Below the pieces are notes generated by a model that saw nothing but the letters and a program-made list of their open reading frames with translations, was not told where the DNA came from and ran no database searches. DNA of 64,000 nucleotides from Achatina immaculata (lineage: Eukaryota; Mollusca; Gastropoda; Stylommatophora; Achatinidae), in the NCBI GenBank assembly GCA_009760885.1, contig CM019717.1, forward strand, positions 52,840,530 to 52,904,529. Reading direction: 5' to 3'. Of this stretch, positions 1 through 64,000 are shown in pieces (within the stretch, counting starts at the first letter, position 1; the number at the start of each line of letters is the position of its first letter). A program made the position numbers and the translations under genes.

Positions 1-203
1 AGTAATGAAAAGCATATTAGAGAGAAAAGTTCAAGAAATAAAATTGCGTCAAGAATTGGATGTATTGTAAAACCAAGGGGTAGATTAAGAGATCCTTAGT
101 AACCAACCTTTTGAAAGCTGGCACCAGATGATATATATTTTTTTCCTGACCACTCCTCTCCTTTCTCCATTGCTCTTCCTCTTTAATGTATCTTCTTCTT
201 CTT

Positions 204-205
204 CT

Positions 206-242
<37 letters not shown>
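204..242. repeat. (CT)n microsatellite
   Basis: Uninterrupted CT dinucleotide run of about 20 units. Confidence 0.95.
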
Positions 243-247
<5 letters not shown>

Positions 248-429
248 CAAACTACTTTTCTGTCATGGTAGGAAACTGTGTCATAAAGAACGGCCATTCA
301 GAACCTTTTTTTAATCTGCGTTTGGTTGACTGATGGTCTCCCTTGTACTATAAACTCAGTTCTTTACAAAGGACATCTTCATTTAGACCATGATCCACAG
401 AGATCTTAGAAGAGTCACATTGGCTTTAT

Positions 430-627
430 CCTCCAGTGTAAGCCTAGGTGAATGCTGAACGTCGTGAGGTCCCAATACTACGAGAAAAACCTTTCCTTCT
501 CCCAACTGCAGGAAGAACCAGGTACCCATTTCTATAGTTTACTTGCTGGAACACCTCCAGCTGGATTTGAACAACTGACCTAGCCATGAGTGACAAGCGC
601 TCTAATACTACGCCACGCAAGCCCTCT
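430..627 (-). mobile_element. tRNA-derived SINE, antisense
   Basis: Minus strand: GCTTGCGTGGCGTAGTATTA, GAGCGCTTGTCACTCATGGC, then GTTGTTCAAATCC. These resemble tRNA A and B boxes, followed by GGGTACCTGG as in the other SINEs of this window. Transcription by RNA polymerase III is inferred from the boxes. Confidence 0.65.
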
Positions 628-724
628 GTAAAATCTACATATTCCCATATCTACCTCTTGTACACCTTCCTGTGTCACCTGCTCACACGGTAATTTCATT
701 ATCTTCCTTTCTTTCTTACTCCAG

Positions 725-980
725 TATCATGTTTATGTTGTTTGGTTTTCTTATTTCAGTATCTTGCTTATGTTGTGTGGCTTTTTTATTTCAATATCTT
801 ACTTATGTTTTTTGGCTTTCTTATTTCAGTATCTTAATTATGTTGTTTGGTTTTGTTATTTCAGTATCTTGCTTATGTTGTTTGGCTTTCTTATTTCAGT
901 ATCTTGATTATGTTGTTTGGCTTTCTTATTTCAGAATCTTGATTATGTTGTTTGGCTTTCTTATTTCAGTATTGTTATGT
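725..980. repeat. 35-bp minisatellite
   Basis: About seven units of TATGTTGTTTGGCTTTCTTA followed by TTTCAGTATCTTG-type sequence. It makes a false hydrophobic frame. Confidence 0.85.
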
Positions 981-1047
981 AATGTTCACAACGTGCGGCT
1001 TCTTTTATCAGCTCTTTTCCTGCATATATTCTGTCCTGAAGTGTGCA

Positions 1048-1127
1048 GTATCCATCCATCCATCCATCCATCCATCCATCCATCCATCCATCCATCCATC
1101 CATCCATCCATCCACCCACTCACCCAC

Positions 1128-1193
<66 letters not shown>
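1048..1193. repeat. Compound (ATCC)n-(CTAT)n-(CTGT)n microsatellite
   Basis: Three adjacent tetranucleotide runs that differ by single substitutions of the motif, open in all plus-strand frames. Confidence 0.95.
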
Positions 1194-1776
1194 GCTATAG
1201 AAAGAAAGAGTACAGTCAAGATGTTACGGATAGAGAAGTGAGAATGCACTAGAGGGCACGTTTTGCTTCATATCCTTGGTGCTGTTGAAGGTAAAACGTG
1301 TCTATTTTCCTTCCACCTCTGGAAAGTCCATAAATACTCCGATCTCCTTCTTAACATATCTCTCAGCGTACAGAGCGTGAGTCATCGCTGTCGTCATTTT
1401 CAGCCGATGGTGATCACATGTACAGAGACGCTGGCTTGCGGCCTGTATTGCGTAAATTGTCTCTAAGTTTATCTCAGACTCTGGTGTACAGGTTTGACAA
1501 TGTTATGCATAAACTACCCCCGGGATATCCAAACTTGAAAGAACAGTCTTACGACATCAGTCACACTCCTGTAACTTGACGGGAGCTTTGTCTGAATATT
1601 CATGGTACAGTCTTGCATCCGGATGTTTTTCCTAGCGGTACTTTTTAAATGTGGAGAAAAATAAAGTTTTACACCGCTTGGACGTCACTGACAGGAGTTA
1701 TATGAGTTATGTAGTAATAATCTTCTATGTTGCTGTTGGGTTTCTTGGTATATTTCCAGAAGGTAGTTTACCATTG

Positions 1777-2656
1777 TATACTGAAAATATAATGAGGAAT
1801 GTTAGAGAAGATGTAGACAAAGAATATTATAATGCCATAACAATTGGAGGTTATGACATACCAGAGATTAGTTATGCTGATGACACATTATTACTGTCCA
1901 CAACACAAAAAGGAATGGAAAAACCAATTATGTCAGTCCGTAAGAACAGCGAAGAGCAAAACCTCTATCTTAATGCGAAGAAAACTAAATTGATGACAAC
2001 TGACAAAACAAACAAGGCAGCTGAAATATATATCAATGAGGAAAAACTGGAAGAAGTGGAGAGTTTTGAATATCTTGGATCACTGCTAACTAATGATGGA
2101 GATACAATGAGGGAAATTAAAAGGAGGAAATCTATTGCTCTTCAGAAAGTAAAACAACTAAAGAATCTGTGGAGAGGAACAGACAGATCTACAAAAATAA
2201 GATTTTTAAGGGCATGCATCTTTCCCATCGCAACATATGCCTGTGAAACCTGGATACTTAACAAAACAGCTGAGAAACACATAAATGCCTTTGAATGTAA
2301 ATGCTACAGAAGAGTTCTTCATATATCATGGACACAAAAAGAACAAATATATCTATACTACAAGAACTTAATATTGAAGAAGGCTGGCTAGTAAAGAGGA
2401 TTAAACAGAGAATACTTAAATATTTTGGATACACTAAACGTCATGATAATCTAGATAAAACTGTCTTGGAAGGGTATATAATGGGGAAAAGAAAGAGAGG
2501 AAGACCAAGACGAAGATGGCTGCAAGACATCATTGATGATCTGCAAATGGATGCATCAGCAGCAGGCCATCTTGCTCACAACCGAGAGGCATACAGGAGT
2601 GCTGTTAGGGAGGCAAAGTTCCTCAAGGGACACGCAAATGAATGAATGAATGAATG
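1777..2656 (+). mobile_element. 5'-truncated RTE-like LINE copy with target-site duplication
   Basis: It encodes the C-terminal half of a reverse transcriptase: YADDTLLLS active-site motif, YLGSLLTNDGDT, then the KRKRGRPRRRWLQDI region typical of RTE/BovB-type C-termini. One frameshift near 2,300-2,390 separates the two frames. The 3' end is an (AATG)n tail, as RTE elements carry simple-repeat tails. AGTTTACCATTG stands at 1,765-1,776 and 2,657-2,668, a 12-bp duplication that fixes both ends exactly. Confidence 0.88.
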
Positions 2657-2949
2657 AGTTTACCATTGCTTTCCTTCCGGGCAGTGGCTGTACTAGTCAG
2701 TGATCGTAGCCATTGTCCCTACATTGAGATCATCTCCCTGCTATCATAGAGTGGTGACCATAACCAACGTTATCTGTCGGCTGCTCTCCCATTCCATCAA
2801 CCACCTGCTCCCATGGCTTCAAGTCACCCTGATCGGGGGGGGGGGTGGGCTATACGGGTAATCCACCATTCCCAAGGGTGTCCCGTTGACTGACGGAGGT
2901 AAGGAGGCGTTTTCTCCTTTGATAGGCGATATCTCTACCCCGCTAACCG

Positions 2950-4180
2950 ATATACTGCTTAAGAAAATTGAAGAACAAGGCAATATGGTCCAAGCTGGCT
3001 TTAGACAAGGAAGAGGATCGAGAGATCATATATTCAATATAAGATTAATAATAGAGAAATGCAGAGAGTTTAATGTGAATCTATATTTATCTTTTATAGA
3101 CTACTCAAAGGGTTTGATTATGTACACCAGAAACTTTGAGAAATAATGGGAAAAATGGGATTTCAAACACATTTTCTACAAGTAAAATCATTGCTGTATC
3201 TAGACCAACAAGCAGCAATAAGAATAAATGGTGAAACAACAACTTAGTTTGACATAAAACAAGGGGTCCGTCAGGGGTGCATATTGTCGCCTTATTTCTT
3301 TAACTTGTACACTGAAAATATAATGAGGAATGTTAGAGAAGATGTAGACAAAGAATATTACGATGCCATAACATTTGGAGGTTATGAAATACCAGAGATT
3401 ATATATGCTAATGACACATCATTACCTTCCACAACACAAAAAGGAATGGAAAAACTAATTATGTCAGTCCGTAAGAATAGTGAAGAGCAAAACCTCTATC
3501 TTAATGCGAAGAAAACTAAATTGATGACAACTGACAAAACAAATAAGGCAGCTGATATATGTATCAATGACGAAAAATTGGAAGAAGTGGAGAGTTTTGA
3601 ATATCTTGGATCACTGCTAACTAATAATGGAGATACAATGAGGGAAATTAAAAGGAGGACATCTATCGCTCTTCAGAAAGTAAAACTAAAGAATCTATGG
3701 AGAGGAACAGACAGAACTACAAAAATAAGATTTTTAAGGGCATGCATCTTTCCTATCGCAACATATGCCTGTGAGACCTGGACACTTAACAAAACAGCTG
3801 AGAAACACATATATGTCTTTGGATGTAAATGCTACTGAGGAGTCCTTCAAATATCATGGACATACAAAAGAACAAACATATCCATACTACAAGAACTTAA
3901 TATTGAAGAAGGCTGGTTAGTAAAGAGGAATAAACAGAGAAAACTTAAATATTTTGGACACATTAAACGTCATGATATTCTAGAGAAGACCGTCTTGGAA
4001 GGGTACATAATGAGGAAATTAAAGAGAGGAAGATCAAGGTGAAGATGGCTGCAAGGCATCGTTGATAATCTGCAAATGGATGCATCAGCAGCAGGGCATA
4101 TTTCTTTCAACCGAGAAGCCTACAGGAGAGCTGTTAGCGAGGCAAAGTTCTGCAAGGGACATGCAAATGACTGACTCACT
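2950..4180 (+). mobile_element. RTE-like LINE copy 2, decayed
   Basis: Same family as the copy at 1,777 but starting further 5'. QAGFRQGRGSRDHIFN and FIDYSKG (RT motifs) lie at about 2,990-3,120, GVRQGCILSPYFFN at about 3,265, and the catalytic box is changed to YANDTS. Stops and frameshifts break it (for example after 3,838), and the tail is ATGACTGACT-like. Non-functional. Confidence 0.8.
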
Positions 4181-4299
4181 GACTGACTGTAGTAATGACT
4201 TTTCAACGTCCTAGAAGACATTTACTCAGTTATCAAGGACACATTTTCTTGCATATGTTCCTGGCTTTTTAAGACAACTCTCATAATATCATCAACTCC

Positions 4300-4560
4300 C
4301 ATAATGTTATTTTAACAGACTCCCAAAGCATGTTACGGAGAATCAAGAGGCATTTCTTCCGCTGGGAGTGGATCCAGCTACTAGAGGGCTCTCGGTTAAC
4401 CAGATTTACATGGATCTACTGCCCAGGTCATGAGAGAGTACAAGGCAATGAGCAAGGAGACAAGCTAGCAGGCACTATACAGGGCAACCCAAGAATGGAC
4501 AAAGAAGAAATCGCAAGCTGGGAATGGAGGATGACATCTGACTGAATGACAACAATCACA
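4300..4560 (+). mobile_element. LINE RNase H fragment
   Basis: TDSQSMLRRIK and FTWIYCPGHERVQGNE followed by DKLAG match the C-terminal RNase H domain of I-type LINEs (the W-I-P-G-H-x-G-x-x-GNE-x-AD pattern). Only this domain remains. Confidence 0.65.
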
Positions 4561-5074
4561 TCAAGATGATGATCGAGTTAAGTGAGGAGAGGGGAAGCAG
4601 ATATTTTTTTCCCATAAGTAGATGTTTTTGTATGATTAAGGCTCACGCCGAAAAGTCACAAATATGTACTCGTTAAGTAATAAAGATGTTCCTAGTTTAT
4701 ATATTTATACATCTTTTCCCCGAAAGAAGTGGTTTAGCACAGGTTACCTATAACCAGTGTGTTACTGGCTCCATCAGCAGGCGCACACTTCAGTGGATGT
4801 TGGGGCGGAAGGCGGAGCACATATGCGGGATGCCCGTCTCTGATTACAGATCGGTTTTCTCATCAAACCAGATCCAGAACGAGGCACGTGTGCCCGGAAA
4901 TCTAGCAGAGTTGCTAGGGATACCAGAACCTTGTTGGGGAATGTATCTCTCCATCAGCTACACTTTAGAGTTCGTCCTTTGTGCTAGGGTTCACTCCCCT
5001 TTTTTTAAAACTCACCCGCGTTACCCACAAGGCAGTGGGTGTGTCTGGCATCCACAATGAGTATCTTTTTTTTT

Positions 5075-5238
5075 ATCTCAACGTAACAGGCGAACTTGTC
5101 CTGACACAAACCAACTATCTCAACGTAACAGGCGAACTTGTCCTGACACAAACCAATTATCTCAACGTAACAGGCGAACTTGTCCTGACACAAACCAATT
5201 ATCTCTACGTAACAGGCGAACTTGTCCTGACACAAACC
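5075..5238. repeat. 42-bp tandem repeat, four copies
   Basis: Unit starts at 5,075, 5,117, 5,159 and 5,201; core CAACGTAACAGGCGAACTTG then TCCTGACACAAACCA. Nearly identical units. Confidence 0.93.
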
Positions 5239-5559
5239 ACGTGAAGTTACTTTGAGTGTACTTCATTAGTTTGTCCGGATGTGGTTTCTGCTTTCATATT
5301 TTATATTCTGTTTTCGATATAGCTAGAATAATGATTATTCTCTTTGTTAACTGGTTTGTCATTTTTTGGAGTGGACACGGTACACAATTTAAAACGAGAA
5401 AACAAGCACAAAAAGATGAACAGAGAGAAATTAGAGACGAAGAGAATGTAAAAGTCATGAAATATATTTTCCCTCTCATTTCTTCTTCTTCTTCTTTTTC
5501 TAGAAAGGGCGTCCGTTGCGTTTCACGCACAGTTTGCAGATAGGATGTGATATCTGCGC

Positions 5560-5765
5560 CTTTCGGCTTAACATACTCTTCCTCGGAATAGTATATTTTT
5601 AGAATCTGGTTTGCCTTCTCATTTCGATGAACTCTCTATTGCCAGAGATACAACGTGGAGCAAAGTAGGGTCTTGGCCAGTTTTGGATCGCTAGCTCTCT
5701 ATGACCTGCTGAACACTGTCTCATTCAGCTTGCATGAGGTCATCTTGATCTCCATTTGCCGTCTA
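5560..5765 (+). repeat. Dispersed repeat, unit shared with 8,650-8,880
   Basis: GTATTTTTAGAATCTGG, GGGTCTTGGCCAGTTTTGG and CTCATTCAGCTTG have counterparts in the same order at 8,650-8,880. Family not identified; no coding frame. Confidence 0.45.
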
Positions 5766-5789
5766 TTTTAACCTCTTTAAGGAGCCTTC

Positions 5790-6390
5790 GAAGCTCAGAA
5801 CCTCCTTTTAAACATCAACAAACCTAAAGTAATGATAACTGACAAAATGAGAAGCAAACCTAAAATTACACTGGCCTATCAAAAGCTTAAAAACGTAAAT
5901 AAATTCGAATATCTACGAACATCTATCGTAGGTTTAATCATCACCAACAATGGCGACTGCGCAGCGGAAATCAAAAGAAGACTTAGCAGTTGCATTAGAG
6001 AAACTAGCACACATGAAGAGTATGTGGCATGCTAACAACAAGAGAACAAAGTTATGTTACTAAGAGCTTATATATTCCCGGTGGCAACATACAGATGTGA
6101 AACATTGATACTTAACAAATCACTAGAAAAGAGAATAATAGCATTTGAAATGAAATGTTTAAAAAGTGGCACTTAGAATAGCATTGATAGAACGAAAATC
6201 AAATAAAGAGATATTGATGGGATTAGGTGTCACAGAAAACTGGCTCGTTAACACCATAAAAATTAGAAAGCTGAGATACTTCGGCCACACCAAGAGACAC
6301 AACAGCTTGGAGAGGTTGATAGTAGAAGGCTTAGTGTCAGGCAAAAGAGAAAAGGGACGACCTCGTCGTAGGTGATGGACTCAGGTCATC
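5790..6390 (+). mobile_element. Highly diverged RTE-like LINE fragment
   Basis: Pieces read KPKVMITDKMRSKPKI, FEYLRTSIVGLIITNNGD, and after a frameshift LRYFGHTKRHNSLERLIVEG and KREKGRPRRR, parallel to the copy at 1,777 but much more diverged. No intact frame. Confidence 0.65.
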
Positions 6391-6419
6391 ATGGAAAGTT
6401 AGGGTTGAAAGAGGACGCT

Positions 6420-7291
6420 ATTTTTATACCAGACTATAAACTTTCTTTCGGGGCCCTATATATCCAGGTATATATATATATATTTATATATGAGTGATAT
6501 ACTGGTGAGATGGGTAAAAAAAATTCTGAGTTATTTTTGTTCACGAATTGTTCATTTCTCGGTATTCGAGTAATCATTGTGTAAGCGTACTCGGATACTG
6601 CCAGCTGGAAGATGCTCCGAGTACTTGTACGGTTCTGGACATGACAGGTTTAACTCTCAGACGAGGGTCGTGGCTTGACTGAGGCGGGACACGCAGGCCT
6701 AGTATGGCTCAGGACACTAGTTATTACAGTGTAGTTTACAGAAGAGTTTTACGTATCTGCGAACCGTTTTAGCCACATCAAAGCGGTTTGTGTAGCGTAG
6801 GCTCCTCATTTTTTTTTTTTTTTGCGTTGAATTAAAACTAGCTTTGTTACTTTCATTACTAGAATTTTAAAGAATATTTCTCGGACTTGCAGCCATTCAG
6901 AATAATTTATTTATAATTTCTGCTTCGAGATTGCGTGCACGGAACGAAACAAATTTTTGTTGTTGTTAAAGTAATAGAATTTGTATTTGTAGAATTTAAC
7001 ATAAATTTAACATATGTAACGTGTATTTTAATAATTAGAGCAGTGTTCTAAACTTTATGTTTAAAAAAGAAAAACAACAAAATAGTTATATATTTAAGTT
7101 TATATCTCCAAAACCTTGTATTCTTTTCTATTGTCTGTATATTTTAAAGTCGTCAAGAAATTCAAACGTTGTGGACAAAAATTCTGCTGCATAAGGAAAG
7201 CTACGGAACAAAACAAACATACTTAGAATTTTTGCTGCTGAGATCCAAGTTTCATTGATTGGCCGTTTAGGCTTCTGTGAAAGTGGACAAA
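6420..7291 (+). promoter_or_regulatory. Putative promoter / 5' UTR region of the secreted-protein gene
   Basis: This AT-rich stretch lies between the last upstream RTE relic and the start codon and holds no coding feature or obvious mobile element. An inverted CCAAT-type motif (GATTGG) lies at about 7,257, and AT-rich TATA-like runs lie at about 7,085-7,105 and 7,137-7,146. No transcription start can be fixed from sequence alone. An (AT)n patch at 6,470-6,490 and a T13 run at about 6,811 are also present. Confidence 0.3.
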
Positions 7292-7322
7292 ATGAGAACC
7301 CAAATCATAGCTGCTTTCTTTG
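7292..7322 (+). CDS. Coding exon 1: start codon and first half of signal peptide
   Basis: ATG at 7,292 opens MRTQIIAAFF and leaves one base (G) before the donor GTGAGT at 7,323. The start has A at -3, and an in-frame TAG at 7,268 lies 24 bases upstream, so this is the first possible ATG of the frame. Joined to exon 2 the split codon becomes GTT and the text continues VCVSSLTVA, giving a basic residue, a hydrophobic core and a T-V-A cleavage motif after residue 19. That this tiny exon, 20 kb away, completes a textbook signal peptide in frame is the main argument that it is real. Transcript data would settle whether further 5' UTR exons exist. Confidence 0.72.
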
Positions 7323-7792
7323 GTGAGTTGCATGTCTTGGTCACACTGTTCCAACAAGATGTGTGTTTATGTGTATATATGTCTGTCTGTCTGTCTCTCT
7401 CTCTCTCTATCACACACACACTCTCGATTTCTGGTTGTCCCAGTATAATTTCTAAAAGAAATAGTATATTCACGGAAACAAGTGAATGGGCTATGAATGT
7501 ATGAATATAAAAGTGCGCCTTTTATGTTTTTATTGTAAATTTGACATTAATCGTTATTTATTTATTCATCATCTTCCACAGATGGAAACTTCTAGTACTT
7601 ACGTCTCATTTAACATTTCATTTTCCTGTTAGATCTAAGCTGACCGAAATACAAGCATAAACCTGATCAACCAGACAGATATTTAAGTATTTGAAATGTT
7701 ACTAATGCAATTATTTTTCGAAAACAAATACCTTCATTGTTCGGTAGAATACGAATTAGAATCGAATTAACGCATATATATATATATCATCA

Positions 7793-8095
7793 TGTGCCGT
7801 GCCGACTGGCGTTGGCTATTATGCTTCTCCAGAGTACACGATCCTTCATGCAGGCCATCAGCTCAGTTGGTGATCTCCTCTCACACCATCCCATCAGACT
7901 GTCCAGTATCATTTCTCTTGGTCTTCCTCTTGATCTTCTTCCTTCTATTTTTCCTGTTGTTATAATATCTTCAATGCCCCCTCTTCTCATTGCATGTCCT
8001 ATGAAAGTACATTGTCTCTCTCTTATCTTTTTGACAAGGTTTTTTGTCTCTCCAGCTCTTCTCATACATTCTTCATTAGTTATTTTTTCTGTCCA
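7793..8095 (-). mobile_element. LINE 3'-end fragment (RTE-like C-terminus)
   Basis: The frame reads VKKIRERQCTFIGHAMRRGG, KIEGRRSRGRPREMILDSL, then IIANASRHGT and a TGATGAT/(AT)n tail. A near-identical fragment is nested in the I-type LINE at 16,074-16,321. Both sit antisense to the host gene. Confidence 0.7.
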
Positions 8096-8097
8096 GG

Positions 8098-8098
<1 letters not shown>

Positions 8099-8145
<47 letters not shown>
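8099..8145. repeat. (AT)n microsatellite
   Basis: About 23 TA units next to a LINE 3' fragment. Confidence 0.95.
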
Positions 8146-8146
<1 letters not shown>

Positions 8147-8639
8147 GTTTTTTTTTCAAGATAATTTGAATAAACAGACTAGTCTAAATAGAGCGGGTGG
8201 ATATTATTGCTAAAGGTATATGGACGATAAAGACAAACCAAACTGATAAACCGATGCATGTGATGTACAGAAAAATAGAATGGACAGATGGATAAACTAT
8301 TGTTTTTCTTGGAGCCTCTAGCAGAATGTTCTTTGCAGTCGATGCAGTGAATGTGCTAGAGCGTAAGCATAGTGTCGGATGGGGGGGGTGGGTGGATAAC
8401 AGCGGTACATTTCAAACCCCGAGTGGAGATAGATAATTCTAGGCAGGTTCCACCGCCTAAAGGACCATAGCTGTCCCTGTCTCGATGGCCGGGTTGAGCT
8501 TATTCCAGGGGACATCAGCGGAGAGGTAGGACAGGACCTTGGACCAGATTCGCTAGTCCTAACAACCTCTTGGTCGTCGCTGTCCCATGAGTGGGCGTTG
8601 GTCGCCTTGTATCGCAGTTACGCGTCTCTTCGGCCCTTC

Positions 8640-8900
8640 ACCTCCCACTTCAGCTTGGCGTATTTTTAGGACCGGGTTCCTTAGCTCACTTCCATCCCTA
8701 TTCACATGACCAGACAACTTAATGTGTAGAGACGCACCTCTGGGAGATAGAATAGGGTCTTGGCCGGCTATGGGTCGGCGGGTCTGTGGGTGGCTGACCG
8801 CCGCTGCCTCATTCAGCTTGAGTAGTACGTCCTGCCATGCCTGTTTCTGCCCACTTCTTCACTCTTTCTATCTTTCTGTAAAGCTGAACCATGCAACTCC
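8640..8900 (+). repeat. Dispersed repeat, unit shared with 5,560-5,765
   Basis: GTATTTTTAGGACCGGG, GGGTCTTGGCCGGCTATGGG and CTCATTCAGCTTG parallel the copy at 5,560-5,765. Family not identified. Confidence 0.45.
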
Positions 8901-9529
8901 ATCTGTTTTCTCCACCAGAACCGGTTTTACCAGAGTTGTTCATTTCTTTTATGTCTCACGGTTCTTTGACTCAACTTTGAGTGGACTGTCAAGTTCTGCT
9001 ATTCAGATTGTGTGACTTTGCAAGCATTTTCACTCATTGAATTCAAAGCACCGTGTCAAACTTCATGTTAACTGACAAACTTTTTGATTAACTTTAGCGT
9101 TAATTAACACACATTTTTAGATTAATTTTATAGCTCACGTCAGCCATATTAACTGATCTCTGAGCAGTCGTTAATCATGACAAAGAATATAAGTCGACTC
9201 ATATGGGTTAACATCTACAAATTAATTAAGTGATTAACATCTACAGAACAATAATATTTTTAAAATGTTTCAGCATCTTGTCCTTATTTTCAGCCAGAGT
9301 AGTCAACTTGGAATATACCACAGCGGATGAATAATGTAACACAGAGGATAGCATTAAGTATGCAAATTCTTGTCACAGACTGTCACACGCGTCTTGTTTT
9401 GATAAATGCGAAGATGTGATACATCTTGACGGAATATGTCACATCTAGCCTCCACTTCCTTCACGTCACAAAAAAAAAAAAACTTTTCTTGTTCTCGTTC
9501 GTGTATAGGATAAAAGTGCTTGCAAATCT

Positions 9530-9905
9530 ATGCCTGAATCTAACATAACAGCAGACTGGGGGCTCTTACTGAATCTAACATAACAGACTGGGGGCTCTTA
9601 CTGAATCTAACATAACAGACTGGGGCTCTTACTGAATCTAACATAACAGACTGGGGGCTCTTACTGAATCTAACATAACAGACTGGGGGCTTTTACTGAA
9701 TCTGACATAACAGACTGAGGGCTCTTAGTGAATCTGACATAACAGACTGGGGTCTCTTACTGAATCTGACATAACAGACTGAGGGCTATAACTGAATCTA
9801 ACATAACAGACTGGGGGCTCTTACTGAATCTGACATAACAGACTGGGGGCTCTTACTGAATCTGACATAACAGACTGGGGTCTCTTACAGGATTTAATAG
9901 CAGAC
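9530..9905. repeat. 32-bp minisatellite, first type
   Basis: About eleven units of CTGAATCTAACATAACAGAC followed by TGGGGGCTCTTA, with small variants. Continues into a related type at 9,930. Confidence 0.9.
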
Positions 9906-9929
9906 TGGGGGTAGGAGGGAAATGAGATC

Positions 9930-10215
9930 TCTGACAGGATCTACCACAGCAGACTGAAGTCTCTTACATGATCTACCACAGCAGACTGAGGTCTCTTACA
10001 TGATCTACCACAGCAGACTGAGGTCTCTTACATGATCTACCACAGCAGACTGGTGTCTCTTATAGGATCTACCACAGCAGACTGAGGTATCTTACAGGAT
10101 CTTTTACAACAGACTGAGGTCTCTTACAGGATCCTCCACAGCAGACTGAGGTCTCTTACAGGATCTACCACAGCAAACTGAGATCTCTTACAGGATCTAT
10201 CACAACAGACTGGCG
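9930..10215. repeat. 32-bp minisatellite, second type
   Basis: About nine units of GATCTACCACAGCAGACTGA then GGTCTCTTACAG, clearly derived from the neighbouring 32-bp array (shared CAGACTG and CTCTTAC). Confidence 0.88.
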
Positions 10216-10329
10216 CTCCAGAGTGAATTACTAGCAGTATAAATGGTCATACCAAACATTGTCATGTTTAGGACCAAGAGAAAAGATATAAAAATATATA
10301 AGGGAGAAATATAATAATGTGAATTGTTT

Positions 10330-12060
10330 CTGTCAGCAAGGTCTGAAAACTGTTGGCAGATAGGATAGGCTGAGATCTGACAGCTGTTGGCAGATGGGAT
10401 AGACTGAGATCTGACAGCTGTTGGCAGATAGGATAGACTGAGATCTGATAGCTGTTGGCAGATAGGATAGGCTGAGATATGATAGCTGTTGCAGATGGAT
10501 AGGCTGAGATCTGAGAACTGTTGGCAGATCCTGTTGGTGAGATCTGATAGCTGTTGGCAGGTAGGATACACTGAGATCTGATAGATGTTGGCAGATAGGA
10601 TGGGCTGAGATCTGATAGCTATTGGCAGATAGGATAGGCTGAGAAATGATAGCTGTTAGCAGATAGGATAGGCTGAGATCTGAGAGCTATTGGCAGATCC
10701 TGTTGGTGAGATCTGATAGCTGTTGGCAGATAAGATAGGCTAAGATCTGATAGCTGTTGGCAGATAGGATAGGCTGAGTTCTGATAGCTGTTGGCAGATA
10801 GGATAGGCTGAGATCTGACAGCTGTTGGCAGATAGGATAGGCTGAGATCTGATAGCTATTGGCAGATAGAATAAGCTAAGATCTGATAGCTGTGGCAGCT
10901 GGATAGGCTGAGATCTGAGAGCTATTGGCAAATCCTGTTGATGAGATCTGAGAGCTATTGGCAGGTAGGATACACTGAGATCTGATAGATGTTGGCAGAT
11001 AGGATGGGCTGAGATCTGATAGCTATTGGCAGATAGGATAGGCTGAGAAATGATAGCTGTTAGCAGATAGGATAGGCTGAGATCTGACAGCTGTTGGCAG
11101 CTGGATAGATCTGACAGCTGTTGGCAGCTGGATAGATCTGACAGCTGTTGGCAGATAGGATAGACTGAGATCTGATAGCTGTTGGCAGATATGATAGGTT
11201 GAGATCTGATAGCTGTTGCAGATGGATAGGCTGAGATCTGATAACTATTGGCAGATCCTGTTGATGAGATCTGATAGCTGTTGGCAGGTAGGATACACTG
11301 AGATCTGATAGATGTTGGCAGATAGGATAGGCTGAGATCTGATAGCTATTGGCAGATAGGATAGGCTGAGAAATGATAGCTGTTGGCAGATAGGATAGGC
11401 TGAGATCTGATAGCTGTTGGCAGATAGGATAGGCTGAGATCTGAGAGCTATTGGCAGATCCTGTTGGTGAGATCTGATAGCTGTTGGCAGATAAGATAGG
11501 CTAAGATCTGATAGCTGTTGGCAGATAGGATAGGCTGAGTTCTGATAGCTGTTGGCAGATAGGATAGGCTGAGATCTGACAGCTGTTGGCAGATAGGATA
11601 GGCTGAGATCTGATAGCTATTGGCAGATAGAATAAGCTAAGATCTGATAGCTGTGGCAGCTGGATAGGCTGAGATCTGAGAGCTATTGGCAAATCCTGTT
11701 GATGAGATCTGAGAGCTATTGGCAGATCCTGTTGATGAGATCTGAGAGCTATTGGCAGATCATGTTGGTGAGATCTGATAGCTATTGGCAGATCCTGTTG
11801 ATGAGATCTGATAGCTATTGGCAGATAGAATAAGCTAAGATCTGATAGCTGTGGCGGCTGGATAGGCTGAGATCTGAGAGCTATTGGCAAATCCTGTTGA
11901 TGAGATCTGAGAGCTATTGGCAGATCCTGTTGATGAGATCTGAGAGCTATTGGCAGATCCTGTTGGTGAGATCTGATAGCTATTGGCAGATCCTGTTGAT
12001 GAGATCTGATAGCTATTGGCAGATCCTGTTGGTGAGATCCGAGAGCTGTGGAAGATCCTC
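10330..12060. repeat. Large minisatellite with 761-bp higher-order repeat
   Basis: About 55 units of roughly 30 bp (AGATCTGATAGCTGTTGGCA then GATAGGATAGGCTG), nearly all with an AGATCT hexamer. The segment from 10,741 recurs from 11,502, an offset of 761 bp with the same order of unit variants, showing a block duplication. Long minus-strand frames here are repeat artefacts. Confidence 0.93.
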
Positions 12061-12289
12061 TTGATGACATATGTGAGCTGTTGGTAGATATTGTGGGTGA
12101 TATTTAAAAGCTATTGACAGGTTCTATCGTTCAAATCTAAGAACTTTTAACAGATCCTGTAGTTGAGATCTAAGAGCTGTTGACAGATTCTATAACTGAG
12201 AACCTGTGTAGAATCTATTAGATTGAGTGAAATGTGTACTGGTTCACTGCCATGCTGACCTCTGAAATATACTTCACTGAAGACTCCAC

Positions 12290-12545
12290 CACATTTTGGA
12301 TGATAGATTGTCCAACCGACTAGATTATACTATCACAACCGCCAGATATTAGACTGTTCAACCGAATAGATTATATTATCTCAACAGCCTGATATTAGAC
12401 TATCTAACCGACTAGATTATACTATCACAGCAGCCTGATATTAGACTGTCCAACCGACTAGACTATAATATCACAACAGCCTGATATTAAACTATCCAAC
12501 CAACTAGACTATACTATCACAACAGCCTGATATTAGGTGCTTTAC
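12290..12545. repeat. About 46-bp tandem repeat, five copies
   Basis: Units of CAACCGACTAGATTATACTA then TCACAACAGCCTGATATTAGACT-type sequence, moderately diverged. Confidence 0.85.
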
Positions 12546-13149
12546 AAATTGGCAGAATCAGATCTTAATCAACTTTCCATGTATTGTCAGGTTTGTTATA
12601 CTTTTTAACAATTTACACTAGTTGTTCTATGGACAGTATCCATATTGTTCCAATTTTTTTTTTTACATTTGATCCTTTTTATTTGTGCTGCTATTCTATT
12701 TTCTGAACATTATTCATATTGCTCCACCTTTTAAACCTTGGCTTATTTGCTCAATTGCATAATAAATCCATGTTGTTACAATGTTAAAAAGAATCTCTCT
12801 TGCTTCAGCCAGGTTATATACGTGACCTGTTTGTTGTGTTCCACATTTGGTTTATCTTCTTGCATTGTTCTGCTCACTTATCTTAGCTGTTTAATTTCTC
12901 TAAGGACGAGATAGAATGTCTTCTTGGATCAGGAACAGCCAATGTTTGGTATAACCAATAAGCCAAACCGTAAAGACTCGTGAAAGACACATTGGGCTTC
13001 TTATAAGATTTCACAACAACGGCCGTGTGTCCAGAGTCAGCAGTGGACTAGCCAGTTTAATAATTGTTTGAAAGTAATAAACAGCGAGAAACAAATACAG
13101 AAAATTGGTCCTATCTTCGAATCTTGCGCCGGACAGAATCCTGGACACC

Positions 13150-13268
13150 GATAGAAGAAAATATCAGACTATAGAAGAAAATATCAGACTATAGAAGAAA
13201 ATATCAGACTAGAGAAGAAAACATCAGACTATAGAAGAAAATATCAGAATATAGAAGAAAATATCTGA
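13150..13268. repeat. 20-bp tandem repeat, six copies
   Basis: ATAGAAGAAAATATCAGACT repeated about six times. Confidence 0.92.
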
Positions 13269-13504
13269 CGTGGAAATGGTGAGGTTTTGAAAGCGTAGCA
13301 GCCACATTGTTCCTTCATTTTCATGCAGCCGAAGTCACTTTCCTTCTGTTGAAGGACAATATATCCCAGTTCATTTTCATTCCCAGTTTGGCTGTATTCC
13401 TATAGTTCTTTTTTTTTCAAATCTCTGCTAATCTTTCAATGGAATACTGGCACATATGGACATCTAACAGAGAAAAGAAGGTTACGCTTTATGTAAGAGA
13501 ACTA

Positions 13505-14645
13505 TCATTCATTCATTCATTTGCATGTCTCACGTGGAACTTTGCCTCCCTAACAGCACTCCTGTAGGCCTCTCGGTTGTGAGCAAGATGGCCTGCCGCT
13601 GCTGCATCCATTTGCAGATCGTCAACGATGTCTTGTAGCCATCTTCGTTTTGGTCTTCCTCTCTTTCTTTTTCCCATTATGTATCCTTCCAATACGGTCT
13701 TCTCTAAATTATCATGACGTTTAATGTGTCCAAAATATTTAAGTTTTCTCTCTTTAATCCTCTTTACTAGCCAGCCTTTTTCAATATTAAGCTCTTGTAG
13801 TATAGATATATTTGTTCTTTTTTGTGTCCACGATATTTGGAGAACTCTTCTATAGCATTTACATTCAAAGGCATTTATGTGTTTGTCAGCTGTTTTGTTA
13901 AGTGTCCAGGTCTCACAGGCATATGTTGCGACGGGAAAGATGCATGCCTTTAAAAATCTTATTTTTGCAGTTCTGTCTATTCCTTTCCACAGATTCTTTA
14001 GTTGTTTTACTTTCTGAAGAGCAATATATGTGCTCCTTTTAATTTCCCTCATTGTATCTCCATTATTAGTTAGTAGTGATCCAAGATATTCAAAACTCTC
14101 CACTTCTTCCAGTTTGTCCTCGTTGATACATTTATCAGCTGCCTTGTTTGTTTTGTCAGTTGTCATCACTTTAGTTTTCTTTGCATTAAGATAGAGGCTC
14201 TGTTCTTCGCTGTTCTTATGGACTGACATAATTAGTTTTTCCATTCCTTTTTGTGTTGTGGACAGTAATACTGTGTGATCAACATATCTAATCTCTGATA
14301 TTTCATAACCTCCAATTGTTATGGCATCATAATATTCTTTGTCTACATCTTCTCTAACATTTCTCATTATATTTTCAGTATACAAGTTAAATAAGTAAGG
14401 TGACAGTATACACCCCTGTTTTATTTCAAACTAAGTTGTTGTTTCACCATTTATTCTTACTGCTGCTTGTTGGTCTAGATACAGCAGCGATGTTAATTGT
14501 ATGAAATGTGTTTGAAATCCCATTTTTTCCATTATTTCCCAAATTTTCGGGTGTTGTACACAATCAAATGCCTTTGAGTAGTCTATAAAGGATAAATATA
14601 GATCGCATTAAACTCTCTGCATTTCTCTATTATTAATCTTATATT
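13505..14645 (-). mobile_element. RTE-like LINE copy 3, antisense in intron 1
   Basis: This is a 290-codon open frame of the same RT C-terminal region (TIGGYEISEIRYVDHTVLLS, YADD changed to YVDH), ending in an (AATG)n tail at 13,507-13,522. Unlike the first two copies it has no frameshift through the C-terminal domain, so it may be younger. The family similarity stops at about 14,645; AACTAT appears on both flanks and may be a short duplication. Confidence 0.82.
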
Positions 14646-15189
14646 ATAACTATAGGTTATCCATAAACAACGAAAGTTCAGAATGTTTATACTTTTAAAA
14701 CAGGTAAATTTCTTAAGAAATGCCTGACCTCACTCCGAACAATTATTCGAAAGCTAATGATAACACTTTTCATGTTTCTCTTCGTGTCAAGAAAGACTGA
14801 AAATAACTTGTAAAGAAAAAAGTTAGAGCAAGCTGAAAGAGAAAGCAAGAAGTTAACGTGAAGTGTGGCCCTTGCAGGGAAACAGAAGACTAAATGCGTT
14901 TATGGTCACAAGATGTCTGTCAGTTAGGATGAGCTTGCAGGCCGTCAGCGTGACAAGATGTATTTTAAGCAACATTTTGACTTTAATATCATGTTGAAGC
15001 ATGAGAGAAAGGTGTGCGCTGTAACCGAAGAGTTGTAAATGTTAACACAAAAGTTGGAAATACTGTATAAACTAGTATTTGCTAAGGTTTAGTGATATAA
15101 ACAAAATGGTGGATGTCTGATGTAGTATCAATGATAGCAGACGTACCCTGCCAAAAATATGCAACTATATTGTTTCGTTTTGTTGTTTT

Positions 15190-18100
15190 AATGCGTAATA
15201 ATTGTTGGAGATAAAATGGCTAATTTAAAAAAATAAAACAAAAAATGCATTGAGTCTTCTAACATCGAGTATGGCTTTTTATCTTCTTCTTCGTTCGCAT
15301 TGTCTGTCCTGTCTCTTGGACAAATTTCACTGGTTTTTTTTTTTTGTAATTCATGTAAGGAACCATAGAGCTTATCTTCTTTAGTGGTTTCACTGAGCCA
15401 GTAATTATTTCTCACTGTCTCGTAGTTAGTGCAGTTTTGGAGGATATGTTCCACCGTTTGGGGCACCTGGGCACATGTACATAGATTAGTAGTACCAACC
15501 TTAAACTTTGTATACATATGACTTCGGAGTCGGCTGTGTCCTGTTCGGAGACGGAAAATGGTGACTTGTTCATTTCTGTTTAGCATGTGATAGTCATCAT
15601 GTGGTGGTGTTTGTGGCTTCCTGTAGGTTTTTATCATGCTTTTCTTCTGATTATAGATGATTGGTATGTCTGGTTGCTCCATTTCAGTGCCCTCTTTGGC
15701 CAGACGGTCAGCTTTCTCATTGCCTGGTATCTCATAGTGGGAAGGAATCCACTGCAAAATGACTCTGTGTTGTTAGCCAATTTTTGATAAGGCATCCTTA
15801 AGAACTGGTAGTTTGTTGCACTGAATAGCTTCCAGTACTGATCTTGCATCTGTGAGAATTACTACGGGGCACGTATCAATTCTGGAGTCTGATAGTTTTT
15901 CAACTGCAGCAATAATTTCCCTAACTTCTGCATCATAGTTGTTGCAGTATTTTCCAGTGGGTATGGAAATCTTGTCAGTGGTGTTGTTTAGATATTCAAT
16001 TTGTGCTCCTGCCCCTCCATTCTTTATGACATTGTGTGCAGATCTGTCTGTATACACACGTATCCAGGTCATCATCATCATCAGGTGCCGTGCCGACTGG
16101 CGTTGGCTATTATGCTTCTTCAGAGTACACGATCCTTCATGCAGGCCATCAGTTCAGTTGGTGATCTCCTCTCACACCATCCCGTCAGATTGTCCAGCAT
16201 CATTTCTCTTGGTCTTCCTCTTGATCTTCTTCCTTCCATTTTTCCTGTTGTTATAATATTTTCAATTCCCCCTCTTCTAATTGCATGTCCTATGAAAGTA
16301 CATTGTCTCTTCTCTTATATCCATGTCTAACATGAATATTTGTCATCTAGCAAACTAAGCGTGGCTGTTGATCTTACTCGACTGCTTTGTATCTCACCAT
16401 TCTGCACACCTTTCACTTCAGTCTGAATAGTTATTTGTGTATAATCTGCTTCTTTCCATGGTGTATGCTCTGGTACAGATGACAATGGAGAGACTACAGT
16501 TGGAAGGTCAGGTATCAGCTTACGCATACGCTTGGCCTGATGAATGAAGCTGCTTCTTTTAAGCCGACTTAGTGCCAAGTTATTGAATCTCTCCTTCAGG
16601 GGATGGCTTACAGAGCTGAGGAATTTCTCTCCCAAGGTCATGACCTTTTTCTGCATTTCTACTATTGGTGTGGACCTCATGGCACCTGTGATAATCCGTA
16701 GTGACTGATTTTGTACCTTATCTAGATTATGCAGCGTAGTGATTGATGCTGTGCACCAATCTGTTGAGCCATATTCTAAATGTGGTAGAATACTTTGCTG
16801 ATATACATTCTTGAGGATTCTTTCACTAGCTCCCCATGTGGTTCCACTCAATTTTCTTAATATGGCTAGTTTTCTTCTGGCTTTTGCTTCTGCACTGTTG
16901 ATTTGTTGCTTCCAGGTCAGTTTTGAGTCAAGAGTCACTGCTAATAAATTGGTTGGTTGTCGATCCTTAAGGATATTTCATTTACAAAGATCTTACCTGC
17001 TTTCTGTTTAGATGAGTGAGTGAACAGAGTGGTACCTGATTTCTCTGTGTTGATACTTACACACCATTTGTTTGTCCATGATATCGAGATGTCTACTGCT
17101 CTTTGGAGTCTCTGTGTAGCAACTGTTGCATATTCATCTGTACACCACATGACCAGATCATCTGCATACAGTGTCGCTTTGATTCTATAGGGAAGTTCCT
17201 TGACCAGGTCATTAATGAATACAAGGAATATTGTAGGTGAAAGGACTCCTCCTTGTGGTACACCGTGTCGCAGCAGTACTTTCTGGCTTTTGTGTCCATT
17301 CATTACTACTCTAGCTCTTCTATTGTGTAAATAGGACTTTATCCAGTTGTACAGTCTTCCATTCACATTGCAGTTTCTTAGTTTCCACAGCAGACCTTTT
17401 TTCCATACTTTATCAAAGGCTTTCTTCAGGTCTATCCACGCTGCTAGTACAAGGTTTTTCTCTTGGAATGCATCCTCAGTCTCTTGAGAGAGATAGGTCA
17501 CTTGATCTTTCGTACTGTAGTACTGCCTAAATCTTGCTTGTTGTGGAATGAGAAGGTTTTTACTTTCTAGGTACCATTTTAGCCTCAGGTCAATGATGCG
17601 TTCCATCGTTTTGCAGAGGCAGCTAGTGAGACTGAATGGCCTGTAGTTAGAGGCAGTATCAATGTTACTCACTGGTTTTAGCAGTGTTACCATGCTTGCT
17701 TCCTTCCAGATTTGAGGTAACGTACCTGTGCTCCAGCACATATTGAAAATATCCAACAGCTTTCCCATTGCTGTCATTCCAAGTTTCTTGATCATTTCAT
17801 TGGACACTACATCTGGTCCTGGTGATTTCCATGGTTTCAGTTTATTGACTGCTAGGTCTAACTCACTGCGTGTGATTGGTGCATCCATGACCTCCACTTT
17901 TCTGATTTGTTCCTCTTCTTTCTGTGGGTCAGTGCGCACTGTATGCTCTTTCTCTGGATGGATATCAATGTTGCAATCTTGTGCAAACATGCGAGCAAAG
18001 TGATCTGCTACCTGCTTACCTGTAAGAGTTTTCCCATCCTCTATTAGTGTCGTCTTTGTACTTCTTCCAGTACTCTCATCGTTTAACTGTTTGATTAGTT

Positions 18101-19740
18101 TCCACAGTTTCCTTCCATCCTTTTCAAAGTTTAGGGACTCTGTTTTCTCTCTCCAACTTTCCCGTCTGGCTTGTAGCTTGGCTTTCTGAAATTTGGCCTT
18201 AGCATGTTGGTAATTATTGTGGTGTTCTTGGCATGGTCTATTTTCTGCTTGCTTTCGAGCTGTTCCCACATCATCATGGAGTTTTTCCCATCTCACTAGA
18301 CCAGTATGGTTTATAGTCCCTACGAGCTCCATTGGGAATGGTTTCACGGGTAGCCTGAAGGATACAAGCATTGAATTCCTTCACTATGCTGTTAATATCC
18401 TGACCTTCTATGGACATTTTTGGACCAGGATACCTGTACGATATCTGAACATTGTCCAATTTGCTTTTTATAGTTCCATCTGGGGAGAGGTCTACTGGTG
18501 TTAAGGAGTTCATTTTCTATTGTTAGGAAGACTGGCCGATGGTAGCTACCTCCAAGTTGTTTTCCAACTTCGCGTGTAATGTTCCACTTCAGGTCTGGAG
18601 AGTGGAGTGCCATATCTGGGGTTGAGGCTGTATGCCAAGCCCTTGAGTAAAATGTTGGCGGATCCATTGGCTGGTTGATCAGGAGAAGTCCATTATCATC
18701 CTGCTAGCTCTCTTCTCCTCTCTTGTCTGTGTGGTCATAGCCCCAGCTCTGGGAATGGCTGTTAAAATCGCCACAGACCATCAGTCTCTCTTTGTGTGGG
18801 ATTGTTTCTAGAGCAAGTAGGCGGTCATTAGGACAGTAATAGTTAAGGAGGTAGAAGTTTGTATTACTGGTTTTTAGATGGATCATCTGGTATTCGGCAC
18901 CTTCCATATACACTCCCACCTGACATGCGCTGATGTTATTCTTAACAAATGTGAGTACTCCTCCTTTTCGTCTGTCCTGTCGGTCTGATCTAAAACACTA
19001 GTAGCCTCTGATTTTAGAGACGGCATCTTTTGTTAGGTGTGTCTCCTGTATGCAGGATATATTTACCTGCTCTGCAATGAGTATGTTCTCTAGTTCCACC
19101 TTTTTTTGCTACAGCCATCTCTAACATTGCTAACAGCCTCAGCATTCCATTGCATTATTTTAAGTTCTTGCTTTTTGGCAGTTTTCTTCCGTTGTATTTT
19201 TTTTTGGCCAGTAGCTCTACTCTCATGTCTCCTGGCTCTACAAGACGAACTGAGAGGCCCTCCAGTAGCATTGGGTGGACCCTTTCGAGGCAGGGGGCCC
19301 GGCACTGCACCTGCCGGGTTAGTCTTCACAGGGCGAGCACCATGTTTTAAAGCATTTTTGACAAATTTCGTTAGCGATAATGAGTGTTACCCTGATTTTT
19401 GCTATGTGCCTTTTGGCACTCCGACTTCAGCATCTTTCCTTGCTAGGGCAGACTGTGGTCTTGCTCGGACTGCCATGAAGACAGTGTGGCTGGCCTGGCC
19501 AAAAGTTTGTTTTCCAGCCTCTGGTGGCTGTACTTAAGTCCCTTCTCCATGTCAGATGGTTTGGAGACAGTTCCGAAAGACACTCCGACTTTGGGATGAG
19601 GAATCTGATGAGTGCTTCAACGATATCCATTCCCCGCCACCTATAGTCTACTGGCTCTGTTTTGTTTACATTATTCTGATAGCCACTGTTGTAAAGACCC
19701 ATAAGCTTGTCACGTCCTGGATTCATTGGTTTCACACCAG
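15190..19740 (-). mobile_element. Near full-length I-type LINE with endonuclease, RT and RNase H (broken)
   Basis: Minus strand, from high to low coordinates. An ORF1-like tail lies near 19,735-19,430. The APE endonuclease (LKIMQWNAEAVSNV at about 19,170, IQETHLT, VCGDFNSHSQSWG at about 18,770, then PDMALHSPDL) is split by frameshifts. The reverse transcriptase is a 476-codon frame at 18,371-16,941 (PWKSPGPDVVSNEMI, GVPQGGVLSPTIF, LYADDLVMW). The connection domain is at 16,938-16,327. RNase H (VYTDRSAHN at about 16,050, WIPSHYEIPGNEKADRLA at about 15,750) is interrupted by a nested insertion. The RNase H domain places it among I/Nimb-like clades. Frameshifts and stops make it non-autonomous. 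Confidence 0.85.
16074..16321 (-). mobile_element. LINE 3' fragment nested inside the I-type LINE
   Basis: It is the same sequence as 7,793-8,070, with a (TGA)n tail at 16,070-16,083 on the minus strand. It lies between the connection and RNase H parts of the host LINE. The flanks read TATCCAGGTC and TATCCATGTC, a probable 10-bp duplication with one change. It therefore inserted after the I-type LINE. Confidence 0.75.
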
Positions 19741-20374
19741 ACTTGACTCATCCCCGCCGGATATCTCCATCTTCCCATCCGTCCACCAACCTGACATTAC
19801 ATTTTACAAAAATAACAATTACAGCTAGTGTTGATTGCTACAAGTTTCTGGGCTACAGAAGTAGGTCAGAGTTTTTAAGCAAACAGATCTATGTTCCCTG
19901 TCTAACAAACAGTATGTTAAGATAAGTGTGCTCTTAACATAGTTGTTCCCAGGGGCTCGGCTTTTTTATATTTTCCACTAAATTTTTTTCCACTTTCCAT
20001 TCAGTGTTTCCAATGTGAAGTGAACCAAGCTGTATTATGAGATACTAAATACAATGTATAAGGGACATTGTCCACACTGTTTACACGATGTAACGTTGAA
20101 TATAATAGGTAAAATACGACGTAGAAAATGATCATAAGAGCTTCAGACAGTACATGATGTTGCTCATGTTACATACATGAGATGCGGTACTGTTATTAAT
20201 GTTCCTATAAACAACATGGAAACAGCTCCTCTTTAAGAAGTACACGTTTTTATGGATGAATAAAAGTTGACATAAATACATGGAGTTAGGCTGCTGAAGA
20301 CGCTCCATGAAGTGGTTCTTTCTATGTTTTAGTTCCTCCAACGACTTCTTCTTCTTCTTTGAGCAGTCACTGAA

Positions 20375-20525
20375 TTCAGCAGCTTTCCTAGCCACTGAAT
20401 TCAGCAGCTTTCCTAGTCACTGAATTCGGCAGCTTTCCCATCCACTGAATTCAGCAGCTTTCCCAGCCGCTGAATTCAGCAACTTTCCCAGCCGCTGAAT
20501 TCAGCAGTTTTCCTAGCAACTGAGA
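20375..20525. repeat. 30-bp tandem repeat, five copies
   Basis: CACTGAATTCAGCAGCTTTC with CTAGC/CCAGC spacers; an EcoRI-type GAATTC occurs in every unit. Confidence 0.88.
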
Positions 20526-20529
20526 CTCA

Positions 20530-20800
20530 TTACTGCAGACAAGACACGTCTCCGTTCCTCACTGTTCTTGATCTTTTCTTGCCAATTGTCGATTCCAAGA
20601 ACTCATATGTCATCTTCTAGGCTGTCTCGCCGTGGTTGTCTAGGTCTGCCTTTTGATCCATCCCCTTTCATCACTCCTGCACGAGACATCTTTGTCTATC
20701 CTCCTCCAATCTCTCGAAATGCCCAAGCCACCTCACCCTGTAGTTTTTTGTTTCATAGTGGTTGTTATAAACGAAGACGTATCTCAAACAGCGATACTAT
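20530..20800 (-). mobile_element. LINE 3'-end fragment, antisense
   Basis: Minus-strand pieces read KGRPRQPRRDSLEDDI and LGIDNWQEKIKNSEERR, matching the C-terminus of the LINE group seen at 21,160 and 25,930 on the plus strand. Confidence 0.6.
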
Positions 20801-20829
20801 TTCCTAATACATAGACGTCGCTCATCGTT

Positions 20830-21333
20830 TTGTAGTCGATCAGCAGATTTGTGAGAGGAACGAATTCAAGAAGAAGGGCGATGAGAGAACAACAGCCTAT
20901 CTCATTGGTGATCAGAAAAAGGAGATAGACATATATCGGTCACGTGATGAGAAGAAATAATCAGAGAATCTCAGAACAGCTATCAAGTGGAACATAACAA
21001 GCTAAAGAAAAGAGGTCGACCACATGAAAACTATAAAGAGAACATTGTTAAGAGAGGCCAACCTAAAAGGCATAAAATCCCTTGATGAGGTTGAAAGACT
21101 TGGTGAAAACAGGAAAACTTGGCGAACTACCATGCGAGACCTATGTGACGCAGTTTGTGCCATGTAGAAAGAACGGAAGAGAACAGGAAAATGAAAATTG
21201 TGTATGCACAAGAGTTGAAGGAAACAAGACTAAGCGTTAGACCAAGACAGAAATGGAAAGACAAAATAGAAGAGGAAATAAAAGAAATTGGTGTGACCAA
21301 CTGGAGAGAGAAGATTAGGAACAGAAAGGAATG
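20830..21333 (+). mobile_element. LINE 3'-end fragments joined to retroposon copy A
   Basis: The frame pieces KRTLLREANLKGIKSLDEVE and LRDAVCAM-like text, then RPRQKWKDKIEEEIKEIGVT and NWREKIRNRKEW, are the same order as in the longer copy at 24,105-26,235 and the antisense copy at 56,216. At about 21,334 it passes directly into the 3' part of composite retroposon copy A. Confidence 0.65.
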
Positions 21334-22485
21334 GTGGTCTTCAATAGGTCCCGTGATCCCCCGTATAATCCTAGAAAAGGACAACACGAAATCCCCGAGA
21401 TGACAACAAGAGGTTCAGAGTATCGCAGGGCTTGAGCCTGTGTTCTTGGTGGGTCTCAGAAGCGGGATTGCGTGACATCATGGTTTTCGTTGCACCAGTT
21501 TGATCTAGAGTTGGGACTTTCTCACCAGAAAACCTCGACGTGTTTTGAGATACCCGTGTATCACCGCCGGCTTAGAGGTGGTAGCCCACCCAGGCTAGAG
21601 TTGGACTTTATCATTGGAAAACCTCAGCGTGATTAGGATATACATACATCCCCGCCGGGTGAGAGGTGATTGCCTATCTAGACTGCCCTGGTCCAGTGTC
21701 TCCGACTTCAGCATTTTGTGGTCGTAGCCGCTACCATTCCTACTTGTGACCAGGACGGAGCTTTTGTCCAGGAGGACGAATCCTAGCCACTAGTGACTTC
21801 CACCCCTGGGTTGAGCCGATTTAGACATATTATCCCTGTATGGGAGCGTTTAGGACGTGACTGATCTCTAGAGTAGAGGTACTGTGACATGCATAGCCAT
21901 CAAATTTCACCCCTGGTATATGCCGGTTTAAGCACATTTCATCAGTATGGGTGTATATCGGACGTAACCGACCTCTAGAGCGGAGGTATTGTGACATGTG
22001 TAGCCATCAAGTTTCACCCCTGGTGTAAGCTGGTTTAGGTGTATTTCACCAGTATAGGTGTATTTCGGACGTGGCCGGCCTCTAGAGCAGAGTATGAGTA
22101 GCTCTCGCAGCGATACAACTGGACATACCGATTAAGCTTCACTTTATCCTTTCCATCACCTTTTCACATCGGCGCCACACAGCAACCCTGATTACTTTTC
22201 CGCATTTTCTTTCTTGACCGAGAGGAGCTTCACTCCATGCGATTCATCCGAAGAATCTCATCAGCAGTGTCTTAACCTCTGGGTTAAGCCGGTTCAGGCA
22301 TTTCGCCCGATATGAGTGCACTTAGGACGTGGCCGACCTCCAGATCAGAGGTGCAGTGATTTGACTACTGTTTACTTCGCTTTATCCTTTCTTTCGCCTT
22401 TTCCACAGTGGTGCCGAGCGGCAACCCCATTTGCACCTTTCTTCACTGGCTGGGAGGAGCCCCACTCCACGCACGGCAGCTGAAG

Positions 22486-23016
22486 ACTCATTTCAATTAC
22501 GGGGCTTCGAAAGAGTCCCGTATTTTTATTTTTCGTCATTACCTCCCCGTGCCAGGAGTGGTTAAGTTGTGCGCCTGCTGCCTTCCTTGGATGTGGTAAC
22601 CGTTTCTCATGCTCCCTCTACGGAATCGAATCCTGATTCCCCGTTACAAACATGGTAGGCATGTCACGTACCATCGACATTTGATAGGGCAGACATTTGA
22701 AAGATGCGTCGCCAGCACAGAAGGCCATGCGATCAGCACAGAGTTATTCGGAGTCACCAGTTGGGACGCCGCGCCCCGCGAAGGGCAATGACGATTGGTT
22801 TTGAACTAATAAAAGGGCTCCTTCCACAAGGGTCGGAGCTTGGTAAGCATGTATTAGCTCTAGAATTGCCACAGTTATCCAAGTAGGATCGTGTCATCTA
22901 AGGAACCTCGACTGATTTAATGAGCCATTCGCGGTTTCACCGTGAGACTGTGAATTTAGACATGCATGGCTTAATATTTGAGACAATCATATGACTACTG
23001 GCAGGATCAACCAGAT
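22486..23016 (-). pseudogene. 18S rRNA 5' fragment (nt 1 to about 531) in copy A
   Basis: On the minus strand it runs from CTGGTTGATCCTGCCAGTAG through CACGATCCTACTTGGATAAC, AATACATGCTTACCAAGCTC, and CATCCAAGGAAGGCAGCAGG to the CCCGTAATTGAAATGAGT region, ending there abruptly. Several substitutions and small indels from the conserved 18S sequence show that it is a pseudogene copy. Confidence 0.92.
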
Positions 23017-23504
23017 AGCTTTCTTCACCGAACCTTAGTCGGATATCTGCCGACAGACCGACGCGGGGCAAGGGAGACAGCGCTCTGCTCAGAACGGATC
23101 CCTTTCAACCCCGGCGGTGTTTCATTTCCTTTAACCACCGGCGTCTCTCTCTGCTCTAACGAACGAGAAGAAAGTCCAGCACCCACAACCAACGCATATT
23201 ACATACTGCAGACCCGATACTCTTTGCGAGAGATGGGCCAATTTCGAGACCATCAGTCGACAACACCTTAGTACACCACCTACGCGTTAGCACGAACCTG
23301 GCTGGTTAGTCGTTTATGGGCTTCGCTCGAGGGACAAACCACTCGCTTCTACATCGAAACACCTTAACTCTCGCTGTCAGAGAAGTGAGCGAAAGCCTTT
23401 CTCCCCACGCATAGAACTCGAATGCGCTTTTTCGCCAAAAGAACGATCGACCTGCGCAACAACAGCCCGCGCTGTGCAGCTCGGCGCGGCTCTGGGCGGC
23501 TGAC
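23017..23504 (-). pseudogene. pre-rRNA 5' external transcribed spacer fragment in copy A
   Basis: It is collinear with the spacer part of copy C and ends at the same base; beyond it (ATCCCTGATT) the flanks differ. It shares the GC-rich block at 23,440-23,500 and the GACCGACGCGGGGCAAGGGA block near 23,060. Confidence 0.8.
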
Positions 23505-24104
23505 ATCCCTGATTATAAATAACCATGTTCCGTAATATTTCTTGCGTCCAATAATGTCTGTGATCCTAACCCCGCTGTACAATTCGTGTTAAATCCCTTG
23601 ATGTCTAAGATGTTTTGCTGATATAAGATTACAACCATGTTACTGATGTAAAATTATAACCATGTTTCTTAACATCTGTTACATCCCTTAACGTATATGA
23701 TCCAACATCTCACAAAACCTCTGACCTTGTTCAGAATTATTTAATGAAAGCAAAGCTTGTGTCTCTTAACACGGTGTGTGTGTGGGGGGGGGGGGGGGAG
23801 TGGGGGAAGTAGGTATACGACAGAGAAGATTTTTGGTTGCCGGTACTTTGCTTTTACTTTGTAAAAAAAAAGCAACAAAAAAATTAATAATTTCAAAAAA
23901 GGTACCAGGCACACACGTGCCGGGGAAATGCTTGAGAAAAGCTGCGAAATATTTGGCAACAGCGGGACTGCGGGGTTAAAGCTGGAGTCGTGGATTCGAA
24001 AGTTATTTTTGTGTGAATTCAGCTGGAAATATATGTTTATTGTACCGTCTACAAAATCTGACCTGCACGGTGAGGAAAACTGGATTAAATATGCGCACAA
24101 TTAA

Positions 24105-26235
24105 TTGTGCTCGAAGAGACAGAGCAACAATTGCAGATCTTTGAGAACAAGATCCTAAGAAGAATCTATGGGTCCTTAAAGGGTACCAACAGTGGAGACT
24201 GGAGAGCTAGAAAGAACACTGAACTGAATAGTTTATTTAAATCCCAAAGAAGTATAAATGTCTTGAAGCTGAACTGGTCCAAAGAGAGACCAGTCTTTAG
24301 CAAAAATACACCCTATTAACATCAAGTACAGACCAAAAACAAAAATGAGTCGAATGCTTCCAAGAACTGCTTAATCGACCACACCCACAAGAATTGTCAA
24401 CCAAGATGAAATTACACTGAAATAAATTGAAACAGCAGTGAACCTAATGACTAACAACAAAGCTGCAGGTGAAGATGAAATAACAGCCGAAATTTTAAAA
24501 TGTTAAAAGCTATTAACAGTGACAACATGTAGTTGAGAGAATGTTTAATAAAGTTTAGAAAGAAGAAAAGATCCCTTTTAAATGAAAAAAGAAATCATTG
24601 TTAAAATATCCGAAAGAGGCAGCCTTCGCGATTCCAATAACTTGAGAGGAGTTACCTTACTATCAGTTGTGTCTGAAGTATTTTGCAAAGTCATTTTGAA
24701 TAGATTAAAGATATAATGGATACTGCAATGAGAGAAGAACAAGCAGGATTTCAAAACGGGAGAAACTGTCTCGACCAGAACTTTAAGAATTATACTTGAA
24801 GAACATATTGAAAAGCAAAAATCATTAATCCTGAACTTCACAGACGTTAAAAAGGCATTTGAAAGCATACACAGAGATTCATTGTAGAGAACTTTAAGAC
24901 TGTATAAAGTACCATCTAAAACTGTCAACATCATTAGAGACCTTTACAATGGATATGTTTGTGCAGTCAACACAGAAGAAGGATTGAGTTTTTCGGTTCC
25001 AGATTGAAACAGGCTTGAAACAAGGATGTATATTACCTCATTGCTTTTTGCAATTGCCATAAACTTCATAATGAAAAAATATTGCACAGGTAAAACGGTC
25101 ACTGACTGGGTACATGGGACCTAACTAGAAGATCTTGATTTTGCACATGACATAACTCTTATCAGTGATAATGTGAAATTGATGCAAGGAAAAAATAAGA
25201 TACCCTGTCTTCACTGGCTAGTAAAATATGACTTGAAATTAACAAGGAAAAAAACAAAAATAATGAAACTTCCCATTAATCAAGAAGGAAAAATATACGT
25301 AGAAGGAACAGCTATTGAAGAAGTACACCAGTTTCCATACCTCAGCAGCTACATAGACCAGGATGGTGACACCAGAAAGGATGTTAGAATAAGAATTGCA
25401 AAAGCAGCATTGACCTTCAAGAGTCTTGAGAAAATATGGCACTCAGAAGCTATAAGCACAAAAACCAAGCTAAGGTTATTCAATTCAAATGCAATATCCA
25501 CCCATAGTTATGCATGTGAAAGCTGAAAACAACTAAAGAAACAGACAACAAATTAGACTTTTTTTTAAACAAATGCCTAAGAAAAATACTCGGTATAAAG
25601 TGGAACGAATTCAAGAACAAGGCAGAGATAAGGCAGATGAGCGACAACGACCTATCTCATGGGTGATCAGAAAAAGGAGATGGACGTATATCAGTCATGT
25701 GATGAGAAGAAATAGTCAGAGAATCTCAGAACAAGCTATCAAGTGGAACTCAACAGGCCAAAGAAAAAAAGGTCGACCACGTGAAACTCTAAAGAGGACA
25801 TTGTGAAGAGGTCAAATTAGTAGGTTGAAAAAGTCACACACAAAAAAAAACAATAGAAAAACTTGGCACACTACCATGCGTGGCCAATGTGACGCTGTTT
25901 GTGCCATGTAGAAAGAAGGGAAGACAAATGAAAATTATGTATGCACAAGAGATGAAGAAAACAAGACCAAGGGTTAGACTAAGAAAGAGATGGAAAGACA
26001 TCATAGAAGAGCATATAAAGGAAAGTCACCAACTAGAGAGAGAAGATTAGGAATATAGAGGAATGGAGGCGAACTTTATCTGCAGCAATGAGCCTTAATG
26101 GCCTTAATGGCCTTAGTGGAAACCTGAAGAAGAAGAAGAAGAAGAAGAAGAAGAAGAGAAGAAGAAGAAGAAGAAGAAAGGAGAAGAAGAAGAAGAAGAA
26201 GAAGACGACGACAAGGAGAAGGAAGAAGAAGAAGG
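24105..26235 (+). mobile_element. LINE reverse-transcriptase relic with (GAA)n tail
   Basis: Heavily mutated RT. Motif pieces include NLMTNNKAAGEDEITAEILK, ILNFTDVKKAFES, LLFAIAINFIMK and LDFAHDITLIS (catalytic ADD changed to AHD). They continue with KTKIMKLP, HQFPYLSSYIDQDGD and the C-terminal KKGRPRETLKRTL. It ends with a long (GAA)n tract at 26,127-26,235. Many stops and frameshifts. The GAA tail resembles that of composite retroposon copy C. Confidence 0.75.
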
Positions 26236-26694
26236 TTATCTACGTTCCAGACCTCAACGAGAGAATAAACGTGAAGAATGTCTCGACATAAACCACACCA
26301 GCGTATACTCTCAAGCGTATACTTTCTCGTGTAGGCTCATTAGAACACCGTTTCGGCAATTAATTAAAAGCCGCGCCGTGCTCAGCAAGGACACGTTAAA
26401 TATATCCCGCCATACATCAGTTTCATTTCCCTTTCATGGACGGCTTGTTGAAATCTGCTCTTGCTCTGCTTGTATCATTAATCTGTCCAGTGTTTCCTGC
26501 ATGGGCACTCTTATGTTGATTACAAGCCACGTCTAATTCTTAACCCTTTTGAAATAAAGAATCGATCAATCAATCAGCTCTCTCTCTGTGTCTCTGTCTC
26601 TGTCTCACTCTTTGTTTGGCCGCCTCAAAGGCCAGAATGTCAGACGGGCCTGCATGTCCAATTCTTAACCCTGTGAAATAATTATTCAGTCAAT

Positions 26695-26699
<5 letters not shown>

Positions 26700-26737
<38 letters not shown>

Positions 26738-26752
26738 GGTGTGTGTGTGTGT
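26700..26752. repeat. (CT)n-(GT)n microsatellite
   Basis: CT run followed by GT run. Confidence 0.9.
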
Positions 26753-26864
26753 GCAGTGTTTTCCCCCCACATTTTACAAGGATTTTTCTCAAATCAGAGT
26801 TTAGAAGAACACCCGGACATGGTTGATTGTATGTCCATCTGCGTGAATTTCAGTGTCTAGACGG

Positions 26865-27240
26865 CATCTATGTCAATGTATGTGTGTTTGGCTGTGGGTG
26901 AGACTGTCTGTGTGTCATTGTCTGCGTACTATCTATGTCAATGTATGTGTGTTTGCCTGTGGGTGAGGGTGTCTGTGTGTCAATGTCTGCGTACTATCTA
27001 TGTCAATGTATGTGTGTTTGCCTGTGGGTGAAAGTGTCTTTGTGTCAATGCCTGCGTACTATCTATGTCAATGTATGTGTGTTTGGCTGTGGGTGAGAGT
27101 GTCTGTGTGTCAATGTCTGCGTACCATCTATGTCAGTGTATGTGTGTTTGCTTGTGGGTGAGAGTGTCTGTGTGTCAATATCTGCGTACTGTCTATGTCA
27201 ATGTTTGAGTGTCTGTCTGTGAGTAAATCTGTTTGTCAAC
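26865..27240. repeat. 65-bp minisatellite upstream of exon 2
   Basis: Units begin at 26,931, 26,996, 27,061 and 27,126 (ATCTATGTCAATGTATGTGT then GTTTGCCTGTGGGTGAG), with partial units either side. It ends about 65 bases before the exon 2 splice acceptor. Confidence 0.9.
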
Positions 27241-27306
27241 ATATAGACAACATTTGTCTGTTTACGTGTTGCAACTATTATGATGTGTTTTGTAATTTTC
27301 TTGCAG

Positions 27307-27765
27307 TTTGTGTGTCTAGTCTAACAGTGGCACAGTATTACGGGGGTCAGTCACCACAAACCTGGTCTTACTCTTCGCAGCAGCAGCAGCAACAACAGCA
27401 GCAGCAACAAAACACAGAGGCTTTGAAACGATATTACTATCAACAGCAGCTACAACAACAGCAGCAAAGACTGCAACAGCAGCAGCAGGTGGCTGCTCAA
27501 AGTGCCGCTTACCAGCAACAACTTGCCGCGTATAACGCTGCGCGAACGAGACAGACGCCACAGCTTCTTGCTAGCTCCGCTAACCAACAGTACACCAACT
27601 ATTACAATCAAAACAAAGTTGGCAGCGCAACATCCCAGTATCAGCAATACTATCAGCAACTTCAACGGCAACCTGCTACTCAGCATCAGTCGTACAGTAG
27701 CTACCAATCAGCACACAACCCACCAGCGCCACAAACCACGCCCCCTCCCGCAACATCGGCGGCAG
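27307..27765 (+). CDS. Coding exon 2: signal peptide end and Gln-rich domain
   Basis: The exon starts after TTTTCTTGCAG and ends at GGCAG with donor GTAAGA. It is 459 nt, phase 1 at both ends. It encodes residues 11-163. VCVSSLTVA completes the signal peptide, and the mature chain begins QYYGGQSPQTW. Two glutamine runs follow at about residues 34-46 and 55-72, then Gln/Ala/Tyr-rich sequence and a Pro/Thr-rich end (about 145-163). The glutamine codons mix CAG and CAA, which argues for selection on the amino acid rather than a pure trinucleotide expansion. A 65-bp tandem repeat sits only about 70 bases upstream of the acceptor. The frame would remain open past the donor for only eight more codons, which supports the splice. 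Confidence 0.82.
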
Positions 27766-28739
27766 GTAAGATTTGTTATGAATATAGATAAGTAATAAAG
27801 ATAAATATTAATTAACCACATTCTTAACGTCTAAAAAATCACGTAAAAACTTAAATTATAAATTCAGTTATTCAAATAAATGTAAATGTAGGCATTAATG
27901 TGCTCCACCTGTTTTTAACAGTGTGTAGTATGTAATAATAATAATACATGACATTGTAAACAGTTAATCTCCAAAATGGGCAAGTATTAACATGTTCTGC
28001 ATAGAAGAAATAGTTTTACTATTCATTTATCAGAGTGACCGCTATTTAGAACAATCCTTTCAGACAGTCGCGCTTTACTTCGGTGTAATTTAAGATATAG
28101 CTTGTGTTCTAATTAGGAATGAATATATTATGTACTTTTTTTTCGGACGTCAGAAAATTGTTGTTCATTTCTGCATAAATGTGAATGTTGTTAATAATAC
28201 GCAGTGAATATAGAACAGTATCGTTCAGGAGCAAATTGTCGATAATAGTAATCGTTATAACGACTACTGGAATAATGGTATGGAACAATTGTCAAGAAAA
28301 AAAAAAATGTTATATTAGTGACAGTTGATTTTGGGCATGAAGCAGATCAAGACATGCTTGAAGTAAATGATTGTTAGGGTTGATAAACCTTTCTGCCAGT
28401 GCTTAAGACAGATGCTACTCTGATGTTGTTACTGTTGTTGTTGTTGTTTTGATTTCCCAGTTGAATGCTTTCATGACATCTGGCATTAGTTTTTCTTCCA
28501 GGACCAGCTGGCACGAATCTGGGGGTGATTTATTTACTCCCCCCAGAGAGCGTTGGACAGGACTAAGGGGCGGTGAAAGAAAAGGCGATAGTCGGGGGGA
28601 GGTGGGGGGCATTGAGGGAAAATAAAGCAGCAGACGAGGACAGTAATATCTTCCTCCTTAGCACTTTACAACCTGATATCGAGAAACTTGTGTCCCTACA
28701 TGAAACTCATCCATCACATTAAAAGTTGAGAGAATAATG

Positions 28740-28830
28740 CAGGAGATGAGTTATAAATAGCAATAGAGGGCTCACCTGGGCAAGAGCGGAAAAAAAGGCA
28801 AAGGACAGGCATTTGTGGAGAACCCTTGCG
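28740..28830 (+). mobile_element. Short LINE C-terminal fragment
   Basis: The sequence AGGGCTCACCTGGGCAAGAG and its continuation match 39,002-39,066 closely (R-G-L-x-W-A-R-A-E-K frame). Confidence 0.5.
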
Positions 28831-28832
28831 GA

Positions 28833-28833
<1 letters not shown>

Positions 28834-28885
<52 letters not shown>
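28834..28885. repeat. (GA)n microsatellite
   Basis: GA run with two small interruptions. Confidence 0.93.
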
Positions 28886-29536
28886 TTATAAATGTACTCC
28901 TTCATATCGTTAAATAAACTGGTTTGCTAACTCAAGTTTTAGTTGTGTAATGCATGTCCTAGATTAGTCGGTCAGTGTATGAGTAATACATAGAAAAGGA
29001 GGGAGGGGGAGGGCAGAGGGGGCGCCGAGGATGAGGTCTAGGAGAAAATGGGGCAGTAGCCCGAACACGCTTGGGAAACACTGCTTTAGATTTTATGAGT
29101 TGTCTCTCTTGTTATCGCTTCAGTTTTATATTGCTCTTATTTGAAATGTATTATTTTCCCCCCTATATGCTACATTCGCTGCGGCGATATTTATATTAAG
29201 GCAGAAGTAGTAGTTTCAGACATGGCCGCGTTTATTATAGAGCTTGCAGAAATGTTTGTGTAATGGCGAAATCTTTTGTTTTGATACGTTTGGAGTTGGT
29301 ACGTTGTATCTTGCTTTGAACTTATACAAAACTATTTATATTTCTGCAGAATATTTGTTTATATGCTTACTTGGTGGTGAAGAGGTAATGTATGAATTTT
29401 AGCAGTAGTTAAAAAGAACAAGAACAAGAAGGAGATCCCAAAAAAGGTTAACAATCTGTACATTCAGTGAAGATTGGTAGGAAAGTTCGTGAACTATTCA
29501 GTGCATTTTTCTTATCAGGTGTTCTTCATGATATTG

Positions 29537-29735
29537 TACGTATGTATGTATGTATGTATGTATGTATGTATGTATGTATGTATGTATATATGTATGTATG
29601 TATGTATGTATGTGTGTATGTAATGTGTATATGTAATGTGTGTATATATGTATGTATGTATGTATGTAATATATGTATGAACGTGTGTATGTATGTGTAT
29701 GTTTGTATGTGTGTATGTATGTGTATGTGTGTCTC
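29537..29735. repeat. (ATGT)n microsatellite
   Basis: Tetranucleotide ATGT run with drift to GTGT; produces a false Met/Tyr/Val/Cys frame. Confidence 0.93.
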
Positions 29736-29993
29736 TCTGTCTTTCTGTCTCTCTGTCTCTCTATCTAATGTCTCTTTCTTTCTCTCTCTCTCTCTTTCTC
29801 TGTCTCTCTTCTCTTTGTCTCTTCCGCATTCTTTCTCTCGCTCTCATTTTTCTCTCTCATCATCTCTCTTCTTTTCTCTCAGTGAATGAATGAATTACCT
29901 TTATTTTCAAAGATCATTCATTCATTCATTCTCTGTATCTATCTTTCTCTTTTTCTTTCTATCTCTATCTTTTTCTCTCTTATTCTTTCTCTT

Positions 29994-30035
<42 letters not shown>

Positions 30036-30112
30036 TTCTGTTTCTTTTCTTCTTTGTCTCGCTTTCTTTGTCTCGCTTTCTCTCTCTCTCCTCTCCCTAC
30101 TCCTCCATCTAC
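29736..30112. repeat. Long pyrimidine (CT-rich) tract
   Basis: Almost 380 bp dominated by C and T, with a perfect (CT)n core at about 29,998-30,031 and a (CATT)n patch at 29,915-29,930. Confidence 0.9.
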
Positions 30113-30909
30113 CCCCCCCCCCCAATCCACATCCACATCCACACATTATATGAAATTACTTCTAGAAGCAATATTATTTTATTCGGCATCATCATCATGT
30201 GCCAACTACTCTTGAAAGAAGAAATGAACTTGAAAGTTCACAGTTCTCTGCCTCGTGCCTTGATGGATCACTAAAAAAGTTTCCGTTTTTTTTTTTACCA
30301 GCGAAATCACGTATAAGACAATTGAGACAGGCCCCTTGTCCCGCTTTTTAAAATATCGTTTTTTTTTTTTTTTAAACAAAGAGATAAAAGCATGGATGTA
30401 GTCGGCTTTTATCTTCCGTCAGTTTGAGTAAAGGTTTATCGAGCCTGTGTAAAGCTGCTTTCTTCCAGTATTTACCGTGTAAGAAATACAAGGATAAGGC
30501 TCACGTTCTGACGAAGCTCTGCATATAAGATATGTTCTGTCTGTAGTTCACAGTATGTTTATGTGGTCAGCAAAGTGTTCATTTAATAATCCAGTAATAA
30601 TCCATAATGCAAATGTGAGCAAAAAAAAGAAAAAAACGTTTTTTTTCTGTGGATTTGTTTATAAACATGGTTGACAGCAGAATCTGCCTTGGTATACCTC
30701 GGTAAAGAGTGATAAACTTGTGGGGGCAGCGGTTCTCAGAAATTTTTGAACGCGACCCGTGAAGAAGAATGTTTTAAAAAAAAATAGAACAAAATTTATT
30801 TCAGTGAACAAAAGCGAATATGTCTGTTGCTATTTTAATATTTATTTTTGAAAAACATAAACAGAAAGATTTCTCTAAAATTCTGTAATAAAAAAACATC
30901 ATTATTATT

Positions 30910-31225
30910 ACTGGCATGATATTTTCGATTCGTCGTCTTCTCATTATATGGTCAAGGAACATAAACTGTCTCGCCCTTAGTGTGTTTATTAATGTTCGTT
31001 TCTCACTGACTTTTCTTAGACAGTCTTCATTGCTCAAAAATTTTCTGACAACAGGGAAAATAGGAGGCAGAAAAGGAAGAGAGAAGAGGCAGATCAGGAC
31101 AGAAAATCTTAGATGGCTGGACAAAATGGCGTGGGAAAAGCACAACAACAGCTTAAGAATGTCTGCTCATGACCTGTCTCAAATCCCTGGCCACCCTAAT
31201 TATGGTCACGACCAGTGATTGGAAA
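30910..31225. mobile_element. LINE 3' end with inverted 5' part (twin-priming structure)
   Basis: The left part (about 30,910-31,050) reads on the minus strand: KVSEKRTLINTLRARQFMFL, then MRRRRIENI. The right part (about 31,048-31,218) reads on the plus strand: TTGKIGGRKGREKRQ, then LRWLDKMAWEKHNNSLRMSA. In related copies (7,793; 16,074) these two segments are contiguous in one orientation, MRRGGIEDI followed by TTGKIEGRR. The inverted front half and the point of discontinuity match the pattern left by twin priming. Confidence 0.65.
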
Positions 31226-32346
31226 CATATGCTGGTAAACAATGCGAGCAACTTTTCTGTTTTAAATACCACCTTGATTTTCACACGCTGTCAGGAAGGA
31301 CTTCTTTAAAATTCTTTTTTTTAAACGTACTTCCCCCACCCCCTTTGATACTTATTTGATAATCATTCTTGTTTCATATTTTAAATCCATTCCCCGTCTG
31401 CACTTCGAGATCATCAAAGCGTCTTTCACATGGAACTCTCAGCTCTTATCAAGAAAGAAGATATTACGGTTTACAACAATAACAGAATTTTGAGTAAACC
31501 AGCACAACAGAAAACCGGAAAACTTAGTCCTATTTTCCGCTTCATTGAAACTGGTCTTATGTCGTAAAGCTGCTCGCTGTACAGGAAATACATGCCACAT
31601 GATCGTAAATGAAAGTTTCCTCTAAAGCAGCTGTAAATTAAACCCAGCTTGATCTTTATTTGTTCATCAGTTTGAAGAATTGGCTTACTTGTTTATTTAT
31701 AGCACAGAGTTTTGCGCGATCAAACTTTTGTTTTTCATGCACTGACAGACATCTCTAGTGTGTTTCTGTTCGCGGCGTCATACAAGCAAATATTCTTGTT
31801 TCTTATCAGAGACACTGCGTCACAGCCACACGTGCGTCAGGTTTTATACTTATAGCGAGGTCGATAGGTCTTCTGTCCACAGACTTTGAATAAGTTCGTT
31901 ATTCTGTCTACTCCTGTAAACTTCAGAAAACTTTGCGTGCTCCGTGTTATATCTTTATCTTTTTACTCGCACATATAGCGCCAGCTATCGCGCTGTAATA
32001 CTAACATATGTTATACTGGAGAGGAATAACTTGTTGAAAACTCTTCTCCATTTTGTTTGCTGACGCGACGAGCAAAGAAGGTACACACTGCCACCGGGAA
32101 CGCAAGCTGTGTGACGCTTCTGACAGCCGGGGCGGACCCTCCCTCGTTTTCCTGAGATATCCAACTTGACGTTTGAGAATGTTGGAAAAGGAAAAGAAGT
32201 ATTACATAATTTCTCTCACATTATTTTTGGTTCTTCACTAATTTTAGAAAAAAAAGACAGGGAAGCTGGGGGGGGGGGGGGGGGAATGGGAGCCGCGAAA
32301 AGATGTACAGTCGTTTGTTCATTGTCTTTTCTCCTGAAGGTGCCCT

Positions 32347-32545
32347 CCAACTGACTGAGCTCTTCAAGTGGGTTACCCAAACACACAGATGTTGACTGAG
32401 CTCTTCAAGTGGGTTATCCAAACACACAAATGTTGGCTGAGCTCTTCAAGTGGGTTACCCAAACACACAAATGTTGACTGAGCTCTTCAAGTGGGTTATC
32501 CAAACACACAAATGTTGACTGAGCTCTTCAAGTGGGTTACCCAAC
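32347..32545. repeat. 41-bp tandem repeat, five copies
   Basis: GACTGAGCTCTTCAAGTGGG then TTACCCAAACACACAGATGTT, last copy partial. It lies just 5' of the first mariner. Confidence 0.9.
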
Positions 32546-32623
32546 AAAGGTGGAGGAAAACTGCCTCCAAAAGATTTTTTGTACACTCTGGAAATATCTA
32601 AATACACGAGGTATCTTGTACTA

Positions 32624-33903
32624 CGAGGAGTAATTGATAAGTTCTCGGTCTAAGGTACATGTTCTTGAAACACACAGTTGATATTAGGTGCATTTGTAGA
32701 TCAGGTTAATGTAAGATTAAACGCCAGGTTTCAAGAAAGTAACTGCAACCAATTTTTTTTACAGGCTACTGAAATAGTAGGGGTGGCAGAAATTGAGAAA
32801 ATGGATAAAATTTCTCATCGAGCTACCTCTGCATCAAGGGCTTACCATCGAAGGAGATCCATGAGGATATGTTAGAGACTAGGGGAGAGTGCACCTTCTT
32901 GCAACACAGTGAAGAAATGGGCAGCTCATTTCAAACATGGAAGGGAGAGTCTGGAAGATGATTCCCGTCCTGGAAGACCAAGGGCGGTAACCACAGATGA
33001 AACCACAGGCAGAATCCATGACATGATAATGGAGGATCCATGACTAACTGAGCGGTAGATTGCTACTCAGTTGGGCATCTCCCAGGAACTTGATCATGCC
33101 ATTATTCACAATGATCTTCAAATGACAAAGGTCTCTGCTCGATGGGTCCCGAAACTTCTTGGAGCTGATCACGAACGACAACGTCTCAACATGTCAAGAG
33201 ACAATCTTGGTCATTTTTCTGCAGATCTTGAAAAGTTTCTTCAGCAATTTGTGACTATGGATTAGACTTGGGTTCATTATTTTCAACCAGAAACCAAAGA
33301 ACAGTCAAAACAGTGGAAACATCATGGATCCCCACCTCCAAAGAAAGCAAGGGTGGTTCTGTCTGCAGGCAAAGTGATAGCTTCCATCGTTTGTGATTCA
33401 AAGGGTGTGCTATTGGTAGATTATCTTTAAAAGGGCAGAATGGTCACCAGGGTCTATTACGCTAATCTTGTGAAGCAACTGCTGGTCAAATTGAAAGAAA
33501 AGCATCAAGGGAAATTGACGAGAGGAGTCATCTTTCATCAAGACAATGCTCCAGGTCACAAGTCGGCGGTGGCAATGGCTGCCATTCATGAATACGGCTT
33601 CCAGCTTCTTGAACATCCTCCTTATTTCCCAGATGTGGCCCCTTCGGACTATTGCCTGTTTACCAAACTCAAAAAGGAGCTCAGTGGTCGCAAATTTGCT
33701 TCAGATGATGACGTCATTCATGCTGTAGACTACTTTTTACTGCCACAAGATGCTGACTTTTACAAAGAATGGATCCGTATGCTTCAGGATCGTTGGACTA
33801 GGTACATAAACTTGCGAGGGGACTATGTTGAGAAATAACGCAAACAATTTGTCCACAAATAATCCATTGCACCTCATGCCGAGAACTTATCAATCACCCC
33901 TCG
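32624..33903 (+). mobile_element. Full-length mariner transposon, transposase broken
   Basis: It is 1,280 bp with inverted ends (left CGAGGAGTAATTGATAAG, right the complement of CGAGGGGTGATTGATAAG), flanked by TA at 32,622-32,623 and 33,904-33,905. The transposase reads in pieces: an N-terminal part from 32,800, KVSARWVPKLLGADHERQRL at about 33,130, VTMD followed by a stop then TWVHYF (first catalytic Asp), HQDNAPGHK (second Asp) and PSDYCLF (third Asp; D34D-type spacing), ending GDYVEK. Stops at 32,873, 33,056, 33,263 and 33,428 plus frameshifts inactivate it. Length and ends are those of mariner. Confidence 0.92.
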
Positions 33904-33952
33904 TAACTCACGAGACAGAAGCAAAGGGGAATGGAGCCTGAATCATGAGCTA

Positions 33953-34898
33953 CAAGGTGTTCCAGTAAATAATGAGACTTATTTTATTCATCCGATTGGC
34001 TTATTCAAGCTGGAAAGCGGATTCTCCGCGCCTGAAGTTTAGTGGGGTATGTTAGGTAAAGGGTCGATATCTCGTCATTCGTCGCTTAGCTTTTATAGAG
34101 TGCAGATCGCTTGCGAGGTGGACAGTTGTTTAAGCATCGCGCAACTGTCAAAATGCTGAGAAGTGTCGAGCAGCGATAAAGTTTTGTGTTAAACTTGAAA
34201 AATCCGAGACAGAGACTCTTGCTATGATACAGAAAGCCTACGGGAAGGATGCTTTATCGAAAGTGTTTTGGTAGCACAATACATTCAACTAAGGAAGAGA
34301 GAGCGCCGAGAATAAACAACGCACAGGGCGTCCATTAAATGTGCAAATCGAAGATGAAATCGATGTTCATTGTCTTTTATTTTTACTCTAAAGATGTTGT
34401 CCATAAGGAGTTCGTACCACCCGGATAAATGGACAATGCAGCATTTTACGTGGAAGTGCTTAAACGGCTGAAGAACAGAGTCGTGCACGTCAGCCCTAAG
34501 ATCGCCAACACCTGGGTTCTTCACCACGATAATGCGCCGGACCATGCGTGGCTGCTAGTGACAGAGTTTCTGGCGAAACAAACCGTGGCAGTGTTGTACT
34601 AACCTCCCTACAGGCCGGACGTGGCCCCGGCTGACTTCTTTTTTTTTCCCTGACTCAAATCAAGCTTGAAAGGCTACCATTTTGGGACTCTTAATGACGC
34701 GCAAGCTGCCGTGACGAGTGCTTTGAAGGAGATCTCTTTTCAAGACTTCCAGGCGAACTACCACGGGTGGCAGAACCGTTGGCAACGTTGTATTGATGGT
34801 CAAGGATGTTATTTCGAGGAATTTTAAGTATATGCAAGTGTATCTGGAACAAATCGAATTTTATAGAACCAGTCTTATTACTTACCGGGCACACTTTG
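33953..34898 (+). mobile_element. Second mariner-type element, internally deleted
   Basis: TA flanks (33,951-33,952; 34,899-34,900). The ends are CAAGGTGTTCCAGTAAATAA and the complement of CAAAGTGTGCCCGGTAAGTA. The coding remains include an N-terminal KFCVKLEKSE-like piece and LAMIQKAYGKDALSKVFW at about 34,220. A gap follows in which the region of the first catalytic Asp is missing. Then come NTWVLHHDNAPDHAW (second Asp), RPDVAPADFFFF (third Asp) and a WQNRWQRCIDGQ end. At 946 bp it is about 350 bp shorter than its neighbour. It is a different mariner lineage from the element 47 bp upstream. Confidence 0.85.
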
Positions 34899-35129
34899 TA
34901 TAAGACAGTTAATGGTAAGTTTCTTTCCTATCCTTTTTTTTAGGGTCCCCTGCATCTCTGCCTGTATCTGTAGATCTTATCTTGGATGTGGAAATCTCTG
35001 GTAGAGTCTAGAGAGGACTGTCTGTAATATGCTGTACCCAATTTTGCCAATACTAAGTACTCAATGTAAGAAACAATCCACAAGAGAATAGCATGTACTA
35101 GCTTTCAAGACCTCGTCATAGACGATAAG

Positions 35130-35165
<36 letters not shown>

Positions 35166-35907
35166 GATGTTATCCACATGGTCGTCATCACTGAAATCTA
35201 ACAAGAGAACGAAGCGAGAGCTTTGTCACAGCAGGAAGCGAGAACGAACATCATGTCTAAGACGACACATACACAGGGATTTACGCGGGAAACGCTTTTG
35301 CCCTTTGTCAAGGAGATCTCGCCCTACATGGCGCCTCAACGGCCCTTTTTTGTGTGTGCAATTTTTCCTCTTTTTCTCAAAATACACGATGTATTTTATA
35401 CATGCGAATTTACTTTGGAGCTTTGGTCTCAGAAAAGGCGGATTTTGCGTAAATGTTCATCGTTTTATGAAACTACTGCTTGAAAACAAAATAAAAACAA
35501 CTATGTTTGATATATTCCCAGTTACAGACATTTTTTTGCGTAGGATTTCATTATACGTGTAACTGAAATAGCCTTTTAAAGAAACTGTTAACGTAAGCAT
35601 TTACATATATTGCGTGACGCATTTTGCTGTTCTGGAAAGATTTATATAGTATGTCACGCTGGATGCAGGAAATGCTCTACAATAGAGAGCGAAACAACTA
35701 CACAACTCTCTGGATCATCAGAGAAAGTATCTCTTACCCCCTAGACAAATATTTAGACGCTTAAACCTCTGACACTGGGGGTCGGGGGATGTCTCTCTAA
35801 GTTATGACTCCCATAGGTCTGCAAGTTGTTGGTTTCACGGTAGAGGGTTGTGAAAGAAACGAAGACTAGACGATTAGTTAAAAGGATGCGATTTGTCATT
35901 GTTATGG

Positions 35908-37350
35908 TTCTAAAGACTGTTAATGCCGGAGGTGGGGTGGAGGATACGCTCTCCACTCCAGTGGCATGCGTCTCAAATAGCCTCTGACAGTAAAGTCCAG
36001 CGCCTGGCCTTCTTGTGGCAGAACTGTTTAAACTGACAGGAGAAGAAGCGAAGGCGAATATCTGGCGAATGAAAACCAGACGCTGAGGGTAGATGAGAGT
36101 CATGTTTGGTAGCTCATCTGTCGCTGCTGGCGAGATTCTTCAGCTGCCGTGCGTGGAGTGGGGCTCCTCCCGGCCAGTGAAGAAAGGTGCAAATAGTGTT
36201 GCCGCGCGGCACCACTGTGGAAATGGTAAAAGAAAGAATAAAGCGAAGTAAACAGTAGTCAAATCACGGCACCTCTGGTCTGGAGGTCGGCCACGTCCTA
36301 AGTGCACACATATCAGGAGAAATGCCGGAACCGGCTTAACCCAGAGGTTAAGACACCGCTGGCGAGATTCTTCGCATGCCGCGCGTGGAGTGAAGCTCCT
36401 CTCGGTCAGGGAAGAAAATGCGAAAAAGCAATCAGGGTTGTTGTGCGGCGCCGATGTGATAAGGTGATGGAAAGGATAAAGTGAAGCTTAATCGGTATGT
36501 CCAGTAGTATCGCTGCGAGAGCTACTCATACCATGGCACCTCTGCTCTAGAGGCCGGCCACGTCCGATATACACACATACTGGTGAAATACGCCTTAACC
36601 GGCTTACATCAGGGGTGAAACTTGATGGCTACACATGTCATGGTATCTCTGCTCTAGAGGTCGGTCACGTTCTAAACGCGCCCATAATGGGATAATATGC
36701 CTAAACCAGCTCAACCCAGGCGTGAAGTCACTAGTGGCTAGGATTCGTCCTCCTGGACAAAAGCTCTGTCCTGGTCACAAGTAGGAAGGGTAGCGGCCAC
36801 GACTACAAAATGTTGAAGTCGGAGACACTAGACCAGGGCAGTCTAGATAGGCAACCACCTCTCACCAGGCGGGGATGTATGCGTATCCTAATCACTCTGA
36901 GGTTTTCCAGTGAGAAAGTCCAACGCTAGACTGGATGGGCAACCACCTCTCACCCGGCGGTGATACACGGGTATCTCAAAACATGTCGAGGTTTTCCGGT
37001 GAGAAAGTCCAACTCCAGCCTGGGTTGGCTACCACCTCTCACCCAGCGGGAATATACCGATATCCAAAACACGTCGAGGTTTTCCGGTAAGAAAGTCCAA
37101 CTCTAGATTAAACTGGTGCAACGAAAACCACGGTGTCATGTAATCCCGCTTCCGAGACCCACCAAGAATACAAGATCAAGCCCTGCGATACTCTGAACCT
37201 CTTGTGGTCCTCTCGGGGATCTCGTGTGGTCCATTTCGGGGACTATACGGGGGACCACGGGACCTATCGAGGACCACAGGCGTAAATTCAGTAGGATCAC
37301 AGGGCGGTCTTGGTGGTAGAAGCGAACGAAAAATAATAATAAGAAGAAGC
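35908..37350 (+). mobile_element. Composite retroposon, copy B (same body, different head)
   Basis: The body (36,126-37,350) matches copies A and C in reverse orientation. It includes the CTCTAGAG modules, the GAGAAAGTCC modules and the ending GGTGGTAGAAGCGAACGAA followed by a TAA/GAA tail. There is no rRNA. Instead 35,908-36,125 is an unidentified 218-bp head. CATTGTTATGG occurs at 35,897-35,907 and again at 37,351-37,361, flush with the tail, which suggests an 11-bp target-site duplication that includes the head in the inserted unit. If that match is chance, the element would begin at about 36,126 as a 5' truncated copy. Confidence 0.7.
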
Positions 37351-37544
37351 CATTGTTATGGCACTGTCTTATAAGGGTCTGAAACATTGACGAGACATAT
37401 ATAATAACAGGACATAATATATTAAGCTCAAGAGATAAAAGCCAGACAGTTTCTATCTTCAGGACCTTCGCTAAACAAAAAAAACGGCAAGAGGCAAGAA
37501 AAAGTAACGAACTGAGACACAAAGCTTCAGTCCTCTGTAACAAC

Positions 37545-38450
37545 ACTCAGTACAGGCAGCTCTTCAGCACGGTACAGGCCACTCTTCAGCTCAGTACAGG
37601 CAGTTCTTCAGCTCAGTACAGGCAGCTCTTCACCTCATTACAGGCCACTCTTCAGCACGGTACAGGCCACTCTTCAGCATGGTACAGACCACTCTTCAGC
37701 ATGGTACAGGCACTCTTCAGCATGGTACAGGCCATTCTTCAGCATGGTACAGGCCATTCTTCAGCACGGTACAGGCCACTCTTCAGCATGGTACAGGCCA
37801 CTCTTCGGCATGGTACAGGCCACTCTTCAGCACGGCACAGTCTACTCTTCAGCACGGTACAGGCCACTCTTCAGCACGGTACAGGCCACTCTTCAGCATG
37901 GTACAGGCCATTCTTCAGCATGGTACAGGCACCTCTTCAGCATGGTACAGGCACCTCTTCAGCTCAGTACAGACCACTCTTCAGCTCAATATAGTCAGCT
38001 CTTCAGCTGAGTATAGGCCACTCTTCAGCTCAATACAGGCACCTCTTCATCTCAATACAGGCCACTCTTCAGCACGGTACAGGCCACTCTTCAACTCAGT
38101 ACAGGCCATTCTTCAACTCAGTACAGGTCACTCTTCAGCTCAGGACATTCCACCCTTCAGCTCAGGACATTCCACTCTTCAGCTCAGTATAGGCACTCTT
38201 CAACTCAGTACAGGCCACCCTTCAACTCAGTACAGGTCACTCTTCAGCTCAGGACATTCCACTCTTCAGCTCAGTAGAAGCCACTCTTCAACTCAATACA
38301 GGCCACTCTCCAGCTCAGTACAGGCCACTCTTCAGCTCAGTACAAGCCACTCTTCAGCTCAGTACAGTCAGCTCTTCAGCTCAGTACAGTCAGCTCTTCA
38401 GCTCAGTACAGGCAGCTCTTCAGCTCAGCACAGGCAGCTCTTCAGCTGGG
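37545..38450. repeat. 22-bp minisatellite, about 40 units
   Basis: CACTCTTCAGCACGGTACAGGC with regional variants (GCATGGTACAGG, GCTCAGTACAGG, GCTCAGGACATTC). Period 22 is not a multiple of 3, so the long open frame across it cycles through three phrases. Confidence 0.93.
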
Positions 38451-38659
38451 GTTGGCTGCGGTAGTGGATGTCATTCACTTTCTGTAGGTGTGTTACTTTT
38501 TACCACGAGCATGCGGGAAGCGGGGGATTGGGGGGGGGGGGGTAGGAAACACAGGGGTGGCTCAGAAGAAGATAAGCTGGTGTAAAACAACATGGCTGTG
38601 ACTCATTATTCCAACAGTGGCCTGAATGGGTACAAAATACCTTTCTCAGTAGACGCAGT

Positions 38660-38672
38660 AAAGAAAGAATGA

Positions 38673-38704
<32 letters not shown>

Positions 38705-38756
38705 AAATAATAAAGAAAGAAAGAAAGAAAATAATAAAGAAAGAAAGAAAGAAATT
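38660..38756. repeat. (GAAA)n microsatellite
   Basis: GAAA run with AATAATAAAG interruptions. Confidence 0.93.
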
Positions 38757-38849
38757 CTAATTTTTTTAAAAAAAGAAAAAACTTTTAGAACAGGATGCAT
38801 CCATCTAACACGAAGGTGTATTCACTTAAATATTCTTCTGTCTACATGC

Positions 38850-39105
38850 TAGCAGGCGCTGGCGATGGTTGGGACATGTGCTCCGGATGACTGACAACTC
38901 ACTACCAAAAAATAGCACTAACATGGACACCACAGGGTAACAGAAGTAAGGGTAGGCCAAAGGAAACATCTAGAAGAACAACAGAGAAGGTATTGAACAA
39001 CAGAGGGCTCATCTGGGCAAGAGCGGAAAAAAAGCAAAAGACAGGCATTTGTGGAAAAACCTCGCGGAACAACCATGTGCCCTGGGCACTTAAAGTTCAG
39101 TGAGA
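38850..39105 (+). mobile_element. LINE C-terminal fragment
   Basis: RWLGHVLRMTDNSLPKNST, a GRPKETSRRTTEKVLNNRGL stretch and IWARAEKKQKTGICGK follow the R-W-x-GH-x-x-RM ... GRP ... GL-W pattern of RTE-like C-termini common in invertebrate genomes. One stop and one frameshift. Confidence 0.65.
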
Positions 39106-39127
39106 GAGATATATATTAGCAAGGTTA

Positions 39128-39405
39128 CCTGGCTGACTGAGTGGTTATTCGCTTGGCCTAAGAATCCCAATAATGGGATATTTATTTCTGTTACCACAAC
39201 ACCATAAAAGGCCCCTGGTCCACCCAGCCTCTAAAAATAGGTACCAGAGAAATCTGAGAAGGTAAATGCAGCCAGGCGTGATACTGACCATATCAAACTT
39301 TCATGTGCCCGAAGGTCTTAGAAATATGGGCCTAACACCATATACCCAATATGCCTTAATGGCATGGAAACGGGGATTTTAGTTTTCTTTCATATAATGA
39401 CAGAA
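39128..39405 (+). mobile_element. tRNA-derived SINE (Leu/Ser-like head)
   Basis: GGCTGACTGAGTGGTTATTC followed by GCTTGGCCTAAGAATCC resembles the D-arm and anticodon arm of a long-variable-arm tRNA. GGTACCAGAG and GTGCCCGAAGG sequences follow. The B box is decayed. Confidence 0.6.
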
Positions 39406-40109
39406 GTGTAAAACATTAACTTTGGCAGTGAGCAAACGTTCAGCACTATTTTAATCTCTGATTATAAAATGGGCAAGTCATTGTATTGCTATATAAAAAG
39501 CATTCCAGAGGAAACCAAACAGTTTTCCTGTGGCTGAATTTGCTGAGTTTTACAATTAATCTTTGTCGCGGTGAAGGCTTCAAGACACCTTTATTATTTT
39601 ATTTCTTTTCATAAATACCGGGAGAAATTTTTGTTGAATTTGACGAGTTTAAAATTAGCTCCTCGTGGAGAATATTTCACACGGACCTACCTTACTCTGA
39701 TAGTTTCTGCACTTCGAAGCTGAAGTTGAAGTCGGCGGTTTTCAAATTGTGGAACCCAGGGGAACAACGTTTTTTTTTTCCTTTTTATAATGAAATTTAG
39801 ATGTTCTCTTGGCAGAAAATGGGAATCTGCATTCTGTTATCCTTTCTTTCATGTTATGTTTTCTCTTGGCCGTTTTTTCACCCTAATATATCTTGAGTGA
39901 ACGTGGGGTGAGTGGGGCGGGGAGGGTGGGGGGAATGTCGGGAAGTTAATGAAGTCCAGGGTTTCTCAGACTTGTTCTACTTTGTGACCTCTGTTGTTAA
40001 CTTGGTAGTAATATTAATATGTCCTCCTTTGTTATATTCACTAAGATGTCGTCTTTTATTAATTTGTAAAATTTTACAAAGATATCCTGTTTTGTTAGTT
40101 CTGGTACTT

Positions 40110-40330
40110 TAACATAACATGTCCTCTTTCATTAATTTCTTAATTTTAGTAAGATGTTTCTATAATAAAAGTAATCGTCTCATTAATATGTCCTCTTGTG
40201 TTAACTTTGTAATTTTACTAAGATGTCCTCTTTTGTTAACTTTGTAATTTTACTAAGACGTCCTCTTTTGTTAACTTTGTAATTTTACTAAGACATCCTC
40301 TTTTGTTAACTTGGTAACTTTACTAAGATG
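40110..40330. repeat. 35-bp tandem repeat
   Basis: GTCCTCTTTTGTTAACTTTG then TAATTTTACTAAGA, four clear units plus diverged ones back to about 40,015. Confidence 0.85.
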
Positions 40331-42834
40331 CCCCCTTCTTACATGATAAAATATGGGCACCCTGTCACGTGCCAGTAATGTGGTGGAGTCTAAAAACTGC
40401 TCTAGCTTATCATGTCAGCATAAATCTTGCTTTTATTTCAGTAAAACAGCTGCAACTTATTTCATTATCTTGTTTAAAGCTGCAGACAGCCCAGACTTAT
40501 AACGGCGTAAGATAACCATTATTATGGCAAAATTTTCAGACAGCTCCCAATTATCATATTAATTAGTCTGATGAAGTCTAGTCCGAGCCGAGCCTTGGCT
40601 GTACTGACGAACTTCCCCGCTGTTAAGAAATAACAGCCTATAAATCTCTTAAAATTCCGGTCGCATTAAAATTTCTGCCTTAAATTTGCTCGCGAAAGAT
40701 CTTATATCCTGGAATAAATTTCTGAGCCCGTTTAATAATTACAAAAATGATAGACTGTCCTTCCATACAATTTGTTTGCTTATTCGTAGAAGAAAAGAGA
40801 GTGGGAGGAGGGGGAGGGGGCCGCCAAAGCCGATGTAACAATATTTACCATGTTTAGATGAGATCATTTAATTTAAGATCGATTTGTTTTGCTGATCGGA
40901 AATATTAAACATTATTGTAGAGCCACGTATGTTTAAGTCCCCTAGATCTGAACTAAATGCACTATTTCCCTTGTATAGTTCACATATTTCAGCATGTGAT
41001 TTAGTCTGTCTGTGTCTGTAACGGCAGACAATATTGTAATCACCTTATGTTATTTTGCAAGGGATTCCGAGAGAAAAGTTTCCTGGCTCTAATAATTTTT
41101 AGCAGGTAGCGGAATTTCTTGTGAGTTTTCTTAGGGAAAGTTTCTTAAGTGTCAACGATTGGAATGTCTGTGTTGACTTAACAGTCTAAATTTAGTTGTA
41201 GAGTTTTAATTATTTGTTTTAGGAACGAAAGTTTAGGATACGAATGTTCAGGGCATGAGTTATGAATCTCGTGTTTTGGTGAAGCTCATAACAGTTATCT
41301 TTTTGCATGAATGTGAATTGCACGGAGTGAAAGTTCTGGAAGGATGCGAAGTAAATGCGGGTTATATAAAAGAACTCGGAGCTTATTTGGGGATAGGATT
41401 ATTATGATGATTGTATTCGGAGTATGAGGATTGTGTGATAGAGGCAAGTCAGTAGTAGTTTCGTAGTGAATTCAGTCATGTCCTAGTTGAATGTAGTAGC
41501 GCTTGTGTTGTCCTTTTTTAGGAAAAGGTTTTTCTTGTAACAGTATGTAGGAATTATGTTGTTATGTCCTTGCTAGGATCAGAGCTTACTGTTTGTTTTA
41601 TTATTCTGGAAGATGAAGTGTTATTCTAGAAGTTGTTATTATTTCCAGACATTAGTAAGTACTGCTTTTTTTTTTGTAACTGCTTGCTGGTAGAATGTTT
41701 CTTCCTTATGGCACGGACTGCGTGCCCGGGAAGTTTTTCATGTTTCACTTTTTGTCATTGCTGTATGACAGTAGTTTTTCCTACCATCGTCATATCCAGC
41801 ATCCACATTTGCCGCATCAATAAATTTGTTGTCTGTGGAATTTAAACTACACTCTTGACTTCTCCTACGTTTGAGTTACTGTTGCGTTGTAAGCTTGAAA
41901 TATGGAGTCCAGATATTCTGTTGTTGTCCAGTGGAAGAAGGAGCGTGCCTGGGTGGATTGTTCTCTGAGTGTATCACAGAACACAAATCGTAGTCTCTCA
42001 AATCAATCTGTCTAATCTGATCCTGAGAGAAACTAACTTTTATTCATATTTGTTCCCCTGGACCTTTAAACACAACAGCTACATCTTTTCTAGTGCCATA
42101 TTGGCACGTTAGTATTCAGTAAATCACACAGAATGGAATACTATTTTACCGACTTACACAATGTTATAGTGTGCCTCTCCTTGTACGCAGAGAAAGTCCA
42201 ATTTTGGAGGCAGCTTTCTGCAGTGCAAGTGCTCTGTAGCCATATATACCGCTGTGTTGAGGGAAAGGGGTCGGCCACGTCGCAGCTAAACATTTCATGG
42301 CTTGAAACTACAGCTCACTTCGACTGTGCAGCTTCTTCGCTCTGGCTTAACTTTATTTTCATCAAAAATTGAACACGGGGGCCACGAATCTGTATAGCAA
42401 TATACGGGAGATAACTGTTGTTTTTACAGAAAGGGCAATTGTTATGATTCTCCTTTTCAACTTTTCCGAGGCCAATCGAGACCCTTATAGAACGTCACGT
42501 GGGCTGAGAAACCCGTGACAGAGAACTGTGGGAGAGAGAGTGGGCAGTCAGACTACGTTCTGATGTGTACCGGGGGGGGGGGGGGGGGAATACTCTTCTG
42601 ATGATCTGAAGGAGTTCTGTTGTTGTTCCGCTCTCTACAGTAGGGAGTTTCCTGTATTCGTTTAATATCCCGAGAATGAATTATTTTAAAATTTGGACAA
42701 AGATTCGAGAAAGTACATTAACGTGCCACTCACAGTAGTAAAGGCAAAATGAAAGAAAAGTAAAGGCAGCGCTATTAGTCCACAACAGCAAGTAAAGGAT
42801 ATGGTACTGATGTCCATATCTTCCTCGATTTGTC

Positions 42835-43395
42835 ATCACACTACAGGGTGATGTGGTCATACATCAAGTAACTACAGCACACTAGAAGGTGATGTGGTCA
42901 GACATCAAGTAACTTCAGCACACTACAGGGTGATGTTGTCATACATTCAGTAACTTCAGCACACTATAGGGTGATGTGGACAAACCGTTCAGTAACTTCA
43001 GCAAACTAAAGAGTGATGTGGTCAAGCATCAAGTAACTTCAGCGCACTAGAGGATAATGTGATCAAACATCCAATAACTTCAGCACACTAGAGGGTAATG
43101 TGGTCAGACATCAAATAACTTCAGCACACTAGAGGGTAATGTGATCAAACATCAAGTAACTTCAGCCACTCGAGGGTGATGTGGTCAAACATCAAGTAAC
43201 TTCAGCACACTAGAGGGTAATGTGATCAAACATCAAATAACTTCAGCACACTAGAGGGTAATGTAATCAAACATCAAGTAACTTCAGCCACTCGAGGGTG
43301 ATGTGGTCAAACATCAAGTAACTTCAGCCACTCGAGGGTGATGTGGTCAAACATCAAGTAACTTCAGCACACTACAGGGTGATATAGTCAAATAC
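42835..43395. repeat. 41-bp minisatellite, about 13 units
   Basis: CACACTAGAGGGTAATGTGA then TCAAACATCAAGTAACTTCAG, with several variants (ACTCGAGGGTG, ACTACAGGGTG). Confidence 0.92.
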
Positions 43396-44336
43396 CCAGA
43401 AGCTTTATAAGGAGCTAGATACCCACTTCTTCTCCTGGGTGATCCTGCGATTTCATGTTTTTGTATGGTGCTCCGCTGTGTTCAGTGTTTCTAAATAACA
43501 TAAATTCCAATGTGAAGGCTTTCTACTGCGAACATTGTCAGAGAAGCCAGATAATGAGAGAGCAACGACATCACTTGTCTTAGAAAGCGGTAATTCAACT
43601 TAATAGCTACGTTGTCTGCTTCACTGGGGCAATTTTCATGTCGGACTTGCCTTCTCTGCAATCTTCTGACCATTTCTAAAAGGAAGTATGTCTCCTGTAA
43701 GTTTGGAAACAGAAGAGTTGCGAGGGATTGCTAGAAGATCGGCTGAAAGATCCTCACCATAAACTACCTTACTTTGTCTCCTTTTTTTCTGACAAGGGTT
43801 ATATTTCTTTAGGTTTGACTTTCGCTGGATATCCCACAAGGCAGTGGGTTAGACACCCGCAGGTAACACTTTATAGTGTCCTACATGCATCAGCAAAAGC
43901 TGTGTCTGCACTTCTGAAGTATGCGAAATATTAAAAACTAGGAATTGTTCAACAAGACGAGACAGAATCGAAAATCAAAACAGGCTGAAGAGAACTATGA
44001 TAAATAGAAACAAACTTTTTTTCAGAAAATCTGTAGGCCAGTAGTGCTTTGTGCTCAGAATAACAGAAATTAATGATGATAACGATGAAAATGTGTCTTT
44101 TATTGAAAATAAGAGAAAGTAACTTGGTAAAGTTTATTTGTCTGTTTGTTTGTCCCTGTCACCTTTTCTATCATTGTTGTAAATACTGACGGCTGTTTTT
44201 ATTTTTGTCACTTTAATAAGCTCATATCTTCAGTTTCTTATCTTCCTTTTTTATCATTGTAAACCAAAAAAATACCCACTATATTTTCATGAGGACATGT
44301 ACGCATCATTAATTTATGAATTATTACATCTTGCAG

Positions 44337-44432
44337 TCCCAGTAGAGACAGCTGAAGTTGAGTTTGAGGGCTTCACAACTTCCACCACGACCACCCCTGC
44401 TTATCTTTCTTATAGCCAGTGGGGACAATTCA
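44337..44432 (+). CDS. Coding exon 3: short Thr-rich linker exon
   Basis: This 96-nt exon is too short to stand out as an open frame. It follows ATTACATCTTGCAG and ends before GTATGTCA, a good donor. Of the three frames only the one required by exon 2 (one base carried over) is open. It reads PVETAEVEFEGF, then TTSTTTTPAYLSYSQWGQF. The exon leaves one base (A), which with GA of exon 4 makes an arginine codon. Agreement of phase on both sides and the Thr/Ser/Tyr composition, like the rest of the protein, support it. It is symmetric (phase 1-1), so it could be skipped without a frameshift. The polypyrimidine tract is weak, which fits a cassette exon. Confidence 0.65.
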
Positions 44433-44578
44433 GTATGTCACAACAACATATCAAGAAACATGTAGATAAATAGCGATAAATCTTAGTTTATGCTATAAAA
44501 TAACAGAAGTTTTTATTCTTCAGCATTTTATTAATCAGCGATGTTTAGTTGCGGATTATGGTCTTTAATAATAATAAT

Positions 44579-46088
44579 AACTAGATTGCCCACTCATTGA
44601 ACGAAGAACGAGCCAAGAGTATAAACACAGTTTAACATCCGGGTTACGTGTAACGTCAGCAGTATTATGGTCGTTTCCGGCTATAAAATAAATATTAAAA
44701 GAAATATTCCGTTACTGTTTTGTTGCTACTGCTAACATTAACATTTCCTTCCTTTGGAAACTCTCATTCACAAGAGAGTGTGTTCAGCTGAACATCTGCC
44801 TAACAGGCAGGTAGGTTATACTTACCTGTTGTAAGACTGTTTGAGCCAGGATACAGTGAGGCCACGTGAGAAACTTTGTGCCAGCGGATTTATCTGTATT
44901 ATGAACATTTATATTGATCATTGTTCTGCTGAAGTTCTCACCTATCAGACAGCATATTTCGCATACAAGCACTTTTCTCTGATGAAAAGAAAGAAAAAAT
45001 GTAACATCCACTCGCTACCCGTTTGACTGAGAAAAGACACACGGCCTATTTTTAGCACATGTGACGGGTTTAAGGTTATGAACCCCAGACTACAGGACAG
45101 AACCGGAAGACTGTAGTTATTTTATTTATTTATTTATTGTGAAAGGACTTCTAAAAGGCTCATCGTAGATTAAGAGTTAAAGCTGAGAACAAAGAAGTTA
45201 CCAAATCTTACTAAACAAAACCTCTACATTTGAAATATATCCAGGCGGTCTGACCTCGGCATTAAAATAATTCAACAAACGTTTTAACAGCTTTCCTTTT
45301 AGTCAACGAAATGTAGGACACAATTAAATTCGTCTTCAGATGAAGTTAATTATTACAGTACAAAGCTGATAATCGTTACAGCGTAAAACTGTTTGAAGAT
45401 AATCATTACGGTGTAAAACTGTTCGAAGATAATCATTACAGTGTAAAACTGTTCGAAGATAATCATTACAGTGTAAAACTGTTTGAAGATAATCATTACA
45501 GTGTAAAACTGTTTGAAGATAATCATTACAGTGTAAAACTGTTTGAAGATAATCATTACAGTGTAAAACTGTTTGAAGATAATCATTACAGTGTAAAACT
45601 GTTCGAAGATAATCACTACAGTGTAAAACTGTTTGAAAACAGTCATTACAGTGTAATGCCAATCATTATAGTGCGACACTGAATGAAACAAGTAATTACA
45701 ATATAAAAGAGATTGAAGACGTTCATTACTTCATGTTTACTAACAAAATCAGCTTGGGTGTGCCAAAATCTATGTAACCAACTTCTCACATGAGGGCAGT
45801 TGCTTCTGTTCCAGGGTGCTCCAGTCGAATACCATGAAATAGGAAAATGACTATCTGTAACTTGAGACGCACCAAGACAAACACTGTACTCAAGCTGTCC
45901 GTGCATGAAGACTGACTATCAATAGTGTGCATGTACCAAAACACATGTGTTGATACTAACGACGCAAAAAAATATACTTGTTTCGTGATACAAGTGTACA
46001 CAGCTGAAGTTATTGTCACTGAACATGGACATATTAGACATAAATGACTTTTTAAAATTATGCTCGTAACTGAGTGGGCAATCTAGTT
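44579..46088. repeat. Segment bounded by 18-bp perfect inverted repeats
   Basis: AACTAGATTGCCCACTCA at 44,579-44,596 has its exact complement TGAGTGGGCAATCTAGTT at 46,071-46,088. No transposase frame inside and no clear target-site duplication. It could be a non-autonomous DNA transposon of unknown family that contains the 30-bp minisatellite. Confidence 0.45.
45362..45660. repeat. 30-bp tandem repeat, ten copies
   Basis: GATAATCATTACAGTGTAAA then ACTGTTTGAA; the unit is a multiple of three, so open frames on the minus strand run through it. Confidence 0.93.
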
Positions 46089-47217
46089 TGAGCATTTTAC
46101 ATAATCTATCTAAAACCAAGCTTTTATTTTAAACGAAACGAAACAAAACATGTTAAATGCAATTTTAATGTTATATTAGAACATTGTTTAAGAAGTAGTA
46201 TATAAAAGTAGAAGATAAAAATAAAATAACCCGAAGAAAAAAAAAACTACACATGCGCACACAAACAGACAAAAGAATGTCGCTCCAGATTAAATGAGAA
46301 CTCATGTAGGACTTTTCAAATAAAATATGGTGCACGTGTACATTTTTGAAAATATTAGTTCCCGTGCCATTTTGTATGAGTTTTAGTACTTTTGCTCTTT
46401 TGTTTGTTCGAAAGAAAATACCACTGCTTACATAATGCATCTTACTTGCCTTATGATGTTATATTACACTTTAATATCACTTAATATATTGTCTAATGTT
46501 TTATGTATGTATATTTATATATTTTATATTGATTATAGTTTATAACCCGTCACAACACTGTACTCAGTTGTCTCTCTGCGGGGTTGACTTTATTACAACA
46601 TTATGTATCGCTTTGGTAGCCATTTCGTAGCTGGTATGGATTGTCAATACAAAGTTCCACAACTAGTTCATCTACGCCACACTTTCGATGCTGTGGATTG
46701 ATTAGGGAAGGATTTAGATCACTTCCTCGGTGACTATAATACCGACTTTTGTCTCCGGGTTCACTTGTTTCGTTGTTCCTCAACCTCTAGTTTGGGTTGT
46801 GGCCGCGACAACAACTTGATTTGTCATATTACTAGCAATCAAAGTCATATAATTATTCATCGCATTACACTCAAAGCTTCGTTGGACACGATGAGACATA
46901 AGTTACGATATCTTTTGTCTTGAATAGGCTCACTTGACCAGCTCCACTGAGTAAGTTCACTTAATCCACTTAATTCTGTGAATCGTTACATAATGTATAA
47001 GGTCACCGACAGCATTATTTGGAGTAAGAAGCCATAGGAAATAAGATTCGTTGGTTCATCACTGAGGCACACAAACATTGTTCACAGCTTCTAGCTATAT
47101 TCTACTCTGTTCACACTATGACCGAAAATGCTTAACTCTACAGTGCAGAACTGCACTCGTAAATAACTCTGTCTCGAGGTCTTCCCTCGACTAGATCTTG
47201 CTACTAAACGCATGTTG

Positions 47218-47246
47218 ACTCTCTCTCTCTCTCTCTCTCTCTCTCG
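47218..47246. repeat. (CT)n microsatellite
   Basis: CT run of about 14 units. Confidence 0.93.
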
Positions 47247-47795
47247 CCAACGTACTTTATGTTCTCTCCTCCTGTCCTTCTTCTTTTTTTTCGTCCTGTT
47301 CTGCTGGTCTGTCCGCGTTTCTCCTTCTTATAAGCCCCGTTTTCCAGCTGTCAAGTCGGTGGTCTACCCCCTGCCTCGTGGTCACCAGCTGGCCTTTTTC
47401 TGCGTTCTGATTGGGCTCCGGGATAAATCGGTCATCTAACCCCTCCCCTTGGTCTTCTTACTGGTCAGCTGACCTAATCACGTGCTAACTTTTCGTCCTT
47501 AGATAAGTAAATATGTCAATCCTGTCAGCAATTCTGTTGCGTCAAATGTGGTAATCCGTCTGTTCAATTGTCATGGTGGGTATTATCCAGTACACTATAT
47601 ATTTGTGTCCTAGGTATCCTGGATTAATCCGTTCTCTACTTCTATTGTGTCGTGGTTTCATTGTGTCTGGTCTTTCTGTGTATCTACTTAGACTACTCAT
47701 CTCAACGTCCTGTCGTAATCTTACTAATGCCTCTCTCAGCGGTTCTTATTTTCGATCTGATCATCTTCGTTCCCTAGCTAGACTTCACTAATCCA

Positions 47796-48013
47796 TGATG
47801 ATGATGATGATGATGATAATAATAATAATATCTTAATTTATGCCAGTATCTGTCCTCGCTGCCTTTATTTTCCTAGGGAAACCCCAGGTACCCATATTCT
47901 GAGGCTGGGTTGACCCCGGTCGATCAGGAAACTTTCAACCAAGTGCGAAATCGAATCAGGGGAGCTTCTAATGGGCAGGCGAGGGCACTAGCCACTACAC
48001 CACCAGACAGGTG
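47796..48013 (-). mobile_element. tRNA-derived SINE, antisense, with ATC/ATT-type tail
   Basis: Minus strand: CTGGTGGTGTAGTGGCTAGT (A box), CTGATTCGATTTCGC (B box), GACCGGGGTCAACCCAGCCT, GGGTACCTGGGGTTTCCC, then a tail of ATT and ATC triplets. It shares head and core with 48,216-48,345 in the opposite orientation. Confidence 0.75.
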
Positions 48014-48215
48014 CTAGCATCCCTACTGTGTTACAGTGATAGAAATAACTGCACCGAATGGACAGCTACTAGTAGTTCATAACGTTGCGCAATTACAAAC
48101 AGATCTGTAAACTAAAAGAGTTAATGAAGTTCGCGTACTCCGTTGTTTCAGATAACAAAGATTTGCATACGCCCATCTGCACATATTGGGCTAGGTTTTT
48201 CCCCCTCCTCGTATG

Positions 48216-48345
48216 CCGTCGTGGTGTAGTGACTAGTGCAGTCGTCTGTCGATCAGAAGGTCCACTGATTCGATTTCGCATTCAGGCAGCAGTTTCCGGA
48301 TCGGCCGGGGTCAACCCAGCCTTAAAATATGTGTACCTGGGGTTC
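48216..48345 (+). mobile_element. tRNA-derived SINE, sense, 3' truncated
   Basis: GTCGTGGTGTAGTGACTAGT, CTGATTCGATTTCGC, GGCCGGGGTCAACCCAGCCT and GTGTACCTGGGGTT, parallel to the antisense copy 200 bp upstream. Confidence 0.7.
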
Positions 48346-48647
48346 AAAGGTTCACAATCAGGCTCCGGCGTCAATGCATTCAGGACAGCCCTATATAATG
48401 TTCCGCCACATGCAGTAGCATCCTTCCAAGAGTATGTTTGCTAATAGTTCTCATCAAGTGTTGGTTCTTTACTATGCGTTTTTCTGACACACAGTTCAGG
48501 TTTCCTACGAGCACCCTTAATTTGTCCTAACTCCAGCAATCGTTTCAAACAATGTTATTCCACTCCCGTTCTTTATTTTCCCCGCCGTCTGTCCAATACG
48601 GTCTTTGCAATGTCACTCTTGTTCATTTTCAGCCTGACATTTATTTT

Positions 48648-48712
48648 ACCTGGGGTTTCCTTAGGAAAACAGAGCAGCGAGGGCAGATGCTGTCATCCCT
48701 ACCTCAAATGTT
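48648..48712 (+). mobile_element. SINE 3' core fragment
   Basis: ACCTGGGGTTTCCTTAGGAA, CAGCGAGGGCAGATGCTG and the following ATCCCTACC match the downstream core of the SINE at 47,796-48,013. Confidence 0.55.
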
Positions 48713-49089
48713 GTAGTAGACTAGAGATATGGGAGCACTAACACTTCACACACCTGCTGTATGCTACTGGGCATTTTTCATCGCGCACCTGAGCCAAATA
48801 AGCGGTGATTCCATCAGCTTAAGTTTTAAACACAGGAAAGAAGTCAAATGGCGTTTATCATATTCTCGCAAATGCATGTACAATGCATATATATAATTAT
48901 ATAAGGCTTGATTTGTACAGGGCGGCTTAGAGCATTTCGTTATTTCAGCTTACGAAGCACTGCTTTCTTTGTTAAGAAAAGTATCAAACCAAACAATATT
49001 AGTATAATTTACGGCGAACAAAACAAGTTAAGAGTCTGTCAATAACGGAATTTGTATAAAAGACCAGATTTTTCTCATATTGACCGTTT

Positions 49090-49605
49090 CGACTTTACTG
49101 AACTACTGAAGAAGGTTATGTCAGCTGTTAAAGAAAGATCCATATCAATGGAAACAAGATTCCGAATACTTAAATGTTAGATCGAGCCAATTATGTTTTA
49201 TGGATGTGAAGCATGGTCTATGAGTAAGAGAGTACAGAGAGAAATGGAGGCCATGGAAATGTAATTTATAAGAAGGATGTTGAAGGTTCCATGGACAGCT
49301 AAGAAAACCAATGAAGAAGTCTTAAGAGAGGCTGGAGTTAAAAAGCAAATTATAGCAAAGATCAGAGGCAGACAAGCGAGATTTATAGAACATTTTCTGA
49401 GAAGAGAAAAATTGAAACACACTGTGGCAGTTGGAAAAATTGAGGAAAGAAAAGACAGGAAGACAGAGAGAGAAAGAGAGAGAAGTTACTGGACGGGCTG
49501 TAAGTGTGCCTAGGAAGAAAGTCACCAGCGAATCTGATAATCAACGAAAAAGACAAGTGAAATGTGGAGAGAATCGCCTACACCACGCGGCATGGAACTT
49601 AGAAT
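49090..49605 (+). mobile_element. LINE 3' fragment
   Basis: Pieces read IEPIMFYGCEAWSMSKRVQR, IRRMLKVPWTAKKTNEEVL, KIRGRQARFIEHFLRREK, and AVGKIEERKDRK, ending NRLHHAAWN. Stops at 49,180 and 49,264 and a frameshift at about 49,470 break it. It lies about 350 bp upstream of retroposon copy C. Confidence 0.65.
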
Positions 49606-49945
49606 TAATGAAGCCAGACGAGAAACATTTTCTAAACAAGTTAACGCGTGGATGATTCCGCTAATATTCCTTCTGTGGAGGTGATCAAACTATGAAGCCT
49701 AGTTTGTGTTTCATGTTCTGGTCTCCTTGTATGTAATAAAGCATGCATGAAAGAAGCCCTCGGCGTCTGGGATACGTTATTTTACAAGTCTGTCTCCCGC
49801 CTTGCTCCTCTGTGGGTATTATTCTATGTTCCGAGATTTGTTTTCATTGGTAGATATTATCATTGGGTGTATGACGTAGGCATGAACAGTCCTGCTTCTC
49901 TTGAGCACGTGTTTTCTGATGTCATGCAACAGATCTAACTCTGAT

Positions 49946-49956
49946 TGTCTGCTTGT
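49946..49956. repeat. Target-site duplication of copy C, left
   Basis: TGTCTGCTTGT directly abuts the GAA-rich tail of copy C and is identical to 51,845-51,855. Confidence 0.85.
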
Positions 49957-51199
49957 CTTCTTCTTCTTCATCTTCTTCGTTCGCTTCTACCACCAAAACC
50001 GCACTGTGATCCTATTGAATTTGCGCCTGTGGTCCTCGTTAGGTCCCGTGGCCTCCTGTGTGGTCCCCGAAAGGACCACACGAGATCCCCGAGAGGACCA
50101 CACGGGGTTCAGAGTATCGCAGGGCTTTAGCCTGTATTCTTGGTGGGTCTCAGAAGCGGGATTGCGTGACACCGTGGTTTTCGTTGCACCAGTTTAATCT
50201 AGAGTTGGACTTTCTCACCGGAAGACCTCGACGTGTTTAGGATATCAGTGCATACCTGCTGGGTGAGAGGCGGTTGCCCATCCAGTCTAGCGTTGGACTT
50301 TCTCACTGGAAAACCTCAGCGTAATTAGGATGCGCATACATCCCCGCCGGGTGAGAGGTGGTTGCCAGTCTAGACTGCCCTGGTCCAGTGTCTCCGACTT
50401 CAGCATTTTGTGGTTGTGGCCGCTACCCTTCCTAGTTGTGACCAGGATGGAGCTTTTGTCCAGGAGGACGAATCCTAGCCACTAGTGACTTCCACCCCTG
50501 AGTTGAGCCGGTTTAGGCATATTATCCCAGTATGGGCGTGTTTGGGACGTGACCGACCTCTAGAGCAGAGGTACCGTCACATGCATAGCCTTCAAGATTC
50601 ACCCCTAGTGTGAGCCGGTTTAGGCAAAATTCACCAGTATGGGTGTATATCAGGCGTGACCGACCTCTAGAGCGGAGGTGGCATGACATGTGTAGCCATC
50701 AAGTTCCACCCCTGGTGTGTGCCGGTTTAGGCATATTTCACCAGTGTAGGTGTATTTCGGACGTGGCCGGCCTCTAGAGCAGAGGCGCCGTGATATGTGT
50801 AGCTCTCGCAGCGATACTACTGGACATACCGATTAAATTTCACTTTATCCTTTCCACCACCTTTTCACATCGGCGCCGCACAGCAACCTTTATTTCTTTT
50901 CCGCATTTTCTTCCTTGACTGAGAGGAGCTTCACTCCACACGCGGCATTCGAAGAGTCTCGCCTGCAGTGTCTTAACCTCTGGGATAAGCTGGTTCATGC
51001 ATTTCACCCGATATGACTGCACTCAGGACGTGTCTGACCTCCAGACCAGAGGTGCCGTGATTTGACTGTTTGCTTCACTTTATCCTTTCTACCACCTTTT
51101 CCGCAGTGATGCTGCTCGGCAGCCGCATTTGCACCTTTCTTCATTGGCCGGGAGGAGCACCGCTCCACGCACGGCAGTTGAAGAATCTCGCCAGCACCG

Positions 51200-51350
51200 G
51201 CCACAGTTATCCAAGTAGGATCGTGTCATCTAAGGAACCTCGACTGATTTAATGAGCCATTCGCGGTTTCACCGTGAGACAGTGTGAACTTAGACATGCA
51301 TGGCTTTATCTTTGAGACAAGCATATGACTACTGGCAGGATCAACCAGAT
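51200..51350 (-). pseudogene. 18S rRNA 5' fragment (nt 1 to about 151) in copy C
   Basis: On the minus strand it begins CTGGTTGATCCTGCCAGTAG, the near-universal start of eukaryotic 18S rRNA. It then contains CGAATGGCTCATTAAATCAG and CACGATCCTACTTGGATAAC before an abrupt switch to the retroposon body. It is a truncated, retroposed copy and not a functional rRNA gene. The molluscan-type sequence supports the taxonomic guess. Confidence 0.9.
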
Positions 51351-51844
51351 AGCTTTCTTCACCCAACCTTAGTCGGATATCTACTGACAGACCGACGCGG
51401 GGCAAGGGAGACAGCGCTCTGCTCAGAGCGGATCCCTTTCTACCCCGGCGGCGTTTCACTTCCTTTAACCGGCGGGGGTGGCCGGCGGCTCTCTCTGCTC
51501 TAGCGAACGAGAAGAGAGCCCAGCCGCCCACAACAAACACACATTACATACTGCAGACCCGATAATCTTTGCTAGAGATGGGCCAATTTCGAGACCATCG
51601 GTCGACAAAACCGTACTACATCGTTAGGACGAACCTGGCTGGCTAGCTGCTTACATTCTTCACTCGACGGACAAACCACTTGCTTCTGCATCGAAACAAC
51701 TTAACTCTCGCCGTCCGGGAAGGGAGCGAAAGCCTGTCTCCCCACGCACGGAACTCGAGAGCGCTTTTTCGGCAAAAGAACGGTCGGGCTGCGCAACAAC
51801 AGCAGCCCGCGCTGTGTAGCTCGGTGCGGCTCTGCGCGGCTGAC
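51351..51844 (-). pseudogene. pre-rRNA 5' external transcribed spacer fragment in copy C
   Basis: It lies immediately upstream (minus strand) of the 18S fragment. It aligns throughout with 23,017-23,504 in copy A, with few differences, and both end at the same base (plus-strand text GCGGCTGAC, then unrelated flanks). GC-rich, it contains CGCGGGCTG and GAAAAAGCGC stretches. Identity as 5' ETS follows from its position directly upstream of 18S in both copies. Confidence 0.8.
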
Positions 51845-51855
51845 TGTCTGCTTGT
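51845..51855. repeat. Target-site duplication of copy C, right
   Basis: TGTCTGCTTGT directly follows the first base of the pre-rRNA-derived head of copy C and is identical to 49,946-49,956. Confidence 0.85.
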
Positions 51856-53949
51856 AAATGTAGTAGTTTTCTGTGACCTCTGTTTGACATTGATGGTTTG
51901 AGGGAAAATTATACTGGCTATTATCGGTCAGTATTTTAATTGACAAAGGATTTCAGGTCTTTAAATGTCAGTGTATGTCTGTGTAACGATATTAAATTCC
52001 GCGTCCTCTTTACGCCATTATCTACTCACTGGCACACACATCCCACCTGTATCATCCAAGAGAAGGAAATGTTATTCGATTACAAATAAACTGAACACTC
52101 GTACAAAGCTAATACTCGTACTCATACAAGCCGGATATCCGTACTCGTACAAGCTGAGTACTCGTGCTAGCACAAGCTAGATATCTGCACTAGTACAAGC
52201 AGCGTTCTGGTACTAAAACAAGCTATATACAACAACATATAAAACAAGCAAGTACCAGTACTAACAAAGCATTCGTAATCGTTCAAGATGGGTGATCATG
52301 ATACCTAGTAATTCAAGCAAAATGCGCTGAAACTAAGCTAAAAACATTTCTGTGATATGTGGCCTATTAGAAATCTGTATCTGAAAGCCACTTTCCCTTT
52401 TTCATACAATAATTATGCGTATATCTTAAACTGCAAATTATATTTTTTATGAATGACAGCTTATTAATATATTTTAATTAAAATGCATTTCTTGTTTTGG
52501 GTTTTTTTTCCCATCCAGTTTCATCTAACAGCATTTGCATGCCTGACATATGATTTGATCTCTTTGGTAGCGTATCTAATATTGTATGCGTTATTATTTT
52601 GCTCCGTAGAGAACAATTACAAACATTAGTTCTTTTTGCTGTATAGGTTGTCATATTATATTATTTACTTACGAATTATACATTTTGTTATTTACGATGT
52701 ATTTATTCTAAAGTACAGCGGATCTCAGCGCATAACGAAAACCTCGACTAGCGAACATTTGCTTTGTTCGAGTCAGCGCTTGTCTTCAGTAAACTATCCA
52801 TGCCATGGATTTTCCCCTCCTTAAGAACAACTCATTAATGAGAATAAATCAAGATAACAGTGCACAGGTCACTCATTAAAATTCGCCAATAAAATCTCTC
52901 ATTTTATCTGACAATGTTTCAGCCTTTCTGTGTTTAACAGATCTAGAGTTTTCCAACAATTATTGAATAAATTATTTGATTAGTTACGCTGAAGTCTACT
53001 GTATATTGTACAGACTTTATTTAATTAATGCATAATCATACTTTAACTTCACTAACCAATATCTCATATATATTTCTGCATGTGTATTTCAGGCGTGTCA
53101 ACAGAGAAACATCAGGATTCATCAGGAAACATTCGATGATTTTTTTATTTTTATTTTCATTTTCAGTGTTTAATATATTTATAGTGTGGTATATATTTAT
53201 GAAAACTGAAAACTATTTTTGAAGATTTTTTAAAGATTATTTTGCCTATGAACTATATTGTACAGTAAAAATATCGTTCTGCCATCAAATTAATCGAGAG
53301 TTTGACATAATTAAATTATTGCCTTTTTCCAATATCTAACTTAATTTAACTGCACAGTTTCATTTCGTCTGTTTTTCCTTGTCCCGTTTTTATGTTTTTC
53401 AACACGCTGTGCACTCAGAGAAAAGCATATATTCTTCTGACTCATAGTTGTTATTTTATTTATGTAACACTTCATTACTCTCATTATTTTTATGTTATTT
53501 ACGTAACACTCCGTTACTCTCTGTACGCAGGCATTTTTGTGTGGAAGTTTAATTTAATGCGCGTCATCCTTGCGCTCACACGTTCTTTTCCCTCATTAGA
53601 GTGTAAGGTACCAATTTTTACGTTGCATATATCGGACGGCGTGAGTACTAGGCCTTCAAGTTACAGCCTCTGTGTAAGAAACACTTCACTGTCGACTAAT
53701 CTACTTCCGATGACGAAATTCAGTTATATTTAACTTCCATTGATTGTTTCTCGCTTAAATCTCACGGATAAAAGATTATCTTACAAGTACCTAAAATACT
53801 GAGTTTCATGGCTTTGGGATGGCCAGTTTTAGAAAAGAAATCACAGAATGAATCACTCACTGATTTAAGTGTTTTGGTCTCATGCTTCACTCCTTGTTGC
53901 TGCAGTTTTCACAGAGTCGTAAAGCTTCGCTGGCATGAAAAACAGAAAG

Positions 53950-54920
53950 TAACGTAGAGAGGAACATCTCTGGTGATAGATGTGGGTGAAAATAGTTAGA
54001 AAGCTCGTAGAGAGGAACATCTCTGGTAATAGATGTGGGTGAAAATAGTTAGAAAGCTCGTAGAGAGGAACATCTCTGGTAATAGATATAGGTGAAAACA
54101 GAAAGTTCTTAGAGAGGATAATCTCTGGTAATAGATATGGGTGAAAATAGTTAGAAAGCTCATAGAGAGGAACATCTCTGGTGATAGATGTGGGTGAAAA
54201 TAGTTAGAAAGCTCCTAGAGAGAAACATCTCTGATAATAGATATGGGTGAAAACAGTTAGAAAGCTCCTAGAGAGGAACATCTCTGATAATAGATGTGGG
54301 TGAAAATAGTTAGAAAGCTCTTAGAGAGGATCATCTCTGGTAATAGATATGGGTGAAAATAGTTAGAAAGCTCATAGAGAGGAACATCTATGATAATAGA
54401 TGTGGGTGGAAACAGTTAGAAAGCTCCTAGAGAAGAACATCTATGGTAATAGATGTGGGTGAAAATAGTTAGAAAGCTCCTAGAGAGGAACATCTCTGAT
54501 AATAGATGTGGGTGAAAATAGTTAGAAAGCTCCTAGAGAGGAACATCTCTGATAATAGATGTGGGTGAAAATAGTTAGAAAGCTCTTAGAAAGGAACATC
54601 TCTGATAATAGATGTGGGTGAAAATGTGGGTGAAAACAGTTAGAAAGCTCCTGGAGATGAACATCTCTGGTGATAGATGTGGGTGAAAATAGTTAGAAAG
54701 CTCCTAGAGAGGAACATCTCTGATAATAGATGTGGGTGAAAATAGTTAGAAAGCTCCTAGAGAGGAACATCTCTGATAATAGATGTGGGTGAAAATAGTT
54801 AGAAAGCTCTTAGAAAGGAACATCTCTGATAATAGATGTGGGTGAAAATGTGGGTGAAAACAGTTAGAAAGCTCCTGGAGATGAACATCTCTGGTGATAG
54901 ATATGGGTGAAAATAGTTTC
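53950..54920. repeat. 53-bp minisatellite, about 18 units
   Basis: AGAAAGCTCCTAGAGAGGAA then CATCTCTGATAATAGATGTG and GGTGAAAATAGTT. A longer block containing an extra ATGTGGGTGAAAAC and CTGGAGATGAAC occurs at about 54,620 and again about 230 bp later, a higher-order duplication. Confidence 0.93.
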
Positions 54921-54984
54921 TGTACAGAGATAAAAGTAGAAGCTTGAACTCCAGAAGATTACTCAACCGACAAGCCACTCCACT

Positions 54985-55045
54985 ACGATGTACCCTACGA
55001 TGTACCATATGATGTACCCTACGTTGTACCCTACGATGTACCCCT
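54985..55045. repeat. Short GATGTACCCTAC tandem repeat
   Basis: Four to five 12-bp units with one CATATGATGT variant. Confidence 0.85.
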
Positions 55046-56051
55046 CAAAAGTTCACTGGCTGAACCAAGTGACCGGTGCGGATATCTTGTTCTGTGATGC
55101 CTGAAACGCTACACAGAAATTTGTCACAAAAAAAAAAAAAAAGAAAACCGACTTACATGCACATAAAAACCTCCAGCATTCGTCTATTTTTCTTTCACAC
55201 TCTGCGTTAAAATTTATCACATTATGTGACATGTCTTCATACAGATTCAGAATTTAAGAGACATTTATAATTTTTCGTGTCTCAACTCTTTTTACTGATG
55301 AATTATTTTCTGCCTTATGTCAGATCTTTTAGAAGCTGTGGAAAATAGAACTTAGAAAGAAGTTACTCTATAATCTCAAAGCATGGGTTGGATTAGAAAT
55401 GTACTATTTTTCATTTTACTTAGACTTCGTCTTCGTCTATGTACTGCACCGAACACTGATTAGAGCTGGTGTTCCAAGACCTGCTAATATTGTTTTGGAA
55501 CGAAAGAGATAAATGTCAGGCCATTGTAACTAAACTTTTAAAAGTCAATAATGAAATTTAAATTTCACGTGAGATAGAACATGACATATAATTCCACTCT
55601 CCCCCCCCCCAACTCCTCCCCTCCCACCCCCACCCCCCACCACTCCACATGAAACTCATAACAGTTTAAAATTCGCTGTCAACTTATGTTCTGTAAATGT
55701 TTACCTGCACAACGTCTGTGGCAGATGATGTGAAGTTATTAGTTTACTAGTCACTTTTATCACAGATCTTATTTAGGAGTGTCTGCGGATACAAATTGTA
55801 ATAAAAGTTTAGGACCGAAATCATAGCAGATCTGGGGACAATTTTGTTAATAGATCTCTTGATATTTTCTTCTCCTATGACTTTGTTATAGAGCGTAGCG
55901 TATCACGTGATCTATTTGCATGCCCTTGTCTCATGCTTATCTCCTTGTTGTAGCCTCGTTCGCTTTCAACGTTCACGGGGAAATGTTTCATTTGAGATTA
56001 TTGGTATTATTTGTGTGCCTGAATGAAAGTCATTACGGAAAAGAATACGAA

Positions 56052-56054
<3 letters not shown>

Positions 56055-56095
<41 letters not shown>
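56055..56095. repeat. (GA)n microsatellite
   Basis: GA run of about 18 units. Confidence 0.93.
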
Positions 56096-56096
<1 letters not shown>

Positions 56097-56215
56097 GAGG
56101 GGAGAGAATAATGCAGTATAATGCACTGTCATCTAATCTCATAAGACCAAAATATATATAAATGTAACGATATATCTACTATTCTTATCTTATATCTTAT
56201 ATCCTTCCCGTGCCG

Positions 56216-56745
56216 TTAAACGTCACATAGGGCTCGCAAAGTAGTTCGACAATTTTTCCTGTCTTCGGTGAGTCTTTCAACCTCATCAAAGGATTTTATG
56301 CCTGTTAATTTGGCTTCTCTTAACAATGTCCTCTTCAGAGTTTCACGCGGTCTGCCTCTTTTTCTTCGGCCTGCTGTGTTCCACTTGATAGCTTGTTTTG
56401 GGATTCTCTGATCATTTCTTCTCATCAAGTGACTAACATATGTCAATCTCCTTCTCCTGATCACCCATGAGACTGGTTGTTGTTCAGTCATCTGTCTTAT
56501 CTCTGCATTGTTCGTGAATTCGTTCCACTTGATGCCGAGTATTTTCCTTATGCATTTGTTTTCTAAAGAGTTTAATTTCTTGTCTATTTCTTTAGTTGTT
56601 TTCCAGCTTTCACATGCATAAATGAGGGTGGATATTATATATTTGAATTGAATAGTCTTAGCTTGGTTTTTTTGCTTATAACTTTTGAATTCCACATGTT
56701 CTCAAGATTCTTGAAGATTGATGCTCATATCTACTATTAGCAGCA
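56216..56745 (-). mobile_element. LINE 3' fragment with 159-codon open frame, antisense in intron 3
   Basis: The frame reads STLIYACESWKTTKEIDKKL, NKCIRKILGIKWNEF, SWVIRRRRLTYVSHLMRRND, GRRKRGRPRETLKRTLLREA. It matches the copies at 20,830 and 25,500 but is much less decayed. Confidence 0.75.
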
Positions 56746-57169
56746 AATAATTCTAGAATATGTGTAATGATTCACCACATATTAGAAAATATTCCAGAAT
56801 TATTTCTGGCCATCTTTTTTCCTAATGTCGAAGTCAGAAGCAGTGGGTCAAGCGGTGAGCTGACTGACAACAATGACAGGAAATGACGGAAATGATTGAC
56901 GGAAAGAGATCCGTTTCTTTGTAACAAATTTCTACAAAAACCTGTGAACAAAGACTATAACCAACTTTCAATGTGGATGCGGAATAAATTGATGATGGTG
57001 GTGGTAGCTGAGGTGGTGGTGGTGGTGGTAGTGATGATGATGATGATTGTAATTGGTAATTCAGTATTCGCTGAAAGGAAGTCTATGGGAACATTTATAG
57101 CGCAGTATAACGGTTAGTATTCTTCATTTATATACAAAGAAAGAGCGAGAAAAGAATAGGAGAGTAAAA

Positions 57170-57890
57170 GAGTGATAAAGGTAGGGGAATAGAGGAAATA
57201 GAGGAAGAAGGGAGAGGGAGAAGGAGCGTAAGAGAAAAGAGAGAGAAAGAAAGAAAGACAGAGAAGAGAGAGAGAATGAATGAATGAATGAATGAATGAT
57301 CTTTATTTTTAAAGGGTAAAGAATTGAGAAAAGGAGAGAGAGAGAAAAGGAGAGAGAGAGAGAAAAAGAGAGAAAGAGAGAGAAAATGAGAGAGAGAAAA
57401 GGAGAGAGAGAAACGAGAGAATTAAAAAAGGGAGAGAGAGAGAGAAAAGGAGAGAGAGAGAGAAAAGGAGAGAGAGAAAAAGAGAGAGAGAGAAACGAGA
57501 GAATTAAAAAAGGGAGAGAGAGAGAAAAAAGAAAGAGAGAGACAGAACGGAAGAAAGAGCATGAGAGAGAAAGGAAGCGAGAGAAAGGAAGAAAGAGAGA
57601 ATGAGAGAAAGAAGAGATAGAGAGAGAAAGAGAGAAGAGACAGAGAGAGAAGAGACAGAGAGAGACAGGGAGAGAAGAGACAGTGTGAGAGAGAGAGAGA
57701 AGAGACAGAGAGAAGAGATAGAGAGAGAGACAGGGAGAGAAGAGACAGTGAGAGAGAGAGAAGAGACAGAGAGAAGAGATAGAGAGAGAGACAGGGAGAG
57801 AAGAGACAGTGAGAGAGAGAGAGAAGAGACAGAGAGAGGAGAGAGAAGAGACAGAGAGAGAGAAGAGATAGAGACAGAGAGAAGAGACAC
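57170..57890. repeat. Long purine (GA-rich) tract
   Basis: About 720 bp almost free of pyrimidines on the plus strand, built of GAGAGA, GAAAGAGA and AGAAGAGACAGAGAG units, with a (GAAT)n patch at 57,275-57,300. Its complement gives a false Ser/Leu-rich frame of 296 codons. Confidence 0.93.
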
Positions 57891-58442
57891 AGAGCTGTGT
57901 GAAAATGTTAACCGTTTCCAGCTCTCCTGCAGTAACTTTTATTATAAGATGTAAAGAAAGAAAGATGGCTGAATCTCCTAGTCTCCTGATTTTGTCTGAA
58001 CTGAGATGCACCAAAGTCCGTACACATTAGCAGCAATGCCGCGCTGTGTGCATGCAAGTCCTGGACTTGAGCGTACACAAAATTAGAAATTGGGCACCCA
58101 GGATATTCAACTTGTCATAGTAAAAAAAAAAAAACCCGGGCTTTGAAATATTTGTGGACCATACTTGAAAACTGGGCTCTGGCCTATCAGTAACCCAAGG
58201 AGTGGGAAATAGATCGCAAGTTAATATAGTGGACCACGTTGTTGGATGCGAACTCAGTTATATCAGGAGGAAAACTGTGTGGGAAATCCAGACTCCAGAA
58301 AATCTATGGGGGCCATAGTCTGGGAAATGGGCTCCGGGATATCTATGGGGCCTTAGTTTGGGAAATGGGCCCCGGGATATCTGTGCTGATACTCTTATTA
58401 ACACGTCCCCTTGAATTAATAAGTGGATTTTTCTTGCCCTAG

Positions 58443-60859
58443 GAATAAACCCTACAGCGAAAGCAAGATCACCCGCCATCTTGCTGGACGGCTTAAGAAG
58501 TCTGGTCTCAGCTATATCTATCCCGAAGGCAAAGACACCTCTCTTCACTGACCCGGATCTGCTTAACGTTAAACACGTGAGCCAGAAATCGTTAACCGAT
58601 TCGCCTAATTCAAAAGACGGTGCTGGAATTGCAGCGGTGACTTTGAAACCTACGTACAAGACGTACTCATTTATCCAGGAAGAACAGCCAAGCCAGAAGA
58701 CAACAGCCGTTCTGGGGCAAGAGTTTGCTAGCAGTATAGGGAAAGGAGCATTTAATGATCCGGATAAGCTAAATCGACTTCTGTCTAGGCTCGGCCAGTT
58801 AAGTACAGGCTCTAAACAAAGAATAAGTGGTTCCATCTCACTGAATTTTAGATCAACCTTTGCAAACAGCTCTGCAGCCTCTCCAAATCATGATGTCTCT
58901 TCAAGCGACCAGTTTTCTTCGGCCAATTCTAGACAGATCGTGGAGTCTATTAGCTCCGGGGCGTTTGATTCGACTACAACACAGTCTTCAGTCACATCAG
59001 CTTTACCGATTACTACGACACCGGAACCTACCACAGCGACTACAACGACGACTTCAACGACGACTTCAACGACGACTACAACGACGACTACAACGACGAC
59101 TACAACGACCAGTATGCCCACGACACTCGCATTTCACTACAGGGGAGGAGTTGTCGACGGTAGCGTGCCCCTTGCCGAACAAATCATCACGGAAGTTTCA
59201 TCCAATCTTATTTTAATTCCAAAACAAGTCCCGTATGATACAGCAAATATGTCTCTCATTCGCGCCAATAACGAACCTTTCAAGGCGGAGTTTATTTCAG
59301 CAATACATTCGTTGACCAATGAAATCTCGGCAATACCAAGCAACGACGGTGGTTTCGTTCAGTACTTAGGAGATCATGTAAAATTTCCCAGAAATTCAGG
59401 AGGTTATAGTGAAGCTGTTTCATCTTCTTTACCATCTTATAATTTTGCTGGTGGTGGTATTTCTGGTGGTGGGGCAGACTATAATTCACTGTCATCTAAT
59501 CACGCAAGACGAGAGTATGCAAATATGCATTCGGGGGCGGGGCCAGATAATACATATTCTTTTCCACAAGCTGTAAATGAAAATTATAGATATGATAATC
59601 AGTATGGTTACTTTGATCGACAACCATACTATTTTAATGATTTGAATGTAGCTGGTGGTTACCATCATTACACTGGCTCCAATTTTGGAGCCCAGCCTTT
59701 CACCGAAGCCCCGCCCCTGCATGCATCTAACGCATATTATTGGGACCAGCATCTTGCTCACATCTCTGATTTCATCATTCCAGATAATGCTGTCGGTCAC
59801 CCTAAAGCTACCAAGTCAAGCAAACCCGTGAGCGCTGCTGGTATGTCGTCTTTGCTGGGGAAGTTGGCCATTAGGTTGGCTTCAAAGTCTGTTGCCACTG
59901 CAGCCTCAAATCAGAATAGTGTCCAGCCGTCTTACAGCGTACATGCCCAGCCTGCTTATGGTGTGCAGGCTCATTCTTATGGTGTACAGGCCCAGCCTAC
60001 ATATGGTGTACAGGCCATGCCTACATATGCTTTACAGGCCCAGCCTGCATACGGTGTACAAGCCCAGCCTGCATACGGTGTACAGGCCCAGCCTGCATAC
60101 GGTGTACAAGCCCAGCCTGCATACGGTGTACAAGCCCAGCCTGCATACGGTGTACAGGCGCAGCCTACTTACGGTGCACAAGTCGCTCAACAACAGACCC
60201 AGCCTCACCCTCCACCTCACCCTCCGCCTCGCCAGCAAGGCCCGCCATCAGAATGGTCGGGGTTATTTGATATGACCCCACAGCAGCAGCAGCAGTTAAG
60301 TCGGAAATACCCGGCTCATCACTGGCTGCAGCAACAGCATCAGCAATATCATCAAGGTCAACCGCAGCAGCCATTTGGTCTGCAGCAAGGACAAACACAT
60401 TCATCAATGCAGCATCTTCAACAACAACAACAACACCAGCAACAACAACCACAACACCATCTACAACAACCAATGGGCGCTCAGTGGCAGCAGAGTCAGC
60501 AAGCCTGGCAGCACCTGCAGGGCCAGCAACTGCCAAAACCAGCAATGACCCAACAGTGGCCATCACTGCCTAATTCTCTACACCATGCACCAGTACAGGG
60601 TTTGCAGCCGAAGTCGCCGAGTTCATCGTGGAGCAGCCCGCCCGCGCAGCAGAACCAGGTGTCCCACGGTCAGACGAACGCACATGGGCCCGCAAACAGC
60701 AAACAAGCAGCCCCGCCACCTCACACCGAAACCACCACAGCTGCTGTCCCGGCTGATCCGTGGGTGTACGATCCCGTGCCGGCAGATGCCAACGTTACCA
60801 CAGAGATACCCCCTGCTGCACCAGCAGGCAAGAAAGTCGTTCATAGAATTGTTCATTAG
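58443..60859 (+). CDS. Terminal coding exon 4: large repetitive secreted domain
   Basis: The exon starts after TTTTTCTTGCCCTAG and ends at TAG (60,857-60,859), coding residues 197-1000. In order: a moderately complex region (197-385); a threonine run with a few serines (about 392-419), mucin-like; a second complex region with N-glycosylation motifs such as NMS (about 420-510); a Gly/Tyr/Asn/His-rich part (about 515-640); tandem octapeptides of the QPAYGVQA type (about 695-778); and a Gln/His/Pro-rich tail to the end, which includes NVTT near the C-terminus. No cysteine is seen. No enzyme motif is seen. The first codon that could act as a start inside the open frame is TTG, not ATG, which shows that this is a downstream exon rather than a complete gene. 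Long uninterrupted frame over 2.4 kb makes coding certain; the function is unknown. Confidence 0.92.
59940..60190 (+). repeat. 24-bp coding tandem repeat (octapeptide QPAYGVQA)
   Basis: About ten 24-bp units lie inside exon 4, each giving a variant of QPAYGVQA (for example QPTYGVQA, MPTYALQA). The central five units are almost identical in DNA, so recent unit expansion is likely; the edges are more diverged. The repeat stays in frame and keeps the Tyr-Gly pair in most units, as in repetitive structural proteins. Confidence 0.9.
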
Positions 60860-61690
60860 TTGGTCTTTCCTCTTCAAATATTAACGCACTGACAGAGCGG
60901 CCTCCGTTAGCTGGAATGTCGCTCACAATGTTGTGCACTTTACTTTTAGTTAGAGAACCGATAACAGAACTGTTTTTTCAATTCCTGAAATTAGAACCTT
61001 GTTGACAGAGTTGCTTTCTTTAGTTAGAACATCATTCACAAAGTTGTCTGTAACAGTTGTCTTTTGTTTACACTGCTATCATTTAAAATTTCCCCTCTCT
61101 TCCCCGTTACCCACTGGTAGCTCGCCTAAACCTACCTTGTGTTAACTAAACAAAAGTCACTTTTTTAACTTTTATCATTTACTAAAGATGTATCACCTAC
61201 CCGTATCATTTTCCCCTTGCTTGTCAAGATGCCCTACAGACCAAATAATAACAACGCTACGTCATGTTGTTCATCATGTTTTAGTTTACCGTACTTGTGA
61301 TAAAAATAACGCTTTTCATCACATGTTTTAGTTTACCGTACTTGTGATAAAAATAACGCTTTTCATCACATGTTTTAGTTTACCGTACTTGTGATAAAAA
61401 TAACGTGTCCCTGTCTGCCCAGAATGTCCCGTGTGGATTCTGTGAAAGGTTATGCAGCATTTCCTCTTTGATAAACAATGTCTGTGTAAGCATGGCAGAC
61501 ATATTCAGGGTAAGAACGAGAGTAGGCAAAATGAGCCCTACTGCATGACATTTGGGTAGGGGGGAGGGGGGAGAGGCGACATTGATCACTCGGTATGACA
61601 CACATAAAAGTGCATCCCCTTATTTATCTTTGAGAATTCTTTAATGCATTTTTCTACTTTGGGTTTTGGTGGTGAGTTACGCAGAATAAA
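60860..61690 (+). other. Probable 3' UTR with candidate poly(A) signal at 61,685
   Basis: This is non-coding sequence after the stop codon of exon 4. A single AATAAA stands at 61,685-61,690 and is the nearest clear polyadenylation hexamer. Within the stretch, at about 61,265-61,405, a 47-bp unit (TTTTAGTTTACCGTACTTG core) is repeated three times with few changes. The true cleavage site cannot be read from the sequence. Confidence 0.4.
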
Positions 61691-62009
61691 AGATCCATCT
61701 CTGAGCACGTTAGTTACAACGAAAAGGCCACGCGGATAAATTAACTGAGACAATCTCGTTGAATGTTTTCGACGAATGAAAGGCAAATGATTTTGCAGGG
61801 ATGAAAAAACTCTTTGGTTCAGACATTTTCATAATCATGACATTTTCTTACTGAATCAACCAAAAAAAAAAAAAAAAGCGACACTAAAAGTGGAAAAGTG
61901 AGATCAGTGTTGTGTTTAGCTACAAACTAAACAAGCCACAGCTGGGGTCATCATACACATGCTGGTGTAAATTTTTAACACGAGGCCCCGAAGTTAGTTC
62001 ATCACCATG

Positions 62010-63150
62010 TCTAAATCTGGCACTGTAGCTTAGTGCCTTCAACATGTCTAAATCTGGCACTGTAGCTTAGTGCCTTCAACAAGTCTAAATCTGGCACTGT
62101 AGTTTAGTGCCTTCAACAAGTCTAAATCTGGCACTGTAGCTTAGTGCCTTCAACAAGTCTAAATCTGGCACTGTAGTTTAGTGCCTTCAACAAGTCTAAA
62201 TCTGGCACTGTAGCTTAGTGCCTTCAACAAGTCTAAATCTGGTACTGTAGTTTAGTGCCTTCAACAAGTCTAAATCTGGCACTGTAGCTTAATGCCTTCA
62301 ACAAGTCTAAATATGGTACTGTAGTTTAGTGCCTCAACAAGTCTAAATCTCGCACTGTAGTTTAGAGCCTCAACATGTCTAAATCTGCCACTGTAGTTTA
62401 GGGTCTCAACAAGTCTCAATCTGGCAATGTAGTTTAGAGCCTCAACAGGTCTAAATCTGGCACTGTAGTTTAGGGCCTCAACAAGTCTAAATCTGCCACT
62501 GTAGCTTAGGGCTTCATCAAAGTCTAAATCTGCTACTGTAGCTTAGGGCTTCATCAAAGTCTAAATCTGGCACTGTAGCTTATGGCCTTAACAAGTCTAT
62601 ATCTGCCACTGTAGATTAGGGTTTCATCAAAGTCTAAATCTGGCACTGTAGCTTATGGCCTTAACAAGTCTAAATATGCCACTGTAGCTTAGGGTTTCAT
62701 CAAAGTCTAAATCTGGCACTGTAGCTTATAGCCTTAACAAGTCTAAATCTGGCACTGTAGCTTAGAGTTTCATCAAAATCTAAATCTGCCACTGTAGCTT
62801 AGGGCCTCAACAAGTCTAAATCTGCCATTATAGCTTAGGGCTTCATCAAAATCTAAATCTGGTACTGTAGTTTAGGCCTTCATCAAAGTCTAAATCTGCC
62901 ACTGTAGCTTAGGGCATCAACAAGTCTAAATCTGCCATTATAGCTTAGGGATTCATCAAAATCTAAATCTGGCACTGAAACTTAGGGCTTCATCAAAGTA
63001 TAAATCTGCCACTGTAGTTTAGGCCTTCATCACAGTCTAAATCTAGCACTGTAGTTTAGGCCTTCATCAAAGTATAAATCTGACACTGTAGTTTAGGCCT
63101 TCATCAAAGTCTAAATCTAGCACTGTAGCTTAGGGACTCAACAAGTCTAA
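62010..63150. repeat. 37-bp minisatellite, about 30 units, downstream of the gene
   Basis: TCTAAATCTGGCACTGTAGC then TTAGTGCCTTCAACAAG. Distal units change to GGGCTTCATCAAAG and alternate two variants (TGGC/TGCC). Confidence 0.93.
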
Positions 63151-63557
63151 ACAGACGAGGATGAGAATTAATAAGATGAATGGACGAACATTAAGTAACA
63201 TATAAAAACTTTCTTGCCGGAAGTAATGTGAAAAAAATACAGAAGCGGTGCTGGAAAATAGTTTGCTTCTGTGCCTTCGTCTTGGATATGGCGCTTAGGC
63301 ATTTCTACTTTCAGTTGAAAAATATCAGTTTCCAGAAGTGTCTGTCATCTTTTTAACCAGATTCTCCAGTAACACTTATTATCCATAAAGTAATAATTAA
63401 AATAATGAGAAAACTTTTTTAAAGAAAATTTACATTCAAAAGCAAAATAAAATGTGCATTCTAACAGACAGTCGCACAAAAGTCTTCTGGGCTGCGAAGT
63501 AAGAAGATAGTGGATTATCATGACGGCCTCGCGTGACACTTTCAGTTAATACAACAG

Positions 63558-63706
63558 TCACATTACTGTAACGTTACATTACTTACATCAGCGCACATTA
63601 CTGTAACGTTACATTACTTACATCCGCGCACATTACTGTAACGTTACATTACTTACATCCGCGCACATTACTGTAACGTTACATTACTTACATCCGCGCA
63701 CATTAC
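63558..63706. repeat. 35-bp tandem repeat with a 12-bp palindrome, four copies
   Basis: CATTACTGTAACGTTACATT then ACTTACATCCGCGCA. Each unit holds TGTAACGTTACA, a perfect palindrome. Confidence 0.92.
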
Positions 63707-63849
63707 AATGTCGCAGTAAAACGTCAGGAATTAAAAAAACTGAAACAGTTAATAACACAAATTAGGGTAGCCTCTAGCATTTCAAATACTGTTAGTGGAA
63801 GGAAATTATGGGAAAAGATATGGAAAGTCTTTTGACGTAGGGGCGTGTA

Positions 63850-63854
<5 letters not shown>

Positions 63855-63896
<42 letters not shown>

Positions 63897-63908
63897 GAGA
63901 GAGAGAGA
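63855..63908. repeat. (GA)n microsatellite
   Basis: GA run with one GTGA interruption near the window end; the remaining 90 bp show nothing. Confidence 0.93.
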
Positions 63909-64000
63909 ATAAATAATAGGACAGTTAAGATGTTTTAAGAACCAGAAAAGAAAGTAATGTTTAACGAATATTTTAATACTATGTTGCTTGTTCTGAGGTC

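Follow-up and report, generated by a model that had tools for sequence, protein, structure and literature searches.

Probable repeated joining of the 5' part of a ribosomal RNA precursor to a retroposon body

Two of the three copies of a retroposon in the window, i.e. the 64-kb stretch of DNA analysed here, carry as their 5' head a piece that runs from a putative pre-rRNA 5' end through the external transcribed spacer into the 18S rRNA, and in one of these copies a single target-site duplication encloses this head together with a non-rRNA body. Pre-rRNA was probably joined recurrently to the 5' side of the body RNA, either by template switching of the reverse transcriptase or by a prior ligation of the two RNAs. 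All positions given below are coordinates within the window.

Three copies of one body and their heads

Copy C spans positions 49957-51844 on the minus strand and reads in minus-strand order as duplication (51845-51855), a putative pre-rRNA 5' external transcribed spacer of 493 nt that lies directly upstream of the 18S part and aligns with copy A (51844-51352), the first 152 nt of 18S rRNA (51351-51200), a non-rRNA body with a GAA-rich tail of together 1243 bp (51199-49957), and again the duplication (49946-49956). The body was delimited by alignment with copies A and B, and a tandem-repeat search found in it internal tandem repeats with 88-bp and 107-bp units; the longest open frame overlapping 49946-51855 encodes 105 aa. 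The 18S part corresponds to Rfam RF01960 (SSU_rRNA_eukarya), positions 1-154 of which align to 51199-51351 on the minus strand with E 5.4e-37 when the 154-base stretch is searched alone and with E 1.8e-12 in a 2-kb search; in the default Rfam scan of the whole window, copy A is the sole copy listed. The 18S sequence appears gastropod-like. The duplication TGTCTGCTTGT is a perfect 11-bp direct repeat that is flush with the GAA-rich tail on the one side and with the spacer start on the other, and it occurs exactly twice in the window when both strands are considered.

As rDNA is hard to assemble, one could suspect an assembly chimera, or else a later DNA recombination by which pieces of rDNA came to lie next to the body. 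Such an origin is highly improbable, as the flush duplication surrounds the whole of copy C, with an equal 11-mer at the exact spacing of this copy found at 0 of 20,000 random sites, and as there is a second, more decayed instance in copy A. The earlier note had described copy C as one insertion unit bounded by the 11-bp duplication, with a 1.24 kb non-rRNA body that ends in a GAA-rich tail and with an rRNA head that was part of the reverse-transcribed RNA. This description holds, and the single duplication around head and body supports their joint entry in one retrotransposition event; the lengths it gave, 494 bp of spacer and 151 nt of 18S, differ from ours by one base in the placement of the 18S start.

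Where exactly the head begins is indicated by copies A and C together. The five bases that follow the two repeats of copy C, GTCAG in the insert and ATCAG in the flank, are alike at four places, and copy C by itself therefore fixes the head start only to within five bases. Copy A opens at 23504 with GTCAGCC after a different flank, as does the spacer of copy C, and position 51844 is therefore favoured as the head start of copy C. Together with the place of the spacer before the 18S, this common start suggests that the spacer is the 5' external transcribed spacer of pre-rRNA, and on the same grounds 51844 may well correspond to the transcription start of the precursor.

Copy A (21334-23504, minus strand) has a head of the same kind, and its body was found by a self-search of the window. 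It consists of a putative 5' external transcribed spacer of 487 nt, the start of which aligns with that in copy C (23018-23504), the first 531 nt of 18S rRNA (22487-23017; RF01960, model positions 1-520) and a body that, according to self-search and alignment, starts 15 nt further in than that of copy C and is devoid of its 3' end and tail (21334-22486). In both copies the head is joined directly to the body and runs in the same direction. A repeat search at copy A found no target-site duplication around this copy, the 3' end of which is missing, and that head and body entered together is in this case based on the likeness to copy C. The 3' end of copy A adjoins a stretch in the opposite orientation that shares 78% identity with a LINE-like sequence (25599-26069). 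The truncated end at 21334 lies tail to tail with this stretch, which is itself cut just before the GAA tract of its relative, and perhaps the 3' part of copy A was lost by a deletion across two facing GAA tails. The assignment of this family as LINE-like is based on the match of a neighbouring frame (25125-25523) to PF20049, a domain that is also carried by one reverse-transcriptase relative; the LINE-like pieces at 56219-56701 and beside copy A have no Pfam match.

Copy B (35908-37350, plus strand) shares the body with copies A and C, its body and tail being placed at 36122-37350 by alignment with copy C, and it begins with a head of about 214 nt (35908-36121) that contains no rRNA and is unrelated to the heads of the other two. 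Exact copies of CATTGTTATGG at 35897-35907 and 37351-37361 likely represent its target-site duplication. This pair emerged in a wider search, and a narrower one near the body gave none. The assignment is likely rather than certain because an 11-mer from near the end recurs by chance within the upstream span examined at 315 of 36,110 control sites (0.9%) when 11-mers occurring more than twice in the window are left out, and at 301 of 20,000 sites (1.5%) when all 11-mers are kept. The head of copy B has no Rfam match up to E 5, on which ground a known small RNA was rejected, no Pfam match in three frames, and no second copy elsewhere in the 64-kb window. A LINE endonuclease start was rejected as well, given the missing Pfam match in the three frames and no match better than E 1.4 among the 240 listed proteins (120 of 146 and 120 of 2418 hits).

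The window contains further mobile and repetitive sequences. Reverse transcriptase domains (PF00078) are found in two minus-strand frames, 13513-14430 and 16941-18380, the latter being followed downstream by an RNase H-like piece (15188-15772; PF00075, below cut-off), and 33431-33838 contains a DDE transposase fragment (PF13358, E 3.8e-06, 27.3 bits, just under the curated cut-off of 28.6), which we take to be mariner-like. Minisatellites are abundant, with 76 tandem-repeat rows in 64 kb, some of them for the same array (examples are 10338-12024, 37546-38447, 53955-54918 and 62002-63151). An open frame of 814 aa on the plus strand (58415-60859) is rich in simple repeats and has no Pfam match, and ARAGORN with bacterial settings detected no tRNA genes in the window.

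Joints and divergence of the two rRNA heads

The 18S/body joint lies after 152 nt of 18S in copy C and after 531 nt in copy A, and the sequence changes at positions equivalent to B 36122 and B 36137, respectively, with 0-1 nt of shared sequence at the joints as read by eye from the alignments of A and C. Copy C thus contains 15 nt of body that are absent from copy A, and copy A contains 381 nt of 18S that are absent from copy C. As each keeps sequence that is missing in the other, neither can be derived from the other by one deletion; with two copies, a common ancestor in which the additional body and the additional 18S were both present is formally conceivable.

The divergence between the two heads is uneven. 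Copies A and C differ at 53 of 479 positions in the spacer (11.1%) and at 4 of 150 positions in the shared 18S (2.7%; Fisher p 0.0009), and slightly different borders give 53/482 and 4/147 (p 0.0015). With CpG sites masked, the values are 34/379 and 4/140 (p 0.021), and the difference is then only moderate. Three of the four 18S substitutions fall on A and one on C when polarised by eye on the Rfam consensus, and copy C is therefore probably the younger insertion. In the body, A and C differ at 139 of 1147 positions, B and C at 113 of 1119, and A and B at 91 of 1045, which makes the rRNA-headed pair the most distant one.

These data bear on the possibility of a true rRNA-headed family, in which the head would have been joined only once, the resulting source element would have been amplified together with this pre-rRNA head, and A and C would be its descendants after later deletions. 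Two of the three copies indeed share the kind and the start of the head. However, descent by one deletion does not account for the two joints, the bodies of A and C are further apart than those of any other pair, and in a freely drifting chimera spacer and 18S are expected to diverge alike, which argues against a single amplified chimera; altogether, we regard such a family as quite unlikely. Two options of the earlier note, namely a template-switch product that was then amplified and a SINE head of a Pol I type, are not supported either, given the different joints (531 nt of 18S in one copy and 152 nt in the other, with a 15-nt offset of the body starts), the absence of rRNA from the head of copy B, and the unequal divergence of spacer and 18S. 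A SINE-type family would have the same head and the same joint throughout, and the three copies seen here differ. A copy that starts at +1 does not contain most of a Pol I promoter. With only three copies from a 64-kb window, an amplified subfamily around either joint may exist elsewhere in the genome. The joints and the unequal divergence fit heads that were taken from living rDNA twice and not at the same time.

Could the body instead reside in rDNA? If it were inserted, in the manner of R-type elements, in the 18S genes of some rDNA units, Pol I co-transcripts from the pre-rRNA start through the body could have been retroposed, and this would account for heads that always start at the precursor start and that evolve with the rDNA. 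It would require, however, that the body had entered 18S twice, each time in the same orientation but at another site, and with body starts 15 nt apart; copy C stops at the body tail without any 18S beyond, and all three copies of the window are located outside rDNA. Such a residence therefore appears unlikely.

Recurrent joining of pre-rRNA to the body RNA

For the favoured recurrent joining, a non-autonomous retroposon, presumably mobilised by a LINE and made up of a 1.2-kb body and a GAA tail, would on more than one occasion have been inserted in chimeric form. Target-primed reverse transcription would start at the tail and copy the body to its 5' region, where the product would continue onto pre-rRNA, either because the template is switched or because body RNA and pre-rRNA were already ligated, and copying would then run to the pre-rRNA 5' end. 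Copies A and C would represent separate events at different times and with different entry points into the 18S. Template switching, which had been mentioned before as a source of chimeras with small RNAs, is a fitting cause, and RNA ligation fits the data equally well. As for the machinery, a LINE-like copy in the window (25599-26234) ends in a GAA tract like that of the body and is a candidate match for the tail, with sequences before the tails that are unlike by eye.

The position of the joints deserves attention. All three copies of the window change in sequence no more than 15 nt from a common spot, which is also the 5' edge of an internal body repeat; the first unit of this repeat starts at B 36126 and the second at 36358, corresponding to 51196 and 50967 in copy C. 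By a rough estimate rather than a computation, two evenly scattered switch points would be this close in about 2-3% of cases, and the region of the joints is therefore either a preferred joining point, i.e. a hot spot, or the 5' end of the body RNA itself. RNA structure was rejected as a cause of the joint, as the folds are no more stable than those of shuffled sequences (z -0.05 and -0.48). One may tentatively go further and speculate that the body RNA lacks a constant head and regularly acquires one at a set position, with two of three copies having taken the pre-rRNA 5' end. If so, reverse transcription or the prior RNA ligation would take place beside nascent pre-rRNA, perhaps in the nucleolus.

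Several points count against a recurrent capture. There are only three copies, two of them with a pre-rRNA head, which is many for an accidental switch, and the joints lack the scatter seen in mammalian chimeras. Moreover, no duplication was found at copy A, the difference between spacer and 18S is moderate after CpG masking, and the LINE origin of the body is presumed. Should members of this family often capture pre-rRNA, their heads would be dated records of past rDNA spacers and would indicate the nuclear site of reverse transcription. The RNAs that are known to be joined to LINE-type insertions would then include the 5' end of the Pol I transcript, and the family would offer a natural system for comparing template switching and RNA ligation as sources of the joints.

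Comparison with known chimeras and rRNA-headed SINEs

An exact-term search of the open-licence PMC literature found no report of a retroposon headed by external transcribed spacer and 18S; exact pieces gave 0 matches in contig collections of prokaryotes (18S) and viruses (spacer and body), which is little informative. Among the closest known counterparts are chimeras of mammalian LINE-1, which carry U6, U3, 5S or 28S RNA and for which template switching or RNA ligation has been proposed (PMC13174262). As in copies A and C, the cellular RNA is on the 5' side of the retrotransposed RNA, the orientation is mostly the same for U6, U3 and 28S, and target-site duplications are often present (PMC13174262). 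The rRNA pieces named there are 5S and 28S fragments, the latter with 18 cases and a median of 269 nt, and the main text of that paper contains neither the term "18S" nor the term "external transcribed" (PMC13174262). Unlike in these chimeras, the piece described here runs from the putative precursor 5' end through the spacer into the 18S and comprises 637-1018 nt.

The MINEs of Magnaporthe grisea are similar in that a full-length 5' non-coding RNA, WEIRD (1.1 kb), is fused to the 3' portion of a retrotransposed RNA, in that there are recurring hot spots of switch points, and in that 14-bp direct repeats flank one chimera; their joints are without microhomology, comparable to the 0-1 nt found here (PMC2104539). 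Their 3' partner is a LINE (MGL) or Mg-SINE and their head is not rRNA, a term with 0 occurrences in the text of that paper (PMC2104539). In contrast to these partners, our body contains internal tandem repeats and no recognised LINE part. For chimeras made by LINE machinery, the 3' part is expected to be a 5'-truncated LINE or another retroposed RNA that is cut at random sites (PMC2104539). The two joints observed here are 15 nt apart and thus unscattered, next to a body in which no LINE part was recognised. With regard to the direct repeats that should flank the whole chimera, they are present in copy C, probable in copy B and not found in copy A with its missing 3' end.

The rRNA-derived heads of SINEs are a fixed part of their families. 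SINEs with 5S or 28S heads (SINE28) resemble the present copies in that the 5' part of a LINE-mobilised, non-autonomous retroposon is derived from rRNA (PMC13174262). In contrast to these SINEs, the head piece is long here and comes from a Pol I transcript, the two headed copies have different joints, and the third copy of the same body carries a head without rRNA.
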